Assembly (NCBI RefSeq): GCF_024138165.1
Contig: NZ_CP100002.1
Coordinates: 1 to 64,000, forward strand
Origin: Halorussus vallis
Lineage (GTDB): Archaea > Halobacteriota > Halobacteria > Halobacteriales > Haladaptataceae
Direction: 5' to 3'
DNA: 64,000 nt
Made by a program: the position numbers and the translations under genes. Shown here in pieces: positions 1-64,000 of this stretch (its first letter is position 1; every line of letters begins with the position of its first letter). The notes under the pieces were generated by a model. It was not told where the DNA came from. It saw only the letters and a list, made by a program, of their open reading frames with translations, and searched no databases.

Positions 1-845
1 GGCGGGGCTTCGTCGGATCGGTTATACTGCTCGGGTTCGTTCTAATGGGCACGGTCGGCATCTACGTCGTTCCCAGGCCGACCGTGATGGAAGGGCCGAT
101 CTTCGTTCCTCCGTTCACGGACTGGGATTTCCCGCTTGGGACCGGCGTCATGGGTGAGTCGTTGTTCAAGCAGGTCGTCCACGCAACTCCTGCGATGTTG
201 CAGATGATCACTGCCGGTGCGTTGCTCTCGGTCGTCCTCGGGACCGTCATCGGAACCGTCGCGGGCTATCGCGGGGGCCGCACCGATTCGGTGTTGATGA
301 TGCTGACCGACACCGTCCTCACGATTCCAGGACTGGTGTTGATCATCGTGCTGGCGACCATCTATCAGCCGGAGAATCCATTCGTGGTCGGACTCATCCT
401 CGGAATCGACAACTGGCCGCGACTGGCTCGTACCATCCGCTCGCAGGTGTTGAGCATCCGGGAGGAGGCGTTCACCGAGGCGTCGCGTATCATGGGACTA
501 TCTGACGTTCACATCCTTCGTCGGGACGTCGTCTCGAACCTGATGCCGTACATCTCGGTGAACTTCGCCAATAGCGCACGCAGAATCATCTTCGAATCGG
601 TCGCGCTGTACTTCCTCGGCATCCTGCCACAGTCACAGCTGAACTGGGGCGTGATGATGGACGACGCCTACACTAATGCGAACCTGACGAATCTGAACCA
701 GATCCACTGGTTGCTCGTCCCAATGGCGCTCATCATCCTCCTCTCGCTCGGCTTCATCCTACTCGCACAGGGACTTGACCGCGTCTTCAACGTCCGACTG
801 CGCGCCCGCCACGAAAAGTCGGCGAGCGGAGGTGAGACATCGTGA
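1..845 (+). CDS. Opp/Dpp-type ABC transporter permease (DppC/OppC-like), 5' end outside window
   Basis: The reading frame is open from base 3, so the gene begins before the window; an internal ATG at 45 is not the start. Family role: second membrane subunit of an oligopeptide/oligosaccharide importer in the cytoplasmic membrane. Several hydrophobic segments are visible, and the cytoplasmic loop that docks on the ATPase is present (EASRIMGLSDVHILRRDV, the EAA-type loop). It matches the other two DppC-like proteins in the window (53275 and 59955), including the QLNWGVMMDDAY and QGLDRVFNVRLRARH stretches near the end. Its TGA overlaps the GTG of the next gene, so the two are translationally coupled. 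The substrate cannot be read from the sequence; peptides, oligosaccharides or sugar acids are all possible. Confidence 0.9.
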   Translation, partial: RGFVGSVILLGFVLMGTVGIYVVPRPTVMEGPIFVPPFTDWDFPLGTGVMGESLFKQVVHATPAMLQMITAGALLSVVLGTVIGTVAGYRGGRTDSVLMMLTDTVLTIPGLVLIIVLATIYQPENPFVVGLILGIDNWPRLARTIRSQVLSIREEAFTEASRIMGLSDVHILRRDVVSNLMPYISVNFANSARRIIFESVALYFLGILPQSQLNWGVMMDDAYTNANLTNLNQIHWLLVPMALIILLSLGFILLAQGLDRVFNVRLRARHEKSASGGETS

Positions 846-1087
846 GTACCGGCCACTCCTCAAACGGCGTTGCGACATCATTGCTGCTGGCGATTCGTAA
901 GTCGTTCCTCGCCTTCGTCACGACGATCGGCGTCGTCTGTTGTCTGCTCGCCGCCCTACTGTCGGAGTACGTCTTCGTCGGACTGTTCAACGGCGTCCTC
1001 GCCGGAATGTTTGCCGTCTGGGGTGTGAGCGCATTCATCTACGCCGTCCTGGGCCACCTCGGACTGCGACTTATCGGCTACCACTGA
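842..1087 (+). CDS. Small membrane protein of the transporter operon
   Basis: An 81-residue protein starting with GTG that overlaps the permease stop codon by four bases (GTGA), which supports the start and coupled translation. Two hydrophobic segments are visible, at about residues 24-42 and 47-75, with a short hydrophilic head. The motif AGMFAVWGV at about residue 54 recurs almost unchanged (AGMFGVWGV) in the 94-residue membrane protein at 63521, which follows the third ABC operon here. I do not recognise a named family. Position and recurrence suggest an accessory subunit of this transporter class; that is inference. Confidence 0.75.
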   Translation: MSTGHSSNGVATSLLLAIRKSFLAFVTTIGVVCCLLAALLSEYVFVGLFNGVLAGMFAVWGVSAFIYAVLGHLGLRLIGYH

Positions 1088-1171
1088 CAACCAATGATAC
1101 GACACACTACATCCAAGTACATGTCCGCTCTCGACACCATCACCAGCTTCGACACTCCCTCGACCCGACCG

Positions 1172-1279
1172 TCTCAGCACGTCGACCACCACCGGCCTGT
1201 GAAACCCATTGACCGCCACAAATCCGTTGATTGGACCGACCGCCGCGAGTCCACCGTTTGGACCGAACGACACCGGTCT
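1172..1279 (+). repeat. Degenerate 27-bp tandem repeat, about four units
   Basis: Units at 1172-1198, 1199-1225, 1226-1252 and 1253-1279 each carry a GACCACC or GACCGCC-like core at the same offset; the second to fourth are most alike (for example TTGGACCGACC and TTTGGACCGAACG). The block lies in the noncoding gap between the small membrane protein and the ATPase gene. The units are strongly diverged, so this may be decay rather than a working element. Confidence 0.35.
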
Positions 1280-1308
1280 ACTGGCCGATGCCGAGGAGGA
1301 TGCGACGG

Positions 1309-2440
1309 ATGGTAAGTTCGATGGAGGGTGAACGCCGACCCACGGCGAACGCTACCGACGAGCAAACCGACGCAGACGTCATACTGGAGGTTCGAGACGC
1401 GAGCGTCTCGTTCAACACTAACGACGCCGATTCTCGCGTCCTCCGTGACGTGGACCTCGACGTTCGTGCCGGCGAAGCACTCGGCGTCGTCGGCGAGAGC
1501 GGGTCGGGTAAATCGATGCTCGCCTCCGCGATGCTGGACGCCGTCGTCTCGCCGGGTCAGGCGAGCGGTGAGGTCATCTACCATCCGCCGGACGGGGAGT
1601 CCGTCGATATCCTCTCGCTCGCGGGAAGAACTGACGGCGCTCCGCTGGAACGAGATCTCGTTCGTCATCCAGGGTGCCCAGAGCGCGTTCAACCCAACGA
1701 TGATAATCGGTGACCACTTCGAGGAGACGCTTCGCGCTCACGGCGCGAACGTCGAGGAAGGGATGGAACACGCCCGCGAACTGCTGGCCGACCTCTATCT
1801 GCCGGCAGAGCAGGTGTTGGAGTCGCATCCGTACGAGCTGTCCGGCGGCATGAAACAGCGCGCGCTCATCGCGCTCGGACTCGTCCTCGAACCGAACGTC
1901 GTCGTGATGGACGAACCGACGGCCGCGCTCGACCTCCTCATGCAGCGGTCCATCGTCAGCATGCTGGAGAACCTCCAAGAGAAGTACAACCTGACGCTGG
2001 TGTTCGTCACCCACGACCTCCCGCTGGTCGCGGACCTCGCCGACCGGTTGGCCGTGATGTACGCCTTCGACCTCGTCGAACTCGGCCCGACGGACGAGCT
2101 CATCGAACGTGCCGGCCACCCCTACACGCGCGCCCTGCTCAACGCCGTGCCGAACATCTCCGACCGGTCGATGAACCTGGAGGGCATTGAGGGGTCCAGC
2201 CCCAACCCCGCCGCAGTCCCCGCCGGCTGTTCGTTCCACGCCCGGTGTCCGCTGGCAGACGAAACGTGCAAAGCGAACGACCCGTCCATGCACGACGTGA
2301 GCGCCGACCGCCCGAACGACCACACAGCCGCCTGCTTCTACTGGGAGGCCGCCCGCGAGAAAATTCCGTTGACGCTCGACGACGCGGAGGATCCAATCGA
2401 CCGTGAGTACGATGGGGGTTCCGGAGGTGTGCCTCGATGA
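1309..2440 (+). pseudogene. Opp/Dpp-type ABC transporter ATPase (DppD/OppD-like), frameshifted
   Basis: ATPase that would pair with the DppF-like protein downstream to power the importer. The ATG at 1309 is chosen because GAGGAGG (1293-1299) lies nine bases upstream; ATGs at 1288, 1300 and 1321 are also in frame. The first frame carries Walker A (GESGSGKSM, about residue 62) and breaks near 1612-1626; the next frame continues with the Q-loop (FVIQGAQSAFNPT), signature LSGGMKQ, Walker B VVVMDEPTAALD, and the C-terminal peptide-transporter extension with four cysteines (CSFHARCPLADETC and a later AACFYW). Alignment with the paralogues at 54295 and 61084 fits loss of two bases (TC) in a TCTCGCTC tract; one extra G in GCGGG would also restore the frame but leaves one residue fewer. 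Everything else is intact, so a recent mutation or a sequencing error is likely. The end overlaps the next ATG. Confidence 0.85.
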
Positions 2441-3585
2441 GCCACACGGCCAACGAACCGTTGCTTTCGATTCGGGACGTGAGCGTCCACTTCGAGAAGA
2501 AGCGTCTGTTCGGCCTTGCCGGGTCCGAAACCGTCCACGCCGTCGACGATGTGAGCCTCGACATCTACGAGAACGACGTCGTCGCGCTCGTCGGGGAGTC
2601 CGGTTGCGGGAAGACGACGCTCGGAAAAACGGCCATCGGCATCCAGCGACCGACCGGGGGCGAGGTGCGTTACCGCGGTCAAGATCTCTGGGAGGCCAAG
2701 GATTCGGACGGCCTTCTCGGCCACCGAGGGGACCAAACGTACTCGTGGGCGGAGATTCGACGGTCACTTCAAATGATTCATCAGGACCCCGGCAGTTCGC
2801 TGAACTCGAACTACACCATCGAGTCGACACTCTCGGCGCCGCTGGAGAAGTGGCAACCCGATATGAGCGAGGCCGACCGCCGCGTCCGCATCTACGGCCT
2901 CCTCGAATACGTCGGCATGACGCCGGCGGAAGAGTACGCCGGTCGGTATCCACACCAACTGTCCGGCGGTGAGCAACAGCGCGTCGCGCTCGTCCGGGCG
3001 CTGTTGATGAACCCGGACCTCATCCTCGCCGACGAAGCCATCAGCGCGCTCGACGTGTCGCTCCGCGCGGAGATGATGGACCTGATGCTCGAACTGCAAG
3101 AACAGTTCAACACCTCCTACCTGTTCATCTCGCACAACCTCGCCAACGCGAAACACCTCACCCAACGCGCTGGCGGCCGCATCGGCATCATGTACCTCGG
3201 CGAACTTGTCGAAATCGGGACGCCGGAACAGATAATCCACGACCCACAACACCCCTACACGAAGGTGTTGCTGTGGGCAACTTCGGACCTCCGGAACCGC
3301 TCGGACGGCGTCTCGACGCCGCCGGTGCGGTCGCTCGACATCCCCGAACCGACCGACCCGCCCTCGGGATGTCGGTTCCACACGCGTTGTCTCGAAGCAC
3401 GGGAGGCCTGCACGCGCGAGTGCCCGTCGCTCGAAGACCACGACGGCGACGGCCGACGGACCGCTTGCTTCCGCGCGGAACCGGACCACGAGTATTGGGA
3501 GAGCGAACCGCTCGGCGGTGAGGGGACGCGAGAAGAAGGTGGGTCCGACGACGCGAGCAGACGCGAGACGGCCGGAAGCGACTAA
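2437..3585 (+). CDS. Opp/Dpp-type ABC transporter ATPase (DppF/OppF-like)
   Basis: A 382-residue ATPase, second nucleotide-binding subunit of the importer whose permease is at 1-845. Walker A is GESGCGKTTLGKT (about residue 55), the Q-loop reads MIHQDPGSSLNS, the signature is LSGGEQQRVALVRALL, Walker B is LILADEAISALD and the H-loop is LFISHNL. The C-terminal extension has the cysteine pattern CRFHTRC plus two further Cys. The start ATG overlaps the TGA of the preceding ATPase gene (ATGA), the usual coupled arrangement. The acidic tail after residue 350 is a haloarchaeal trait. It is the last gene of the operon; the next gene is on the other strand 14 bases away. Confidence 0.92.
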   Translation: MSHTANEPLLSIRDVSVHFEKKRLFGLAGSETVHAVDDVSLDIYENDVVALVGESGCGKTTLGKTAIGIQRPTGGEVRYRGQDLWEAKDSDGLLGHRGDQTYSWAEIRRSLQMIHQDPGSSLNSNYTIESTLSAPLEKWQPDMSEADRRVRIYGLLEYVGMTPAEEYAGRYPHQLSGGEQQRVALVRALLMNPDLILADEAISALDVSLRAEMMDLMLELQEQFNTSYLFISHNLANAKHLTQRAGGRIGIMYLGELVEIGTPEQIIHDPQHPYTKVLLWATSDLRNRSDGVSTPPVRSLDIPEPTDPPSGCRFHTRCLEAREACTRECPSLEDHDGDGRRTACFRAEPDHEYWESEPLGGEGTREEGGSDDASRRETAGSD

Positions 3586-3599
3586 GTTCCCGATTTTAG

Positions 3600-4715
3600 T
3601 CAGTCGACCCGGTACCGTTCGACCTTGTCCTCGTCCACTTCGACGCCGAGGCCCGGCCCGTCCGGCACTGGCAACGCACCGTCTTCGACCTCGAACGGGT
3701 CCTCGATGACGTAGTCGTTCCACCCGTAGTAGACGCTGTCAGGCGGCAGATTGATGCCGGGCGTGCTCGCGACCGTGTGGAGCATCGCCGCGGTCTTGAC
3801 GCCGAGGTCGAACCCGCAGTGGTGGGAGACCGAGACGCCCGCGTTGGCGGCCATCGCGACCTGCTCGCGGACGCGAAGGATGCCACCTGCGGGGACTAGA
3901 TCGACGACGGCGACGTCGATGGCGTCGGCCTGTAGGAGGTATCTGAGGTTTCGCGGAAAGTACGTGTCCTCGTTGACCGCTATCGGCGTCCGGACGCGGT
4001 CCCGGAGCGAGGCGTACGCGCCGTAGGTGTCGATGCGGACCGGTTGTTCGAGATACTGGAGCAGGATGCCAGCCTCTTCGAGTCGGGTGGCGACCCTGAC
4101 CGCGTCCTCGAACGACCACCCCTGGTTGGGATCAAGTCTGAACTCCAGTTGGCCATCCGCTTCGTCGTGCATTGCGCGGATGCGCGCCACGTCCTCGCGC
4201 CAGTCGGGACCGGCCTTCGTCTTCAACGTCGAGAACCCGTGTTCGACGGCCCGTCGGGCGTACGTGCGAGACTCCTCGGGTCCGAGGATGCCGAGACACG
4301 TGGCGATCTCTACCCGGTCACGAGTCTTCCCGCCGAGCAATCGGTGGACGGGTTGGCCGACCGACTTGCCGAACGCGTCCCAGAGGGCAGTCTCGACGGC
4401 GCCGAGGAACGGTCGCACCTTCACGTACGGGAAGTAGAACGACTCGACGAAGTCGCGTATCTCACCGACCTCCCGGCCGACGAGTTCGGGGGCGACGACG
4501 TCGTCCATCACGGCCTTCGTCACGGCGGCTGACTTCATGCCCACGAGCATCTCACCCCACCCGGTCACGCCGTCGTCGGTGTCGACTCTGACGAGCATCC
4601 GTGTGACAGAGGTAACTTCATCGTGGTTGCTCACGTACGGTGCGAGACCGAGGTCCGATTCGAGCGGCTTGACGCCCATCTCTACCGGGATGGCGTCGAC
4701 GTTCGTAATCGACAT
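3600..4715 (-). CDS. Mandelate racemase/muconate lactonizing enzyme family protein, probable sugar-acid dehydratase
   Basis: A 371-residue member of the enolase superfamily. The capping domain fills residues 1-120, then the barrel follows. Likely catalytic residues are the KxK pair Lys165/Lys167 (LKTKA), metal ligands Asp195 (LDPNQGW), Glu223 (YLEQPV) and Glu249 or Asp250 (VNEDTYF), and a His pair near 298-299 (SHHCGFDLG). The KxK plus late His arrangement fits family members that remove a proton next to a carboxylate, as dehydratases or epimerases do. The substrate is not readable; neighbours handling oxidised sugars suggest a sugar acid, but a dipeptide or lactone epimerase role cannot be excluded. 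The start at 4715 has a TATA element at 4736-4748, which implies a leaderless transcript. Confidence 0.85.
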   Translation of the reverse strand: MSITNVDAIPVEMGVKPLESDLGLAPYVSNHDEVTSVTRMLVRVDTDDGVTGWGEMLVGMKSAAVTKAVMDDVVAPELVGREVGEIRDFVESFYFPYVKVRPFLGAVETALWDAFGKSVGQPVHRLLGGKTRDRVEIATCLGILGPEESRTYARRAVEHGFSTLKTKAGPDWREDVARIRAMHDEADGQLEFRLDPNQGWSFEDAVRVATRLEEAGILLQYLEQPVRIDTYGAYASLRDRVRTPIAVNEDTYFPRNLRYLLQADAIDVAVVDLVPAGGILRVREQVAMAANAGVSVSHHCGFDLGVKTAAMLHTVASTPGINLPPDSVYYGWNDYVIEDPFEVEDGALPVPDGPGLGVEVDEDKVERYRVD

Positions 4716-4735
4716 ACCTTCCCCTTGGTGTCCAC

Positions 4736-4748
4736 CTACAAATAATTC
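4736..4748 (-). promoter_or_regulatory. TATA element of the enolase-superfamily gene
   Basis: AT-rich tract reading GGAATTATTTGTAG on the minus strand, centred about 27 bases upstream of the ATG at 4715. This is the haloarchaeal TATA distance for a leaderless mRNA. Confidence 0.5.
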
Positions 4749-4800
4749 CGTACCCGAATCAGTGAACGTCCGCGTGGCGGCGAAGAGACGTTCGGTTCGT

Positions 4801-4811
4801 AGATTTTATAC
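4801..4811 (+). promoter_or_regulatory. TATA element of the PIG-L deacetylase gene
   Basis: AGATTTTATAC, centred about 28 bases before the ATG at 4835; consistent with a leaderless transcript and with that start codon. Confidence 0.5.
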
Positions 4812-4834
4812 TGCCGCCGGGTGTCCCGAAAATC

Positions 4835-5659
4835 ATGCCAACCGAGACGCTGCACGTTCTCGTCGTCGGTGCTCATCCCGACGACTGCGACCTCAAAGCA
4901 GGCGGAATCGCCTGCAAGTACGCCGACCGGGGCCACAAGGTGCTGTTCGTCTCGACGACGAACGGCGAGGCGGGCCACCACGAACTCGCAGGAAGGCAAC
5001 TCGTCGAACGTCGCCACGCGGAGGCCGAGGCGTCGGCGGCCGTCGCCGGCGTCGAGTTCGAGATGTTCGACGTTCCCGACGGCCGTCTCCGACCGTCGCT
5101 GGAGAACCGCGACCGACTCGTCCGCCGGATTCGGGAGTTCCGACCCGACCTCGTGCTGACCCACCGGCCGAACGACTATCACCCGGACCATCGGTACACG
5201 TCCCGACTCGTGCGGGACGCCGCCTACCTCGTCGCGGTACCGAACGTCTGCCCGGCGACGCCCGCGCTCGACCGGAACCCGGTCTTCGCGTATTTGAGCG
5301 ACACGTTCGAGCGACCGTACCCCTTCTCGCCGGACGTGGTCGTGGACATCGACGACGTTGCGGGACGGAAATTCGAGATGCTGGACTGCCACGAGTCGCA
5401 GATGTACGAGTGGCTACCCTCCGTCGAGGGCACGTTGGAGGCGGTTCCCGACGACCCCGACGAGCGATTCGAGTGGCTTCGAGGCGGCGGCCTCCCCCAC
5501 GTCGAGGTACTCGCAGACGTCTCGGACCGCTACCGAGACGCCCTCGTCGAGCGGTACGGCGCGTCCGGCGAGGACGTTCGCTACGCGGAGGCGTTCGAGG
5601 CGAGCGAGTACGGCCGAGCGCTCACCGACGAGGCGGCCGAGCGTCTGTTCCCGTTCTGA
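4835..5659 (+). CDS. PIG-L/LmbE family deacetylase
   Basis: A 274-residue protein of the zinc-dependent PIG-L (LmbE) family, whose members remove acetyl groups from N-acetylglucosaminyl compounds or related amines. The zinc and catalytic motif AHPDD is at residues 13-17, and the second metal motif YHPDH is near residue 111. No signal peptide is visible, so the enzyme acts in the cytoplasm. It sits in a run of genes for sugar or amino-sugar processing between an Opp-type transporter and a DgaE-like PLP enzyme. An intracellular deacetylase for an imported N-acetylated sugar is a reasonable inference but is not shown by the sequence. Confidence 0.88.
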   Translation: MPTETLHVLVVGAHPDDCDLKAGGIACKYADRGHKVLFVSTTNGEAGHHELAGRQLVERRHAEAEASAAVAGVEFEMFDVPDGRLRPSLENRDRLVRRIREFRPDLVLTHRPNDYHPDHRYTSRLVRDAAYLVAVPNVCPATPALDRNPVFAYLSDTFERPYPFSPDVVVDIDDVAGRKFEMLDCHESQMYEWLPSVEGTLEAVPDDPDERFEWLRGGGLPHVEVLADVSDRYRDALVERYGASGEDVRYAEAFEASEYGRALTDEAAERLFPF

Positions 5660-5780
5660 CAGGGCAGTTCGCCAGTCGAGACGACGGATTGGAGCGAGAA
5701 CTACTTCCAGAATAGCGGTACGACACACCGGAGATTGCAGCATACCCGTCGGATAGCGGTTCGCCAGCGCCCATAATCCC

Positions 5781-5790
5781 TATACTTATG
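5781..5790 (+). promoter_or_regulatory. TATA element of the amidotransferase-like gene
   Basis: CTATACTTAT lies 26-35 bases before the ATG at 5816, the spacing of a leaderless haloarchaeal promoter. Confidence 0.45.
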
Positions 5791-5815
5791 CCCCCAGCGT
5801 TCGACCCCGCGGACG

Positions 5816-6544
5816 ATGACGAGCATCCTCCTCGCCGGCGAGTCGTGGGTGACGGTACAGTTCGAAATCAAGGGCCGAAACGTCCTGCGGGATAGTCGGT
5901 ACGGCGAGGCGGCCGACAGATTCGTCTCGACGCTCGAAGAGATCGGCGCGTCGGTGACGTATCAGCCGTGCCACGTCGTCGCGGAGTCGTTCCCCCGAAC
6001 GAAATCGGACCTCAACGAGTACGACCTCGTGATTCTCAGCGACGTCGGCGCGGACACGCTCCAAATTACGGAACGGGTCGCCGACGGCGACACCGACGTC
6101 GACCGCTGTGCGCTACTCGCAGAGTGGGTCCGGGACGGCGGCGCGCTCGGCATGGTCGGCGGCTACATGAGTTTCGCGGGGAAAGGCGGCCAGGCCAGGT
6201 ACGGAACAACGCGCATCGCGGACGTGTTGCCGGTCGAAATCACCACGGGCGACGACCGAGTGGAGACACCCGACGGCGCAACCCCCCAGAACGAGGGCGT
6301 GCCGGACGCCGACCTCCCCGCGAAGTGGCCCCACATCCTCGGCTACAACCGAACTACGGCAAAACCGGACGCCGAGGTCTGGGCGACGGTCCGGGATGAC
6401 CCCTTCCTCACCATCGGCGACTACGGTGACGGCAGTACGTTCGCGTACGCCACCGACTGTGCGCCTCACTGGGCACCAGAGGGGCTGCTCTCGTGGAACC
6501 ACCTCCCGACGCTCTGGAGCCGCATCCTCGACCGTGTAACGTAG
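5816..6544 (+). CDS. Glutamine amidotransferase-like protein (PF07090-type)
   Basis: A 242-residue protein of the class I amidotransferase fold. The recognisable core is GALGMVGGYMSFAGKGGQ near residue 120, followed by DVLPVEI, which resembles the putative glutamine amidotransferase family PF07090. In the usual nucleophile turn no cysteine is present (GGYMSF), so transferase activity is doubtful; such proteins often accompany carbohydrate catabolic genes. It is co-directional with the PIG-L deacetylase 156 bases upstream but has its own TATA element. The biochemical role is unknown. Confidence 0.7.
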   Translation: MTSILLAGESWVTVQFEIKGRNVLRDSRYGEAADRFVSTLEEIGASVTYQPCHVVAESFPRTKSDLNEYDLVILSDVGADTLQITERVADGDTDVDRCALLAEWVRDGGALGMVGGYMSFAGKGGQARYGTTRIADVLPVEITTGDDRVETPDGATPQNEGVPDADLPAKWPHILGYNRTTAKPDAEVWATVRDDPFLTIGDYGDGSTFAYATDCAPHWAPEGLLSWNHLPTLWSRILDRVT

Positions 6545-6574
6545 CCGAATCGTTCCAACGAGACCGCGCGTCGG

Positions 6575-7579
6575 TCAGGGCAACTCCTCGAGGTAGGCGT
6601 CCCACACGGCCATCGGGTCCTCGCAAGCGATCTCCGAGATCGTCCGACAGCCGTCGTAGCCCCACATGAACACGCTGTCCGCGCCGAGGTCGAGCGCGGT
6701 TCGTGTCGCGGTGCGTACGTCGTCCGTGGCCGACTCGCCGGACAATCCAAAGCCCTGAATCCAGAGCTGGCTCCGCAGACCGTGGTCGTCAGCGACCGCG
6801 ACCAGTTCCTCGCCGAAGCGCGCGACGTACTCGCCGGGGTCGGCGTCCTCGGCGAACGCCGCCCAGTAGGGATCGGTCGGCAGCACGTCGACGTGCTCGT
6901 TCTTCGCCAATTCTGCCCAGTCGCGCGGTCCGTGGTCGGCCGACTGGGTGGGCATGAGACAGACGGCGTTCGTCGCACCCTCGTTACGGGTTAGGGCCAT
7001 CATCTCATCCAGGAAGTCGAGCATCGAGGTTTCGCGGAACCGCGAAACCTGTTCGGTTTCGGTCGCGGGCATCGGCTCGTCGTAGCGTTCGCGGTACCGC
7101 TCTTTGCAGTGGTCGCACCGACAGCACCAGACGTCGTCGGGGTAGCCGTCTTCGTACCAGTGGACGTTGTGCCAATGCGGTTCGTCCCAGAAGAGGACAT
7201 CTGCGCCGAGTCCGGCGGCGTCTCGCGTCCACTCGCGCATGTATTCGCGGAACGTCGGAGCGTTGAAGCAGGCGGCCGGGACGCGATTGCCGGTGTTGAG
7301 TACCTGCCGGGAGTCTGGATTGTGGGCGACGAACCGGGAGTACTCCTCGCCGCCGAAGACGCCGCCGACCGCCCACGGGTTGACGTAGGTCGTCAATCCC
7401 CACTCGTCGCTTGCGGCCACGATGTCGGCCATCGACTCTCGGTAGAACGCTCGGTCCCGCTCGCTGAACGTGTGGAGGACGGCGTCAAGTCCGGCCTCGC
7501 GGAAGCGCTCTACGTCCGCCGTCGCGTGTTCGGGGTCCTGTACGCCGAAGTAGCTCGTGCCGGTTTCGATATCGGACAT
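6575..7579 (-). CDS. Hypothetical barrel-type protein with Cys cluster
   Basis: A 334-residue protein I cannot place in a named family with confidence. It has the feel of a glycoside-hydrolase-like beta/alpha barrel: an early strand (GLDAVLHTF), an acidic tip motif VLFWDEPHWH near residue 130, a likely metal-binding cluster WCCRCDHCKERYRERY near residue 152, and late strands LWIQGFGL and SVFMWGYDG. The CxxC-type cluster directly after the acidic tip occurs in some uncharacterised glycosidase-like families. No signal peptide is seen. It is flanked by the amidotransferase-like gene (convergent) and the DgaE-like gene (divergent), so a role in carbohydrate processing is possible. Confidence 0.6.
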   Translation of the reverse strand: MSDIETGTSYFGVQDPEHATADVERFREAGLDAVLHTFSERDRAFYRESMADIVAASDEWGLTTYVNPWAVGGVFGGEEYSRFVAHNPDSRQVLNTGNRVPAACFNAPTFREYMREWTRDAAGLGADVLFWDEPHWHNVHWYEDGYPDDVWCCRCDHCKERYRERYDEPMPATETEQVSRFRETSMLDFLDEMMALTRNEGATNAVCLMPTQSADHGPRDWAELAKNEHVDVLPTDPYWAAFAEDADPGEYVARFGEELVAVADDHGLRSQLWIQGFGLSGESATDDVRTATRTALDLGADSVFMWGYDGCRTISEIACEDPMAVWDAYLEELP

Positions 7580-7808
7580 ATCCGTGACGTGCTAGCGATG
7601 GTCGTTCGGATGCAATGAACGTACCGATACCCACGATAGAGAGCGCTTCCAAGCACAAACGACTCCAGAAAGACGACGATGAGCGCGAGCGCTCGGGGGG
7701 TTTCATTCCCCCGACGGTCGACTGGCTGGCGCGATTCCCAACAGTAGGTCGGTCGAAATCGGTCTCCGAACGTAAGTTCGAACGAATTCCGACGAGCGAA
7801 CGCCGAAC

Positions 7809-7817
7809 CTATTTACG
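7809..7817 (+). promoter_or_regulatory. TATA element deciding the start of the PLP enzyme gene
   Basis: CTATTTACG is centred about 27 bases before the ATG at 7840. This favours 7840 over an in-frame upstream ATG at 7615, whose first 75 codons do not resemble the family. Confidence 0.5.
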
Positions 7818-7839
7818 GTCCGGCGCGCGAGACGTTCGT

Positions 7840-9050
7840 ATGTCATCTCAGACGATCTACGAGGAGTTGGGCATCCCGCACGTCGTCAACGCGACGGGGA
7901 CGAAGACGCGCATCGGCGGGAGCCGAATACGGCCGGAGGCCGTCGAGGCAATGGGTCGGGCGTCAGAGGCGTTCGTGCGGCTTTCGGACCTGCAGGCCAG
8001 AGCAAGCGAGTTAATCGCGGACGTGACCGGCGCGGACGCTGGCTACGTCGCGTCCGGTGCGGCGAGCGCGCTCGCGCTCGGCGCGGCCGCCTGCATCGCG
8101 GGCGACGATCTCGGCGCGATGGCCCGTCTGCCTGACACCGAAGGCGTCCCCGACGAGATCGTCATGCCGCGGACGCACCGGACGGGCTATGACCACGCGC
8201 TCCGCGGGGCTGGCGCGCGCATCGTCGACGTGGGGACCGACGACAAGCACCTCGGCACCGGCTCGCGGAACGTCGAACCCTGGGAAATCGAAGACGCTAT
8301 CGGCGAGGATACCGCCGCGGTCGCCTACGTCGAAAAGTCCTACACCGAACCGCCGCTGGACGTGGTGTGCGACATCGCTCACAATCACGGCGTCCCGGTC
8401 ATCGTGGACGCCGCCGCCGAGCTCCCGCCGACGAGCAACTTCGAGGCGTTCGTCGACGCCGGTGCGGACCTCGTCGCGTTCAGCGGCGGGAAGGCCATTC
8501 GCGGCCCCCAGACCACGGGAATACTCGCCGGACGGGGCGGCCTCGTCGAGTCGGCTGCCGCTCAGCACCTCGACATGCACGCCGCCGAGCAGGTGTGGGA
8601 ACCGCCGCGAGAACTGGTCGATCCTGGTCGGTTCGGTGGCGTCCCGCGGCAGGGAATCGGTCGCCCGATGAAGGTCGGCAAGGAGGAACTCGTCGGTCTG
8701 ATCCGCGCGCTCGAACTGTTCGTCGAGGAGGACCACGACGCGCTGGTCGAGGAGTGGCTCGACCGCGCACAGCGAATCGCCGCCGACCTCGACGAAGTCG
8801 CGGGCTTCGACACGTCGCTCACGGCCGACGACAAGACCGCCGTCGCTCCCGAGGTGGTCGTCTCGGTTAACGCCAAGGTCGCCGGCGTGTCGGCGACCGA
8901 CATAGTCGGCGATCTCCGCCGCGAGGAACCGCGCGTGTTCGTCGGCGCGGACGCGCTTCCGGCAGGGAGTTCACGGTCAATCCGATGTGCCTCACCGACG
9001 AAGAAGCCGACTATGCCGTCGAACGTATCACCGCACAGGCCGAGGAGTAA
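7840..9050 (+). pseudogene. SelA/DgaE-like PLP-dependent enzyme (sugar-acid ammonia-lyase type), late frameshift
   Basis: A fold-type I PLP enzyme of about 403 residues, related to selenocysteine synthase and closer in style to D-glucosaminate-6-phosphate ammonia-lyase. The family start GIPHVVNATGT, the PLP aspartate region IVDAAAELPP and the Schiff-base lysine motif AFSGGKAIRGPQTTG (near residue 215) are intact. Near 8965 the frame slips: GCAGGGAGTTC reads on as an unrelated tail, while insertion of one G restores ALPAGEFTVNPM and a family-like end finishing at TAA 9048-9050. About 28 C-terminal codons are affected. A miscounted G run is the simplest cause; a real mutation would replace the small domain's end. 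With the glucose dehydrogenase and RidA downstream, a role in eliminating ammonia from an amino-sugar acid is plausible. Confidence 0.8.
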
Positions 9051-9506
9051 CAGCATCGGTTTCTTCTGACTTGATACGCTTCCAGTACAGCGGAGACGGT
9101 ATGCCCGAAAAGACGAAGACGAAAGCGTCTCGATAGTAGAACGGAGTTACCGGCGACCCCGAACAGGGTCGCGCAGACAGCAGAGGGACTGCTGCACGAG
9201 ACTTACGAAATCGGTTGTCCCGAGGAGAGTACGTACTCTCCTCGGACGCGGACGAGGACTGGGATAACTCTCTGCGACGCGGACTGAACTGGTACGCCGC
9301 GCTGGCGGACTCCAAGATTCCCGTCCCCGGAGCGGTGTCCAAGACCTCCGTTCGTTCGACAGAAGCAAGTACACTATCGACCCGGTCGAAAAGACGTAGC
9401 GTCCTTGATTCCTGACGACACAGTACGATTAGCGCCGACGAATACGAAATCGTCGACGAGTACGGCACCCACGAGTCGTCGACGACGCCAACGTGATTCG
9501 GTGGCG
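9051..9506 (+). other. Gap with decayed coding fragments
   Basis: No intact gene is seen. Short plus-strand stretches look like haloarchaeal protein but lie in different frames and end quickly: LRRGLNWYAALADSKIPVPG near 9268-9327, KYTIDPVEKT ending at a TAG near 9390, and ISADEYEIVDEYGTHESST ending at a TGA near 9496. These are best read as the wreck of one gene that has lost its frame. I do not recognise the parent. The neighbouring genes converge on this gap. Confidence 0.35.
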
Positions 9507-10580
9507 CTACACCGTGTCGAACTCCACGACGCTCTTGATTACGTCGTCGCCGGTTTCAAACGCTCGCTCGACCTCGTCGGGGTCGTGGACGTCGGTAACG
9601 AGCGCGTCGGCGAACCAATCGGGGAACGCAGCAAGCGACGCTTTGGCGGTTTCGTACTGCGCGACGTTCGAGTTGACGCTGCCGAGCAACGCCTTGTTCT
9701 GCAACACCATCTCTCGATGGACGCGGCCGCCGTTGATTTCGATACGCCCGTCCGATGGGATGCCGAGCAGCATGCCGACGCCATTCGGTGCGAGCGCCTC
9801 GACGGTTTCGAAGGCGTGTGGCGCGTAGCCGGTCGCTTCGTAGATGAAGTCCATCGGCTCGTTTGCGTCCGGCACCGTCGAGAGGGGCGTCTCGCGCGAA
9901 TCGATATACGTTGCCCCGAGGCGTTCGATTATCTCGATTGTCGGGTCGGGGCGGTTTCGCCGCCCGAGACAGTAACAGCGCTCGAAGTCGTCACTTCCGG
10001 CCAGCATTGCAAGCGTCAACAGCCCCAGTGGGCCGTTGCCGAGGATGAGCGCCGACTCGGGGTCCCACTCGAACGCCGATCTGCTCGCGTAGGCGTGTTC
10101 GAGCGCCTTCTCGGAGTTCGAGATCGGTTCGATGAGGAACCCGGTCGTTGCGAAGTCGTCGGGGACGCCGACGAGGAACGCTTCGGGGGCGGTGAAGTAC
10201 TCCGACATGTAGCCGTGCGCGCCGACGATTCCTCGCTCGACGTACGCGCCGTCGGGGGCCATGTCGGGTTCGCCCCGCTCGAAGTATTCGGCCGTCGGTT
10301 GCCCAACGGGCGGCCGCCGGACGGTCGGCACGACGAGGTCGCCTTCGTTGAAGTCGGTGTCGTTGGCGTCCTCAACGACTCCGACGGCCTCATGGCCGAG
10401 GATTTGATACGCCGAATCTGCGGGAAATCCGCCGTGGTTCCCGTCGACGACTTCGTGGTCGGTGCCGTCAATGCCGATTCGGAGCGTTCGAATTAGTGCT
10501 TCACCGGACCCGGGGGTCGGTTTCGGCACGTCGATGACACGTGGTTCGGACTCGTCGCGTCGGACCGCGATAGCTCTCAT
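9507..10580 (-). CDS. gdh: Glucose 1-dehydrogenase, haloarchaeal type
   Basis: A 357-residue zinc-dependent medium-chain dehydrogenase. The N-terminus (MRAIAVRRDESEPRVIDVPKP, then TLRIGIDGTDHEV and ILGHEAVGVVE) follows the Haloferax glucose dehydrogenase pattern, in which the catalytic Cys is replaced by Asp (GIDGTDHE) and the zinc ligands are His and Glu of GHEAVG. The nucleotide-binding turn is LILGNGPLGLL near residue 189. Function in the family: oxidises glucose (and some related aldoses) to the lactone with NADP, the first step of the semiphosphorylative Entner-Doudoroff route. It lies 21 bases downstream of RidA on the same strand, so the two form an operon. In this neighbourhood it might also act on glucosamine; that is inference. 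Confidence 0.9.
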   Translation of the reverse strand: MRAIAVRRDESEPRVIDVPKPTPGSGEALIRTLRIGIDGTDHEVVDGNHGGFPADSAYQILGHEAVGVVEDANDTDFNEGDLVVPTVRRPPVGQPTAEYFERGEPDMAPDGAYVERGIVGAHGYMSEYFTAPEAFLVGVPDDFATTGFLIEPISNSEKALEHAYASRSAFEWDPESALILGNGPLGLLTLAMLAGSDDFERCYCLGRRNRPDPTIEIIERLGATYIDSRETPLSTVPDANEPMDFIYEATGYAPHAFETVEALAPNGVGMLLGIPSDGRIEINGGRVHREMVLQNKALLGSVNSNVAQYETAKASLAAFPDWFADALVTDVHDPDEVERAFETGDDVIKSVVEFDTV

Positions 10581-10601
10581 TGTTCTGTCACCTTGTACTC
10601 C

Positions 10602-10991
10602 TCACTCCTCGCTCCCACGTGCGGTCGCGATGACCTCTATCTCAACGCCAATATCGATGGGCAGGTCCTCTATCTGGACCGCGCTCCGGGCTGGATATGG
10701 CGGCGACATGTACTCAGCGTACACCTCGTTGATGGTGTCGTAGTCGTCCATATCCTGGACAAAGACGGTTGCTTTCACCACATCGTCAAGTGAGCAATCC
10801 GCCGCAGCGAGAACTGCGTCGATGTTTTCGAGCGTTCGTGCGGTCTGCTCTCCGATGTCCTCGCCGACGATCTCGCCCGATTCTGGGTCGACGGGTCCTT
10901 GCCCTGAGACGTAGATCCGGTCGCCGTCGCGGAGTGCTTGTGAAAACGGGCCGATGCTCGGCGGTGCGGCGTCGGTGCTAATTTTGTCCAT
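10602..10991 (-). CDS. RidA family enamine/imine deaminase
   Basis: A 129-residue RidA (YjgF/UK114) protein. These trimeric enzymes hydrolyse reactive enamine or imine intermediates released by PLP-dependent dehydratases to the keto acid and ammonia. The family features are FSQALRDGDRIYVSGQGP, the arginine region PARSAVQIEDLP and the closing Glu of VEIEVIATA. The ATG at 10991 is preferred over one 51 bases upstream because GGAGGAG sits five bases ahead of it. It is first in an operon with glucose dehydrogenase, and the DgaE-like PLP enzyme is close by, a natural source of such intermediates. Confidence 0.9.
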   Translation of the reverse strand: MDKISTDAAPPSIGPFSQALRDGDRIYVSGQGPVDPESGEIVGEDIGEQTARTLENIDAVLAAADCSLDDVVKATVFVQDMDDYDTINEVYAEYMSPPYPARSAVQIEDLPIDIGVEIEVIATARGSEE

Positions 10992-11921
10992 CAGTCTCCT
11001 CCGAACGGGCGTCGCGGGCGGGAATGGCCATTTCGCCGTCATAATTACGGTGGCGAGACGATGAACTATCCGTTCGAACTGCTCCGCGCAGTATACGTAC
11101 CGTCATCAACCGTGTCCTCATGCCGCTGAACTATAAAACCGCCCGACGTTAGCCGTAATTGACAGTATATGTAAATTACCTTCGGTGGACTTTTGTAGGT
11201 TACTGCATGGCCGTTCTCCTCCCGGCCGCGCTATTTGTCCATTCGTATGGATTTTGAACGACCGAATAGCGGAAACAATCGACAGAAAATGCCGAGACGT
11301 GATGAAGACGGCGGGCTTGGCGTTCAGTAGGCATAAAGCCATAGCTCAAGTGTAACGATACGTGTGGAGATATATAAACATCACTGATGGGGTGCTTTCG
11401 TCCTTGAACTCCGCGTAAACGTAGATTCCGTTTCTATCTCCTCAAGTACGCTGGTTCGAACGTTGCATTCGAACGCCGTGAGCACCTAGTCTAATCGTCG
11501 TCATGTACGTGGATTCTCGATTCAGATGGCAATCTAGGTGGTGCGACCCAGCACCGTCGTCCAGCGCGATTACCGAAGTCGAGGCCGGACAGAGCGTTCC
11601 TTCATCGACATCCATCTCGGCGACCGCAGTGTGTCCGTCTTCGTCGATGGGAAGCATCGAACCGGGTTCGCCGTGGTAATTCGCGACGAACACGAAACTA
11701 CCGGTTAGCATCGACGCTACAGTGTCGGGGTTCTGCCCCACCGATCGCCCGACGGTAATTGCGGACTCAAGAATCGAGGGACTACGGCAGAAACCCCTAT
11801 CGAAAACACTTACTAGTCCGGAAATCGGTTTTCTTCAAAGCTCTTCCAGACGAATACGTGGCCGGAGCCATCCCGCCACGAGCCTGTACAATTTTGTAGC
11901 CTCCCTCGAAAAGGGGACTCG
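10992..11921 (-). other. Long gap with possible gene remnant
   Basis: No gene that I can name. A TATA-like tract (11036-11048, minus strand) probably serves RidA. The stretch 11140-11400 is more AT-rich than its surroundings, with runs such as AGATATATAAACATC, and holds nothing recognisable. On the minus strand, 11580-11790 reads as protein-like sequence (VGRSVGQNPDTVASMLTGSF, then SMLPIDEDGHTAVAEMDVDE) inside a 99-codon frame that ends at 11442 in unconvincing sequence. It looks like a truncated gene; the parent is not recognised. A TATA-like ACAATTTTGT at 11887-11896 fits the MoeA start at 11922. Confidence 0.35.
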
Positions 11922-13142
11922 ATGACCGACCACGGCCACGAGGATATGCTCTGGCGCTCGGAGGCGGTTCGGCGCGTGCTGGACCTGCGGGCATCGGTCC
12001 GGGCCGACCGCTCCACCGAGTCGGTACCGCTCGACGCCACTGCCGGGCGAACGCTCGGCGAGGACGTCACCGCCGACGCCGACGCGCCCGAAACGAGCTG
12101 CGCGACGATGGACGGCTACGCATTCGACGCGACCGACGACTACCCGCTCGACGTCCACGATGAGGAGGTGTTCCCGGAGGACGACGGCGGGGCGCTGGAA
12201 CCAGGCGAGGCCGTCGAAATCGCGACCGGCGCACCGCTCCCGCAGAACGCGAACGTCGTCCTCAAGCGCGAGGACGCGACCGTCGAGGACGGCCGACTCA
12301 CTGGACCGGCCCTCGAACCGGGGACCTACGTCTATGAGCGGGGGAGCAACTACCGGGCCGGCGAGACGCTGTTCGAGGCGGGCGAGCGACTCGCTCCGCG
12401 AGACGCCGTCCTACTGGCCGACCTCGGCTACTCGGCGGTCGCCGTCTGCCGGCGTCTGTCGGCCGGCGTCCTCGCGACCGGCACCGAGATTCACACCGGC
12501 CGGACCGAGGACCTCGACTCGCCGATGCTCCAGGGCCTCGTCCGGTCGTGGGGGCACGAGGCCACCTACGAGGGCACCGTTCCGGACGACTACGACCGCG
12601 TGAAGGACCGAATCGAGGCGGTCGCCGAAGACCACGACATGGTCCTCACCACCGGCGGCACCAGCGTCGGACACAAGGACCACGTCGTCCGAGCGCTCGA
12701 CGAACTCGGGGACGTCCTGTTCCACCGCGTGCGGGTGCGACCCGGCAAACCCATCGCGGTCGCCGAACTCCCCGACCAGGACGCCGTCGCGTTCGCCATC
12801 CCCGGCAAACCCGTCGGGGCGCACGCCGTCGCGACGCTGGTCGCGCGCCCGTTCTTCACTGGCGCTGGGACCGACCTCCCGGGCGTCGAGGCGACACTGT
12901 CGCGCGCGGTGACGCTCGGGCCGGACGGGTTCGAGTACGCTGTTCCGGTGTTGCTCGACGGGGGTGAGGCGACCCCGTACGGTCACGTCGACTCCCCGCT
13001 CCGGGTCTACGACGAACAGTTCGACCCGAGCGTGCTCTCGTCGAGTACGCGGGCGACCAGGGCCGACGGTATCGTCGTCACGACCGACGACCTCGCCGAG
13101 GGCGAGACGGTGACCGTGGTCCCGTACTCGGTGCTGGAGTGA
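11922..13142 (+). CDS. moeA: Molybdopterin molybdenumtransferase MoeA
   Basis: A 406-residue MoeA, which inserts molybdate into adenylylated molybdopterin to make active molybdenum cofactor. The early motif CATMDGYAFDATDDYP (near residue 60), the mid-domain EIATGAPLPQNANVV, the substrate-binding loop TTGGTSVGHKDH (near residue 245) and RVRPGKPIAVAEL are all present, followed by the barrel-like C-terminal domain. Its placement next to XdhC and a molybdenum hydroxylase suggests a dedicated cofactor supply for that enzyme. The start is supported by a TATA-like tract about 30 bases upstream. Confidence 0.92.
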   Translation: MTDHGHEDMLWRSEAVRRVLDLRASVRADRSTESVPLDATAGRTLGEDVTADADAPETSCATMDGYAFDATDDYPLDVHDEEVFPEDDGGALEPGEAVEIATGAPLPQNANVVLKREDATVEDGRLTGPALEPGTYVYERGSNYRAGETLFEAGERLAPRDAVLLADLGYSAVAVCRRLSAGVLATGTEIHTGRTEDLDSPMLQGLVRSWGHEATYEGTVPDDYDRVKDRIEAVAEDHDMVLTTGGTSVGHKDHVVRALDELGDVLFHRVRVRPGKPIAVAELPDQDAVAFAIPGKPVGAHAVATLVARPFFTGAGTDLPGVEATLSRAVTLGPDGFEYAVPVLLDGGEATPYGHVDSPLRVYDEQFDPSVLSSSTRATRADGIVVTTDDLAEGETVTVVPYSVLE

Positions 13143-13144
13143 CG

Positions 13145-14314
13145 ATGTCGACGCTTCCGCGCCGCGCCATCGCCGTGCTCGGAACCGGACTGTTCGGAAT
13201 CGGTCTCTCTGTTGGCGGATACGGCGCTTACGTCTCGCTGCTCATCGACCGGGGCGTCTCGCCCGACGTCGCCGGACTCGGGATGTCGCTGTTCCTGCTC
13301 GGGCAGTTGGTCGTCGTCCTCCCGGCCGACCGACTCTCGCGGGTCGTCCCGGTCGGACGCGTCGCGGCGGCGGGACTCCTCCTCGGCGGCGTCGGCGCGG
13401 CGCTCGGCGGCGTCACCTCGCTGCCCGCCGTCCTGGCCTCGCGGAGTCTGCTCGGACTCGGACAGGGGACCGCGTTCGTCGCCAGCATGAAGCACGTCGG
13501 TCGGACCACGACGGGCGGCGACACCGCGACCGCGCAGGGGTTGCTCGGCGCGCTGTTCACGCTCGGGTTCGCCGCGGGGCTGGCGGCCACGCCGGTCGTC
13601 CTCGACCCGTTCGGGCCGACGCTCCCCGCGGTCGTCGCCGCCGCCGCGGTCGCGGTCGGCGGCGCGAGCGCGTTCCGACTGGGTTCGGTCGAGACGCGGC
13701 CGCCGCCCTCGCTCGGAACCTACCTCGACCCGTTCGTCTCGCCGACCGGCCTCGCGCTCGGACTGGGGAACATGGCCACGTTCGGGTTCCTGATGGTCGC
13801 CGCGACGTGGTACGCCGACGTGCTCGAACGCGCGCCCGCCTTCCCCGCGACGGCGGTTCTCGTCGGCTTCGCCCTCGCGACGGTCGTCGGGCGCGGGGTC
13901 GGCGGGTGGCTCTCGCGGCGCGTCGGCGAGCGAGCGACGGTCGAGTTCTCGCTGCTCGGACTCGCCGGACTCCTGGGCGCCATCGCCGCGGCGGTGGTCG
14001 CCGACGCCCCGCTCCTGCTGGCCGTCGCGCTCGTCGGCACCGGACTGGGGTTCGGCGTGCCGTTCGGCCCGCTGTTCGGCCTCGCGTTCTCGGAACTGGC
14101 CGACGACGCCGGCGCGACGCTGGTCGGAATGCTGGTCGTCGGGAACCTCGGGGCGCTGGTCTACCCCTGGCTCGTGGGACGGTTGCTCGCGAGCACCGCA
14201 TCCTACGCCGCCGGTTTCGGTGTCATGGCTGCCTCGGTCGCCGGCGTCTGGTTGCTCTGGCGCGCGACCGTCGGGGGCCGGACGTCGGTCGCCGCGGCGA
14301 CCGACGTCCGGTGA
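13145..14314 (+). CDS. Major facilitator superfamily transporter
   Basis: A roughly 389-residue membrane protein with about 12 hydrophobic segments, rich in Gly, Ala, Val and Leu. The loop between segments 2 and 3 carries the MFS-like pattern PADRLSRVVPVGRV, and the mid-protein repeat GRGVGGWLSRRVGER marks the second half, as in two-fold MFS carriers. Start is either ATG 13145 or an in-frame GTG at 13139 that overlaps the MoeA stop (GTGA); both imply coupling to MoeA. The substrate is unknown; linkage with cofactor and heterocycle genes is the only clue. Confidence 0.8.
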   Translation: MSTLPRRAIAVLGTGLFGIGLSVGGYGAYVSLLIDRGVSPDVAGLGMSLFLLGQLVVVLPADRLSRVVPVGRVAAAGLLLGGVGAALGGVTSLPAVLASRSLLGLGQGTAFVASMKHVGRTTTGGDTATAQGLLGALFTLGFAAGLAATPVVLDPFGPTLPAVVAAAAVAVGGASAFRLGSVETRPPPSLGTYLDPFVSPTGLALGLGNMATFGFLMVAATWYADVLERAPAFPATAVLVGFALATVVGRGVGGWLSRRVGERATVEFSLLGLAGLLGAIAAAVVADAPLLLAVALVGTGLGFGVPFGPLFGLAFSELADDAGATLVGMLVVGNLGALVYPWLVGRLLASTASYAAGFGVMAASVAGVWLLWRATVGGRTSVAAATDVR

Positions 14315-14436
14315 GTACCCGGAATCTCGGGTGACGGTTCGAGAATCTCTCGGCGAGTCGCCGGCCACCCGGCGAATCGCAGGGCGACGGGCGCAAAGCA
14401 AAGTTTTTCCCTCCGCCTTACGGTGTATGCGCACGG

Positions 14437-15639
14437 ATGTCAATGGGAGATCGGATACTAGACGGTGTGACGGTCGTGGACCTCACGACCTTCGTGACCG
14501 GCGGATTCTGCTCGCTCATGCTCGCCAACCAGGGCGCGGACGTGATCAAGGTGGAGCGTCCGGGTGCGGGCGACGACAATCGCCACTCCGGCCCGCCGTT
14601 CATCGACGGCGAATCGCCGTACTTCTGGACGGTCAACTACGGCAAGAAGAGCGTCGAACTGAACCTCAAGTCGGAGGCCGGCAAGGAGGCGCTGTACGAC
14701 CTCGCGGGCGAGGCCGACGTCTTCCTCCAGAACTACCGACCGGGCACCGCCGAGAAGTTGGGCGTCGACTACGACCGCATCGCCGAGGAGAACCCCGAGA
14801 TAATCTACTGCGCCATCTCGGCCTTCGGCCAGACGGGTCCCTGGAGCAAGCGCCCCGGCTACGACTTGTTGGTCCAGGGTATGAGCGGCATCATGAGCGT
14901 CACCGGCGAAGCCGACGGTCGCCCGGTGAAGGTCGGCCTGCCCCAGACCGACCTCATCACCGCGATGTGGGCGGCGTTCGGCGTGGTCAACGGCCTCTAC
15001 AAGCGCGAGCGGACCGGCGAGGGCGAGTACATCGACCTCGGGATGCTCGACGCGACCCTGCCGTGGCTGACCAAGCAGGCCGGCAAGGTGTTCGCCGGCG
15101 AGTCGCCCTCCCGGATGGGGACGAAAGACCCCGTGCTCGCGCCCTACCAGACCTACGAGACCGAAAACGGCCACATCAACGTCGCCTGCCTGAACCAGAA
15201 GCTCTGGGGCGCGTTCTGCGCCGCCATCGACCGCCCGGACCTCCCCGAGGACGACCGGTTCGAAACCAACGCCGACCGGGTCGAGCACATGGACGAACTC
15301 GAAGCCGAAATCGAGTCGACGCTGGCCGACCGCACGACCGACGAGTGGATGGAGATTCTGGTCGAGGAGGCGGGCATCCCCGCGGGTCCCGTCCAGAGCG
15401 TCGAGGAGGCGCTGTACAACGAACAGACCGAGGCGCGCGGCGTGGTGACCGAGATTTCCGACGGCGACCGCGAGATTCCGGTCGTCGAACACCCACTCAA
15501 CTACGCGCACGCCGACAGCGGGTTCGCCGCCCCGCCGCCGAAACTCGGCGAGCACAACCGCGAGGTCTTCCGCGAACTCGGCTACGGCGAGGACGAACTC
15601 GACGACATGGAGGCCGCCGGCGCCTTCGGAGAGCGGTGA
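14437..15639 (+). CDS. CaiB/BaiF family (class III) CoA-transferase
   Basis: A 400-residue class III CoA-transferase, which moves CoA between carboxylic acids. The N-terminus DGVTVVDLTTFVTGGFCSLMLA and GADVIKVERPGAGDD is typical, NYRPGTAEKLGVDY follows near residue 100, and the likely catalytic Asp is in YIDLGMLDATL near residue 200. Length matches the family. It stands between the MFS gene and XdhC, all co-directional but with gaps of 122 and 42 bases. A role in activating a carboxylic acid made by the molybdenum hydroxylase pathway is inference. ATG 14443 is an alternative start. Confidence 0.92.
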   Translation: MSMGDRILDGVTVVDLTTFVTGGFCSLMLANQGADVIKVERPGAGDDNRHSGPPFIDGESPYFWTVNYGKKSVELNLKSEAGKEALYDLAGEADVFLQNYRPGTAEKLGVDYDRIAEENPEIIYCAISAFGQTGPWSKRPGYDLLVQGMSGIMSVTGEADGRPVKVGLPQTDLITAMWAAFGVVNGLYKRERTGEGEYIDLGMLDATLPWLTKQAGKVFAGESPSRMGTKDPVLAPYQTYETENGHINVACLNQKLWGAFCAAIDRPDLPEDDRFETNADRVEHMDELEAEIESTLADRTTDEWMEILVEEAGIPAGPVQSVEEALYNEQTEARGVVTEISDGDREIPVVEHPLNYAHADSGFAAPPPKLGEHNREVFRELGYGEDELDDMEAAGAFGER

Positions 15640-15652
15640 CCCACGAAAATCC

Positions 15653-15661
15653 CTAAATATC
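15653..15661 (+). promoter_or_regulatory. TATA element of xdhC-like gene
   Basis: CTAAATATC lies 21-29 bases before the ATG at 15682, fitting a leaderless transcript and that start. Confidence 0.5.
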
Positions 15662-15681
15662 CCCTCCCGTTAGCACTACCC

Positions 15682-16892
15682 ATGAGTAACTCTCCCGACT
15701 CCGACCCCTGGAGCGCGACCGCCGGCGCGGTCCGCGACGCCCTCCGGCGCCACCTGGCGGACGACCGCCCGACCGCGCTCGCGACCGTCGTTGACGTCGA
15801 GGGTCGGCGTACCGCCGCCCGGGGGCGAAGATGGCGATTCCGGTCGACGGCGAGAGCCTCGGTGCCGTCACCGCCGGTTGTCTCGAAGGTCCCGTCGCCG
15901 ATATCGGCCGAGAGGTCGTCGAGTCGGACGCGCCGACCGTCGAGACGTTCGACCTCACCGACGACGGCGACGACGCCTGGGGACTTGGTCTGGGGTGCAA
16001 CGGCGTCATCGACGTCCTGGTCGAACCACTCGACGGGAGCCTCCGCGCGCCCCTCGACCACCTGGACGACGTCCGCCCGGTCGCGGTGCTCACGGCCGTC
16101 TGCGAGACGGAGTCGGTGCCCGTCGGCGCCCGCGCGACGCTCACGGTCGACGACGAGGAAGACGAGAACGACGCGGCGGGCGGCGACCGCGCATGGTCGC
16201 CGCCCGCCGGGACCGGAGCGGCCGACGCCCGTCCGGCGCTCCCGGCCGACGTCGTCGCGTCGCTCCGCGAGCGAGCGCTTGAGTTCGCCGCGGCGGGCAA
16301 GTCGCAGACGGTGCGCGTCGAAACCGAGGACGGCGACCTCTCGGTGTTCGTCGACGGCCTCGAACCGGTCGCCGAACTACTGCTGTTCGGCAACCAGAAC
16401 GACGTCCACCCCGTGGCGCGCCTGGGACGCGAGGCGGGGTTCCGCGTCACCGTCGCGTCGGCCCGCGGCGGGCGGGCCGACGCCGACGCGTTCCCCCACG
16501 CCGACCGCGTCGTTGCGACCCACCCGACCGACATCGACGAGGTCCTCGAGGACCCCGAGCGCACCTACGCCGTCCTGATGTCGCACAACTTCCTCGACGA
16601 CCGCCTCGCGCTCCAGACCCTCCTCGAAACTGACGTGCCGTACGTCGGATTGATGGGTCCGAGAAAGCGCTTCGAGCAACTCCGCGACGACCTGAACGAC
16701 GACGGCGTCGCGCTCTCGGAGGCCGACCTCGCCCGCATCGCGACGCCCGTCGGCCTCGACCTCGGCGGGGGCGAACCCGGCCAGATCGCGCTGAGCGTCG
16801 TCGCCGAGGCGGTGGCCGTCTCGAACGGCCGCGACGGCGGTCGACTCGCCGACCGAAAGGGGCCGATACACCCGCGCGACGAGTCGGCGTAG
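15682..16892 (+). pseudogene. XdhC/CoxI family molybdenum cofactor maturation protein, frameshifted
   Basis: About 403 codons in all. XdhC-type proteins bind molybdenum cofactor, sulfurate or insert it, and protect it on the way to xanthine dehydrogenase-type enzymes. The N-terminal XdhC/CoxI domain starts normally (ALATVVDVEG) but the frame slips at the G run 15801-15803. Adding one G gives GSAYRRPGAKMAIPVDG, a near-perfect family motif, and the second frame continues with SLGAVTAGCLEGPVADIG, the conserved GLGCNGVIDVLVEP, and a C-terminal Rossmann domain (LLLFGNQNDVHPVARLGREA, YVGLMGPRKRFEQL). The rest is intact, so this looks like a homopolymer miscount or a very fresh mutation. It precedes the hydroxylase genes by 141 bases. 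Confidence 0.88.
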
Positions 16893-17033
16893 CGGTCGCT
16901 CGCGGGGTCGGACGCGCGGGCGTCCGCGGGGCGAGTCGGCCGTCGCGTCGGCTTCGGTTCGGTCGGTTTTCCGGCTCCGCCGTCGGAACGTTTATGACGT
17001 TTTCGCCTCTTTTGGATGATGTGATTAATCCCC

Positions 17034-17543
17034 ATGAGCACCGATGACACATCGGTCCCCGCCGACCGTCCGACGGAGGAGATCACGGTCACCGTCAACG
17101 GCGAAACGGTCACCACGGAGGTCGAACCCCGCCACAAGCTCTCTGATTTCCTGCGCGAGCACCTGGGCCTTCGCGGGGTCCGGGTCGGCTGCGAACACGG
17201 CGTCTGCGGCGCGTGCACCGTACTGATGGACGGCGACGCGGTCAAGTCGTGTCTCAGCTACGCGGTGCAGGCCGACGGCGCAGAACTCGAAACCGTCGAG
17301 GGGTTGGCCGACGACGGTTCGCTCCACCCCATCCAGCAGTCGTTCCACGAGGAGCACGCCCTCCAGTGTGGCTTCTGCACCAGCGGGTTCGTGATGGCGA
17401 CCAAGGAACTCCTCAACGAGAACCCCGACCCCGACGACGAGGAGATTCGCGAGGGGCTCGCCGACAACATCTGCCGGTGTACCGGCTACCAGAACATCTA
17501 CGAGGCGGTGAACCGCGCCGCCGACCGAATGGAGGACGAGTAG
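17034..17543 (+). CDS. Molybdenum hydroxylase small subunit, 2Fe-2S protein (CoxS/XdhC-type family)
   Basis: A 169-residue iron-sulfur subunit of a xanthine dehydrogenase-family enzyme. The plant-type cluster ligands are in GCEHGVCGACTVLMDG with a further Cys in KSCLSYAV; the second cluster uses CGFCTSGF and CRCTGY near the end. The subunit carries electrons from the molybdenum site to FAD. Its stop codon abuts the ATG of the large subunit (17543/17544). A TATA-like CGTTTATGA at 16989-16997 lies upstream. Confidence 0.93.
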   Translation: MSTDDTSVPADRPTEEITVTVNGETVTTEVEPRHKLSDFLREHLGLRGVRVGCEHGVCGACTVLMDGDAVKSCLSYAVQADGAELETVEGLADDGSLHPIQQSFHEEHALQCGFCTSGFVMATKELLNENPDPDDEEIREGLADNICRCTGYQNIYEAVNRAADRMEDE

Positions 17544-20000
17544 ATGTCGGGCACGCAGTCGCCGCCCGAGGCCGACGTCGAGGAGCGCGCCGGCGAAGCC
17601 GAGTTCACCGGCCGTGGACTCGAACGGGTCGAGGACCACCGCATCCTGACCGGGCGAGCGGAGTACGTCCACGACGTCGCCCCGGAGAACTGCCTCCACA
17701 TGGCGCTCGTCCGGAGCATGCACGCCCACGCCGACATCGTCGACATCGACGTCTCCGCCGCGCTGGAAGTTCCGGGCTGTGAGGCGGTGCTGACCGCCGA
17801 GGACATAAAGGAGCGGTACAACCCGATGCCCTGCGGCCTCAACGGCTTCGAGGAGTGGTCGCTGGCCGACGGGAAGGTCCGGTACGTCGGCGAACCGGTC
17901 GCGGCCGTGGTCGCGACCGACCGGTACGTCGCGGAGGACGCGGTTGACGCCGTCGTCGTCGACTACGAAACGCGCGACTGCGTCGTCGACCCCCGGGGGG
18001 CGCTGGAGGACGACGTCGTCGTCCACGAGGAGTTCGGTTCGAACGTCGCCGACCGCGAGGAACTCGTCTTCGGCGACGTCGAGGGCGCGTTCGAGGACGC
18101 CGACCGCGTCGTCGAGTCCTCGTACTCGTGGGGCCGCATCTCGGGCGTCCCGCTCGAAACCGCGGGCGTCGTCGCGCAGTACGACGACGACGCCGACTCC
18201 TTCGACATTGACTGCAACATCCAATTGCACACGCTGGTCGACGACACCGTCTACGAGACGCTGGGCTACGGACCCGACGACGTCCACCTCAACGTGCCCG
18301 CCGACGTCGGCGGGAGTTTCGGCACCAAGATCGCCATCCACCGCTACTGCTGTCTCGCCGCGATGGCGAGCCAACAACTCGAACGACCGGTGAAGTTCGT
18401 CGAGGACCGCATCGAGAACCTCCAGGGCGGGGACATGCACTCCTCCGAGCGCGAGTACGAGGTGAAACTCGCGGTCGACGACGACGGGACGATCCGCGGC
18501 CTCGACGTCTGGTTCGTCGACGACTTCGGGGCGTGGCCGCGCTACCCCGTCAACCAGGTGCTCAAACCGCTGTCGGTGGTTTCGAACGCCTACGACATCC
18601 AGGACGTCCGCTACGAGTACGAGCTGGTGTTGACGAACAAGACCAGCCAGACCGCCTACCGCGGGTTCGGCGTCCCTTCCCACATCTACGCGCTGGAGAT
18701 GATCGTCGAGGAGGCCGCCCGCGAACTCGGGATGGACCCCGACGAACTCCGGCGGCGCAACCTCATCGCGCCCGACCAGATGCCCTACGAACTCCCGACG
18801 AAGAACATCTACGACTCCGGCGACTTCCCCGAGGCGTTCGAGGAGATCCAGCGAATCGTCGACGAGCACGAGCGGTGCGAGGGCGGCCTGCTCGACCCCG
18901 AGGTCGTCGCGGCCAAGCGCGAGGAGGGCAAGTACCGCGGCGTCCGACCCACGGTCCACATCGAACCGGGCGTCAGCGGGTCGGACTGGACCGACCGCCA
19001 GCGCTCCGACCGGGCGGAACTCGACGACCGCGACCGCGACGACGTGGCCGAACTCCCCGAACACCTCCGGGCGGAGGTCCTGGCCGACGGGACGGTCAAG
19101 GCCTACATCGCGACCGACACCTCCGGGCAGGGCCACCAGACGCTCGTGAGCCAGTTGCTCGCCGACGAACTCGGCGTCCTGCCGAGCGACATCGAGGTCG
19201 GCTACCTCGACAGCGTCGAGGCCCCGACCGAGTACGGCACCGCCGCCTCCCGGATGGCGGTGATGCTCTCGGGCGCGACAGCGGGCCTCGGCCGCACGCT
19301 GGTCGAGAACCTCGAGGCGCTGGCCGCCCGCGAGTGGGACTGCGGCGTCGCGGAGGTGGCCTACCGCGATGGGCGAGTCGAACGCGTCGACACCGGCGAG
19401 TCGCTCTCGCTCGCCGACCTCGCCAACCGCGACGCCGACGGCGAGTTCGTCCGCGCGAGCTACGACTACGAGCACCCCGCCTCCCAGTTGGAGGAGTTCG
19501 ACGAGGCGCTCTCGCGGAAGTTCCCGGTGTACCCGACCGCGGCGTTCGCCGCCAACGCGCCTATCGTGGAGGTCGACGCGAAGACCGGCGAGGTCGACAT
19601 CCTGAAGTTCTACTCGCTGCGCGACTGCGGCACCCAACTCAACCCGACCATCGTCGAGGGCCAGGCCCACGGCGGCATCGCGCAGGGCGTCGGTGCGGCG
19701 CTCCAGGAGGAGTTCGGCTACGACGACGCGGGCCAGCCCCAGGCCATCACGCTGTTCGACTACAAACTCCCCTCCATCGAGAACGTCCCCGAAATCAAAC
19801 TCGAACACACCGAGACGCCCTCGCCGTTCACCGAGACGGGCGCGAAGGGCACCGGCGAGGGTGGGATGATAGACGGTCCGGCGGCAATCGCGGCGTCGAT
19901 CAACGCTGCGCTCGAACCGCTCGACGTCACCGTCGACCAGATTCCGTTCACGCCGAACCGGGTGCGCGAGCGCATCCGGAACTCGTCGGTCGAACGGTAG
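17544..20000 (+). CDS. Molybdenum hydroxylase large subunit (xanthine dehydrogenase/CoxL family)
   Basis: An 818-residue molybdopterin-binding subunit. It begins with RVEDHRILTGRAEYVHD, has the cofactor motifs GGSFGTK (near residue 256), TAYRGFGVPS (near 370) and TDTSGQGHQT (near 525), and ends with the catalytic glutamate motif GTGEGGMIDGP (near 770). The active-site loop is AYRGFG and not AYRCSFR, so this is not a form I carbon monoxide dehydrogenase; hydroxylation of a heterocycle or aldehyde is expected. The substrate cannot be read, but two NCS2 permeases and a hydantoinase nearby point to a purine or related ring. It directly follows the small subunit; the FAD subunit is on the opposite strand. 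Confidence 0.92.
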   Translation: MSGTQSPPEADVEERAGEAEFTGRGLERVEDHRILTGRAEYVHDVAPENCLHMALVRSMHAHADIVDIDVSAALEVPGCEAVLTAEDIKERYNPMPCGLNGFEEWSLADGKVRYVGEPVAAVVATDRYVAEDAVDAVVVDYETRDCVVDPRGALEDDVVVHEEFGSNVADREELVFGDVEGAFEDADRVVESSYSWGRISGVPLETAGVVAQYDDDADSFDIDCNIQLHTLVDDTVYETLGYGPDDVHLNVPADVGGSFGTKIAIHRYCCLAAMASQQLERPVKFVEDRIENLQGGDMHSSEREYEVKLAVDDDGTIRGLDVWFVDDFGAWPRYPVNQVLKPLSVVSNAYDIQDVRYEYELVLTNKTSQTAYRGFGVPSHIYALEMIVEEAARELGMDPDELRRRNLIAPDQMPYELPTKNIYDSGDFPEAFEEIQRIVDEHERCEGGLLDPEVVAAKREEGKYRGVRPTVHIEPGVSGSDWTDRQRSDRAELDDRDRDDVAELPEHLRAEVLADGTVKAYIATDTSGQGHQTLVSQLLADELGVLPSDIEVGYLDSVEAPTEYGTAASRMAVMLSGATAGLGRTLVENLEALAAREWDCGVAEVAYRDGRVERVDTGESLSLADLANRDADGEFVRASYDYEHPASQLEEFDEALSRKFPVYPTAAFAANAPIVEVDAKTGEVDILKFYSLRDCGTQLNPTIVEGQAHGGIAQGVGAALQEEFGYDDAGQPQAITLFDYKLPSIENVPEIKLEHTETPSPFTETGAKGTGEGGMIDGPAAIAASINAALEPLDVTVDQIPFTPNRVRERIRNSSVER

Positions 20001-20074
20001 CGCGACGGCTCTTTTTGCTCCGGGGTTGCGAACTTCGTTTCCGAACGGACTCCGAGACCGTCGCACGAGACTGA

Positions 20075-20110
20075 GAGACGGTCGGACGGGGCACCCCGTC
20101 CGACCGTCTC
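20075..20110. terminator. Perfect hairpin between convergent genes
   Basis: The arm at 20075-20091 (GAGACGGTCGGACGGGG) is the exact reverse complement of 20094-20110. It lies between the large subunit gene (ends 20000, plus) and the CoxG-like gene (ends 20176, minus), where it could stop or stabilise transcripts from both sides. There is no long T run, as is usual for hairpins in haloarchaea. Confidence 0.5.
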
Positions 20111-20175
20111 GGCGAATCGTTTCGGCGAACCTTCTCGCCGGGGCGCGCTCGCGGAAGGAAGAAACGGCGGTGGCG

Positions 20176-20676
20176 TTATTCGAGGGACGCTTCGGCCTGC
20201 GGGGCCGCTTCGAGTTTCGACTCGGCGGGTTCGCCCTCGCGGGCCTTCTCCTCTAAATCCTCGAAGAAGTCGGTGACGAGTTTGTTCGAGACGCTCCCGA
20301 GCGCGCGCTGGCCCAGGCTGGCGATCATGCCCGATACCTCGGCCCGGGCGGCCCAGTCGACGCGCGTTCCGCCGGCGTCGAGTTCGACCAGCGCCATCTC
20401 GGCGACGAGGTCGAAGGCGTTGCGCGAGGCGTTGCCGTCGGCCTGCATCTCCAGCAGTTCGGGTTCGTCGGCCGCGGTGACCACGGCGTCGACGTCGAAG
20501 GTGGGCTTGACGCTTCCGACGCCCACCGCGATGGTCGCGGTGAGTTCGTGCGGTGATTGCATCTTGATGGTGTCACACCCCGGCGCGCATTCCGCGAGCA
20601 CGTCCGGGTCGGTGAAGTACTTCCACAGTTCGTCTCTCGGCAGGTCGGATTCGAAATCGCCTTCAAATTCTAACAT
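20176..20676 (-). CDS. CoxG-like SRPBCC family protein
   Basis: A 166-residue protein of the CoxG type (START/SRPBCC fold). Diagnostic stretches are the start MLEFEGDFESDLPRDELW, DPDVLAECAPGC, and TRVDWAARAEVSGMIASLGQR. CoxG proteins are linked to carbon monoxide dehydrogenase-type hydroxylases, where they are thought to help membrane association or quinone contact. It follows the FAD-subunit gene by 26 bases on the same strand. The C-terminal 20 residues are a charged tail. Confidence 0.88.
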   Translation of the reverse strand: MLEFEGDFESDLPRDELWKYFTDPDVLAECAPGCDTIKMQSPHELTATIAVGVGSVKPTFDVDAVVTAADEPELLEMQADGNASRNAFDLVAEMALVELDAGGTRVDWAARAEVSGMIASLGQRALGSVSNKLVTDFFEDLEEKAREGEPAESKLEAAPQAEASLE

Positions 20677-20702
20677 ATGTATCGGTTTGAATCGTGTTTC
20701 GG

Positions 20703-21593
20703 TTACGTGTCGGTCGCGCGCCTGTAGGACGTTTCGAGCGAGCGCTTCGCGTACTCGCCGGCCACTTCGACCTTGAACTCCTCGTCGGCGTGCATCTCGG
20801 CCTCGGGGTCGGCCGCCTCGGTCGCGGCCGCGGCGGCCGCGTCGAGCGTCTCCTCGGTGAGCGGTTCGCCTTCGAGGGCCTCCTCGGCGTCGGGGACGCG
20901 CAGGGGTACGTCGGCGGCGTTCGCCAGCGCGACCCGCGCTTCCTCGATTACGGGGTCGTCGGCGTCGGGGTCGTCGACCCGGACGGCCGTGCCCGCGCTC
21001 ACGGTGGGCCAGGTCTGTGCGGCGGGCTTGAGTTCGAGGAACGCCATCCCGGTCCGCTCCGGCGGGAAGGGTTCGGTCGGTATCGCGGCGCTCTCGATGA
21101 TCTCGTCCTCACGGAGGTCGGTGAACATGTACGCGATGAAGTAATCGTCCACCGGGACCGTCCGAGAGTCGTCGGCCGAACGGAGCGTCAGCGTCGCGTC
21201 GAGCGCGAGGAGCGCCGCGGGGTAGTTGCCCGCCGGGTCGGCCTCGCCGATGCTCCCACCGAGCGTCCCGCGGTTGCGGACGCTCGGGCCGGCGATCTGT
21301 TCGGCGGCCTCAGGGAGCATCCGGACGCGCTCGGCGAGTTCCGCCGAGCGCTCGAGGGTCCGGTGGGTCGTCATCGCGCCGATCTCGATCTCGTCCTCCC
21401 CCACGTTGACGTAGTCGAGGTCCTCGACTCGGTTGAGGTCGATGATGTGGTCGGGCGTCGCCAGTCGGTTCGCCATCACGATGCCGAGCGACTGGTTGCC
21501 CGCCATCAGTTCGGCGTCGTGGTGTTCGGTGAGCAGCGACGCGACCTCCGAGACGGAGGTCGGTCGGTGATACTCGAACGGCGCGGGTTTCAT
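20703..21593 (-). CDS. Molybdenum hydroxylase FAD-binding subunit (CoxM family)
   Basis: A 296-residue flavin subunit that passes electrons from the iron-sulfur subunit to an acceptor. It starts with the family pattern MKPAPFEYHRPTSVSEVASL; the FAD-binding motifs are AGNQSLGIVMANRL (near residue 32, usually AGGxSL) and RNRGTLGGSIGEADP (near 105). It completes the three-subunit enzyme with 17034 and 17544 but is encoded convergently, in a separate minus-strand operon with the CoxG-like gene. The five gaps in codon phase seen in paralogues are absent here, and the length is normal. Confidence 0.92.
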   Translation of the reverse strand: MKPAPFEYHRPTSVSEVASLLTEHHDAELMAGNQSLGIVMANRLATPDHIIDLNRVEDLDYVNVGEDEIEIGAMTTHRTLERSAELAERVRMLPEAAEQIAGPSVRNRGTLGGSIGEADPAGNYPAALLALDATLTLRSADDSRTVPVDDYFIAYMFTDLREDEIIESAAIPTEPFPPERTGMAFLELKPAAQTWPTVSAGTAVRVDDPDADDPVIEEARVALANAADVPLRVPDAEEALEGEPLTEETLDAAAAAATEAADPEAEMHADEEFKVEVAGEYAKRSLETSYRRATDT

Positions 21594-21711
21594 GGCGTCG
21601 CCTCCATGCGCCGCCGGTTCGCCCCGCCGCGTAACGATTTCCAGTTCATCATGTGCCCTGAACGGAGGGAGTTATCGTTCCCCAAGGACAGTGTTACACT
21701 ACCACACCAGT

Positions 21712-21776
21712 CCTTAATAAATGTTGGCCTACGATTCGGTCCCGGCGCTCGCGTCGCCCCCAAACCAACATTTAAG
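21712..21776. promoter_or_regulatory. Mirror-image divergent promoter cores
   Basis: The 10-mer CCAACATTTA at 21765-21774 recurs as an exact inverted copy at 21718-21727. Each copy has a TATA-like ATTTA and points outward, one toward the cyclase gene (ATG 21816) and one toward the FAD-subunit operon (ATG 21593). The arrangement suggests co-regulation of the two units by one factor; an operator role is inference. Confidence 0.4.
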
Positions 21777-21815
21777 TCGCCCGCGACTGCCTACTGTAAC
21801 GTAGAGGTACATTAG

Positions 21816-22580
21816 ATGTTAGAAGGCTACGAGATGTACGATCTGACCCAGCCGTGGTCGCAGGACACGCCCGCATGGCCGACGTACGACAACCCGAAGG
21901 TGTGGTACGAAAAGAGCCTGGACACCGAGAAGGTCAACGGACAGAAGATAGAGTTCATGAACCACACCGGCACGCACTTGGACGGCGAGAAGCACTTCGT
22001 CGCCAACGGCCGGGACATCGAGTCGATGAGCCTCGACGAGTTGGTCGGCGACGCGGTCATCGCCGACATCTCCGACGAGGTCGGAGCGTACGACGTCTAC
22101 ACCAGCGAGATGATCGAGGACGCCGTCGACGTTCAGGAGGGCGACATCCTGTTCATCCACACCGGCTTCCAGAAGTACGCCTGGCACCGCGAGGAGGCCG
22201 ACCCTCACGCGTTCTTCTGCAAACACCCCGGGCCGAACCAGGAGTTCGCCGACTGGGTCAAGGAGAAGAACCTGAACTACCTCATCCTCGACTGCGGGAG
22301 CGCCGACCACCCGATGAACACGGTGGTCCGGGACGTCCGCCCCGAACTCGCCGAGGAGGCGGCGGACCACCTCGGCGTCGACGACCTGGACGAGGTCTTC
22401 CCGCCGGAGGGCTACCAACTGATGCACACCGAACTGTTCCCGGAGGGCATCGTCCACGTCGAGAACGCTCAGGTGCCCGAGGAACTGCTGAACGAGCGTG
22501 TCCAGATCGGCACCTTCCCGTGGCGGTTCCGCGGGGGCGAGTCGTCGGTCTGCCGGTGCGTCGCGTTCAAAGAACAGTAG
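21816..22580 (+). CDS. Cyclase family protein (kynurenine formamidase-like hydrolase)
   Basis: A 254-residue metal-dependent hydrolase of the cyclase/KynB family (PF04199). The metal-binding motif HTGTHLDGEKHF is at about residues 50-61, close to the classic HxGTHxDxPxHF with Glu in place of Pro. DLTQPWSQDTPAWP at the start and a late PEELLNERVQIGTFPWRFRG are also family-like. Members open amide or lactam rings (formylkynurenine, isatin and others). The gene is divergent from the FAD-subunit operon and shares its mirrored promoter, which suggests it works on a product of the hydroxylase. Confidence 0.87.
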   Translation: MLEGYEMYDLTQPWSQDTPAWPTYDNPKVWYEKSLDTEKVNGQKIEFMNHTGTHLDGEKHFVANGRDIESMSLDELVGDAVIADISDEVGAYDVYTSEMIEDAVDVQEGDILFIHTGFQKYAWHREEADPHAFFCKHPGPNQEFADWVKEKNLNYLILDCGSADHPMNTVVRDVRPELAEEAADHLGVDDLDEVFPPEGYQLMHTELFPEGIVHVENAQVPEELLNERVQIGTFPWRFRGGESSVCRCVAFKEQ

Positions 22581-22641
22581 CGCGAGCGACCTTCGTTTTC
22601 GAAATCGAAACCGCGAGAGCCCAGGGACCGTCCGGTCCGTC

Positions 22642-24057
22642 TCACTCGCCGGTCGGCTCGACGACCTCCGGCTCTTCGGTTTCCGCGTCCGTCTCCGTCG
22701 GGACCGTACTCTCGCCAGGGAGCACCGCGTTCAGAACCAGGGCGGTGACCCCGCCCGTGATCAGCCCGGAGCCGACGAGGAGCCGGAGGTTCTCGGGGAC
22801 CTGTCCGAGAATCTCCGGGCGGACCTCGACGCCGAGGCCCAGCACGATGGCGGTGGCGATGATGGTGAGGTTGCGCTGGGTCAGCGCGACTCGGCGGGCG
22901 ACGATGCGGACGCCGACCGAGAAGATCATCCCGAACATCACGATGGCCGCGCCGCCCAGCACCGGGTTCGGCATCGCCGAGATGACGGCGGCCACCTTCG
23001 GGACGAAGCCGAGCACGACGAGCAGCACGCCGCAGATGCCCACGACGTAGCGGCTCGCGACGCCCGTGAAGCTGATGAGCCCGACGTTCTGGGAGAACGA
23101 GGTGTTCGGGAACGCGTTGAACACCGCCGCGACGCCGCTCATCACCCCGTCGGCGATGAGCCCGCCCTTGAGTTCCTCCGATTCGGGGTCTCGGCCCACC
23201 ACCTCGGTCGTGCCCGAGATGTCGCCGATGGTCTCCATCGCGGTGATGACGTAGGCGAACGCGACCACGAGCACCGCGCTCGGGTGGAACTCGACGCCGT
23301 ACTGGAGCGGAATCGGTACCGACACCCAGCCGGCGGTGCCGACGCGGGCGAAGTCGAGCATCCCCAGCGGAATCGCCACCAGGTAGCCGACGACGACGGC
23401 GACGAGGATGCTCGCCATCCGCAGGAACCCGTCGAAGAACTGGTTCAGTCCGAGCGCGACGACGAACACCAGCCCCGCGAGCCCGACGTTCTCTAAGTTC
23501 CCGTACGTCTCCGCGCCCGGCCCGCCGGCGGCGTAGTCCATCGCCACCGGTATCAGCGTGAGTCCGACGAGCATCACCACGACGCCGGTCACCAGCGGCG
23601 GGAACAGGTCGCGGATATCGTCGATGAAGTGGCCGAGCAGTATCTCGACCGGCGCGGCCAGAATCGCCGCGCCGAAGATGGCCGCGAGGCCGAACTGGTT
23701 GCCGATGTCGATCAGCGGCGCGACGAAGATGGCGCTGGTCCCCATGACGATTGGGAGGCGCGCCCCGACCGGCCCGATCGGGTACGCCTGGACGACGGTG
23801 GCGACCCCGGCGACCAGCAGCGCCATCTGCAGGATGAACATCGTATCGCCGGTGCCGAGGCCGATCGCTCGGGCGATGACCAGCGGGAGCGCGGTGGTCG
23901 ACAGGAACATCGCCAGCAGGTGCTGGAACCCCAACGGAACCGCCTCGCCAGCCGGCGGCTTGTCTTCGATGTCGTACTCGACGATGTCCTCGCCGGACTC
24001 CTCGCCCGGCGGCTGAGGCGGTACCTCGACGTCGTCCGTATGGCCATGTTCACTCAT
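22642..24057 (-). CDS. NCS2 family nucleobase (uracil/xanthine) permease
   Basis: A 471-residue carrier with about 12-14 hydrophobic segments. The soluble N-terminus ends with the family entry VPLGFQHLLAMF, and the nucleobase-ascorbate signature reads SQNVGLISFTGVASR near residue 300. These proteins import xanthine, urate or uracil by proton or sodium symport. The start MSEHGHTD at 24057 is preferred over an ATG 51 bases upstream because the TATA tract at 24084-24096 lies at the leaderless distance and overlaps that longer version. A second, more distant NCS2 gene is at 28099. Confidence 0.92.
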   Translation of the reverse strand: MSEHGHTDDVEVPPQPPGEESGEDIVEYDIEDKPPAGEAVPLGFQHLLAMFLSTTALPLVIARAIGLGTGDTMFILQMALLVAGVATVVQAYPIGPVGARLPIVMGTSAIFVAPLIDIGNQFGLAAIFGAAILAAPVEILLGHFIDDIRDLFPPLVTGVVVMLVGLTLIPVAMDYAAGGPGAETYGNLENVGLAGLVFVVALGLNQFFDGFLRMASILVAVVVGYLVAIPLGMLDFARVGTAGWVSVPIPLQYGVEFHPSAVLVVAFAYVITAMETIGDISGTTEVVGRDPESEELKGGLIADGVMSGVAAVFNAFPNTSFSQNVGLISFTGVASRYVVGICGVLLVVLGFVPKVAAVISAMPNPVLGGAAIVMFGMIFSVGVRIVARRVALTQRNLTIIATAIVLGLGVEVRPEILGQVPENLRLLVGSGLITGGVTALVLNAVLPGESTVPTETDAETEEPEVVEPTGE

Positions 24058-24083
24058 ACCACAGTCGACAATCTGACTAATAA

Positions 24084-24096
24084 TACTTAAATATTG
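24084..24096 (-). promoter_or_regulatory. TATA element of the first NCS2 permease gene
   Basis: Reads AATATTTAAGTAT on the minus strand, centred about 32 bases upstream of the ATG at 24057; it supports that start. Confidence 0.5.
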
Positions 24097-24347
24097 TTTC
24101 AGTATCACCGATGGACGCTCGCCGACGCCGCGTCGTCGTCTCGCTTACGTCGTCTCTCGCATCTTTTCTCGCTTGCCTCGTCCCGCTCGTTCCTCCTCGC
24201 CGTCGTCGGCGAAGCGCCGCGGTCGGCCGAGAGGTTAGCGGTGGAACTCGACTGTCACCCCGTCCTCGAGGGCGCCGAGCGCGTCTGAGTCCCCACTTCC
24301 TCGCTGGTTCGCCAACGCTTATGTGACCCTTTCTCGCACGTGTCCCC

Positions 24348-25394
24348 ATGAGCGAGATGTCTGCGGTCGTCCTCGACTCCTGGGGCGGCGAACTCGCGGT
24401 CGCGGAAGTCCAGACTCCCGAACCCTCCGCCGGCGAGGTGCGCGTCGACGTGCGCGCCTGCGGCGTCACTCGAACCATCGAGAACGCCGTCCGGGGCGGA
24501 CTCTCCGACGACCCGGCGCTAACGCCCCGCATCCCCGGCCACGAGTTCGCGGGCGTGGTCGACGCCGTCGGCGACGGCGTGACCGACGTGTCGGTCGGCG
24601 ACCGCGTGCTGGCGTACTTCTACCTGACCTGCGGGCGATGCGACGCCTGCCGGGCGGGCCGGACCAACCGGTGCCACGACTTCGGCGGCTGGTTCGGCGT
24701 CCACCGTGACGGCGCGTACGCCGAGCAGACCGTGATACCCGCGGCCAACGTCCTCCCGCTGCCCGACGACGCGACGTTCGCGGAGGGCGCCGTCGCCGCC
24801 GACGGACTGGCGACGCCGCTCCACGTCTGCGAGCGCGCGGACGTCAGTGACGACGACACCGTCCTCGTCGTCGGGGCGGCGGGCCGCGTCGGGATACATC
24901 TGTGCCAGCTGGCCGCGCTGCGGGGCGCGACGGTGCTCGCCGCCGACGTGGCCGACGACCGCCTCGCCCACGTCGATTCGGTCACCGGCGACGCCGTGGT
25001 TCCGCTCGACGCGCGGAACCCGAACTTCGTCGACCGAGTCCGCGACGCGACGCCCTCCGGCGACGGACCGACGGTCGTCGTCGACACCGTGGGCGACCCC
25101 GAGACGCTCCGGGACGCCTGGGAGTGCATGGCGATGGGCGGGCGCCTCGTCTCGCTGACGACCCACCACGACCGGGGCCTCGACGTGCCGCTCCGGGAGT
25201 ACGTCGAGAAGGAGGCCGCGCTACTCGGGTCGCGCTACGCGACGATGGACGAGGTGGTGCGGGCGGCCCGCCTGCTCGCCGACGGTCGCGTCGAGGGAGT
25301 CGTCGCCGAGACGGTGTCGCTCGACGAGGTTCCGTCCGTCCACGAGGCCATCCGCCACGGGAACTCCCACGGCATGGTCGTCCTCGAACCCTGA
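24348..25394 (+). CDS. Zinc-binding alcohol dehydrogenase family protein
   Basis: A 348-residue medium-chain dehydrogenase. The catalytic zinc region is RACGVTR and GHEFAGVVDAVGDGV; the structural zinc site is CGRCDACRAGRTNRC near residues 95-109; the cofactor turn is VVGAAGRVGIHLCQLA near residue 172. A TATA-like CGCTTATG about 28 bases upstream supports the ATG at 24348. The substrate is unknown. It is flanked by NCS2 (divergent) and OsmC (convergent), so there is no operon partner. Confidence 0.88.
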   Translation: MSEMSAVVLDSWGGELAVAEVQTPEPSAGEVRVDVRACGVTRTIENAVRGGLSDDPALTPRIPGHEFAGVVDAVGDGVTDVSVGDRVLAYFYLTCGRCDACRAGRTNRCHDFGGWFGVHRDGAYAEQTVIPAANVLPLPDDATFAEGAVAADGLATPLHVCERADVSDDDTVLVVGAAGRVGIHLCQLAALRGATVLAADVADDRLAHVDSVTGDAVVPLDARNPNFVDRVRDATPSGDGPTVVVDTVGDPETLRDAWECMAMGGRLVSLTTHHDRGLDVPLREYVEKEAALLGSRYATMDEVVRAARLLADGRVEGVVAETVSLDEVPSVHEAIRHGNSHGMVVLEP

Positions 25395-25442
25395 CCGAGC
25401 TTCCCGGCCACTCGTTCCCACCGTCCCCTCCGAGCAGCACCG

Positions 25443-25973
25443 CTAGTCGAGTCGTTCGCCATTGAGGACGATGTCGCGGTCGAAGGACATCGGCTCGCGG
25501 AGTGCGGCGTGGGCGGGGCAGTGACGCTCGGCGAGGTCGACGAGTTCGCGCACCTCGTCGGGGTGGGCGGGGCTCTCGATGCGCGTGGTGTACCGAATCT
25601 CGTCGTCGACGAACCCCGGACTCGCCCCGTCGACGCCGAGTACGCCCCGCGGGTCGACGTCGCCGGAGACGTCGATGGAGAGGTCGTCGATCTCGATGCC
25701 GGTCGCCAGGGCGTTCTTCGCGTAGATGACCTGCTGGCAGAACGCGAAGCCCGCGAGGAAGTACTCCAGCGGCCGGGGACCGCGGTTCTCGCCGCCTGCC
25801 ATCGTCGCGGGTTCGTCGCTCTCGAAGTCGAACGCGCGGGCCTCCGCGCGCCCGTGGAAGTTCTCTTGGAGGGTCGCGGTCACTTCGTTCTCCCCGACGG
25901 GGACGCGGTTCGCGTCCCGAAGCGTCTCGATCTCGTCCCAGACGGCGTCCTGTAAACTCCAGTCGACGACCAT
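25443..25973 (-). CDS. OsmC family protein
   Basis: A 176-residue OsmC/Ohr-type protein. The two redox cysteines are in place: one in PLEYFLAGFAFCQQVIY (near residue 77) and one in AERHCPAHAALREP (near 155). Characterised relatives reduce organic hydroperoxides with thiols; others are of unknown role. The ATG at 25973 (MVVDWSLQD) is preferred to one five codons upstream because it fits the family length. The gene is monocistronic in appearance, 54 bases from CocE-like on the same strand. Confidence 0.85.
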   Translation of the reverse strand: MVVDWSLQDAVWDEIETLRDANRVPVGENEVTATLQENFHGRAEARAFDFESDEPATMAGGENRGPRPLEYFLAGFAFCQQVIYAKNALATGIEIDDLSIDVSGDVDPRGVLGVDGASPGFVDDEIRYTTRIESPAHPDEVRELVDLAERHCPAHAALREPMSFDRDIVLNGERLD

Positions 25974-26027
25974 GCCAGGTGGTGGCACCCTCGGTGCAAT
26001 AGAGGTGGCGCTCGGGGAGAGGGTTGC

Positions 26028-27935
26028 CTACTCCCGCGGCCGGAGGGGGAGTTCGATGTGGGTCGGGTGGGCCGCCTCGTGGTAGACGGTGTTGGTCGCG
26101 ACCTCGTACTCGCGGTCACCGTAGAGCGGGCCGCCGGTGTTGTGGTTGACGTCGAAGCGCGGGAAGTTCGACGACGAGACGTCTAGTCGGATGCGGTGGC
26201 CGGGCTTGAACACGTTCGCGGTGGGGTAGGGCTCCATCTCGAACTCGTAGACCTCTCCGGGTTCGACGAAGTCGGCCGTTTCGCGGTAACCCCGGTAGCG
26301 CGCCCGGCAGATGGAGTCGCAGAGGTTGAGCGCGAAGCCGTCCTCGAAGTCGGCGCTCGGCGGGTACTCGTCGATGAGTTTCGCGGTGAAGTCGGTGTCC
26401 TTCGCGTCGGTCGACCCGAAGACGCTGACGCGAATCGGCCCGGCTATCTCGACCGCCTCCTTCAGCGGCGGGGTGCGGAACACCAGCACGTCGTCGCGTT
26501 CTTCGAGCGGGCGGTAGGGCGCCTCCGCGAAGTAGGTGTCCTCGCGCGTGCGCTGGTCGTAGCCGCCCCTGCCCGTCATGTCGAGCAGTTTGCGCTCGCC
26601 GAGCGGGTACTCCAGAATCGGCTCCTCGCGGGGTTCGTAGGTGATGTACGACGAGCAGTTGCCCCCGAGGGTGGGGACCGGGTCCTTCGGGTCGAACTCG
26701 TAGGTGGTCGACGAGTCGTCCGCGTCGGGTTTCTCGGTCGAGAGCGTCCCGTCGCCGTGGGCGTAGAACGTCGTGAACTCCGTTCCCGGCAGGGGCCAGT
26801 CGTCGCCTTCGGCCCACTCGCCGCCGTGGAAGAGGCGGCCGCCGCGACTCCGGCCGCCGGCTTCTCGACCCTCGCCGCCGGTGCCCATCCGGAAGTACTG
26901 GACCGTCGGCTGGTCGCTCCAGGTGTCCTCGCCCTTGAGGTAGTGGTCGAAGAAGCGCAGGCGCGTCTCCTGGTAGTCTCGCAGGGCCTGCTCGCCGAAC
27001 TCGAGTTCGCCGGAGTAGGACTTGTTCCACGAGGGGAGCGGGTAGGTGTTCCAGCCGTGGGTCCACGGCCCCATCAGCAGGAAGTGGTCGCTCTCCTTCC
27101 GGTCGGCCAGCGCCTCGAAGTTGTCGCAGGTGGCCTTGGTGTACGAGTCGTACCACGCCCCGGCGTACACCGTGGGAACGTCGGCGCTCTCGTCGTAGTA
27201 CCGCTCGAAGTTGACGCCCGGCGACTGCCAGAGGTCGTCGTCGGCCTCGCCGCGCTCCATGATGTCGAACGCCCACTCCTCGTAGTTCGGAATGTGACGC
27301 AGCGGCGACTGGCCGCGCTTGAGCGGGCCGTCGGCCAGCACTTCGCGCACGTCGACGTTGGCGAGTCGCTGCTGAATCTCGGGGTTGTCCAGCGCGCGCT
27401 TCGCGAACCCGCCGCCGAGGGTGAACGCCCAGGCGAGCCACCGCAGTTCGAACGCGCCGTTGTGCCGGAAGGTGGCCTTCCGGCCGTTGGCGGCGCCCTG
27501 GTTGACGAACATCGCTTCGAGGTGCGGCGGGTCCTGGGTCGCGAGCGCCGACTGGACCCACGCGCCGTAGGAGGTCCCGATGGTGCCGACCTGGCCGTCG
27601 CAGTACACCCGCTCCGCGAGCCATTCGACGGTGTCGTAGCCGTCCTCGGCCTCGTTGACGAAGATGTAGTAGTCGCCCTCGCTCTCGAAGCGCCCTCTAC
27701 AGTCCTGGATGGCGACGACGTAGCCGCGCTCGGCGAACCACTCGCCGTGGCGCTCCATCCGGCCGCGCTTGTTGTACGGCGTCCGGTCCAACAGCGCTGG
27801 CTTGGGGTCGTCGACCGGTTCTCCGGTGTCGGGGTCGGCGGGACGATAGACGTCGGTCGCGAGTTTCGTCCCGTCCCGCATCTCCACCATCACGTTCAGT
27901 TCGGCGTGGACGCCGTACCGCGGGTCGGAAGCCAT
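26028..27935 (-). CDS. CocE/NonD family hydrolase (S15 X-Pro peptidase-like)
   Basis: A 635-residue alpha/beta hydrolase with the CocE/S15 layout. The N-terminal domain starts with VMVEMRDGTKLATDVYRP, the nucleophile elbow is GTIGTSYGAWVQ (Ser near residue 123), the acid and His lie in the region of WYDSYTKAT and MGPWTHGWN, and the C-terminal jelly-roll domain includes GPIRVSVFGSTDAKDTDFTAKL. Family members cleave acyl esters, amides or X-Pro peptides. The start at 27935 is supported by a TATA element at 27958-27970; an ATG 132 bases further upstream would place that element inside the gene. Confidence 0.9.
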   Translation of the reverse strand: MASDPRYGVHAELNVMVEMRDGTKLATDVYRPADPDTGEPVDDPKPALLDRTPYNKRGRMERHGEWFAERGYVVAIQDCRGRFESEGDYYIFVNEAEDGYDTVEWLAERVYCDGQVGTIGTSYGAWVQSALATQDPPHLEAMFVNQGAANGRKATFRHNGAFELRWLAWAFTLGGGFAKRALDNPEIQQRLANVDVREVLADGPLKRGQSPLRHIPNYEEWAFDIMERGEADDDLWQSPGVNFERYYDESADVPTVYAGAWYDSYTKATCDNFEALADRKESDHFLLMGPWTHGWNTYPLPSWNKSYSGELEFGEQALRDYQETRLRFFDHYLKGEDTWSDQPTVQYFRMGTGGEGREAGGRSRGGRLFHGGEWAEGDDWPLPGTEFTTFYAHGDGTLSTEKPDADDSSTTYEFDPKDPVPTLGGNCSSYITYEPREEPILEYPLGERKLLDMTGRGGYDQRTREDTYFAEAPYRPLEERDDVLVFRTPPLKEAVEIAGPIRVSVFGSTDAKDTDFTAKLIDEYPPSADFEDGFALNLCDSICRARYRGYRETADFVEPGEVYEFEMEPYPTANVFKPGHRIRLDVSSSNFPRFDVNHNTGGPLYGDREYEVATNTVYHEAAHPTHIELPLRPRE

Positions 27936-27957
27936 ACTCTTACCTTCCGGACGAGCG

Positions 27958-27970
27958 CCAAATATTTTTC
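27958..27970 (-). promoter_or_regulatory. TATA element of the CocE-like gene
   Basis: GAAAAATATTTGG on the minus strand, centred about 29 bases before the ATG at 27935; it decides that start. Confidence 0.55.
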
Positions 27971-28098
27971 TCCGGACGCTGCCCGACCCCACCTCCCGTG
28001 CGGGGTGGCAACACGGACCGGCAAATTTAATGTGATTATTCTCAATGGTTGGGTGTGTGCGTGCCAACTACGCGGTACTGCGGACGCGAAGGTGAACG

Positions 28099-29724
28099 AT
28101 GACTGACGACAACACCGACGATTTCGAGGAAGTGGAAGAGACGATCAGCCCGGAAGGCCCGGCGAGCGGCGTCGAACGGTCGGACTTCGTCGAGTACGGC
28201 ATCGACGACCAGCCGCCACTCGGCGAGTCCATCCTGCTGGGGTTCCAGCACTATCTGACGATGATCGGCGCGACGGTCGCCATCCCGCTCGCGCTCGCGG
28301 CGGCGCTCGGAATGTTCGAGGCCGCGCCCCAGCAGGTCGGGCGGCTCATCGGGACGTTCTTCGTCGTCTCGGGCATCACGACGCTGGCTCAGACGACCAT
28401 CGGGAACCGCTACCCCATCGTGCAGGGCGGCACCTTCTCGATGTTGGCGCCCGCGCTCGCCATCATCGGCGTGCTCTCCACCCAGTCGGGGGTCGGCTGG
28501 CAGTTCATGCTGCGCGAACTGATGGGTGCGGTCATCGTGGCCGGCATAGTGGAGGTGCTCATCGGCTACTTCGGCGGGATGGGCGCGCTCAAACGGTACG
28601 TGAGTCCCATCGTCATCGCGCCGACCATCGCGCTCATCGGCCTGGCGCTGTTCAGCGCACCCCAGATCGCGAACCCGAACCTCTCGGCCCCGGGGACCGG
28701 CCAGAACTGGTGGCTGGTCGGGCTGACGCTCGTGCTCATCGTCGGGTTCTCCCAGTACCTCGACACCTACCACCGGACGTTCCGGCTCTACCCGGTGTTG
28801 CTCGGCATCAGCACCGCGTGGATCGTCGCGGCCGTCCTGTCGGTCGCCGGCGTCTACACCCAGGGTTCGGTCAGCTACGTCGACCTCTCGTCGGTCGCCA
28901 GCGCGTCGCTCATCCAGCCCATCTACCCCTTCCAGTGGGGGCTGCCCCGGTTCACGCCCGCGTTCGTCATCGGGATGGTGGCGGGGATGTTGGCGTCGGC
29001 CATCGAGAGCTTCGGCGACTACCACGCCGTCGCGCGGATGGCCGGTCGGGGCGCGCCGAGCAAGAAGCGCATCGACCACGGCATCGGCATGGAGGGCGTG
29101 GGGAACGTGCTCGCCGGCGTGATGGGCACGGGTAACGGCTCGACGTCCTACACCGAGAACGTCGGCGCTATCGGCATCACCGGCGTCGCCAGCCGCTACG
29201 TCGTCCAGATTGGCGCGATAGTGATGCTGGTCGCGGGGTACATCGGCTACGTCGGCCAACTGTTCGCGACCATCCCCGACCCCATCATCGGCGGACTCTA
29301 CATCGCGATGTTCGGCCAAATCGCGGCGGTCGGCCTCTCACAACTACAGTTCGTGGACCTCAACAGCAACCGGAACGTGTTCATCGTGGGCTTCGCGCTG
29401 TTCGCCGGCCTCGCCATCCCCGGCTACATGGGCAACGTCCAGAACGGCGCGGCGGGCTTCCAGCAGGGCATGGCCCAGGTGCCCGTCCTCGGTTCCCTCC
29501 TCGGAACCGAGGTCGTCTCTACGACGCTGTTCGTCATCGGCGGGACCGGGATGGCGGTCGGCGGCATCATCGCGTTCTTCCTCGACAACACCATCGACGG
29601 CACGCCCGAAGAGCGCGGCATCACCGAACTCGAGGCGATGTCTGAGGACGAGTCCGACTTCGACGCATTCTTCGACCGGTTCGGTTCGAGCGACGCGTCG
29701 GCCTCGAAGTCCCGGTCGGACTGA
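28099..29724 (+). CDS. NCS2 family nucleobase permease, second copy
   Basis: A 541-residue carrier with an acidic soluble N-terminus of about 45 residues, the family entry ILLGFQHYLTMIGATVAIPLA, and the nucleobase signature SYTENVGAIGITGVASR near residue 350. Hydrophobic segments run to about residue 500, followed by a charged tail. It differs from the first NCS2 protein (Glu in place of Gln in the signature, much longer), so the two probably differ in substrate. It is divergent from the CocE-like gene and convergent with the DUF35 gene. Confidence 0.92.
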   Translation: MTDDNTDDFEEVEETISPEGPASGVERSDFVEYGIDDQPPLGESILLGFQHYLTMIGATVAIPLALAAALGMFEAAPQQVGRLIGTFFVVSGITTLAQTTIGNRYPIVQGGTFSMLAPALAIIGVLSTQSGVGWQFMLRELMGAVIVAGIVEVLIGYFGGMGALKRYVSPIVIAPTIALIGLALFSAPQIANPNLSAPGTGQNWWLVGLTLVLIVGFSQYLDTYHRTFRLYPVLLGISTAWIVAAVLSVAGVYTQGSVSYVDLSSVASASLIQPIYPFQWGLPRFTPAFVIGMVAGMLASAIESFGDYHAVARMAGRGAPSKKRIDHGIGMEGVGNVLAGVMGTGNGSTSYTENVGAIGITGVASRYVVQIGAIVMLVAGYIGYVGQLFATIPDPIIGGLYIAMFGQIAAVGLSQLQFVDLNSNRNVFIVGFALFAGLAIPGYMGNVQNGAAGFQQGMAQVPVLGSLLGTEVVSTTLFVIGGTGMAVGGIIAFFLDNTIDGTPEERGITELEAMSEDESDFDAFFDRFGSSDASASKSRSD

Positions 29725-29730
29725 GGAACT

Positions 29731-30090
29731 CTACCGGTCGGTCGGTTCGAGGCGCGGTCCGGTCGCTTTTTCGTCGTCCCCGTCCCGGTCGCGGAGGACG
29801 TGTTCGCCCGCCAGTCGGACGGAATCGCCGACGGCCAGCGCCCGGTCGTCGAGTTGCGCGACGAGCGAGACGCCGTCGTCGAAGCGCGCTAGTCCGAGGC
29901 GGTTCGGTTCTCTCACGTCCGGCGGGGTGACGTGCGCGGTCGTCACCGCGACCAGTTCGCCGACGCCGAGTCGGTAGGGTTCGAAGTCCGCCGACCCGCA
30001 CGACGGACAGCGACGCCGGTCGGGGTACCACCGCTCGGAACATTCCGTGCACGCGTACGCACGAGCCAGTGATGCGTCCGCGTCGGTCAT
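29731..30090 (-). CDS. DUF35/Zn-ribbon OB-fold protein
   Basis: A 119-residue protein with a zinc ribbon (CTECSERWYPDRRRCPSCG, residues 14-32) followed by an OB-fold (GELVAVTTAHVTPPD, then FDDGVSLVAQLDD). Such proteins are obligate partners of archaeal thiolases, where they bind the CoA arm and help form the complex. Its ATG overlaps the thiolase stop codon (ATGA), so the pair is co-translated. All four zinc cysteines are present. Confidence 0.88.
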   Translation of the reverse strand: MTDADASLARAYACTECSERWYPDRRRCPSCGSADFEPYRLGVGELVAVTTAHVTPPDVREPNRLGLARFDDGVSLVAQLDDRALAVGDSVRLAGEHVLRDRDGDDEKATGPRLEPTDR

Positions 30091-31241
30091 CGTGCCTCCA
30101 GGACGCTGCAGACGCCGTTGTTCCCGAAGCCGGCGACGTTGAGCGCCAGTCCGACCTCGGCGTCGGCGACCTGTCGGCCCGACGCCTCGCCCCGGAGTTG
30201 CCAGACCAGTTCGACCACCTGCGAGACGCCGGTCGCCCCGAGCGGATGACCCCGCGCCTTCAGCCCGCCGCCCGGGTTGACCGGGAGCGGGCCGTCGAGC
30301 GCCGTCTCGCCGTCGAGCGTCGCCCGCCAGGCCTCGCCCGCGTCGTAGAACCCCAACTCCTCGAGTTCGAGGAGTTCGAGGATGCTGAACGCGTCGTGGA
30401 TGCAGGCGACGTCGACGTCGTCCGGCGTCTGGCCGGCCGCGGCCAGCGCCCCCTCGCCGGCCCGCCGGACCGCCGCAATTTCGAGCGGGTCCGAGCGCTC
30501 GCCGACGGCGTGGGTGCCGACCGCGCTCTCGCAGCCGGCGACCCGGATGCCCGCGTCCGACCCGGGATGAGACTCCTCGGCGGCCAGCAGGACGGCGGCC
30601 GCGCCGTCGCTGGTCGGACAGCAGTCGTAGAGGCGGAGCGGTTCGGCGACCTTCGGCGAGTCGAGGACGTCCTCGACCGTAATCTCGCGCCGGAACTGCG
30701 CGTACGGATTCTCGGTCGCGTTCGCGTGGTTCTTCACCGCCACCTGCGCCAGCGCCGCCCGGTCGGCGTCATACCGCCGGAGGTAGGCGTCGGCCGCCAG
30801 GCCGCCGTAGGACGGGAGGGTCACGCCCTGCGCGTACTCGGCCTCGTGGACGATTCGGCTGATGACGTCGGTCGCGGCCGCGGTCGAGGCGGCCGACATC
30901 TTCTCGGCGCCGACGACCAGCGCGAGCTCCGACACCCCGCTCTCGACCGCCTGGACCGCCCTGCGGAAGGCGCTCGCGCCGCTCGCGCTGGTGTTCTCGA
31001 TTCGGTCGGCGGCGGCAGCCTCTGCGCCGAGACTCGCTGCCAGCGCGTTCTGAAGGCCCGACCGGCGGTTGAACGCCTCGGCGCCGGCGTTGCCGACGTG
31101 GAGCGAGGTCAGCGCCGCGGGCGAAACGCCCGCATCGTCGAGCGCCCGCTCGGCCGCGGTCTCCAACAGTTCGCCGACCGACTCGTCGGCCGCGCTTCGA
31201 AATCGGGTCATCCCGGCGCCCGCGACGACCGCGCCGCTCAC
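30087..31241 (-). CDS. Thiolase family protein with Ser at the nucleophile position
   Basis: A 384-residue thiolase of the SCP2-like type common in archaea. GTG at 31241 (SGAVVAGAGMTRF) is the family-like start; a longer frame to 31373 adds unrelated residues. The second-half motifs are present: DCCPTSDGAAAV, CIHDAFSILELLELE and GGGLKARGHPLGATG with its catalytic His. In the first-half motif where the nucleophile Cys is expected (xxxCASG) the sequence reads ENTSASGAS, so the nucleophile is a serine encoded AGC, one base from the Cys codon TGC. Condensation or cleavage activity may therefore be lost or altered. Partner: DUF35 protein downstream. Confidence 0.88.
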   Translation of the reverse strand: MSGAVVAGAGMTRFRSAADESVGELLETAAERALDDAGVSPAALTSLHVGNAGAEAFNRRSGLQNALAASLGAEAAAADRIENTSASGASAFRRAVQAVESGVSELALVVGAEKMSAASTAAATDVISRIVHEAEYAQGVTLPSYGGLAADAYLRRYDADRAALAQVAVKNHANATENPYAQFRREITVEDVLDSPKVAEPLRLYDCCPTSDGAAAVLLAAEESHPGSDAGIRVAGCESAVGTHAVGERSDPLEIAAVRRAGEGALAAAGQTPDDVDVACIHDAFSILELLELEELGFYDAGEAWRATLDGETALDGPLPVNPGGGLKARGHPLGATGVSQVVELVWQLRGEASGRQVADAEVGLALNVAGFGNNGVCSVLEAR

Positions 31242-31417
31242 GGTCGGCCACCCCGACTTCGTCGGCGACACTCTCGGCTGGGGTTCGCCTGTCTTTGCAT
31301 GCGAGAGTGGCTTGCTCGTCCACCCTCTTCTAAGTTCGTGCCCGCGCCCGACGACCCGCAACGTGTCAATCAATAATGAATACTTCTAAGAGGCCACCGC
31401 CGATATCGGTTAGTGGT

Positions 31418-32842
31418 ATGTCTGAAATCGCAGACCTGCGTGTAATCAACGCTCGGGTCGTCACCCCGAGCGGGACCATCGACGGCGGTGTCGCGGCGAC
31501 CGACGGCGAAATCGTCGCGGTCGGCAGCGACCGGAACCTCCCTGAGGCCGACGAAACCATCGACGCCGAGGGCAACTACCTGATTCCGGGCTTCATCGAC
31601 CCGCACGTCCACTGGGGGCTGTCGCGCTACGAGTACGAGTACCACGAAGGGCTGGCCCACGACTTCGAAACCGAGACTCGCGGGGCGGTCCACGGCGGCG
31701 TTACCTCCGTCGTGAACTTCCTGCTCCAACCGGACCCCTACCTGCCGGACATGGACTTCTTCCGGAAGGTCGGCGCGGAGAACTCCTACATCGACTTCGC
31801 GTACCACGCCATCGTCCACCAGGACCACCACGTCGAGGAGATAGAGGGCCTCGCCGAGAAGGGAATCCGGTCGTTCAAGGTGTTCTTCAACTGGTACAAG
31901 CACGCCTCGCCCGAACTCGGCATCGACCACTCCGACGCCGGCCGGACCTACAAGGTCCTCGACAAGGTGTCCGACATCCCCAACGGCGTGGTGATGTTCC
32001 ACGCCGAGAACGAGGACCTCGCCATCGAGCGCCGCAAGGAACTACAGGCCGAGGGGCGCAACGACCTCGAAGCGTGGTCCGAAGCGTCGCCGAACGTCGC
32101 CGAGGCGATGCAGATCGAACAGATCGGTCGGCTGACCGAGTACACCGACTCACGGGCGTACATCGTCCACATGTCCACGGGCGAGGGCGTCGACGTCTGC
32201 GAGCGCTTCCAGGAGCAGGGCGTCAACCTCCACGCCGAAACCCTGCCCGCGTTCCTCGCGCACACGAAGGACGAGGACCTGGGCGTGTGGGGTAAAATCT
32301 CGCCGCCGCTTCGGGGCGAGGAGAGCCAGAAGCGCCTCTGGGAGGGCCTGCGAACCGGCGTGGTCGACTACCTCGGCACCGACCACTGCCCGCACAAGAT
32401 CGAGTTCAAGGAGAAGGGCGAGGGCAAGTACGGCGACATCTGGGAGGCCATCCCGGGCGACAGCAACGGCATCGAGTACTTCCTGCCGGTGATGATGAGC
32501 GAGGGCGTCAACAAGAACCGCATCTCGATGGAGCGCCTCGTCGAGGTCGCCGCCGAGAACAACGCCAAGCGCTGGGGGCTCTACCCCCGGAAGGGCGCGC
32601 TGGCTGAGGGGTCGGACGCCGACATGGTCATCGTCGACCTCGAGAAGTCGGCGGTGGTCGACGACGACTTCTACCACACGATGGAACCGCGCTACTCGAC
32701 GTTCCACGGCGACGAACTCACCGGTCTGCCGACCCACACCATCGTCGGCGGCGAGGTCGTGGTCGAGGACGGCGAACTCCTGGTCGAGAAGGGCGGCCGC
32801 GAGTACCTCCCGCGGTACAACGCCGGCGTCCCGAGCAACTAA
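31418..32842 (+). CDS. Dihydropyrimidinase/hydantoinase-type amidohydrolase
   Basis: A 474-residue cyclic amidohydrolase. Metal-site motifs in order: DPHVHWG (near residue 65), the bridging carboxylated lysine IRSFKVFFNW (near 150), FHAENEDL (near 193), HMSTGEG (near 250) and GTDHCPH (near 325). DFETETRGAVHGG resembles hydantoinases and dihydropyrimidinases more than dihydroorotase. The enzyme would open a hydantoin, dihydropyrimidine or allantoin ring in the cytoplasm. ATG 31418 is preferred to 31376 because the family pattern starts right after it. With two nucleobase permeases and the molybdenum hydroxylase close by, purine or pyrimidine breakdown is the leading idea. Confidence 0.87.
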   Translation: MSEIADLRVINARVVTPSGTIDGGVAATDGEIVAVGSDRNLPEADETIDAEGNYLIPGFIDPHVHWGLSRYEYEYHEGLAHDFETETRGAVHGGVTSVVNFLLQPDPYLPDMDFFRKVGAENSYIDFAYHAIVHQDHHVEEIEGLAEKGIRSFKVFFNWYKHASPELGIDHSDAGRTYKVLDKVSDIPNGVVMFHAENEDLAIERRKELQAEGRNDLEAWSEASPNVAEAMQIEQIGRLTEYTDSRAYIVHMSTGEGVDVCERFQEQGVNLHAETLPAFLAHTKDEDLGVWGKISPPLRGEESQKRLWEGLRTGVVDYLGTDHCPHKIEFKEKGEGKYGDIWEAIPGDSNGIEYFLPVMMSEGVNKNRISMERLVEVAAENNAKRWGLYPRKGALAEGSDADMVIVDLEKSAVVDDDFYHTMEPRYSTFHGDELTGLPTHTIVGGEVVVEDGELLVEKGGREYLPRYNAGVPSN

Positions 32843-33119
32843 ACGCGCACTCGTTTTCGCGATTCGTCCGTACTCCCGGAACCTTCGATTGTCAGTCGTT
32901 ACCAACGCCCGAAATGTGTGTCACCGACGACCACGGTCGTTCGGGAGAGATGAACGCACACGGACGCGGTTTCGACCGACGATGCGGCGAACCAAACCGT
33001 GTACGACCACCTAACGTCCGAATTCAAAAATTGCCGCGAACCGGCGGTGTCGGAAGCCCGTTCGACCGTGCCGAACGAAGGTTTTAGTAGGCCGGACGCC
33101 ATCTGAACGATGACAGACG

Positions 33120-33884
33120 ATGGCACGAAACGACGGCGAACCGCTGCAGGCGCTCGAAACCTCCTTCAGAATCATCGAGGGGCTGAAGGAACTCCGCGGC
33201 GCGGGCGTCTCCGAACTGGCGCGTCACCTCGACCTCCCGAAGAGCACCGTCCACAACCACCTCCGGTCGCTCGAAGAGATGGAGTACATCGTGCGCGAGG
33301 GCGACACCTACCAGAACGGCATCCGGTTCCTGGGCATCGGCGAGCAGGCCCGGTTCCGGCGGAAGATATACGATACCGCCAGGCCGGAAGCCGATAAGCT
33401 CGCGACGGAGACGAACGAACTGTCGGCCGTCATGGTTGAGGAGCACGGGTGGGGCGTGTTCATCCACCGGGCGAAGAGCGACCAGGCGGTCCACATCGAC
33501 AGCTACCCCGGTCAGCGCATCCACCTTCACAGCACGGCGCTCGGCAAGGCGATACTCGCGTACCTGCCCGAGCACCGGGTCGAGGAGATCATCGACGACC
33601 ACGGCCTTCCCCCGGTTACGGAGAACACCATCACCGACCGCGAGGCGCTGCTCGACGAACTCGACGAAATCCGCGAAACCCGGGTTGCGTACGACGACGA
33701 GGAGCGCGTCCAGGGGCTCCGGTGCGTCGCGTCGCCGATCAGGAGCAACGAGGACTCGGTCATCGGCGCAATCAGCGTCGCGGGGCCGACGAGCCGAATA
33801 CAGGACGGTCGCTTCGAGGAGGAGATTCCGGACCAGGTTCTCAGCGCCGCCAACGTCATCGAACTCAACATCACCTACTCGTAG
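33120..33884 (+). CDS. IclR family transcriptional regulator
   Basis: A 254-residue regulator. The N-terminal winged helix-turn-helix reads ELARHLDLPKSTVHNHLRSL at about residues 36-55; the C-terminal ligand domain includes HSTALGKAILAYLPE and CVASPIRSNEDSVIGAISVAGP. IclR proteins bind a small carboxylate or aromatic effector. A TATA-like GGTTTTAGTAGG at 33078-33089 precedes it. Two targets are plausible: the hydantoinase cluster on its left, or the pentose genes from 38042 on. In Haloferax the pentose activator XacR is an IclR protein, which favours the second. Confidence 0.9.
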   Translation: MARNDGEPLQALETSFRIIEGLKELRGAGVSELARHLDLPKSTVHNHLRSLEEMEYIVREGDTYQNGIRFLGIGEQARFRRKIYDTARPEADKLATETNELSAVMVEEHGWGVFIHRAKSDQAVHIDSYPGQRIHLHSTALGKAILAYLPEHRVEEIIDDHGLPPVTENTITDREALLDELDEIRETRVAYDDEERVQGLRCVASPIRSNEDSVIGAISVAGPTSRIQDGRFEEEIPDQVLSAANVIELNITYS

Positions 33885-34092
33885 GCGGCGTTCCACAGAG
33901 GTGAACGTGCGTTCGTGGCTCGACGTTCCGTCGGGGGTTACTTCGATTCCGGCAACAGGCCACGGTCATCCTTCTGTGCCGAAGCGCGACGTGCATGCAC
34001 GTCGCGTTTCAGCGCGAAACTCGGTCGTGGGCGCGACCCGACTGCGCAATTCTATCTGTTACAAGGCTAGTAGCGTAACGCCGACCTCCGCA

Positions 34093-34722
34093 TCACGTTC
34101 GACAGTCGCAACCGCCGGCCTCGAGCAGTTCGCCGACCGTCGAGACGGTCCCGCACTCCCGACACAGGACCTGCGTTTCGACGAGTACGTCGTAGTCGCC
34201 GAGGTCGAGGGTATCGGTCGCGGCGAGGCGGTCGAGCGTGTTCTCGGTCACGGCGACCGTCCGACTCTGGAGGCGTTGCACCGTGTCGCGGGCCGACTCG
34301 CGGCGCGACTCGTCCGACTGCTCGTTCGACGGTGGGCGGGTGTCCCGGTGCTTCGTCAGATACGTGTGTATCGCTTGGTGGGAGACGAAATCGCGCTTCA
34401 GTCGGTCGACATCGATATCCTCGCGTTCGAGTTGCTTGCGCGTCTGGGTTCGAACCCCGCTGCTCACCTCGTCGTCGGTGAGCAGTCGATAGGTGTTCTC
34501 GACTTCGCCGTCCAGCGGATTCATCCCCGCGTCTCGCATCGCCGTCTCGAGCACGTTCTCGTTGAAGTATACCGCGAGTTCGCGGAGGCTCCGTCGCTCC
34601 GCTCCGTCGCCGGTCCACAGCGCTGCGAGTTCGTCGTCCATCCCTTCGAGCCCGTATTCGTCTATCACGCGGGCTACTTTGCTCCGTCTCCCGCTCGACC
34701 GCTCGGACGCGTCGTCAGACAT
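34093..34722 (-). CDS. rdfA: RdfA-like rod-determining factor family protein
   Basis: A 209-residue cytoplasmic protein matching the haloarchaeal RdfA family, named for a Haloferax factor needed for rod-shaped cells. Recognised stretches are KVARVIDEYGLEGMDDELAA, SLRELAVYFNENVLETAM, EVENTYRLLTDDEVSSGVRT and DFVSHQAIHTYLTKHR. The C-terminus has a possible zinc site: CRECG plus CDC at the very end. The ATG at 34722 is chosen because a TATA element at 34747-34759 lies at the leaderless distance; a longer frame to 34827 would include it. Assignment rests on remembered family sequence, so moderate confidence. Many haloarchaea have several paralogues. Confidence 0.7.
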   Translation of the reverse strand: MSDDASERSSGRRSKVARVIDEYGLEGMDDELAALWTGDGAERRSLRELAVYFNENVLETAMRDAGMNPLDGEVENTYRLLTDDEVSSGVRTQTRKQLEREDIDVDRLKRDFVSHQAIHTYLTKHRDTRPPSNEQSDESRRESARDTVQRLQSRTVAVTENTLDRLAATDTLDLGDYDVLVETQVLCRECGTVSTVGELLEAGGCDCRT

Positions 34723-34746
34723 CTTTGCGTAGATATGTGAATCTGA

Positions 34747-34759
34747 CCGGTAAAAAAGC
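34747..34759 (-). promoter_or_regulatory. TATA element of the RdfA-like gene
   Basis: GCTTTTTTACCGG on the minus strand, centred about 31 bases before the ATG at 34722. Confidence 0.5.
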
Positions 34760-35469
34760 GTTCGCTCGCGCGTCGGGACGAAACTGCGCCGGGCGACCGC
34801 CGATGAGTCCCGTTTCTCGCTGTCCACTTGCTCCTCAGAGGACGCGGCTACTGTCGACGGGACGAATCACTGGCCTCGACTAATCGTTACAACGCTATTT
34901 CTGTAACTCCCCTCCGATACGAACGGTGGTGTAATCTCCGGTCGCGGTCGTCTTCACTACGTGAATCGCCGGTACGTCGGTGTCCGTCGCGGACCAAGTA
35001 AGGTGTTCTATTATTCAAAACGAGGCTGGACGTGCTCGTCCGAAGTTCGCCGGCGGTGACCGATGTCGGACCGTACCGATGCCGTCGTTCTCCCGAAGTC
35101 ACAGAACGAGCGCAGTGGCAGTCTACCGGCTAATGCCCGGTGAACAAGATGTAACTCTGACGACACTCGGCACCGAATCCGCCGCTCTGCGGCGAGGCAC
35201 GTTCGACCGGTCGTCGAGCGTAAAACCGCTCGACAGGTGGACGATGTTCTACGATAGAGAACGGATTTTGACCCCGAGGAAAGGACGAGAATAACTAGGT
35301 AGCGTGAGAACCTGGAACACGGTCCATCTACGGCCAGCCGAATCGGACGATTCGCGCGTCGTCCGACGGCGCGCCGTCGGACCGCGTTCTGATATGGTGA
35401 ACTGTAATCCGGCGAACGAACTCCTCGGCGGGGAGAAATCGGCGAGCGATTCGGTACCACGGTCCGAAT

Positions 35470-35478
35470 CAATTAAGA
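35470..35478 (+). promoter_or_regulatory. TATA element of the first GH3 gene
   Basis: CAATTAAGA, centred about 29 bases before the ATG at 35503. Confidence 0.45.
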
Positions 35479-35502
35479 GACGGGATTACGACGGTACGTG
35501 TG

Positions 35503-37833
35503 ATGCGAACAGATTCAGCGGACGGAGTCCACCGACCCTCCGTCGAACGGCGCGTCGACGACCTCCTCGAACGGATGACCCTGGAGGAGAAGGCGGCGCA
35601 ACTCGGCTCGGTCAACGCCGAGAAGTTGCTCGACGACGACGGAAACCTCGACCGGGCGGCGGCCGAGGAACACCTCGCCGACGGCATCGGTCACCTGACC
35701 CGAATCGGCGGCGAGGGAAGCCTCGCCCCGCGCGACGCCGCCGAGCGGACCAACGAACTGCAGGAACTGTTGGCCGAGGAGACGCGACTCGGCGTCCCCG
35801 CCGTGCCCCACGAGGAGTGCCTGAGCGGCTACATGGGACCGCAGGGCACCACGTTCCCCCAGACGATGGGGCTCGCGAGCACGTGGTCGCCCGACCTGGT
35901 CGAGGAAGTCACGTCGACCATCCGCGAGCAGTTGGAGGCCATCGGCACGGCCCACGCGCTCTCGCCGGTGCTCGACGTGGCCCGCGACCTCCGGTGGGGC
36001 CGGGTCGAGGAGACGTTCGGCGAGGACCCCTACCTGGTCGCGGCGCTGGCCTGCAGTTACGTCGACGGCCTCCAGGGCGACGGCGACGGCATCGCGGCGA
36101 CGCTCAAGCACTTCGCCGGCCACGGCGCGGGCGAGGGGGGCAAGAACCGAAGTTCGGTCAACGTCGGCCGGCGGGAACTCCGTGAAACCCACCTGTTCCC
36201 GTTCGAGGCGGCGGTCCGGACCGCCGACGCCGAGGCGGTGATGAACGCCTACCACGACATCGACGGCGTGCCGTGCGCCAGCGACCGGTGGCTGTTGACC
36301 GACGTGCTCCGGGGCGAGTGGGGCTTCGACGGGACGGTGGTTTCGGACTACTACAGCGTCGAATTCCTGCGGAGTGAACACGGCGTCGCGGCCTCCGATC
36401 GGGAGGCCGGCGTGATGGCGGTCGAGGCCGGCATCGACGTCGAACTCCCCTACACCGACTGCTACGGCGACCAACTGGTCGACGCCGTGGAGAACGGCGA
36501 ACTCGCCGAGGAAACCCTCGACGCGGCGGTTCGCCGGGTGCTCCGCGCGAAGGCCCGGAAGGGACTACTCGACGACCCGTACGTCGACGCCGACGCGGCC
36601 GCCGAACCGTTCGGAACCGACGAGGCCGAAGAACTCACCACGCGCGCCGCCCGCGAGTCGATGACCCTGCTGAAGAACGACGGCGACCTTCTGCCGCTGG
36701 CCGGCGACGACCTCGACTCGGTCGCGGTCGTCGGGCCGAAGGCCGACGACGCCCAGGAGATGCTGGGCGACTACGCCTACGCCGCCCACTACCCCGAGGA
36801 GGAGGTCGAACTCGACGCGACGACGCCGCTCGACGCGGTCGAGTCCCGCGGCGAGTCGGCCGGTTTCGAGGTGCGCTACGAGCGAGGGTGTACGACGACT
36901 AGTCCCTCGACCGACGAGTTCGACGCGGCCGCCGAGGCGGCGGCCGAGGCCGACGTCGCGGTCGCGTTCGTCGGCGCGCGCTCGGCGGTCGACTTCTCGG
37001 ACTTCGACGAGGCCCAGGTCGACAATCCGAGCGTCGCCACCAGTGGCGAGGGCTGCGACGTGGTCGACCTCGACCTGCCCGGCGTCCAGCAGGAACTCGT
37101 CGAAACCGTCCACGAGACGGGGACGCCGCTGGTCGTCGTCGTGGTTAGCGGCAAGCCCCACTCCATCGAGTGGATCGCCGGGAACGTCCCCGCAGTCGTC
37201 CAGGCGTGGCTCCCCGGCGAGCGCGGCGGCGAGGGCGTCGCCAGCGTGCTGTTCGGCGAGCACAACCCCGGCGGCCACCTCGCGGTTTCCGTCCCGCGGT
37301 CGGTCGGCCAGCTTCCGGTCCACTACAGCCGCAAGCCCAACACCGCCAACGAGGAGTACGTCTACTCCGAGAGCGCGCCGCTGTACCCGTTCGGCCACGG
37401 CCTGAGCTACACCGACTTCGAGTACGGCGACCTCTCGCTGTCGACCGACGCGCTCGAACCCGCCGGGCGTATCGCGGCGGAGGTGACGGTCCGAAACGCC
37501 GGCGACAGGGCGGGCCACGACGTCGTCCAGTTGTACGCCAGCGCCGAGAACCCCAGCCAGGCCCGGCCGGTCCAGGAACTCGTCGGCTTCGAGCGGGTCC
37601 ACCTCGACGCGGGCGAGGCCAAGCGCGTGCGCTTCGAGGTCGACGCCTCCCAACTCGCGTTCCACGACCGCGACATGAACCTCGCCGTCGAGGAAGGCCC
37701 CTACGAGTTCCGCGTCGGCCACTCGGCGAGCGACACCGTCGACGCGGCCTCGTTCGAGGTGACCGCGACCAAGGAGGTGCCCGCGACCGGTCGGACCTAC
37801 TTCACCGAGACGCGGGTCGAGGACGCCGAGTAG
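35503..37833 (+). CDS. Glycoside hydrolase family 3 protein (beta-xylosidase/beta-glucosidase type)
   Basis: A 776-residue GH3 enzyme with all three usual parts: the N-terminal barrel (TFPQTMGLASTW, TLKHFAGHGAGEGGKNR), the alpha/beta sandwich domain (ESMTLLKNDGDLLPLAG, GKPHSIEWIAG) and a C-terminal fibronectin-like domain (YPFGHGLSYTDFEY, then VRNAGDRAGHDVVQLYA). The nucleophile Asp is in GTVVSDYYSVEF near residue 282, with Tyr where many relatives have Trp. No signal peptide, so it cleaves imported oligosaccharides in the cytoplasm. ATG 35503 is preferred to the GTG at 35500. Position beside the pentose genes favours beta-xylosidase. Confidence 0.9.
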   Translation: MRTDSADGVHRPSVERRVDDLLERMTLEEKAAQLGSVNAEKLLDDDGNLDRAAAEEHLADGIGHLTRIGGEGSLAPRDAAERTNELQELLAEETRLGVPAVPHEECLSGYMGPQGTTFPQTMGLASTWSPDLVEEVTSTIREQLEAIGTAHALSPVLDVARDLRWGRVEETFGEDPYLVAALACSYVDGLQGDGDGIAATLKHFAGHGAGEGGKNRSSVNVGRRELRETHLFPFEAAVRTADAEAVMNAYHDIDGVPCASDRWLLTDVLRGEWGFDGTVVSDYYSVEFLRSEHGVAASDREAGVMAVEAGIDVELPYTDCYGDQLVDAVENGELAEETLDAAVRRVLRAKARKGLLDDPYVDADAAAEPFGTDEAEELTTRAARESMTLLKNDGDLLPLAGDDLDSVAVVGPKADDAQEMLGDYAYAAHYPEEEVELDATTPLDAVESRGESAGFEVRYERGCTTTSPSTDEFDAAAEAAAEADVAVAFVGARSAVDFSDFDEAQVDNPSVATSGEGCDVVDLDLPGVQQELVETVHETGTPLVVVVVSGKPHSIEWIAGNVPAVVQAWLPGERGGEGVASVLFGEHNPGGHLAVSVPRSVGQLPVHYSRKPNTANEEYVYSESAPLYPFGHGLSYTDFEYGDLSLSTDALEPAGRIAAEVTVRNAGDRAGHDVVQLYASAENPSQARPVQELVGFERVHLDAGEAKRVRFEVDASQLAFHDRDMNLAVEEGPYEFRVGHSASDTVDAASFEVTATKEVPATGRTYFTETRVEDAE

Positions 37834-37919
37834 CCCGTCGCGGCGTTCTCGGACTTTCTTCTCCGTCTCCTACTCTGCTTGCTGGCTGGACGCGGCGCTG
37901 TTCGGAATTTTATGTCGAA

Positions 37920-37955
37920 GCGTCCCGCGGCGCGTTCGAACGCGCCGCGGGACGC
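37920..37955. terminator. Perfect 36-bp palindrome between convergent genes
   Basis: GCGTCCCGCGGCGCGTTC at 37920-37937 is followed by its exact reverse complement to 37955. It lies between the convergent ends of the first GH3 gene (37833) and the FAH-family gene (38042), a natural place for a bidirectional terminator or mRNA-stabilising hairpin. Confidence 0.5.
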
Positions 37956-38041
37956 GAGCAGTGACAGGACAGTTGCTTTCGGACGATACGTCGGTAGCGC
38001 GTTAGCGCGAGTGGGCTCGGTCGGCGGCCGCGGCGGTCGAC

Positions 38042-38926
38042 TCAGACGGTGACCGTGTCGTTGACGAGTCGGCCGATGCGGTCGATGTCGATGGTGACTT
38101 CATCGCCCTCGACGAGCGTGAACGTCTCCGGCGGGACGAGCGCGGTGCCGGTGAGCAACACGAGCGTCTCGGGCAGGCTGTTGTGCCGGCGGAGGTAGGA
38201 GACGAGCTCTTCGCACGTGGTCGCCATCTCGCCGGTCGTGGTCGAACCCTCGTAGACGGTTTCGCCGTCGCGCTCGATGGACAGCGACATCGTGAGGTCG
38301 TGGGGGTCGCCGACGGTTTCGGGCGTGGCGACGCAGGGGCCGACCGAGCAGCACTTGTCGTACACCTTCGCCTGCGGGAGGTACAGCGGATTCTCGCCCT
38401 CGATGTCGCGGCTGGAGACGTCGTTGCCGACGGTGTAGCCCACGACCTCGCCGCGGTGGAGCACCACGCCGAGTTCCGGTTCCGGGACGTTCCACTCCGA
38501 GTCGCCGCGGACGCCGATGGATTCGAGCGGGCCGACAGTCCGCGAGGGCGTCGCCTTCAGGAACAGCTCCGGGCGCTCGCTGTCGTAGACGTCGATGTAG
38601 ACCTCGGGTTTGCCGCTCTCGGACTTACGGGCTTCCTCGCTGATGCGGTAGGTGACGCCCGCGGCCCACACCTCCTCGGCGACGACCGGTTGGACGGCGT
38701 CGGTTTCGAGAATCACGGGGTCGACCGGTTCGGCGTCCGGGATTCGGTTGCGGGCCACCTCGTCGACGGACGCGCCGTTGGCGTTCGCCGCTCGGCAGAG
38801 GTCCCGGAACGAACTGAGGTCGGCGGTGGCCGCGGTCAGGTCGTAGGCATCTCCGTCTTCGTTCACCGCGACGAGAGACGCAGTGGCGGAACTGCACTCG
38901 CTACCGGAGAGTCGGTAATAGCGCAT
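38042..38926 (-). CDS. xacE: FAH family protein, probable 2-keto-3-deoxypentonate dehydratase
   Basis: A 294-residue fumarylacetoacetate hydrolase-family protein, the length of Haloferax XacE. Metal ligands are expected in NVPEPELGVVLHRG (Glu-x-Glu, near residue 147) and GYTVGNDVSSRDIEGENPLY (Asp near 167). In the pentose pathway XacE turns 2-keto-3-deoxyxylonate into 2-oxoglutarate semialdehyde. FAH proteins are versatile, so the assignment leans on neighbours: XacD, XacA and XacF are all within 5 kb. A TATA element at 38946-38957 indicates its own leaderless promoter. Confidence 0.85.
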   Translation of the reverse strand: MRYYRLSGSECSSATASLVAVNEDGDAYDLTAATADLSSFRDLCRAANANGASVDEVARNRIPDAEPVDPVILETDAVQPVVAEEVWAAGVTYRISEEARKSESGKPEVYIDVYDSERPELFLKATPSRTVGPLESIGVRGDSEWNVPEPELGVVLHRGEVVGYTVGNDVSSRDIEGENPLYLPQAKVYDKCCSVGPCVATPETVGDPHDLTMSLSIERDGETVYEGSTTTGEMATTCEELVSYLRRHNSLPETLVLLTGTALVPPETFTLVEGDEVTIDIDRIGRLVNDTVTV

Positions 38927-38945
38927 AGTTGGTCATGTGTGGATA

Positions 38946-38993
38946 CCGTTAAAAGAGTATCGCCGCAGTGGGGTGAAACGGACCGGGGTGAAA
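38946..38993 (-). promoter_or_regulatory. Promoter of the xacE-like gene with upstream direct repeats
   Basis: The TATA tract CTCTTTTAACGG (minus strand, 38946-38957) is about 25 bases before the ATG at 38926. Just upstream, GGGGTGAAA occurs twice on the plus strand (38970-38978 and 38985-38993), spaced 15 bases start to start; this could be a regulator site. Confidence 0.4.
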
Positions 38994-39084
38994 TCCGTCG
39001 CGTCGCTCGGTCGAACGGTGCGAATCCGCGATTCGGTCGGGTCGACGTCGCGTCGCGCGCGGTGAGTGCTCGGAGTCGGTTCGG

Positions 39085-39156
39085 TTATTCGGTGAACGCC
39101 GTGAAGCCGGCAGCGACGCCGGCGGTGAAACCGGTGGCGCGAGTTCGGCTAGTCAT
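39085..39156 (-). CDS. Possible 23-residue peptide coupled to xacD
   Basis: The XacD stop codon overlaps an ATG (ATGA at 39153-39156) that opens a 23-codon frame ending in TAA at 39085-39087. The product has a Gly/Ala/Phe/Thr-rich core (TGFTAGVAAGFTAF) with small-residue spacing reminiscent of a short membrane helix. The overlap is the only positive evidence; it could be chance. Confidence 0.25.
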   Translation of the reverse strand: MTSRTRATGFTAGVAAGFTAFTE

Positions 39157-40388
39157 TCGTCAAACAACTCCTCGCCCTCGACCATGTGCTCCTCGACGGT
39201 GTCGAAGTCCAGCGTCAGGCCGAGGCCGGGCTTCTCCGGAATCTCCATCCGGCCCTCCCGGATGAGGCCGCTCTCCTCGACGAGGTCCTCCCACCAGCCC
39301 AACTGATAGGAGTGGTACTCGACCGCCAGCGAGTTCGGGATGGCCGCGGCGACCTGGGCCGACGCCATCGTGCCGACCGGCGAGGAGACGTTGTGCATCG
39401 CCACCGGCACGTAGTACATGTCGGCGATGTCTGCGACCTTCCGGGTTTCGCGCATCCCGCCCACTCGGGGCAGGTCGGGCGCGATGATGTCGACCGCCTG
39501 GGGCTCCAGCAGGGTGCGCTGGCCGTGCTTGCGGTAGACGTTCTCGCCGACCGCAATGGGCGTCGTCGTCGACTGGGTGACGCTGGCCTGGACGTCATGG
39601 TTCTCCGGCGGGACGGGGTCCTCGAGCCACCAGACGTCGTACTCCTCGAGTTTGCGGGCGAGCCGTTTCGCGCTGCCCGCCGAGAATGACCAGTGGCAGT
39701 CGAACGCGACGTCGGCGCGGTCGCCGACGGCCTCGGTGACCGCCTCGACGATCTCGACCTTGTGGTCGATCTCGGGGCCGCGGAGGTGGCGGTTGGCGCG
39801 GTCCTTCTCGTGACCCGAGGGCACGTCGAGGTCGAACTTGATGGCGTCGTAGCCGAGTTCCTCGACGACGCGGACGCCTTCCTCGGCGCAAGCCTGGGGG
39901 TCGGCCTCGTCCTCGGTGTGGAGGTCGCAGTACACCCGAACCTCGTCGCGGTACTTCCCGCCGACGAGTTGGTAGGCGGGTACGTCGAGCAGTTTGCCCG
40001 CCACGTCGTGGAGCGCGATTTCGATGCCCGAGATGGCGGAGACGACCTTTCCGGAGATGGAGCCCTCGCCGCTCATCTTCTGGATCATGTGCTCGTAGAG
40101 ACGGTCGATGTCGAGGGGGTTCTCGCCGACCACGAACGGCTTCATCCGCTCGATAATCTCGGCGTCGCCGCCGCCCCAGTAGGACTCGCCGATGCCGGTG
40201 ACGCCCGCGTCGGTGTAGACCCGCACGAGAATCCAGGGGTAGTTGCCGTCGACCATCGTGGTCTGGACGTCGGTGATCTTCGCGTCGCGCACGCCGCCCC
40301 GGGAGTTCGTGAGACCCATCGTCTCGCCCGAGAGGTCGCGCATCGTATACTCCGCGTTCGGGTCGCGGAGCTTCGCAAGGTCAACCAT
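39153..40388 (-). CDS. xacD: Pentonate (D-xylonate/L-arabinonate) dehydratase, enolase superfamily
   Basis: A 411-residue mandelate racemase-type dehydratase, as long as Haloferax XacD. Catalytic motifs: KFDLD (Lys184, Asp186), the metal ligand Asp230 with His232 (DCHWSF), Glu256 (LEDPVPPEN), Glu282 (VGENVYR) and the late AMHNVSSPVG. It differs from the KxK enzyme at 3600. Reaction: removes water from xylonate (or arabinonate) to give 2-keto-3-deoxypentonate. The start at 40388 is supported by a TATA-like tract at 40413-40423 on the minus strand. Neighbours supply the steps before and after. Confidence 0.88.
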   Translation of the reverse strand: MVDLAKLRDPNAEYTMRDLSGETMGLTNSRGGVRDAKITDVQTTMVDGNYPWILVRVYTDAGVTGIGESYWGGGDAEIIERMKPFVVGENPLDIDRLYEHMIQKMSGEGSISGKVVSAISGIEIALHDVAGKLLDVPAYQLVGGKYRDEVRVYCDLHTEDEADPQACAEEGVRVVEELGYDAIKFDLDVPSGHEKDRANRHLRGPEIDHKVEIVEAVTEAVGDRADVAFDCHWSFSAGSAKRLARKLEEYDVWWLEDPVPPENHDVQASVTQSTTTPIAVGENVYRKHGQRTLLEPQAVDIIAPDLPRVGGMRETRKVADIADMYYVPVAMHNVSSPVGTMASAQVAAAIPNSLAVEYHSYQLGWWEDLVEESGLIREGRMEIPEKPGLGLTLDFDTVEEHMVEGEELFDE

Positions 40389-40412
40389 TGCGTGCGAGAT
40401 ATTCCCAGGGGC

Positions 40413-40423
40413 GGTAGTAAAGG
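40413..40423 (-). promoter_or_regulatory. TATA element of the xacD-like gene
   Basis: CCTTTACTACC on the minus strand, centred about 30 bases before the ATG at 40388. Confidence 0.4.
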
Positions 40424-40498
40424 TTGTGAATTGCCCGACGGGTTGCCGGGGCGTCGGTACTCGATTTCGACGCGGTCGCCAGTTCCGGACTCGGCGAC

Positions 40499-41602
40499 CT
40501 ACTCGACCGAAACGCGCTCGCCGCGCTCGGCGGCCTCGTAGATGGCCGCGAGCGCGCGCATGTCGACGAGGGCGTGTTCGCCGTCGGGAGACGGCGCGAC
40601 CCCGCGAAGGACGCGGTCGGCGAAGTAGTCGAACTCCTCGGTCATCTCGTCGCCCATCAGGTCGCGGCGACCGTCGTCGACGACGACCTCGCGGCCGTCG
40701 GGTTGGCGGAGCGAGAGCGTCTGGGGCGTCTGGCCGAGGAACGCGGGTTCGAGTATCAGTTCGCCGTCGGTGCCCACGACCCGGAAGTGACCCGACAGGT
40801 GGGAGTGCTGGCTGGCGGTGCAGGCGGCGTAGGTGCCATCGTCGAACTCGACGGTGAAGGTGGCGTGCTGGTCGGGCACGTCGCCGAACGCCCGGTTCTC
40901 CGAGTGCATCTGGGCGGTCGCGCTCGTCGGGTCGGCGTCGAGGACGAAGCGGGCGGTGTTGAGCGGGTAGATGCCCAGGTCCATCACCGTCGCGCCGTAG
41001 CCGGCGAGGTCGGGGTCGAGGCGCCACTGGTCGGGGTCCTCCGAGACCACGTCAAGCATCTGCTGGCCCATGTGGCCGTGGACCGCGACCGGGTCGCCGA
41101 CGGCCCCGTCCCGGAGCAGTTCGCGCATCCGCCGGACCTGCGGGTCGGTCTGCATCCGGTAGGCGACCATGAGCGGCACGTCGGCGTCCCCGGCGGCCGC
41201 GACCAGTTCCTCGGCCCGCTCGACGGTCGCCTCCACCGGTTTCTCGCAGAGGACCGCCTTCCCGTGGTCGGCGGCCGCCTCGACGTACGGGAGGTGGTAG
41301 GCGTTGGGCGTGCAGACGTAGACCGCGTCGTACTCGTCGGTCGCCGCACCGTCGACGAACTCGTCGTACGTGACGGTGGCGGCGATGGTGTCGGTTTCGG
41401 CCTCGTCGGCGACCGACTCGGCCTTCTCGCGGCTACTGCTGACGACGACGGTCGTCTCGCAGAACTTCGAGTCGGCGACCGCGGGGATGGCCTGTTCGCG
41501 GGTCCACCAGCCGAGGCCGACCATCGCGAGGCGGAGCGTCCCCGACTCCAGTTCCTCCCAGTCACGCCGCCTGACGCTGCGCAGGTAATCGTCGACTGCC
41601 AT
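40499..41602 (-). CDS. xacA: D-xylose 1-dehydrogenase, Gfo/Idh/MocA family
   Basis: A 367-residue oxidoreductase closely resembling haloarchaeal xylose dehydrogenase. The start ([10 protein letters not shown]), the Rossmann turn [14 protein letters not shown] (near residue 27), CETTVVVSS and the family EKP motif with the catalytic Lys (LCEKPVEAT, near 121) match the remembered Haloarcula/Haloferax enzyme, as do [13 protein letters not shown] and the substrate-side [10 protein letters not shown]. Reaction: D-xylose (or L-arabinose) plus NADP to the pentonolactone. ATG 41602 is chosen by family length and a TATA-like tract at 41626-41637. It is divergent from the XacF-like gene. Confidence 0.9.
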
Positions 41603-41625
41603 ACTCGCGTGGTTCGGGCCGACCG

Positions 41626-41637
41626 GCAAAAGTGTAG
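41626..41637 (-). promoter_or_regulatory. TATA element of the xacA-like gene
   Basis: CTACACTTTTGC on the minus strand, centred about 29 bases before the ATG at 41602. Confidence 0.4.
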
Positions 41638-41785
41638 TGGACCCACCCGCGGGCCGCGTTCGAGAGTCCGCCCGGCGCGACGCTGAGGGGGACGCGGCCG
41701 CGCACCCGCGCGGTCGCGCCCCCGACCCCGGCGAATCCGTGCCGAACCGTAACAGTGGTATGGGACGATTCTGAAATAACGCACG

Positions 41786-43228
41786 ATGCCGGAGAAGAAC
41801 TACGTCAACGGAGAGTGGGTAGAATCGGAAACCGGCGACACCGTCGAGGTCGCGAATCCCGCCGACCCGAGCGAAGTCGTCGCGAGTTACCAGCAGTCGA
41901 GCGCGGCCGACGCGACCGCGGCCGTCGAGGCCGCGGCCGCGGCCCAGGACGAGTGGGCGGCCACGCCCGGTCCCGAGCGCGGGCGCATCCTCCGCCGGGC
42001 GGGCAACTGGCTCGCCGACCGCAAGGAGGGGCTGACCGAACAGCTCGTCGCCGAGGAGGGCAAGGCCTACGCCGAGGCCAACGGCGAGGTCCAGCGCGCC
42101 ATCGACATCTTCCACTACTTCGCGGGGAAGGCCGCCGACCTCGGCGGCACCGTCAAGGGGCCGAGCGCGAGCGACCAGCGCCTCTACACGGTCAAGGAGC
42201 CGGTGGGCGTCGCCGCGCTCATCACGCCGTGGAACTACCCCATCGCGATTCCGGCGTGGAAGCTCGCGCCCGCGCTCGCCGCCGGGAACACCGTCGTCCT
42301 GAAGCCGGCGTCGGTCGCGCCCGGCGTCGCGCTCGAACTCGCGCAAGCGCTCGACGAGGCCGGCCTCCCTGACGGCGCGCTCAACGTCGTCACCGGGCCG
42401 GGCAGCGCCGTCGGCACCGAGTTCATCGAACACGACGCGGTCGACGCCGTCTCGTTCACCGGCAGCAGCGAGGTCGGCCAGATGGTCTACGACCAGGCGA
42501 CCGACGCCGGCAAGCGCGTCCAGACCGAACTCGGCGGCAAGAACCCGACCGTGGTCAGCGCCTCGGCCGACCCCGCCGAAGCCGCCGACATCGTCGCCAG
42601 CGGCGGGTTCGGTACCACCGGCCAGTCGTGCACCGCGTGTTCGCGGGCCATCGTCCACGAGGACGTCTACGACGAGTTCGTCGACGAACTCGTCGACCGC
42701 GCCAAGTCCGTCGACGTCGGCCCCGGCCTCGACCACGAGATGGGCCCGCAGGTTTCCGAGGGTGAACTCGAATCGACGCTGGAGTACATCGAGGTCGCCG
42801 AGAACGAGGGCGCGACGCTTGCGGCGGGCGGCGGCGTCCCCGAGTCGGCCGAAACCGAGACGGGCTACTTCGTCGAACCGACCGTCTTCGTCGACGTCGA
42901 CAACGACATGCGCATTGCCCAGGAGGAGGTCTTCGGCCCGGTGGTCGCCGTCATCGAGGTTTCGGACTTCGAGGAGGGCCTCGGAGTCGCCAACGACGTC
43001 CCCTACGGACTGTCGGCCAGCGTCGTCACGAACGACCACTCGGAGGCCAACCGATTCGTCCGCGACGTCGAGGCGGGCGTCGCCAAGGTGAACGCCAAAA
43101 CGACCGGACTCGAACTCCACGTCCCGTTCGGCGGGTTCAAGCGGTCGTCCAGCGAAACCTGGCGCGAGCAGGGCGACGAGGGTCTGGAGTTCTACACCAT
43201 CGAGAAGACCGTCTACGACAGCTACTGA
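41786..43228 (+). CDS. xacF: 2-Oxoglutarate semialdehyde dehydrogenase, aldehyde dehydrogenase family
   Basis: A 480-residue aldehyde dehydrogenase. It begins with the family pattern [21 protein letters not shown]; the oxyanion Asn is in [17 protein letters not shown] (near residue 153), the general base Glu in [12 protein letters not shown] (near 250) and the nucleophile Cys in [12 protein letters not shown] (near 285). Length matches Haloferax XacF, which makes 2-oxoglutarate from its semialdehyde and so feeds pentose carbon into the citric acid cycle. The family alone would not fix the substrate; the adjacent XacA, XacD and XacE genes do. It is divergent from the XacA-like gene across 183 bases. 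Confidence 0.87.
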
Positions 43229-43295
43229 GTTCGAAGGTCGATTCCGAACACCGAGGAACGACCGCGACCGAGTAACCTGGTCGCGGTCGGGTCTG

Positions 43296-44162
43296 TCATT
43301 CCGTTCGGTCGAGTCGCCGCATCGGCACCACGCCCGGTTCGGCGATGTCGACCCTGTCCCCTACTTCCACGACCTCTATCACCCGCGGGTAGGCGAACGA
43401 CTTCGCGTGCTCGTGGAGCGCCGTCGGGTCGGCGGTGACGCCCTTCCACGTGTCGTAGTGGACCGGCAGCACCCGGTCGGCCCGCACCGCGTTCGCCGCT
43501 TCGACGACCTGGCTCTCGTCCATGTACCACCGGGTCCGGCGCGGCCCGCCGTCGGCGCCCAGCGGAAGGCGGCCGACCGTCCCGACGGTGAACGACGCGA
43601 CGTCGACGTCGAACTCGGCCCCGATTTCCTCGAACGCCTCGGCGGGTCGGCTGTCGCCGGCGACGAACAGCGTCTCGTCGCCGCACTCGACGACGTACGA
43701 GACGGCGAACTTCGTGTCGGGGTCGTTCGCCGGCCGGACGTGGACCGTCAGGTCGCCGATCGAGAGTTCGTCCCCCTCCTCGACCGACGCGCGTGCGTCG
43801 GCGGGAATCGTCTCGTCGCCGTCGTAGTCGTACTCCTCGTGGGCGTCTCCGGGAGTGAAGACGGGTGCGCCGGTGTTCGCGGCGATGGGGGCGACGGAGG
43901 GCGGATGGAGGTGGTCGACGTGCTCGTGGGTGACCAGCACGGCGTCGCAGTCGGTCACCGCCGCGGGGTCGACCGGCACGGGAATCATCCGGACGGTCAC
44001 GGGCGGATTGCCGTCGCCGAAGTACGGGTCGACGTACAGCGTCGCCCCGGGCGACCGGACCACGAACCCGTGACAGCCGAGGTACCACAGCGAAAGGCCC
44101 TCGGGGTCGGCGGCTTCGACTTCTGATTCGACGAACCACGAATTCCAGTTGCTCGTTACCAT
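43296..44162 (-). CDS. UlaG-like metallo-beta-lactamase fold protein, probable pentonolactonase
   Basis: A 288-residue metal hydrolase whose start resembles UlaG-type lactonases ([11 protein letters not shown], then [13 protein letters not shown]). The metal motif is VTHEHVDHL near residue 87, followed by VAGDSRPAE (near 185) and [10 protein letters not shown] (near 240). UlaG opens ascorbate-6-phosphate lactone; in this place, between XacF and GH3 genes, hydrolysis of xylono- or arabinono-lactone is the natural role, equivalent to the Haloferax lactonase step XacC. I am not certain that it is the direct orthologue of XacC, so no symbol is given. The ATG at 44162 is chosen because the family pattern begins there. 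Confidence 0.82.
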
Positions 44163-44245
44163 GGATGGCTCACGACCATGGGCGTACGCGGGAACGCGGC
44201 CCACATAAAACGTTCGCGGTCGGCCGTAGTTGCCCCGTGAGTGGT

Positions 44246-46489
44246 TCACTCGACGCGGTCGGGCATCTCGAACGACCCCGTCAGGTTGCCGACCCGGACG
44301 CGGTAGGTCCCCGACTCGACGACACGGCCGGTCCGGGGTTTGTAGAAGCCGAAGTGCTCGGCGGGAATCGAGAGCGAGACCGTCGCGGATTCATCGGGCG
44401 ACAGTTCGACGCGCTCGAACCCGACGAGTTTCCGCGCGGGCTGGACCCGCGAACTCGTCTCCTGGCGGGCGTACGCCTGGACCGTCTCGGTGGCGGGGCG
44501 GTCGCCGGCGTTGGTCACCTCCACCGCGAGTTCGACGACCGGCGCGTCGCCGTTCGGCGACGCGCCGGTCGTGGAAACGCGGAGGTCGTCGTAGGCTAAC
44601 TCGGCGTAGCTGAGGCCGTGGCCGAAGGGGTACAACGGGTCGTAGGAGTCGGGGTGTTCGTCCTCGCCGATGGGCGTGGGGTGCGCGAGGCGGTCGAAGT
44701 GCTGGGGGAGGTCGCCGGTCGACTTCGGAATCGACGCCGGCAGGCGGCCGCTGGGGTCGTTGTCGCCGAACAGCGTCTCGGCGACGGCCGCGCCGCCCTC
44801 GGTGCCCGGATAGTAGGCCATGAGTATCGCGGGGACGTGCTCGTCCATCCAGTCGACGATGAGCGGCCGGCCGGTGATCAGGACGCCGACGACCGGCGTG
44901 CCGGTGGCGTGAACCCGCCGGACGAGTTCGCGCTGGGCTTCCGAGAGCCGCAGTTCCGACCGGGTCGGCCACTCGCCGGTTTCGACGCCCGACTGGACCG
45001 AGGGGCCGAACTCGTGGAGGTACCAGCCCTCGCCGAGCGCCAGCACCGCGACGTCGGCCGCTTCGGCCTTCTCGACCGCGGCGTCGACGTCGAGTTCCTC
45101 GTTGAGCGTCGTCCCCTGCTCGTAGTTGACGGTCCCGTCGGCCCGACTTCGAATCGCTTCGAGCACCGTCTCGCCGGGAACGTCGGTCGGTTCGGTGACG
45201 CTCCAGCCGCCGAGTTGGTGGACGATGTCGTCGGCGTTCGGCCCGCCGACGAACACGTCCTCGTCGCCCGACAGTGGGAGGAGGCCGTCGTTCTTCAGCA
45301 GGGTCATGCTGTCGCGGGCGGCCGCCTTCGCGGTCCGGCGGTGCTCCTCGGAGGCGAGCGTCTCGCGGGCGCGGTCCTCGTCGACGTAGGGGTCCTCGAA
45401 CAGTCCGAGTTCGAACTTCAACCGGAGGACGCGCCGGACGCTCTCGTCGACGAGGTCGGCGTCCAGGTCGCCGCTCTCGATCAGGTCGGTCAGGGACGCG
45501 GCGTGCCCGACGTTGCCGACCGACTCGACGTCGAGGCCCGCCTCGCGGGCCTGCCGGATGCCGTCGCGGTGGTCGGCGGCGGTGCCGTGGTCGTCGTGGA
45601 GGTGGCGGACGCCGGCCCAGTCGGAGACGACGTGGCCGTCGAAGCCCAGTTCCTCGCGCAACAGGTCGGTCAGGAAGTACGCCGACCCGTGCATCGGTTC
45701 GCCGTTGACGGAGTTGTACGAGGGCATCACCGACTCGACGCCCGCGCCGAGCGCGGCTTCGAACGGCGGGACGAAGACGTTTCGGAGTTTGTACTCCGAG
45801 ACGTCGACCGGGGAGGCGTCCTCGCCGCGCTCGGGTTCGCTGTAGGCCGGGAAGTGCTTCGCGGTGGCGACGACCGAATCTGGGTCGCCGAGTCCGTCGC
45901 CCTGGTAGCCCCGGACCTTCGCCGCGGCCATCTCGGCGCAGAGTCGGGGGCTCTCGCCGAAGGTTTCGAAGATGCGACCCCACCGGGGGTCGCGGCCCAC
46001 GTCGCAGGTCGGCGAGTAGTTTTGATGGGCGCCGGTCCGGCGGACCTCGGTCGCGGTGATGCTCGCGGCGGCCTCGACGGCTTCGGGGTCCCACGTCGCC
46101 GCGGTGCCGAGTCCGTTCGGGAACACGGTCGACCCGGCGACGTAGGCGTGGCCGTGGACCGCGTCGACGTTCAGCAACAGCGGAATCCCCAGTCGGGTTT
46201 CCTCGGTGGCGACGCGCTGGAGTTCGTTGGCGGCGTCGACGACGTCGCCGACCCGCTTGGCGGGCGACCCGGCCCAGCCGAACGGTGCGGCGACCCCGAG
46301 GTGGTGGTCGCGGACGGCGTCCTTCACGTCGTCGAGGTCGTTCGACTGAAAGTCGAGGTGGCCCAGCCACGTGCCGACGAGTTGGCCGGCCTTCTCGGCG
46401 TCGGTCATCCGGTCGAGGAGGTCGTCGATTCGGTCGGCGGTCGCGGCGTCCGACCGGAGATAGCGTGGTCCGTCTTCGTCCTCGTGCAT
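44246..46489 (-). CDS. Glycoside hydrolase family 3 protein, second copy
   Basis: A 747-residue GH3 enzyme with barrel, sandwich and fibronectin-like domains. Landmarks are LLLNVDAVHGHAYV (near residue 104), the substrate-side ATAKHFPAYSEPERGED (near 210), nucleophile Asp in GHVVSDWAGVRH (near 292), SMTLLKNDGLLPLSGDE (near 395) and the end domain PLYPFGHGLSYAELAY. It is a distant paralogue of the GH3 protein at 35503 and resembles beta-glucosidase or xylosidase types acting on oligosaccharides. There is no signal peptide. It has AT-rich promoter sequence at 46496-46527 and is divergent from the HEAT gene across 249 bases. Confidence 0.9.
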   Translation of the reverse strand: MHEDEDGPRYLRSDAATADRIDDLLDRMTDAEKAGQLVGTWLGHLDFQSNDLDDVKDAVRDHHLGVAAPFGWAGSPAKRVGDVVDAANELQRVATEETRLGIPLLLNVDAVHGHAYVAGSTVFPNGLGTAATWDPEAVEAAASITATEVRRTGAHQNYSPTCDVGRDPRWGRIFETFGESPRLCAEMAAAKVRGYQGDGLGDPDSVVATAKHFPAYSEPERGEDASPVDVSEYKLRNVFVPPFEAALGAGVESVMPSYNSVNGEPMHGSAYFLTDLLREELGFDGHVVSDWAGVRHLHDDHGTAADHRDGIRQAREAGLDVESVGNVGHAASLTDLIESGDLDADLVDESVRRVLRLKFELGLFEDPYVDEDRARETLASEEHRRTAKAAARDSMTLLKNDGLLPLSGDEDVFVGGPNADDIVHQLGGWSVTEPTDVPGETVLEAIRSRADGTVNYEQGTTLNEELDVDAAVEKAEAADVAVLALGEGWYLHEFGPSVQSGVETGEWPTRSELRLSEAQRELVRRVHATGTPVVGVLITGRPLIVDWMDEHVPAILMAYYPGTEGGAAVAETLFGDNDPSGRLPASIPKSTGDLPQHFDRLAHPTPIGEDEHPDSYDPLYPFGHGLSYAELAYDDLRVSTTGASPNGDAPVVELAVEVTNAGDRPATETVQAYARQETSSRVQPARKLVGFERVELSPDESATVSLSIPAEHFGFYKPRTGRVVESGTYRVRVGNLTGSFEMPDRVE

Positions 46490-46616
46490 TGGTCACATAT
46501 ATTTACTCGGCACGGTATAAATCCTCGGGAGGGCGCGGGATACGGGCGTCCAGTCCGTCGATATCGGGCGAATCCGGCCGGCAATCGTCGGCCACCGGAC
46601 GGAACCACGCGCGCAT

Positions 46617-46650
46617 CGGCGTTGCCGGCACGACTGTGCCGGCAACGCCG
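46617..46650. repeat. 15-bp perfect inverted repeat between divergent genes
   Basis: CGGCGTTGCCGGCAC (46617-46631) and its exact reverse complement (46636-46650) flank a four-base loop, GACT. The site lies between the divergent starts of GH3 (46489) and the HEAT protein (46739), so it is not a terminator; an operator or a structured leader is possible. Confidence 0.5.
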
Positions 46651-46738
46651 GCAGCCCCGACCGATTTTCGACGTCGCGGGTGCTCCCACGGGTCGCCGAA
46701 CCCGCACGTATTTAAATGACGGACCGCATCCTACGTCC

Positions 46739-47647
46739 ATGCCAACGGACTCGTCGAACCCGCTCGACGGAATCGACCCGGAGTCGGTGTCCCCGGACGA
46801 CGTCGACGAAGCGGCGGTGCGCGCCGCGCTCGACTCCTCGAACCCGCTGGTCCGCCAGCGGGGCATGATGGTCTGCGAAACCCTCGCGGCGGCCGACGTC
46901 GACGCGGTCGAACCGTTCCTCGACGACGTCGCGGCGCTCGCTTCCGCCGACAACGCCGCCGTCGGACTGCGCGCCATCGCCGTCCTCGACGCCGTCGCCG
47001 AGGACGAACCGGCGGCGCTCGACGGCAGGGTCGCCGGCCTCGCCGAAGCGGCGGCAAGCGACCTCGTGGACGTCCAACTCACCGCCGCGACCGCACTCGG
47101 AAAACTCGTCGTCGAGCGGCCCGACCTCGTGGGACCGTACGCTCGCCGACTGGTCGAGGCCGTTCGCGCCACCGAACTCGAACCCGGCATCCCCGACGTC
47201 GGCGACGTCGTGGACGACCGGGTGACCCGGCAGACGATTCAGGAGCACGAGGAGGGAGAGCGCAGGCGGCGCATGTCCGGCCGGCGGACGCTCGTCAACG
47301 TCGCGGTGGCGGTCGCCGAGACGGAACCGGAAACGGCGTTCGATGCGGTCGACGACCTCGCCGCGCTGCTGGACGACGTCGACCCGGGCGTCGCCGGCGC
47401 CGCCGTCGACGCGCTCGCCGAACTGGCGGCCGCCGACCCGGACGTCGTCGCGCCCGTCCGCGACGACATCGTCGACTGCCTCGACCACGACCGAACCTTC
47501 GTCCGTGCGCGTGCGATTCGGGCGCTCGGCGAACTCGGAGACGACGCGGTCGTGCCGAAACTCGAAACCGTCGCGGAGACGGACGACGACGAGGACGTTC
47601 GGGAACTCGCCGCCGACACCGTCGACTTCCTCGCGGGAGCGTCGTAG
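46739..47647 (+). CDS. HEAT-repeat protein
   Basis: A 302-residue acidic protein made of helical HEAT-like repeats. Repeat units are visible as alternating helices such as SSNPLVRQRGMMVCETLA, DNAAVGLRAIAVLDAVAED, SDLVDVQLTAATALGKLV, VDPGVAGAAVDALAELAA and RTFVRARAIRALGELGDDA. A charged insert (QEHEEGERRRRMSGRR) splits the array near residue 170. Such proteins are protein-binding scaffolds; no enzymatic motif is seen. It probably forms a single-gene unit. A TATA-like TATTTAAATG at 46709-46718 fits a leaderless start. Confidence 0.82.
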   Translation: MPTDSSNPLDGIDPESVSPDDVDEAAVRAALDSSNPLVRQRGMMVCETLAAADVDAVEPFLDDVAALASADNAAVGLRAIAVLDAVAEDEPAALDGRVAGLAEAAASDLVDVQLTAATALGKLVVERPDLVGPYARRLVEAVRATELEPGIPDVGDVVDDRVTRQTIQEHEEGERRRRMSGRRTLVNVAVAVAETEPETAFDAVDDLAALLDDVDPGVAGAAVDALAELAAADPDVVAPVRDDIVDCLDHDRTFVRARAIRALGELGDDAVVPKLETVAETDDDEDVRELAADTVDFLAGAS

Positions 47648-47733
47648 TTGGCTTGTGTATCGCGAACGTGCCCGCACATCGCGACGCGGAGCCCGACCGG
47701 GACCGCTCGGGTCAGTACCGAGACGGGGCCGCT

Positions 47734-47967
47734 TCACTCGTTCATCGCCCGCTTCGTGCAGTACCAGTAGGCCGCGCTGAAGAAGACGAATCCGCCGCCG
47801 ACCAGGACGGCGTCGATGACCAGGATGGGGAACGTTGAGTCGCCGGGGCCGACGAACAGGGCCGACAGACCGAGCAGGAGTCCCATCGCAATGAGCACGC
47901 CGAGTATCAGCCGCATCTGCTCGCGTTGAGCGCAGAGGAGATCCAACAGCGTCGACGTCTTCGACAT
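47734..47967 (-). CDS. Small membrane protein downstream of alpha-glucuronidase
   Basis: A 77-residue protein with two hydrophobic segments, at about 22-40 and 46-65, and a basic C-terminus (AYWYCTKRAMNE). The ATG at 47967 is preferred to one nine codons upstream. It follows the alpha-glucuronidase gene by 63 bases on the same strand. Its ending resembles the truncated gene at the right edge of the window (AIWYCKTNA), which also sits by an Opp-type operon, so a small family is likely. The function is unknown. Confidence 0.7.
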   Translation of the reverse strand: MSKTSTLLDLLCAQREQMRLILGVLIAMGLLLGLSALFVGPGDSTFPILVIDAVLVGGGFVFFSAAYWYCTKRAMNE

Positions 47968-48030
47968 ACTGACTATTCGACCGACGCGCGTCAAAAACCT
48001 AGTGGTGCCGCCGGCGCGACTCGTCGGAGT

Positions 48031-50148
48031 TCAGACTCCGCCCGTCTTGTTCCCAACTCCGCCGTCCGATTCCCGTCCTCGCTCGTTCGGAACCCGCCCG
48101 CGCTCGTCGGGAATCCCCGAGTACTCGTAGAAGTACGCGGTCAGCGCGTCGCGCCACCGCTCGGCCTGGGCGACCTGCTCGTCGAATCGCTCGGCGACGT
48201 GGCGGTGTCGCCGGTCGTCTATCTTCCCGTCGAGGTCGCGCCACAGTTCCCGGAGACGTTCGGCCGCCTCGACGCCTGTGAAGCAGTTATCGTAGAGTCG
48301 CTGGACGACGGTGGTTCCGTCGGCGAGTTCGTGGTCCCAGGGGAGGTGGTGGAAAAAGAGGAGGAGTTTCTCGGGGCACTCTTCGACCGACTCGTATCGC
48401 GCGGCGACCGGGTCGCGGTACTGGCCGGCGTAGCCGCTCCCGCTCTCGGTCCGGTCGACGCCGATACCGTCCTCGGTCGCGCCGTGGTAGCCCGGCCACT
48501 CGTCTGGCGAGGGGTAGTAGTGGTTCTCCAGGTACTCCTCGCCGTTGTGCATCATGTGCATCAGTCCGAGGCCGCCGGTCGTGTAGTCGACGTTGGCCTC
48601 CCAGGAGTCGCGGAGAATCTTGGCGACGGTGGACACGACCTCCCCGTCGGTTCCGAACGTCCGGCGGACCCACTCGTCGGTTATCTCGTCGGCCGGCAGT
48701 TCGGGGTTCCAGGCGACGCGCCCGAAGGCGTAGAGGTTCGCCTGGGCGAGATAGTGGCCGGTCCAGTTGTAGTCCTCGCCGACGCTCCCGACGCCGACGA
48801 CGCCCTCGCCGTCACCCCGGAACAGCGACCGAACCGGTGTTTCCTCGCCGTCGGCGCGGGTGTCGAACTCGAAGATCTCCTTCCACATCGGGAGGTGGTA
48901 GGTCGCGTGGACGCCCTGGCCGGTGTACTCCCCGGTGACCTGGAACTCCAGGCCGAGGTCGGTGTCCGGCATCGCGCCGAACAGCGTCGACACCGGTTCC
49001 CGTGGTTGGAAGTCGATGGGGCCGTTCTTCACCTGGACGGTGACGTTGTCGGCGAAGTCGCCGTCGAGCGGTTCGAAGGTGTCGTAGGCCTGGACCGCCC
49101 GGTCCTCGTGGGAGCCGTAGACGAACGCGCGCCACCAGACCCGACCGCCGTGGGGTTCGAGCGCCTGTGCGATGGCGTTGGCCCCGTCGACGTGGTCGCG
49201 GCCGTAGTCGTAGGGACCGGCCTGGCCCTCCGAGTCCGCCTTGACGAGGAAGCCGCCGAAGTCGGGAATCAGGTCGTACACCTCGTCGGCCTTCTGGCGC
49301 CACCACGCCCGGACGTCGTCGTCGAGCGGGTCGGCGGTGTCGAGGTCCCCGACCAGCATCGGGGCCGCGAAGTTGACCGAGAGGTAGGTGCGAATCCCGT
49401 AGCGACGGAACACCGACGCCAGGCCGGTGAGGTCTTCGAGCCGCCGGGTTTCGAGCAGTCGCCACCCTTCGAACGCGTCGAACGCCGCGTTGGCGCTCTC
49501 CCGCGGCGGTTTGGTCGTGTTGACGTTGTTGAGGACGATTCCGTTGATACCGACCGAGGCCAGCAGGCGGGCGTAGTCCTCGTAGCGGTCCCGGAGGTCC
49601 GGAAGTCGTTCGAAGTCGAAGATGGACTCGCCGGCGTACCCGCGCTCGACCGACCGGCGGAACGGGGTGTCCCAGTGGTTTAGCAGTCGGTTCGGGTAGG
49701 CCGGTTCCTCCCGAACGTCGAGGTCGGCGATAGGGTCGCCGACGCTCAACAGTCCCAGGAGGTGGAAGGTTCCGTACACCAGTCCGCGGTCGGTGGGCGC
49801 GGTCACGACCAGACAGTCGGCGTCGTTCCACTCAACCGCCCGGAGGAGATAGCCGCCGTCGGCGAGGGATTCGACCTCGTCGACGGGGACCGACTCGGCG
49901 ATCATCGCCATGTCGTTGGGGGTGCCGACGGCGAGGAACCCGTCGACCGTCGTCGGCGGGTGTTGCCAGAGGTGCGGGTCCTCGCCGAGCAGTCCGGGCA
50001 GTGCCCGCCGAAGTTCGTCCCGGACCGCACTGCACTCGGGGGACTTCTCCACGACGTACGCGTGTCTACACCGCCGTCGGTACGAGTCGAGGCGCTCGCC
50101 GTCGGCGACGCGGTCGTACCGGAGCCAACAGTTGTCGTACTGCTCCAT
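48031..50148 (-). CDS. Alpha-glucuronidase, glycoside hydrolase family 67
   Basis: A 705-residue GH67 enzyme, the usual family length. Highly characteristic stretches are NHWDTPFRRSVERGYAG (near residue 157), GINGIVLNNVNTT (near 198), FLVKADSEGQAGPYDYGRDH (near 298; its Glu is the general acid in relatives), VQVKNGPIDFQPREP (near 372; Asp acts as base) and GLEFQVTGEYTG (near 403; second base Glu). It removes 4-O-methylglucuronic acid from the end of short xylo-oligosaccharides. No signal peptide is visible, so it works on imported aldouronic acids. It is divergent from the binding protein gene at 50420. The C-terminal tail is low in complexity. Confidence 0.93.
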   Translation of the reverse strand: MEQYDNCWLRYDRVADGERLDSYRRRCRHAYVVEKSPECSAVRDELRRALPGLLGEDPHLWQHPPTTVDGFLAVGTPNDMAMIAESVPVDEVESLADGGYLLRAVEWNDADCLVVTAPTDRGLVYGTFHLLGLLSVGDPIADLDVREEPAYPNRLLNHWDTPFRRSVERGYAGESIFDFERLPDLRDRYEDYARLLASVGINGIVLNNVNTTKPPRESANAAFDAFEGWRLLETRRLEDLTGLASVFRRYGIRTYLSVNFAAPMLVGDLDTADPLDDDVRAWWRQKADEVYDLIPDFGGFLVKADSEGQAGPYDYGRDHVDGANAIAQALEPHGGRVWWRAFVYGSHEDRAVQAYDTFEPLDGDFADNVTVQVKNGPIDFQPREPVSTLFGAMPDTDLGLEFQVTGEYTGQGVHATYHLPMWKEIFEFDTRADGEETPVRSLFRGDGEGVVGVGSVGEDYNWTGHYLAQANLYAFGRVAWNPELPADEITDEWVRRTFGTDGEVVSTVAKILRDSWEANVDYTTGGLGLMHMMHNGEEYLENHYYPSPDEWPGYHGATEDGIGVDRTESGSGYAGQYRDPVAARYESVEECPEKLLLFFHHLPWDHELADGTTVVQRLYDNCFTGVEAAERLRELWRDLDGKIDDRRHRHVAERFDEQVAQAERWRDALTAYFYEYSGIPDERGRVPNERGRESDGGVGNKTGGV

Positions 50149-50398
50149 CGGTATCGGAGTATCCGACGGTCCGGAAAAGGGTTGTGGTCAGCGGGCGGCG
50201 TCGGCCGCGGTCGTCCGCGACCGACGCTACCCGTGCCGCGACCGACGCCGCCCGTGAGTGCCCTTCAGCGCGGCGCTCGTCCGTCGTCTCTCGGAGGTCG
50301 TCGGGGTCGGTTCTCGAGAACGACCGGACCGTCCTTCGAAGACTGAGTCGGCAGGTGCTCATCGGCCATGATTGACCATCACAATGTTTATCACCACC

Positions 50399-50410
50399 TA
50401 TGTTAACATA
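50399..50410. promoter_or_regulatory. 12-bp palindrome at the start of the binding protein gene
   Basis: TATGTTAACATA is a perfect palindrome 10 bases before the ATG at 50420 and just downstream of a TATA-like AATGTTTATC (50383-50392). An operator at the transcription start is likely; the cognate regulator is not known. Confidence 0.4.
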
Positions 50411-50419
50411 TACAGTGCT

Positions 50420-52237
50420 ATGACATCCGATTCCGACCGGGGCGAGTATAGCGACGTGATTAGCCGCCGCAGGATGTTGGCGGTCGCCGGGGCGTCCGGT
50501 ATAGCTACCCTGGCGGGTTGTTCAGGCGGCAACCAGGACGGTACCACGACCGATTCCGGCACCACGACCGATTCCAGCGGTGGTGGCGGCGGAACCCAGA
50601 CGTCCGGCGGTGGTGGCGGCGCCACCGTCCACGACGCGACATATATTGCAGCTTATACGGGTAACCCGGTCGACCTCCACTTCAACTCCTCGGCGAGCCA
50701 GAACTATAGCTGGCCCGCGGCGCGGAGCGTCTTCGCACCGTTTCTCAAGTACTCGTTCAACAAGAAGAAGTTCCTGTACGGCGCACTCGACGACCTGAAG
50801 ATCGAGGGTCAGGAGGCCACGCTCACCTTCCGCGACGACCTGAAGTGGGACAACGGCGACGACTGGACCACCGAGGACCTCGACGTCCAGCTCCAGTTGG
50901 CGAAGAAGACCGGCAGTTCGCTGTGGGGCTATCTGGACGACTACAAAATCGTCGACAAGAAGACGGCCAAACTGATGCTCTCTGGGCCGACGAACCCCCA
51001 GATTATCAAGTTCGAACTCACCAACTTCTTCGTCGATACCAAGAAGGAAATCCACAGCAAGTGGCTCGACAAGCCCGCCGAGGAGTACCTGCAGTGGGCG
51101 TACGAGGACCCCGTGGCGAGCGGCATGTGGTCGTTCGTGAAGAAGGGCCGCCAGGCGTTCGAGTTCGAACGCAACGAGCGGTTCTACAAGTCCGACAACG
51201 TCAACTTCGAGAACTTCACCATCGAGAGCTTCGGCGGGAACACGGCTCAGCACCAGGCGCTGCTCAAGGCCGACCACATCGACGCGGCGCCCAGCCTGTT
51301 CACGCCGCCGCAAATCGCGAAGCGATTCCCGAAACACGTCGTCGAGGTCAACATTCCCGCGAAGTGGGGGTACGGCATCGTGTTCAACCACAACGACCCC
51401 GACTTCGGCAATCGGAAGGTCCGCCAGGCCATCGCCCACGTCATCAACCGTCAGTCCATCGTCGACAACGCCGGCCCGCGGACGAAGTTCGTGGCGCCGA
51501 TTCCCTGCGGTATCGCGCCCAAGGACCAGAAGAAGTGGCTCGGCGACTGGTACGGCGACTTCGAGACCTACGGCCCCAAGGCGAGCCAGACCGACAAGGC
51601 GACCAAACTGCTCGAAGAGGCCGGCTATACCAAGAAAAAGGGCACGTGGCGCAACAGTAGCGGCAAGAAGCTCGGCGGTAACTACTACTCGCCGGCGGGC
51701 TGGACCGACTGGACGACGATGACCCAGACGGTCACCAGCCAGCTCAACGACTTCGGCTTCGACTTCTCCATCAGTACGAAGCCGACCAACGACTGGTTCA
51801 ACCAGTACTCCGGCAGCAACTTCAAGATGGGCAGCTTCTACTGGCTGCCCGGCGGGTCGCGGTCGGCGTTCCCGTACTTCCCGCTGTACTACCAACTCTG
51901 GGCCAGCGACATCGGCGGCGGCCACAACTACCGGGAGAAGGCCGACACCGAACAGACCGTCCCCGGTCGGAACGGCGGCGAGATGACGCTCAACCCGCTA
52001 AAGACGACCGAGAAGATCGCACAGCAGCCCAACGACGAGAAGTCACGGCCCTTCGTCCAGAAGTCGGCGTGGCACAACCACATCGAACTGCCGTTCCTCG
52101 GCCTGGTGTCGAAGTACGAGCAGTCGTGGACCACGAACGACGAGTGGACCACCGCCAAGAAGGACAGCGCCAATCGGCAGGTCAAGTGGCCCCAGTGGTG
52201 GTGGCCCCACGAGGGCGACCTCCAGTACAAAGGATAG
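50420..52237 (+). CDS. Solute-binding lipoprotein of an Opp/Dpp-type ABC importer
   Basis: A 605-residue extracellular binding protein (family 5 type). The N-terminus has a Tat signal, SRRRMLAVAGASGIATLAGC, ending in a lipobox with the lipidated Cys, then a Ser/Gly/Thr-rich linker to about residue 75. The mature part shows the family pattern: FAPFLKYSF, LKWDNGDDWTTEDL, FELTNFFVD, RKVRQAIAHVINRQSI near residue 335. It hands substrate to the permeases that follow 49 bases later. The alpha-glucuronidase is immediately divergent, so aldouronic or xylo-oligosaccharides are the best substrate guess; peptides remain possible. The ATG at 50420 sits properly before the signal. Confidence 0.9.
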   Translation: MTSDSDRGEYSDVISRRRMLAVAGASGIATLAGCSGGNQDGTTTDSGTTTDSSGGGGGTQTSGGGGGATVHDATYIAAYTGNPVDLHFNSSASQNYSWPAARSVFAPFLKYSFNKKKFLYGALDDLKIEGQEATLTFRDDLKWDNGDDWTTEDLDVQLQLAKKTGSSLWGYLDDYKIVDKKTAKLMLSGPTNPQIIKFELTNFFVDTKKEIHSKWLDKPAEEYLQWAYEDPVASGMWSFVKKGRQAFEFERNERFYKSDNVNFENFTIESFGGNTAQHQALLKADHIDAAPSLFTPPQIAKRFPKHVVEVNIPAKWGYGIVFNHNDPDFGNRKVRQAIAHVINRQSIVDNAGPRTKFVAPIPCGIAPKDQKKWLGDWYGDFETYGPKASQTDKATKLLEEAGYTKKKGTWRNSSGKKLGGNYYSPAGWTDWTTMTQTVTSQLNDFGFDFSISTKPTNDWFNQYSGSNFKMGSFYWLPGGSRSAFPYFPLYYQLWASDIGGGHNYREKADTEQTVPGRNGGEMTLNPLKTTEKIAQQPNDEKSRPFVQKSAWHNHIELPFLGLVSKYEQSWTTNDEWTTAKKDSANRQVKWPQWWWPHEGDLQYKG

Positions 52238-52286
52238 TTAACCTCAAGGGAACGCCAACCGAACTCGACTACTACGTTCACAACCT

Positions 52287-53285
52287 ATGAACTACTATCT
52301 CAGACGGATGGCCAGAATTCCGTTGACCGTCCTCGCGGTCGCGACGTTCACGTTCGGGTTGATTCGGCTCCTGCCGGGCGGGCCGTTCACCCAACTGCGG
52401 ATTCAACTCATCCGCCGGGGCGTCCCGGTCGAACAGGTCAACGCCCGCATCGAGGCGCTCCAGAACATCCGACCGGACGCGCCGCTCTGGCAGCAGTACC
52501 TCGACTACCTCGTCGGCCTCGCCCAACTCGACCTCGGGCGCTCGATATCGCTGAACCAGCCCGTGATGGACGTCCTCGCCCGGGCGCTGCCCTGGACGGT
52601 GTTCCTCGTAGTGACGTCCACGGTGCTGATGTTCGTCATCGGCGTCCTCATCGGGTCGGTCCAGGCCTACTGGGAGGGGTCGCGGTTCGACCAGCTGACG
52701 TCGGGCGGGTCGATCTTCCTGATGTCGGTTCCGTACTACATCTTCGCCGTGATACTCCTGTTCTTCCTGGGGTTCCAGTGGAACGTGTTCCCGACGGGAG
52801 ACGCGGTCGCGCGCGGCGTCGAGGCCGGACTCAATCTCGCGTACATCACGAGCGTCCTCCGGCACGCCGCGTTGCCCATCATCGCGTTCACCATCGGGGG
52901 AATCGGGTCGACCGCGCTCAACATGCGCGGCAACGGCATCCAGGTGCTCGGCGAGGAGTACGTCGAGGTCGCGCGACTCCGCGGCCTCTCCGACGGCCGC
53001 ATCGCCACCCAGTACGTCGCCAAGAACGCCATCCTGCCGATGTACACCGGGCTGTTGCTGTTGATCGGCTTCCGCCTCGGCGGCACCGTGGTGCTCGAAC
53101 AGATCTTCTCGTACCCCGGACTGGGCTACTACCTCATCCAGGCGGTCAACGCGAACGACTACCCGCTGATGATGGGGTGTTTCTTGGTCATCACGGTCAC
53201 GCTGGTCGTCGCGGTCTGCATCGCCGACCTGACCTACGGGTTGATCGACCCGCGCATTAGCGCAGGTGATTCCGATGGTTACTGA
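52287..53285 (+). CDS. Opp/Dpp-type ABC transporter permease (DppB/OppB-like)
   Basis: A 332-residue permease with about six hydrophobic segments. It has the OppB start YYLRRMARIPLTVLAVATFTFG, the periplasmic-side RLLPGGPF, and the ATPase-docking loop YVEVARLRGLSDGRIATQYV near residue 230. The ending LTYGLIDPRIS is typical. Its gene overlaps the next permease start by 11 bases (ATG 53275), and it belongs to the operon 50420-56529. Confidence 0.93.
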   Translation: MNYYLRRMARIPLTVLAVATFTFGLIRLLPGGPFTQLRIQLIRRGVPVEQVNARIEALQNIRPDAPLWQQYLDYLVGLAQLDLGRSISLNQPVMDVLARALPWTVFLVVTSTVLMFVIGVLIGSVQAYWEGSRFDQLTSGGSIFLMSVPYYIFAVILLFFLGFQWNVFPTGDAVARGVEAGLNLAYITSVLRHAALPIIAFTIGGIGSTALNMRGNGIQVLGEEYVEVARLRGLSDGRIATQYVAKNAILPMYTGLLLLIGFRLGGTVVLEQIFSYPGLGYYLIQAVNANDYPLMMGCFLVITVTLVVAVCIADLTYGLIDPRISAGDSDGY

Positions 53286-54294
53286 GGCCGACTCCCCGTC
53301 GGAGGACATCGACTGGCGCTCCGACGCGTCGGCCGCCGAGATGAGCCGCCGCGACCAGCTAGAAGAGCTGTACGAGCGGCTGATCTACGAACCGGCCGTC
53401 GTCGCGTGGTCGGACACGCGGACGCGGCTAGGCATCGTCATTCTGAGCGTCTACGTCCTCATGGCGCTCGTCGAGGTGTTCGGACTCTGGCGCAACCCCG
53501 ACCCGAACCAGGCCGAGCAGTTCCTCAAGCCGTTCCAGAACTGGGCGTACCCGCTGGGGACGACCAAGTCCGGCGTCGACCTGCTGGCGCTGATAATCGA
53601 CTCGACGCCGTTCATCCTGCTGATGGTGCTGGCCGGCGGCGTGTGGGCGACCGGCGTCGCGGTCGTGGTCGGCACGGTTTCGGGCTACAAGGGCGGCCGG
53701 GTCGACACCGTCATCACGTCCGTCTCGGACTTCTTCATGGCGATTCCGGGCCTGCCGCTGGTCATCATCCTGGCCATCACGCTCAGTCCGGAGAACCCGA
53801 TACTCCTCGGGGTCATCCTCACCATCAACTACTGGGCCGGCCTGGGTCGCTCGATACGGTCGCAGGTCCTCTCGATTCGGGAAGCCAGCTACGTCGAGGC
53901 GGCCCGGACGATGGGGACGAGCACGCCGCGGATTATCCTCAAGGACGTGCTCCCGAACATCATGCCGTACGTGATGGTCAACTTCGTGCTCGCCGCGCGC
54001 TACACCATCTTCGCGTCGGTCGGGCTGTACTTCATCGGCGTGCTGCCCTACACCGGACAGAACTGGGGCGTCACGCTGAACAACGCGTACAACAGCGGCG
54101 CCCTGTTCGGCATGGAAACGCTCTACTGGCTACTCGTACCGATGCTCTCCATCGTCGGGCTCGCGTTCGGACTCATCCTGGTGAGCCAGGGGATGGACCG
54201 AATCTTCAATCCGCGGGTCCGGACCCGGCTCACCGGCGAGTCCGAGTCCGTCGAGGAGAGCGAGAACGAGACGTCCACGGAGGCGTGGGTTTAG
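53275..54294 (+). CDS. Opp/Dpp-type ABC transporter permease (DppC/OppC-like)
   Basis: A 339-residue permease. A soluble acidic head of about 45 residues is followed by the first membrane segment, then the extracellular part (NWAYPLGTTKSGVDLLALI) and four or five more segments. The docking loop is ASYVEAARTMGTSTPRII near residue 205. The ATG at 53275 is preferred to the in-frame GTG at 53266. Its stop codon abuts the ATG of the ATPase gene (54294/54295), so translation is coupled. Confidence 0.93.
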   Translation: MVTEADSPSEDIDWRSDASAAEMSRRDQLEELYERLIYEPAVVAWSDTRTRLGIVILSVYVLMALVEVFGLWRNPDPNQAEQFLKPFQNWAYPLGTTKSGVDLLALIIDSTPFILLMVLAGGVWATGVAVVVGTVSGYKGGRVDTVITSVSDFFMAIPGLPLVIILAITLSPENPILLGVILTINYWAGLGRSIRSQVLSIREASYVEAARTMGTSTPRIILKDVLPNIMPYVMVNFVLAARYTIFASVGLYFIGVLPYTGQNWGVTLNNAYNSGALFGMETLYWLLVPMLSIVGLAFGLILVSQGMDRIFNPRVRTRLTGESESVEESENETSTEAWV

Positions 54295-56529
54295 ATGGCT
54301 ACCGACATTCAATCCGGCGACCGACCGACGACCAAATCGACCGACGGCGACCCGATCCTGGAGATTAGAGACGCGAACGTCACCTACAGCGAGGGCGAAA
54401 CCTACGTCCTCGAGGACGTCAACGTCAACATCGACCGCCACGAAGTGCTCGGCATCGTCGGCGAGAGCGGCAGCGGCAAGTCGATGTTCGCCTCCGCGCT
54501 GCTCGACGCCGTCCCGGACCCCGGCGTGCTCACCGGTCAGATCGACTACCACCGCCCCAACGGGACGACCGTCGACGTGCTGGAGTTGAGCGACGAGGAA
54601 CTCCGGAAGTTCCGCTGGGAGGAGATCTCGATGGTGTTCCAGGGCGCGATGAGTTCGTTCAACCCGACGATGAAGATCGGCGCCCACTTCAAGGAGACGC
54701 TCAAGAGCCACGACAAGAACGTCTCGGAGGGCCTCGACTTCGCGCGCGAACTCCTCGAGAACCTCTATCTGGAACCCGAGCGGGTACTCGACTCGTACCC
54801 CCACGAACTGTCGGGCGGGATGCAACAGCGCGCGCTCATCGCGCTGAGCATGGTACTCGACCCGGAAGTGCTGGTGATGGACGAACCGACCGCCGCGCTC
54901 GACCTGCTGATGCAGCGGTCGATCCTGCAGTTGCTCGACGACCTCCAGAGCGAGTACGACCTCACCATCATCTTCATCACCCACGACCTGCCGCTGGTGG
55001 CGTCGCTCGCCGACCGGATGGCCATCATCTACGCGTTCCAGTTCGCCGAGATCGGCCCGCGCGACGAGATCATCGGCGACTCCGCCCATCCCTACACCAG
55101 GGCGCTGTTGAACGCGACGCCGAACCTCGACGCGCCCCTGGAAGAGATGCAACCCATCGAAGGCGAGGGTCCCGCTCCGGTGAACGTCCCCTCGGGCTGT
55201 CGGTACCACCCGCGGTGTCCGCTGGCGACCGAGAAGTGCCGGACCGACGACCCGCCGTTCGCACCCATCGACGGTGAATCCGGTGACGCCGCCCACCGGA
55301 CGGCGTGTCACCACTGGCGGGAGGCCCGCGAGGAGATTCCGCTCAACTTCGGCGAGGCGGCCGAGAAGTTCGACGAACCCCGGTCGACGGGAGCGGCGGG
55401 GCTGACCACCGCCGACCGGGCCGTGGCGTCGGGCGAGACGCCGCTGCTGTCGCTCGACGACGTCGAGGTCCACTTCGAGAAGGAGCAGGGACTCATCGAG
55501 CGGTTCACCGAGGAACCGGACATCGTCCGGGCCGTCGACGGCGTCGACCTCGACATCCACGAGCAGGACCTGGTCTGTCTCCTCGGCGAGTCCGGCTGTG
55601 GGAAGACGACGCTCGGCAAGACGATGATCGGCCTCCAGCGCCCGACCGGCGGGTCCATCGAGTACCGCGGCCAGGACATCTGGGACGCCAAGGACGGAAC
55701 GGGCGACGTCGAGATTCCCCACGAGGAGATCCGCCAGGCGCTCCAGATCATCCACCAAGACCCCGGAAGCGCGCTCAACCCCAACCGCCGCATCGTCAAC
55801 ATCCTCTCGGAGCCACTCCGGCACACCCACCCGAACATCGGCCGGAGCGAGCGCCGCAACCGGATTCACTCGCTGCTCGAACGGGTCGGGATGTCGCCGG
55901 CGGGCGACTTCATGGAACGGTACCCCCACCAGCTGTCGGGCGGCGAGAAACAGCGCGTCGCGCTGGCTCGGGCGCTGTTGATGGACCCGAACGCCATCCT
56001 GGCCGACGAGGCCATCAGCGCGGTCGACGTCTCGCTGCGCATCGGCATCATGGACCTGATGCTCGAACTCCAGGAGGAGTTCGACACCTCGTTCCTGTTC
56101 ATCTCCCACGACCTCTCGAACGCGCGGTACTTCGCCGAGCACGGCGACGGCCGCATCGCGGTGATGTACCTGGGCGAGATCGTCGAGATCGGGTCGGCCG
56201 AGCGCCTCATCCACGACCCGCGCCACCCCTACACGGAGGTGTTGCGGTGGGCGACGCCGAACCTCGACCTCGACGCCATGGAGGCCGAGGACCCGCCGAT
56301 CCGCGACATCGACGTGCCGGACCCGGTCGACCCGCCCTCGGGTTGCAAGTTCCACACGCGCTGTCCGGTCGCCCGCAAGGCGTGCAAGAAGGAGGAACCG
56401 GCGCTGGCGGACATCGACGGCGGCGACGGGAAGGCGGCGTGCTTCCGCGAGGACCCCGACCACGCCTACTGGGACAGCGAACCCCTCGAAGGCGCGGTCG
56501 AAGACCCGGACGTGACCGTCGACAACTGA
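54295..56529 (+). CDS. Fused DppD-DppF double ATPase of the Opp-type importer
   Basis: A 744-residue protein with two complete ABC ATPase domains in one chain. First half: Walker A GESGSGKSMFAS (near residue 57), signature LSGGMQQRALIALSM, Walker B LVMDEPTAALD, and a Cys-bearing extension (CRYHPRCPLATEKC). A linker of about 30 residues follows (REEIPLNFGEAAEKFDEP). Second half: Walker A GESGCGKTTLGKT (near 435), LSGGEKQRVALARALL, ILADEAISAVD, and CKFHTRCPVARKAC. Both sites look active. The other two Opp operons in this window keep the halves as separate genes. It would serve the permeases just upstream as a single energising subunit. Confidence 0.93.
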   Translation: MATDIQSGDRPTTKSTDGDPILEIRDANVTYSEGETYVLEDVNVNIDRHEVLGIVGESGSGKSMFASALLDAVPDPGVLTGQIDYHRPNGTTVDVLELSDEELRKFRWEEISMVFQGAMSSFNPTMKIGAHFKETLKSHDKNVSEGLDFARELLENLYLEPERVLDSYPHELSGGMQQRALIALSMVLDPEVLVMDEPTAALDLLMQRSILQLLDDLQSEYDLTIIFITHDLPLVASLADRMAIIYAFQFAEIGPRDEIIGDSAHPYTRALLNATPNLDAPLEEMQPIEGEGPAPVNVPSGCRYHPRCPLATEKCRTDDPPFAPIDGESGDAAHRTACHHWREAREEIPLNFGEAAEKFDEPRSTGAAGLTTADRAVASGETPLLSLDDVEVHFEKEQGLIERFTEEPDIVRAVDGVDLDIHEQDLVCLLGESGCGKTTLGKTMIGLQRPTGGSIEYRGQDIWDAKDGTGDVEIPHEEIRQALQIIHQDPGSALNPNRRIVNILSEPLRHTHPNIGRSERRNRIHSLLERVGMSPAGDFMERYPHQLSGGEKQRVALARALLMDPNAILADEAISAVDVSLRIGIMDLMLELQEEFDTSFLFISHDLSNARYFAEHGDGRIAVMYLGEIVEIGSAERLIHDPRHPYTEVLRWATPNLDLDAMEAEDPPIRDIDVPDPVDPPSGCKFHTRCPVARKACKKEEPALADIDGGDGKAACFREDPDHAYWDSEPLEGAVEDPDVTVDN

Positions 56530-56619
56530 ACGCCCGCCCTCCGTCTTCGCGACCGTCCGCCGACTCGGCGTCGAGCGCCAGCAACAGAACTATTGAGGAC
56601 GCGGATAGAGGTCGTACCA

Positions 56620-56979
56620 ATGACACGGTACGAACCGGAGTGCGTGGACGGGACCCTGTTCCTCGTCGCCGAGAACGACGCCGACGACCGCGTCGAAATC
56701 GGCGCCCTCGACCACGTGGTCGACGCGGTCGGCGGCGACACGTACGTCATCGAGTACGACGACAAACAGCGGATGCAGCCGTGGCTGGAGGCCGACGACG
56801 GGAAACTCGACGTCGACGTTCGCGAGACGGTGACGACGCTGCCCCACACCCAGGAGACGGTTTCGGAACTCCGCGAGTACGACATGGACACCGCGAGGTA
56901 CGGCCTGCCAACGCGGACGTTCAAGTTCGCCGACGCGTTCGTCGACATCCTCGAACGACAGGGCCGCGAGGATTCCTGA
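56620..56979 (+). CDS. Conserved haloarchaeal hypothetical protein
   Basis: A 119-residue acidic soluble protein (ATG 56620, MTRYEPECVDGTLFLVA). It looks like one alpha/beta domain: strands LFLVAEN and TYVIEYDD, helix ALDHVVDAV, and a late helix KFADAFVDILERQ. No motif that I recognise. It is co-directional with the transporter operon 90 bases upstream and the thermosome gene 60 bases downstream, but no shared role is evident. Codon phase and acidity are normal, so I treat it as a real gene. Confidence 0.65.
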   Translation: MTRYEPECVDGTLFLVAENDADDRVEIGALDHVVDAVGGDTYVIEYDDKQRMQPWLEADDGKLDVDVRETVTTLPHTQETVSELREYDMDTARYGLPTRTFKFADAFVDILERQGREDS

Positions 56980-57039
56980 CGCGGCGGCCCGCGCCGGAGA
57001 GGACAACCTTTTTGCGCCCGACTCGAATAGTCGCTCGGT

Positions 57040-58659
57040 ATGGCACAACGCGCAGCGAACGGACCGCTCTACGTTCTCTCGGAGGACTCACAGCGCGTCG
57101 CCGGCGACGACGCCCGAACCGCGAACCTCACGGCCGCCAAGGCCGTCGCCGACGCCGTCCGGACGACGTTGGGACCGCTCGGCATGGACAAGATGCTGGT
57201 CGACGACGGCGGTAACGTGGTTGTCACGAATGACGGCGTCACGCTGTTGGAGGAGATGGACATCGACCATCCGGCGGCGGAGATGGTCGTCGAAGTCGCC
57301 GAAACCCAGGAGGCGGAGGTCGGCGACGGGACGACCTCCGCGGTCGTCCTCGCGGGCGAACTGCTGTCGGTCGCCGAGGACCTCGTCGAGCGCGGCGTCC
57401 ACCCGTCCAGTATCGTCTCGGGCTACCGCCACGCCGCCGGCGTCGCCGACGACCTGCTGGCGGAACTGGCGACGACCGTCGACGCCGACGACACGGAGAC
57501 GCTCGAACGTATCGCCGGGACGGCGATGACGGGGAAGGGAGCCGAGAACGCGCGGGAGCACCTCGCGGGACTCGTCGTCGAGGCGGTCCGCGCGGGCGTC
57601 CGCGAGGACGGGAGCGTCGACCGCGACGCCGTCAGCGTCGCGTCGTTCCCCGGCGGCGCGCTGGCGGACTCGCGGTTCGTCCACGGGGCCATGGTCGACA
57701 AGAGTCCGCCCCGCGACGACATGCCGCGCTCGCTCCGCGACGCCACGGTGCTCGTCTACGAAGGGGACATCGAGGTGTCGGAACTGAACGCCGACGCGAA
57801 CGCCACCGTCAGCGACTTCGACGAGGTCACTGCGCTGGTCGAGCGCGAACGAGGTGAACTCCGCGACGCCGTCGACCGCATCGTCGACGCCGGGGCCGAC
57901 GTGGTACTCACCGAGGGCGGCATCGACGACCGCGCACAGGGGCTGTTGGCGAACGAGGGTATCCTCGCCCTGCGTCGCGTCGACGACGAGGACCGTCGTC
58001 GGGTCGTAGCCGCGACGGGCGCGACGCCGGTCGGCGACCTGCAGAACCTCTCGCCGGAGGACCTCGGTGCGGCCGGACGCGTCGAGCAGGAGCAGATACG
58101 GCAGTTCGGCTACACTGCGAAGGCCGAACCCGAACGGACCATCGTCTTCGACGACGTCGCCGCCGGAGAGTCGGGGACGATACTGCTCCGCGGCGGCACC
58201 GAACACGTCTTGGAGGAAGTCGAGCGGGCCGTCGAGGACAGCATCGGCGTCGTCGTCGCCGCTCTGGAGGACGGCACGGTGCTGCCCGGTGCGGGGGCTC
58301 CCGAGATGGAACTGTCGCTCGCCCTACGCGAGGAGGCCGACTCGCTCGACGGTCGCGAACAACTGGCCGTCGAGGCGTTCGCCGACGCGGTGGAGGTCGG
58401 ACCGCGGACGCTCGCCGAGAACGCGGGCGGGGACCCCGTCGACGCGCTGGTCGAACTCAAAGCGGCCCACGACCGTGGAGAGCGCGCCGCCGGTCTGAGC
58501 GAGGAGGCCGGCGAGACGGTCGACGCGCTCGACGCCGGCGTCGTCGAACCGCTGCGCGTGAAGCGGACGGCCGTCGGGTCCGCTACCGAGGCGGCCACGA
58601 TGATACTCCGTATCGACGACATCGTCACCGCCGACGACCTCTCGACCGGCGGGAACTGA
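57040..58659 (+). CDS. Divergent thermosome (group II chaperonin) subunit
   Basis: A 539-residue chaperonin subunit. Core motifs are present: [28 protein letters not shown] (residues 29-56, written here as in the usual ATP site), [20 protein letters not shown] and [17 protein letters not shown] with the catalytic Asp. Differences from typical subunits are LGPLG where LGPKG is usual, GAGAPEMEL where GGGAPE is usual (near residue 410), and no GGM-rich tail. It is probably a minor, non-essential paralogue of the type found as a third subunit in haloarchaea. A T-rich promoter tract at 57005-57014 fits a leaderless start. Confidence 0.9.
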
Positions 58660-58671
58660 ACGAACGGCCGA

Positions 58672-58691
58672 CGGTCGCTCGTGGGCGACCG
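58672..58691 (+). terminator. Short hairpin after the thermosome gene
   Basis: CGGTCGC (58672-58678) pairs with GCGACCG (58685-58691), 13 bases after the TGA of the thermosome gene. The stem is short, so only a weak candidate terminator. Confidence 0.3.
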
Positions 58692-58930
58692 GAGGTCGTT
58701 CATCGGCTTTGCGACCGCTCGACCGGCGGCCTGCTGTCGGCGGGGTTCGCTTGGCGGACCAAGCATGCTGACGCTTCACTTCCATAAACGCAGATTTTCC
58801 GAAAAGTCGCCCCGCGGTGGTCCTCGGTTTGGTCGTCGTCTCCCCGGTGCACAGCCGGTTTTCGTCCGAACACCGCAGAATAGTAACGGAAAGCATTAAT
58901 AGGCACGGATAGATGATTATAGACCAGAGT

Positions 58931-59953
58931 ATGGGATACTATTCCCAACGCATCAGCCAGGCAGCGATAACGCTGGTAGCTGGGGCGTTCGTCACGTTTT
59001 CGGTGTATCGTTTGATGCCGGGTGGACCGCTGGAGGCGATTCGGCGACAGTTAGTCCGACAGATGGTCCGCCGGACCGGTAGCGTCGATCGCGAACTCAT
59101 CGCTCAACGGACGCAGATGCTTACGGGGATCAATCCGGACACCCCCATCCCGATCGCGTTCTACGAGTACACCCGTGACATCGTCCTGTACCAGGACTTC
59201 GGACAGTCGATCGCGTACAACCAGCCCGTGTTCGACGTTCTGTTCCAGGCGATGCCGTGGTCGATCTTCCTCAGTTCGTACGGGCTCATCATCGGCTACA
59301 CGGCGACTATCGTCATCGGGGCCGTTATGGCGTGGTACGAGGGGTCGAAGGTCGACTTCGGCCTGACGGGTTTCGTCCTGACGATGAACTCGATTCCCTA
59401 CTACGTGGTCGCCATCGTCATGCTCGTCGTGTTGGGCTTTCAGTATCACATCTTCCCGACGGGAGGTCGATACGCCGGCCACGTCGTCCCGGGGTTCAAC
59501 GTGCCGTTCATGATCAGCGTCGCGCGCCACGCCGCGATGCCGATCATCTCGACGGCCGTCGTCGGGTTCGCCGCCGGGTCGCTCCAGTTGCGCGGCAACG
59601 CAATCAGGGTCATCGGGTCGGACTTCATCCGGTCGGCGGAGATCCGCGGAATCGGCACGAACCGGATTCTCACCCGGTATCTCACCCGAAACGCGATCTT
59701 GCCGACCTACACATCGATGATGGTGGGAATCTCCACCCTCTTCAGTTCCTCCGTCATCGTCGAACGGATATTCCAGTACGTCGGGGTCGGCTGGTACATG
59801 TTCGAGGCGCTTCAGCTCCAGGACTATCCGCTGATGATGGGCTCGTTCCTGTTCTTCGCGACCATCACCACCCTCGCGATTCTGTTCGCCGACCTGACCT
59901 ACGGGCTGATCGACCCCCGCGCCGGGACCGGTGCGAGCAGGGAGAACTTCTGA
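58931..59953 (+). CDS. Opp/Dpp-type ABC transporter permease (DppB/OppB-like), third operon
   Basis: A 340-residue permease. The start MGYYSQRISQAAITLVAG at ATG 58931 corresponds to the OppB entry; RLMPGGPL follows the first segment, the docking loop is FIRSAEIRGIGTNRILTRYL near residue 235, and it ends LTYGLIDPRAG. TATA-like GCATTAATAGG at 58893-58903 lies about 33 bases upstream. The next permease starts one base after its stop. No solute-binding protein gene precedes it, unlike the operon at 50420. Confidence 0.92.
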   Translation: MGYYSQRISQAAITLVAGAFVTFSVYRLMPGGPLEAIRRQLVRQMVRRTGSVDRELIAQRTQMLTGINPDTPIPIAFYEYTRDIVLYQDFGQSIAYNQPVFDVLFQAMPWSIFLSSYGLIIGYTATIVIGAVMAWYEGSKVDFGLTGFVLTMNSIPYYVVAIVMLVVLGFQYHIFPTGGRYAGHVVPGFNVPFMISVARHAAMPIISTAVVGFAAGSLQLRGNAIRVIGSDFIRSAEIRGIGTNRILTRYLTRNAILPTYTSMMVGISTLFSSSVIVERIFQYVGVGWYMFEALQLQDYPLMMGSFLFFATITTLAILFADLTYGLIDPRAGTGASRENF

Positions 59954-59954
59954 C

Positions 59955-60989
59955 ATGAGAGACGACGATACAGACTATCGGGGCGACGGCGGCACGGCGG
60001 AGGAACGGATCTTTGGAACCGGCGAGCAGAGGAAAGCGACGAGGACCCCGATCCGGGAGAAGGCGAACCGAACCTTCGACGTGTACGTCCGTTCGCCGCT
60101 TCGAATAGCGTGGGAGGACTGGCGAACCCGAATCGGCGGGCTCCTGCTCCTGTTCTACATCCTGCTGGGGACGTTCGGCGTCTACTTCATCCCCGAACCG
60201 ACCCTCAACGAGGGCCCGACGTACGCCGGCGCGTTCCAATCGCTCGACTACCCGCTCGGAACCGACAACCTCGGCCGAGGGATCGCGGAGAAGATCGTCC
60301 ACGCGACGCCCGCGATGCTCAAGATGGCGCTCGCGGGCGCGCTCACGACGACGGGAGCGGGTACCTTCTTCGGGTTCGTCAGCGGCTACAGGGGCGGCAT
60401 CACCGACCGGGTCCTGATGACGATCACCGACGTTCAGGCGGTGCTGCCGGGACTGCCGCTGATCGTCATGCTCGCGGCGGTGTTCACACCGTCGAACCCG
60501 TTCGTCGTGGGCGTCGTTCTCGCCATCGACACGTGGCCGCCGCTGGCGCGTTCGCTCCGGTCGCAGGTGTTGACGCTTCGCGAGTCGGATTTCGTCGAGG
60601 CCGGCCGGTCGCTCGGACTGTCGTCGTGGACGATCATCAGACAGGACTTAATCGCGAAACTCGCGCCGTACATCCTCGTCAACGCCGCCGGGGCCGCGAC
60701 GCGAGTCATCAAGGCGTCGGTCGCCCTGTACTTCCTGGGCATCCTGCCGTTCTCGATACTCAACTGGGGCGTCATGATGAACCGGGCCTACAAGACCGGG
60801 AACGCCATCTCGGCGCCGGGACACGCGGGCCACTGGCTGTTCTTCCCGGCTCTCGCGCTCTCGGGCCTGCTGTTCTCGCTCGTCCTGTTCTCGCAGGGCC
60901 TCGACCGAGTGTTCAACCCGCGACTGCGTGCGCGCCACGCCGAGAGCGCGCCCGACGAGGACGCCGCGCCCCAGGGAGAGGTGAGGTAA
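59955..60989 (+). CDS. Opp/Dpp-type ABC transporter permease (DppC/OppC-like), third operon
   Basis: A 344-residue permease with a charged head of about 45 residues, then six hydrophobic segments. It has GVYFIPEPTLNEGPTYAG after the first segment, docking loop SDFVEAGRSLGLSSWTII near residue 215, and the ending QGLDRVFNPRLRARH. It resembles the protein at 1-845 more than the one at 53275 (shared IVHATPAMLKM / VVHATPAMLQM and FLGILPFSILNWGVMMNRAY), so operons 1 and 3 are sister transporters. Confidence 0.92.
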   Translation: MRDDDTDYRGDGGTAEERIFGTGEQRKATRTPIREKANRTFDVYVRSPLRIAWEDWRTRIGGLLLLFYILLGTFGVYFIPEPTLNEGPTYAGAFQSLDYPLGTDNLGRGIAEKIVHATPAMLKMALAGALTTTGAGTFFGFVSGYRGGITDRVLMTITDVQAVLPGLPLIVMLAAVFTPSNPFVVGVVLAIDTWPPLARSLRSQVLTLRESDFVEAGRSLGLSSWTIIRQDLIAKLAPYILVNAAGAATRVIKASVALYFLGILPFSILNWGVMMNRAYKTGNAISAPGHAGHWLFFPALALSGLLFSLVLFSQGLDRVFNPRLRARHAESAPDEDAAPQGEVR

Positions 60990-60991
60990 CG

Positions 60992-61087
60992 ATGCGAACT
61001 CGTCCAAACGTTCGACGCGGGCCGCCGGCGCGGGACGGGACGACCGACGTCTGGGAGCGGAACCGGGACACGGAGGTACTACCATGA
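60992..61087 (+). CDS. Possible 31-residue peptide coupled to the ATPase gene
   Basis: A 31-codon frame (starts MRTRPNVRRG) opens three bases after the DppC-like stop, and its TGA overlaps the ATG of the ATPase gene (ATGA at 61084-61087). The position matches that of the small membrane protein in operon 1, but the peptide is basic and polar, not hydrophobic. It could be a leader for coupled translation or chance. Confidence 0.3.
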   Translation: MRTRPNVRRGPPARDGTTDVWERNRDTEVLP

Positions 61088-62205
61088 CAGACGTAGGAAC
61101 GTCGCAGTTCGAAGACCGGGCATCGATAGCGAAAGAGGAAGAGGACGTCATCCTGAAGGCCGAGGACGCAACGGTCTGGTTCGACATGAGCCGCGGCCAG
61201 TCGACGGTGCTCAACCACGCCGACCTCGAGATTCGACGGAACGAGATCATCGGCGTCGTCGGCGAGAGCGGGAGCGGTAAGTCGATGTTCGCCGCGGCGC
61301 TGCTCGACGTGGTCGAGAATCCGGGGTCCCTGTCCGGCGAGGTTACGTACTACCCCCAAAGCGAGGAGCAACTCCCCCGGGGAATCGCGACCGACGAGAA
61401 CGGCGCGGTCAACGTCCTTGAACTCAACGACGAACTCCAGCGACGCTTCCGGTGGGAAGAGGCGGCGATGGTGTTCCAGGGCGCGATGAGTTCGTTCAAC
61501 CCGACGATGAAGATCGGGGACCACTTCAAGGAAACCATCCGCGCGCACAACGCCGACCTCAACGCGCAGATGGCCCACGCCCGCGACATTCTCGAGGCAC
61601 TTCACCTGGATCCGAACCGCGTGTTCGGGTCCTACCCCCACGAACTGAGCGGCGGAATGAAACAGCGCGCGCTCATCGCGCTCGCGCTCACCCTCGAACC
61701 CCGGGTGCTGGTGATGGACGAGCCGACCGCCGCGCTCGACATGCTGATGCAGCGTTCCATCATCGCGATGCTGCGCGAACTCCAGGAGCAGTTCGACCTG
61801 ACGATCCTGTTCATCACCCATGACCTGCCGCTGATGGCCGGCCTGGCCGACCGCCTCGCGGTAATGTACGCCTTCGAGTTCGCCGAGATCGGCTCCGCGG
61901 AGAAGATTCTCAAGAACGCGGCCCATCCCTACACCAGGGCGTTGCTGCGGTCGCTACCGAGCATCGACTCGGTGGTTGAGGAGATGCGGCCGATCGAGGG
62001 CTCCGCACCTGACCCGGTGAACACGCCGTCCGGATGCCGGTACCACCCGCGGTGTCCGCTCGCCGACGAACAGTGCGAAACCGTCGATCCCGAGATCGAA
62101 GAGGTGGAACGCGAGCAGGCGGCCGCGTGCTTCTACACCGAGGAATCGAGAGAGGCCATCGACTACACGCTTCACGCCGGCGTGACCGAGGAGGACACGA
62201 TATGA
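61084..62205 (+). CDS. Opp/Dpp-type ABC transporter ATPase (DppD/OppD-like), third operon
   Basis: A 373-residue ATPase. Walker A GESGSGKSMFAAALL is near residue 60, Q-loop MVFQGAMSSFNPT near 137, signature LSGGMKQRALIALAL near 190, Walker B LVMDEPTAALDM and H-loop LFITHDLPL follow. The C-terminal extension has CRYHPRCPLADEQC and AACFYTEE. It overlaps the next ATPase by four bases (ATGA). It is the intact counterpart that shows how the frameshifted gene at 1309 should read. Confidence 0.93.
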   Translation: MTDVGTSQFEDRASIAKEEEDVILKAEDATVWFDMSRGQSTVLNHADLEIRRNEIIGVVGESGSGKSMFAAALLDVVENPGSLSGEVTYYPQSEEQLPRGIATDENGAVNVLELNDELQRRFRWEEAAMVFQGAMSSFNPTMKIGDHFKETIRAHNADLNAQMAHARDILEALHLDPNRVFGSYPHELSGGMKQRALIALALTLEPRVLVMDEPTAALDMLMQRSIIAMLRELQEQFDLTILFITHDLPLMAGLADRLAVMYAFEFAEIGSAEKILKNAAHPYTRALLRSLPSIDSVVEEMRPIEGSAPDPVNTPSGCRYHPRCPLADEQCETVDPEIEEVEREQAAACFYTEESREAIDYTLHAGVTEEDTI

Positions 62206-63347
62206 GCGCAGACGACATCCACACTGAATCCGCGAACGAGACAGACGACGCACCGCTCCTCTCGATGGAGGACGTCAACATCCACTTCAAGCCCGGCGGA
62301 ATCATCCAGAGCCGACTCTCCGAGGAAACTGTCCGGGCGGTCGACGGGGTCAACCTCGAGATCGAGGAGGAGGACATCATCGCGGTGGTCGGCGAGTCCG
62401 GGTGCGGGAAGACGACGCTCGGGAAAGCCATCGTCGGCCTCCAACGGCCGACCGAAGGGTCGATCAAGTACCGCGGCCAGGACATCTGGGACGCCAAAGA
62501 CGGGAAGGGCGACGGCGAGGTTCCCTACGAGGACATCCGCCGCGCGCTCCAAATCGTTCATCAGGACCCGAGCAGCGCGCTCAACTCCTCGCGCCGGGTG
62601 CGCGCGCTGCTCGCCGACCCCCTGAAGAAGTGGCGCACGGAACTCTCCGCCGACGAGCGCCTCGAGACCATCTACCGCTATCTCGACCACGTCGGGATGA
62701 CACCGGTCGAAGACTACGCGGAGCGGTTCCCCCATCAGCTCTCGGGCGGCGAGATGCAGCGGGTCGTGCTCGGCCGCGCGCTGTTGGCCAACCCCGATCT
62801 GGTGCTGGCCGACGAGGCGGTGTCGGCGCTCGACGTGTCGCTGCGCGTCGAGATGATGGAACTGCTACTCGAGCTCCAGGACATGTTCGGGACGTCCTAC
62901 CTGTTCATCTCCCACGACCTCGCGAACGCCCGGTACCTCACCAAGAAGGCCGACGGGAAGATCGCGGTCATGTACCTCGGAGACATCGTCGAGATCGGCG
63001 GTCCAGACGAGATCCTCGAGAACCCGACCCACCCCTACACGAAGGTGCTCCGCTGGTCGACGCCGCCGGCCGACCCGGACGTGGCCAAAGAAACCATCCA
63101 CCAGCAACCCCCGGTCCGTCGGATCGACGTCCCCGACCCGGCCGACCCGCCGTCGGGGTGCAAGTTCCACACGCGGTGCGAACAGGCCCGCGAGGTCTGC
63201 AAACGCCAGGAACCGGAGGTCTACCAGACCGAGGACACCGAAGCGAAGTGTTTCCGGGCGGTCGACGATCACGAGTACTGGCATAGCGAGGAACTCTCCG
63301 ACCGAGAGGAACTCGGGTTCGCTTCCAGCCGAGACGACGAGGAGTAG
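62202..63347 (+). CDS. Opp/Dpp-type ABC transporter ATPase (DppF/OppF-like), third operon
   Basis: A 381-residue ATPase starting at ATG 62202, which overlaps the preceding TGA. Walker A GESGCGKTTLGKA is near residue 66, Q-loop IVHQDPSSALNSS, signature LSGGEMQRVVLGRALL, Walker B LVLADEAVSALD and H-loop LFISHDL. The end domain has CKFHTRCEQAREVC and KCFRAVDDHEYWHSE. It closes the operon; a perfect palindrome that could be its terminator starts three bases after the stop. Confidence 0.93.
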   Translation: MSADDIHTESANETDDAPLLSMEDVNIHFKPGGIIQSRLSEETVRAVDGVNLEIEEEDIIAVVGESGCGKTTLGKAIVGLQRPTEGSIKYRGQDIWDAKDGKGDGEVPYEDIRRALQIVHQDPSSALNSSRRVRALLADPLKKWRTELSADERLETIYRYLDHVGMTPVEDYAERFPHQLSGGEMQRVVLGRALLANPDLVLADEAVSALDVSLRVEMMELLLELQDMFGTSYLFISHDLANARYLTKKADGKIAVMYLGDIVEIGGPDEILENPTHPYTKVLRWSTPPADPDVAKETIHQQPPVRRIDVPDPADPPSGCKFHTRCEQAREVCKRQEPEVYQTEDTEAKCFRAVDDHEYWHSEELSDREELGFASSRDDEE

Positions 63348-63349
63348 TC

Positions 63350-63383
63350 ACCGACGGCGACGGCCGCGGCCGTCGCCGTCGGT
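63350..63383 (+). terminator. Perfect 34-bp palindrome after the third Opp operon
   Basis: ACCGACGGCGACGGCCG (63350-63366) is followed at once by its exact reverse complement to 63383, three bases after the ATPase stop codon. A likely 3' end hairpin for the operon. Confidence 0.5.
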
Positions 63384-63520
63384 CGACCGAATGCCGACCG
63401 CGCACGTCGCCGATGCGGAACACCATGATTCCCGTGCGTCCTCGTCGAATCCGAGGGAAGCCGCGAGGCCACCGGCGGGAGCCACAAAGTTAAAATGCCG
63501 GCTTCCGTATATTCTGAATA

Positions 63521-63805
63521 ATGATTGAAGTACGTTCGCTGGAGTCCGCTAGACAGGAAACGAGCGGCCCCCGGATGTACCTGCTCGCGGTCTGGTACTG
63601 GATCGGCACTCACGTGGCACTCACCATCGCCATCGTCGGCGCACTGTTCATCGTGGCCGGCGCGACGGTACTGCCGGGCGAAGCCCCCATCTACGCCGGG
63701 ATGTTCGGCGTGTGGGGCGTGACGCTCATCATCATGGGGCTGTTCTTCGACCTGGTCTTCCGGGGTATCGCCCTCTACCAGAACCGGACCGCGACGTCGG
63801 TCTGA
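63521..63805 (+). CDS. Small membrane protein following the third Opp operon
   Basis: A 94-residue protein with a hydrophilic head of about 18 residues and two hydrophobic regions (about 20-50 and 57-85). The motif AGMFGVWGV near residue 59 and the following LVFRGIALYQN closely match the protein at 842 (AGMFAVWGV, LGLRLIGYH), which lies inside the first Opp operon. It starts 173 bases after the ATPase, beyond the palindrome, with a TATA-like AAAGTTAAAAT at 63485-63495, so it may have its own promoter. The family is unnamed to my knowledge. Confidence 0.72.
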   Translation: MIEVRSLESARQETSGPRMYLLAVWYWIGTHVALTIAIVGALFIVAGATVLPGEAPIYAGMFGVWGVTLIIMGLFFDLVFRGIALYQNRTATSV

Positions 63806-63852
63806 CCGACCACGACCGGTCGGCGGACAACCACGAGAGGGGGTTCGGACGA

Positions 63853-64000
63853 CTACGCGTTCGTCTTGCAGTACCAGATGGCGGCACCGCTGAGCACCGT
63901 GACTGTGCCGAGTCCGACGACGTTGAGAACCGAGATGACGAACAGCGCCGTGTTCGGATCGACCACCAGCAGGTACGGGAGCTGAAGGAGCAGGAAGAAC
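63853..64000 (-). CDS. Small membrane protein, truncated by the window edge
   Basis: The last 48 codons of a minus-strand gene whose start is beyond base 64000. The fragment is hydrophobic in two stretches (FFLLLQLPYLLVV and LFVISVLNVVGLGTVTVLSG) and ends AIWYCKTNA. This end resembles the protein at 47734 (AYWYCTKRAMNE), so both probably belong to one family of small two-segment membrane proteins. Convergent with the small membrane gene at 63521. Confidence 0.6.
   Translation of the reverse strand, partial: FFLLLQLPYLLVVDPNTALFVISVLNVVGLGTVTVLSGAAIWYCKTNA

Follow-up and report, generated by a model that had tools for sequence, protein, structure and literature searches.

Bacterial aldouronate clusters are known from Geobacillus, Paenibacillus, and Thermotoga, and xylose in these bacteria usually passes to an isomerase and a kinase. 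The archaeon Haloferax volcanii has an oxidative route for xylose and arabinose (XacA–F) and a sugar-type importer (XacGHIJK). Pentonolactonases, XacC of H. volcanii among them, belong to the SMP30 superfamily (review, PMC9795676). A GH67 gene beside glucuronate isomerase and mannonate dehydratase genes was described in Halorhabdus utahensis in 2011 (PMC3102087), and a natronoarchaeon that grows on xylan is listed as having GH67 (PMC10963439). Halorhabdus degrades xylose by an isomerase and a kinase, not oxidatively (PMC8551123).

Here, we analyzed a window of 64,000 nucleotides from Halorussus vallis (positions 1 to 64,000 of contig NZ_CP100002.1). Gene content and conserved co-localization make it very likely that the contig, as a circular replicon of approximately 210 kb, carries a glucuronoxylan-utilization island feeding an oxidative, non-phosphorylative pentose route, in line with what an initial annotation of the window had proposed for glucuronoxylan oligomers. 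The parts of the island are mostly of known kinds, and its new element is a predicted swap of the lactonase.

The island resembles the XacA–F route of H. volcanii in its Gfo6-type dehydrogenase, its candidate dehydratase of the enolase superfamily, its FAH dehydratase, and its 2,5-dioxovalerate dehydrogenase, and an XacR-like regulator is encoded nearby. It differs in three respects: the lactonase candidate is UlaG-like, whereas XacC is an SMP30 protein; the importer is of the family-5 oligosaccharide/oligopeptide type and not of the sugar type represented by XacGHIJK; and the route is joined to GH67, GH10, and GH3 enzymes and a glucuronate branch. The initial annotation had identified the pathway with XacA–F. 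Counterparts of XacA, XacE, XacF, and XacR were found, but the SMP30 lactonase corresponding to XacC is absent from the genome. Because this defining Xac part was searched for and not found, the island is a variant of the Xac pathway and not a member of it.

The bacterial aldouronate clusters share with the island a secreted GH10 enzyme, an oligosaccharide importer, and an intracellular GH67 enzyme and xylosidase, but Halorussus vallis has a predicted oxidative route to 2-oxoglutarate where they usually have xylose isomerase and kinase. As in the cluster of H. utahensis (PMC3102087), GH67 and a glucuronate branch occur together in a haloarchaeon, yet the predicted xylose route is oxidative, unlike the isomerase and kinase route of Halorhabdus (PMC8551123). 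The GH67 islands of Haladaptatus, Natrinema, Natrialba, Halogranum, Halobacterium, and Halocatena contain the same genes, with identities of up to 88% and often in the same order. Unlike the GH67-centered islands of other haloarchaea (38 neighborhoods, within 20 kb), that of Halorussus vallis includes a UlaG-like gene.

Extent of the island and its replicon

At its two ends, the contig carries the same sequence: 29,351 bases at the start (window 1–29351) match 29,352 at the end (contig C3, 210198–239549) over approximately 29.35 kb with 99.97% identity. This match is best explained as an assembly overlap in a circular replicon of approximately 210.2 kb. Genes were called from reading frame and third-position composition, and families were assigned by Pfam and NCBIfam scans. 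All eight genes named in the initial annotation were recovered at their positions, its minus-strand coordinates being 3′ ends. The mechanical open reading frames at 39153 and 40499 extend past the real starts; homologs set the starts of the enolase-superfamily dehydratase, Gfo6, and UlaG-like genes at approximately 40388, 41602, and 44162, respectively.

The island runs beyond the 64-kb window to approximately 85.8 kb of the contig, so that neither 50148 nor the end of the window marks its limit. Outside the window, the same contig encodes GH2, a second Gfo6, GH10a, GH4, a further dehydratase, a protein of the GDSL type, GH10b with a Tat signal, mannonate dehydratase, glucuronate isomerase, a short-chain dehydrogenase/reductase (SDR), and an XacR-like regulator; the glucuronate branch and the xylanases lie within 36 kb of GH67. 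The single island previously delimited at 35503–50148 does contain the genes assigned to it, but it amounts to about half of the whole. The importer was missed, as were the secreted xylanase and the glucuronate branch because they lie outside the window.

Two IclR-family regulators were found. The first (33120–33884, plus strand; PF01614/PF09339) is 49.6% identical to XacR-annotated proteins of Haladaptatus and Haloprofundus, and 22 of the 38 GH67 neighborhoods have IclR proteins whose closest match is this gene (34–56% identity). It lies at the island edge, and we are unsure whether it belongs to the island. The second (contig 85025–85810, outside the window) is 80% identical to an XacR-annotated protein.

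Glycoside hydrolases

The GH67 α-glucuronidase gene (48031–50148, minus strand) encodes the three domains PF03648, PF07488, and PF07477, all over their cut-offs. The protein aligns over its full length with PDB 1mqp (E = 4.3e-188), the α-glucuronidase of Geobacillus. The motifs KADSE, GPIDFQ, and GEYTG are kept, and with them the catalytic Glu/Asp/Glu set, made up of the acid and the two residues, D and E, that form the base pair. To our knowledge, GH67 is known solely as a family of α-glucuronidases acting on xylan fragments. Signal motifs were found on GH10b and on both importer binding proteins, and the same search detected none on GH67, GH3a, GH3b, or GH10a. As no signal peptide was seen, GH67 is a candidate for the intracellular type.

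GH3a (35500–37833, plus strand; PF00933/PF01915) has the β-xylosidase 7zb3 as its closest PDB chain (E = 1e-213) and the sequence VSDY at residue 281; it scores 705.6 bits against the XyloArabinosidase model NF052329, below the cut-off of 1050. It is probably an intracellular β-xylosidase that converts xylo-oligosaccharides to xylose. GH3b (44246–46489, minus strand) scores 505.6 bits against the same model and cut-off. Its closest solved chain is again a β-xylosidase, but it also resembles β-glucosidases, and it may be of either type; it occurs in just 3 of the 38 GH67 neighborhoods. The contig encodes two GH10 xylanases, GH10a and GH10b, of which only GH10b (contig 79178–81286, outside the window) has a Tat signal.

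Importers and conserved partners

An importer operon (50420–56529) is divergent from GH67. It encodes a family-5 (oligopeptide/oligosaccharide) substrate-binding lipoprotein with a Tat motif and a lipobox (50420–52237, plus strand; PF00496), a first ABC permease (52287–53285, plus strand; PF00528) represented in 31 of the 38 neighborhoods, a second permease (53266–54294, plus strand) recognized by its open reading frame, composition, and operon position and represented in 29 of 38, and a fused double ATPase of the DppD-DppF type (54295–56529, plus strand) with two PF00005 and two PF08352 domains. At the end of the operon is a gene for a small conserved protein of 120 residues (56620–56979, plus strand). 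This protein matched no Pfam family, and its confident AF2 model (pLDDT 84.5) had no match at E ≤ 0.001 in a fold search of the PDB. A HEAT-repeat protein (46739–47647, plus strand; HEAT_2) is encoded next to GH67, and a HEAT-repeat gene is also annotated near GH67 in Haladaptatus pallidirubidus. Two conserved, uncharacterized partners, the HEAT-repeat protein and the 120-residue protein, travel with the GH67 importer locus. A second HEAT-repeat protein is encoded next to glycosidases (contig 66535–67689, minus strand).

A second Dpp-type ABC importer (58913–63347, plus strand) comprises permeases starting at 58913 and 59931 and ATPases starting at 61084 and 62202; its binding protein (contig 64292–66409) is outside the window. 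Between the two importers lies a thermosome-type chaperonin gene (57040–58659, plus strand). Divergent cpn60 genes, approximately 35% identical, are present in xylose/GH67 islands of Haladaptatus; at this identity and with occurrence in just 3 of the 38 neighborhoods, the chaperonin gene was dropped as an island member.

Predicted oxidative pentose route

The FAH-family protein (38042–38926, minus strand; PF01557) is an XacE-like candidate for the 2-keto-3-deoxypentonate dehydratase. Among solved structures, it matches best the 2-keto-3-deoxy-D-arabinonate dehydratase of Sulfolobus (2q18, E = 4.7e-58), with which it shares the motif EPEL...DVS.RD.E.ENPLYLPQ. The aldehyde dehydrogenase (41786–43228, plus strand) scores 868 bits against the 2,5-dioxovalerate (2-oxoglutarate semialdehyde) dehydrogenase model NF052305 (cut-off 750), which just 1 of 14 control genomes exceeded, and is XacF-like. 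The XacD-like candidate is an enolase-superfamily sugar-acid dehydratase (39153–~40388, minus strand; PF13378/PF02746), whose start is set by a Haladaptatus homolog with 86% identity; its superfamily is clear, and it falls below every equivalog cut-off in the NCBIfam scan. The XacA-like candidate is a Gfo6-type aldose 1-dehydrogenase (40499–~41602, minus strand) with 537.8 bits against NF041392 (cut-off 350), again exceeded by just 1 of 14 control genomes.

NF041392 extends to a Haloferax dehydrogenase whose cluster carries an annotation for the catabolism of galactonate, and the Gfo6 name by itself fails as proof of xylose specificity. Because the model spans that copy and the dehydratase lies under every equivalog cut-off, the substrates of both enzymes are left unfixed by sequence. 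It is worth asking whether the island serves mainly one or several other glycans (galacto-, gluco-, or arabino-oligosaccharides) through oxidative enzymes of a broad aldose/aldonate type. The Gfo6 and dehydratase families include galactose and gluconate members, GH3b has its β-glucosidase-like side, and the nearby GH4, GH2, and second Gfo6 genes hint at further sugars. We nevertheless consider this explanation unlikely. The window Gfo6 groups with copies from GH67/xylose islands (a clade of 13 entries, support 99/97), and the Gfo6 of the Haloferax galactose cluster falls outside that clade. The FAH and 2,5-dioxovalerate steps finish at 2-oxoglutarate, as for pentoses, and the island contains a xylanase family, GH10, adjoined by glucuronate isomerase and mannonate dehydratase. 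The presence of GH67, a family known for α-glucuronidases of xylan fragments, likewise argues for glucuronoxylan.

The same genome encodes three more Gfo6-type dehydrogenases that exceed the curated cut-off (C1:3074665, C1:508927, and C3:70157), which suggests several oxidative sugar routes.

Candidate lactonase

The candidate pentonolactonase is a UlaG-like metallo-hydrolase (43296–~44162, with an upstream ORF start at 44249; minus strand; PF12706). It contains the metal-site motifs HEHVDH, GDS, and PVHYD and scores 85 bits against the curated UlaG L-ascorbate-6-phosphate lactonase model NF008688, below the cut-off of 306. A search of the Halorussus vallis genome for SMP30 (PF08450) gave no match, with a positive H. 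volcanii control. Strong SMP30 matches are present in 27 of 39 GH67-bearing genomes versus 58 of 352 other Halobacteria, counts that treat related genomes as independent and overstate the strength of the association; Halorussus vallis is one of the 12 GH67-bearing genomes without such a match.

On this evidence, the UlaG-like protein is a likely but open candidate, at about an even chance, for a replacement pentonolactonase. It lies amid pathway genes in a genome without an SMP30 lactonase, and UlaG, the namesake of the family, is a lactonase. FAH, 2,5-dioxovalerate dehydrogenase, or Gfo6 genes occur within 10 kb in 13 of its 20 closest relatives (the best 20 of the ranking) versus 0 of 20 core paralogs, where the same treatment of related genomes as independent inflates the association, and several relatives are found in the order dehydrogenase-UlaG-dehydratase. 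A rival view, in our estimate somewhat short of an even chance, is that the protein plays no part in opening the lactone and that this step is spontaneous or catalyzed by a different enzyme, the rest of the pentose set being complete. The UlaG-like gene is present in 0 of the 38 other GH67 islands (within 20 kb of GH67), the window copy stands alone on a long branch next to the accessory clade, and SMP30 and UlaG-like proteins are encoded close together in some clusters. Furthermore, since 386 of 391 Halobacteria have at least one copy, by way of a core paralog, the family serves a general function as well. This alternative covers a single step and is compatible with a glucuronoxylan island. 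More broadly, UlaG-like metallo-hydrolases may form a second, unrelated class of archaeal aldonolactonases that replaces SMP30 XacC in haloarchaeal oxidative sugar pathways, in this case inside a glucuronoxylan island, a proposal that we regard as evenly poised; the island offers a candidate for a missing lactonase class.

Proposed degradation pathway

We infer the substrates of the island, the direction of flow, its induction, and the role of the lactonase, and propose the following pathway. The Tat-secreted GH10b xylanase would cut glucuronoxylan extracellularly, and the family-5 ABC importer (50420–56529) would take up aldouronic acids and xylo-oligosaccharides, a task perhaps shared by the second importer (58913–66409). 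Inside the cell, GH67 would strip off glucuronic acid, and xylose would be freed by GH10a together with the GH3 enzymes. Xylose would then pass through Gfo6, possibly the UlaG-like lactonase, the enolase-superfamily dehydratase, the FAH dehydratase, and 2,5-dioxovalerate dehydrogenase to 2-oxoglutarate. Because the glucuronate branch is on the same contig, the glucuronate released by GH67 has a route too: glucuronate isomerase (82528–83901), the SDR (84083–84862), and mannonate dehydratase (81293–82486) would convert it to 2-keto-3-deoxygluconate. The SDR gene adjoins that of glucuronate isomerase; its product was the one SDR considered as a counterpart of XacB, an SDR L-arabinose dehydrogenase, and its sequence assigns it no particular substrate. 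The XacR-like IclR protein (85025–85810) probably regulates the island. The island brings together in one place a predicted haloarchaeal route for using a major plant polysaccharide, starting with the secreted xylanase and ending at 2-oxoglutarate.

Conservation and distribution in haloarchaea

We surveyed 20 kb on either side of GH67 in 38 other Halobacteria with this gene. GH3a was represented in 30 neighborhoods and FAH and glucuronate isomerase in 27 each; for Gfo6, mannonate dehydratase, and the aldehyde dehydrogenase, the counts were 25, 24, and 23, respectively. The first (enolase-superfamily) dehydratase, the fused ATPase, and the small gene were represented in 21 each, and the HEAT-repeat gene, typically adjoining GH67, in 20. 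Among nine control genes of the window, seven occurred in none of the 38 neighborhoods and the other two in one and five, none at 50% identity or more. As the island genes recur around GH67 and the control genes hardly do, the clustering is far beyond chance.

Of 391 Halobacteria genomes, 39 have GH67, and these represent 25 of 86 genera. With the precedent of H. utahensis (PMC3102087), these numbers contradict the earlier view that the family is unusual in an archaeon. The GH67 tree places the window copy among 20 sequences that form a group with full support and come from several families, a mixture that fits lateral spread. This mixing, together with the absence of GH67 from all seven other sampled genomes of the genus, could also point to an island that is recently acquired, silent, or decaying. 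Such a state seems very unlikely, as every frame is intact, codon composition is typical, the catalytic motifs are kept, and the gene set is retained across many genera.

At the island edge, a gene for rod-determining factor A (RdfA, PF21811) lies at 34093–34827 on the minus strand, and RdfA-like genes with 45–48% identity occur near GH67 in 5 of the 38 genomes.
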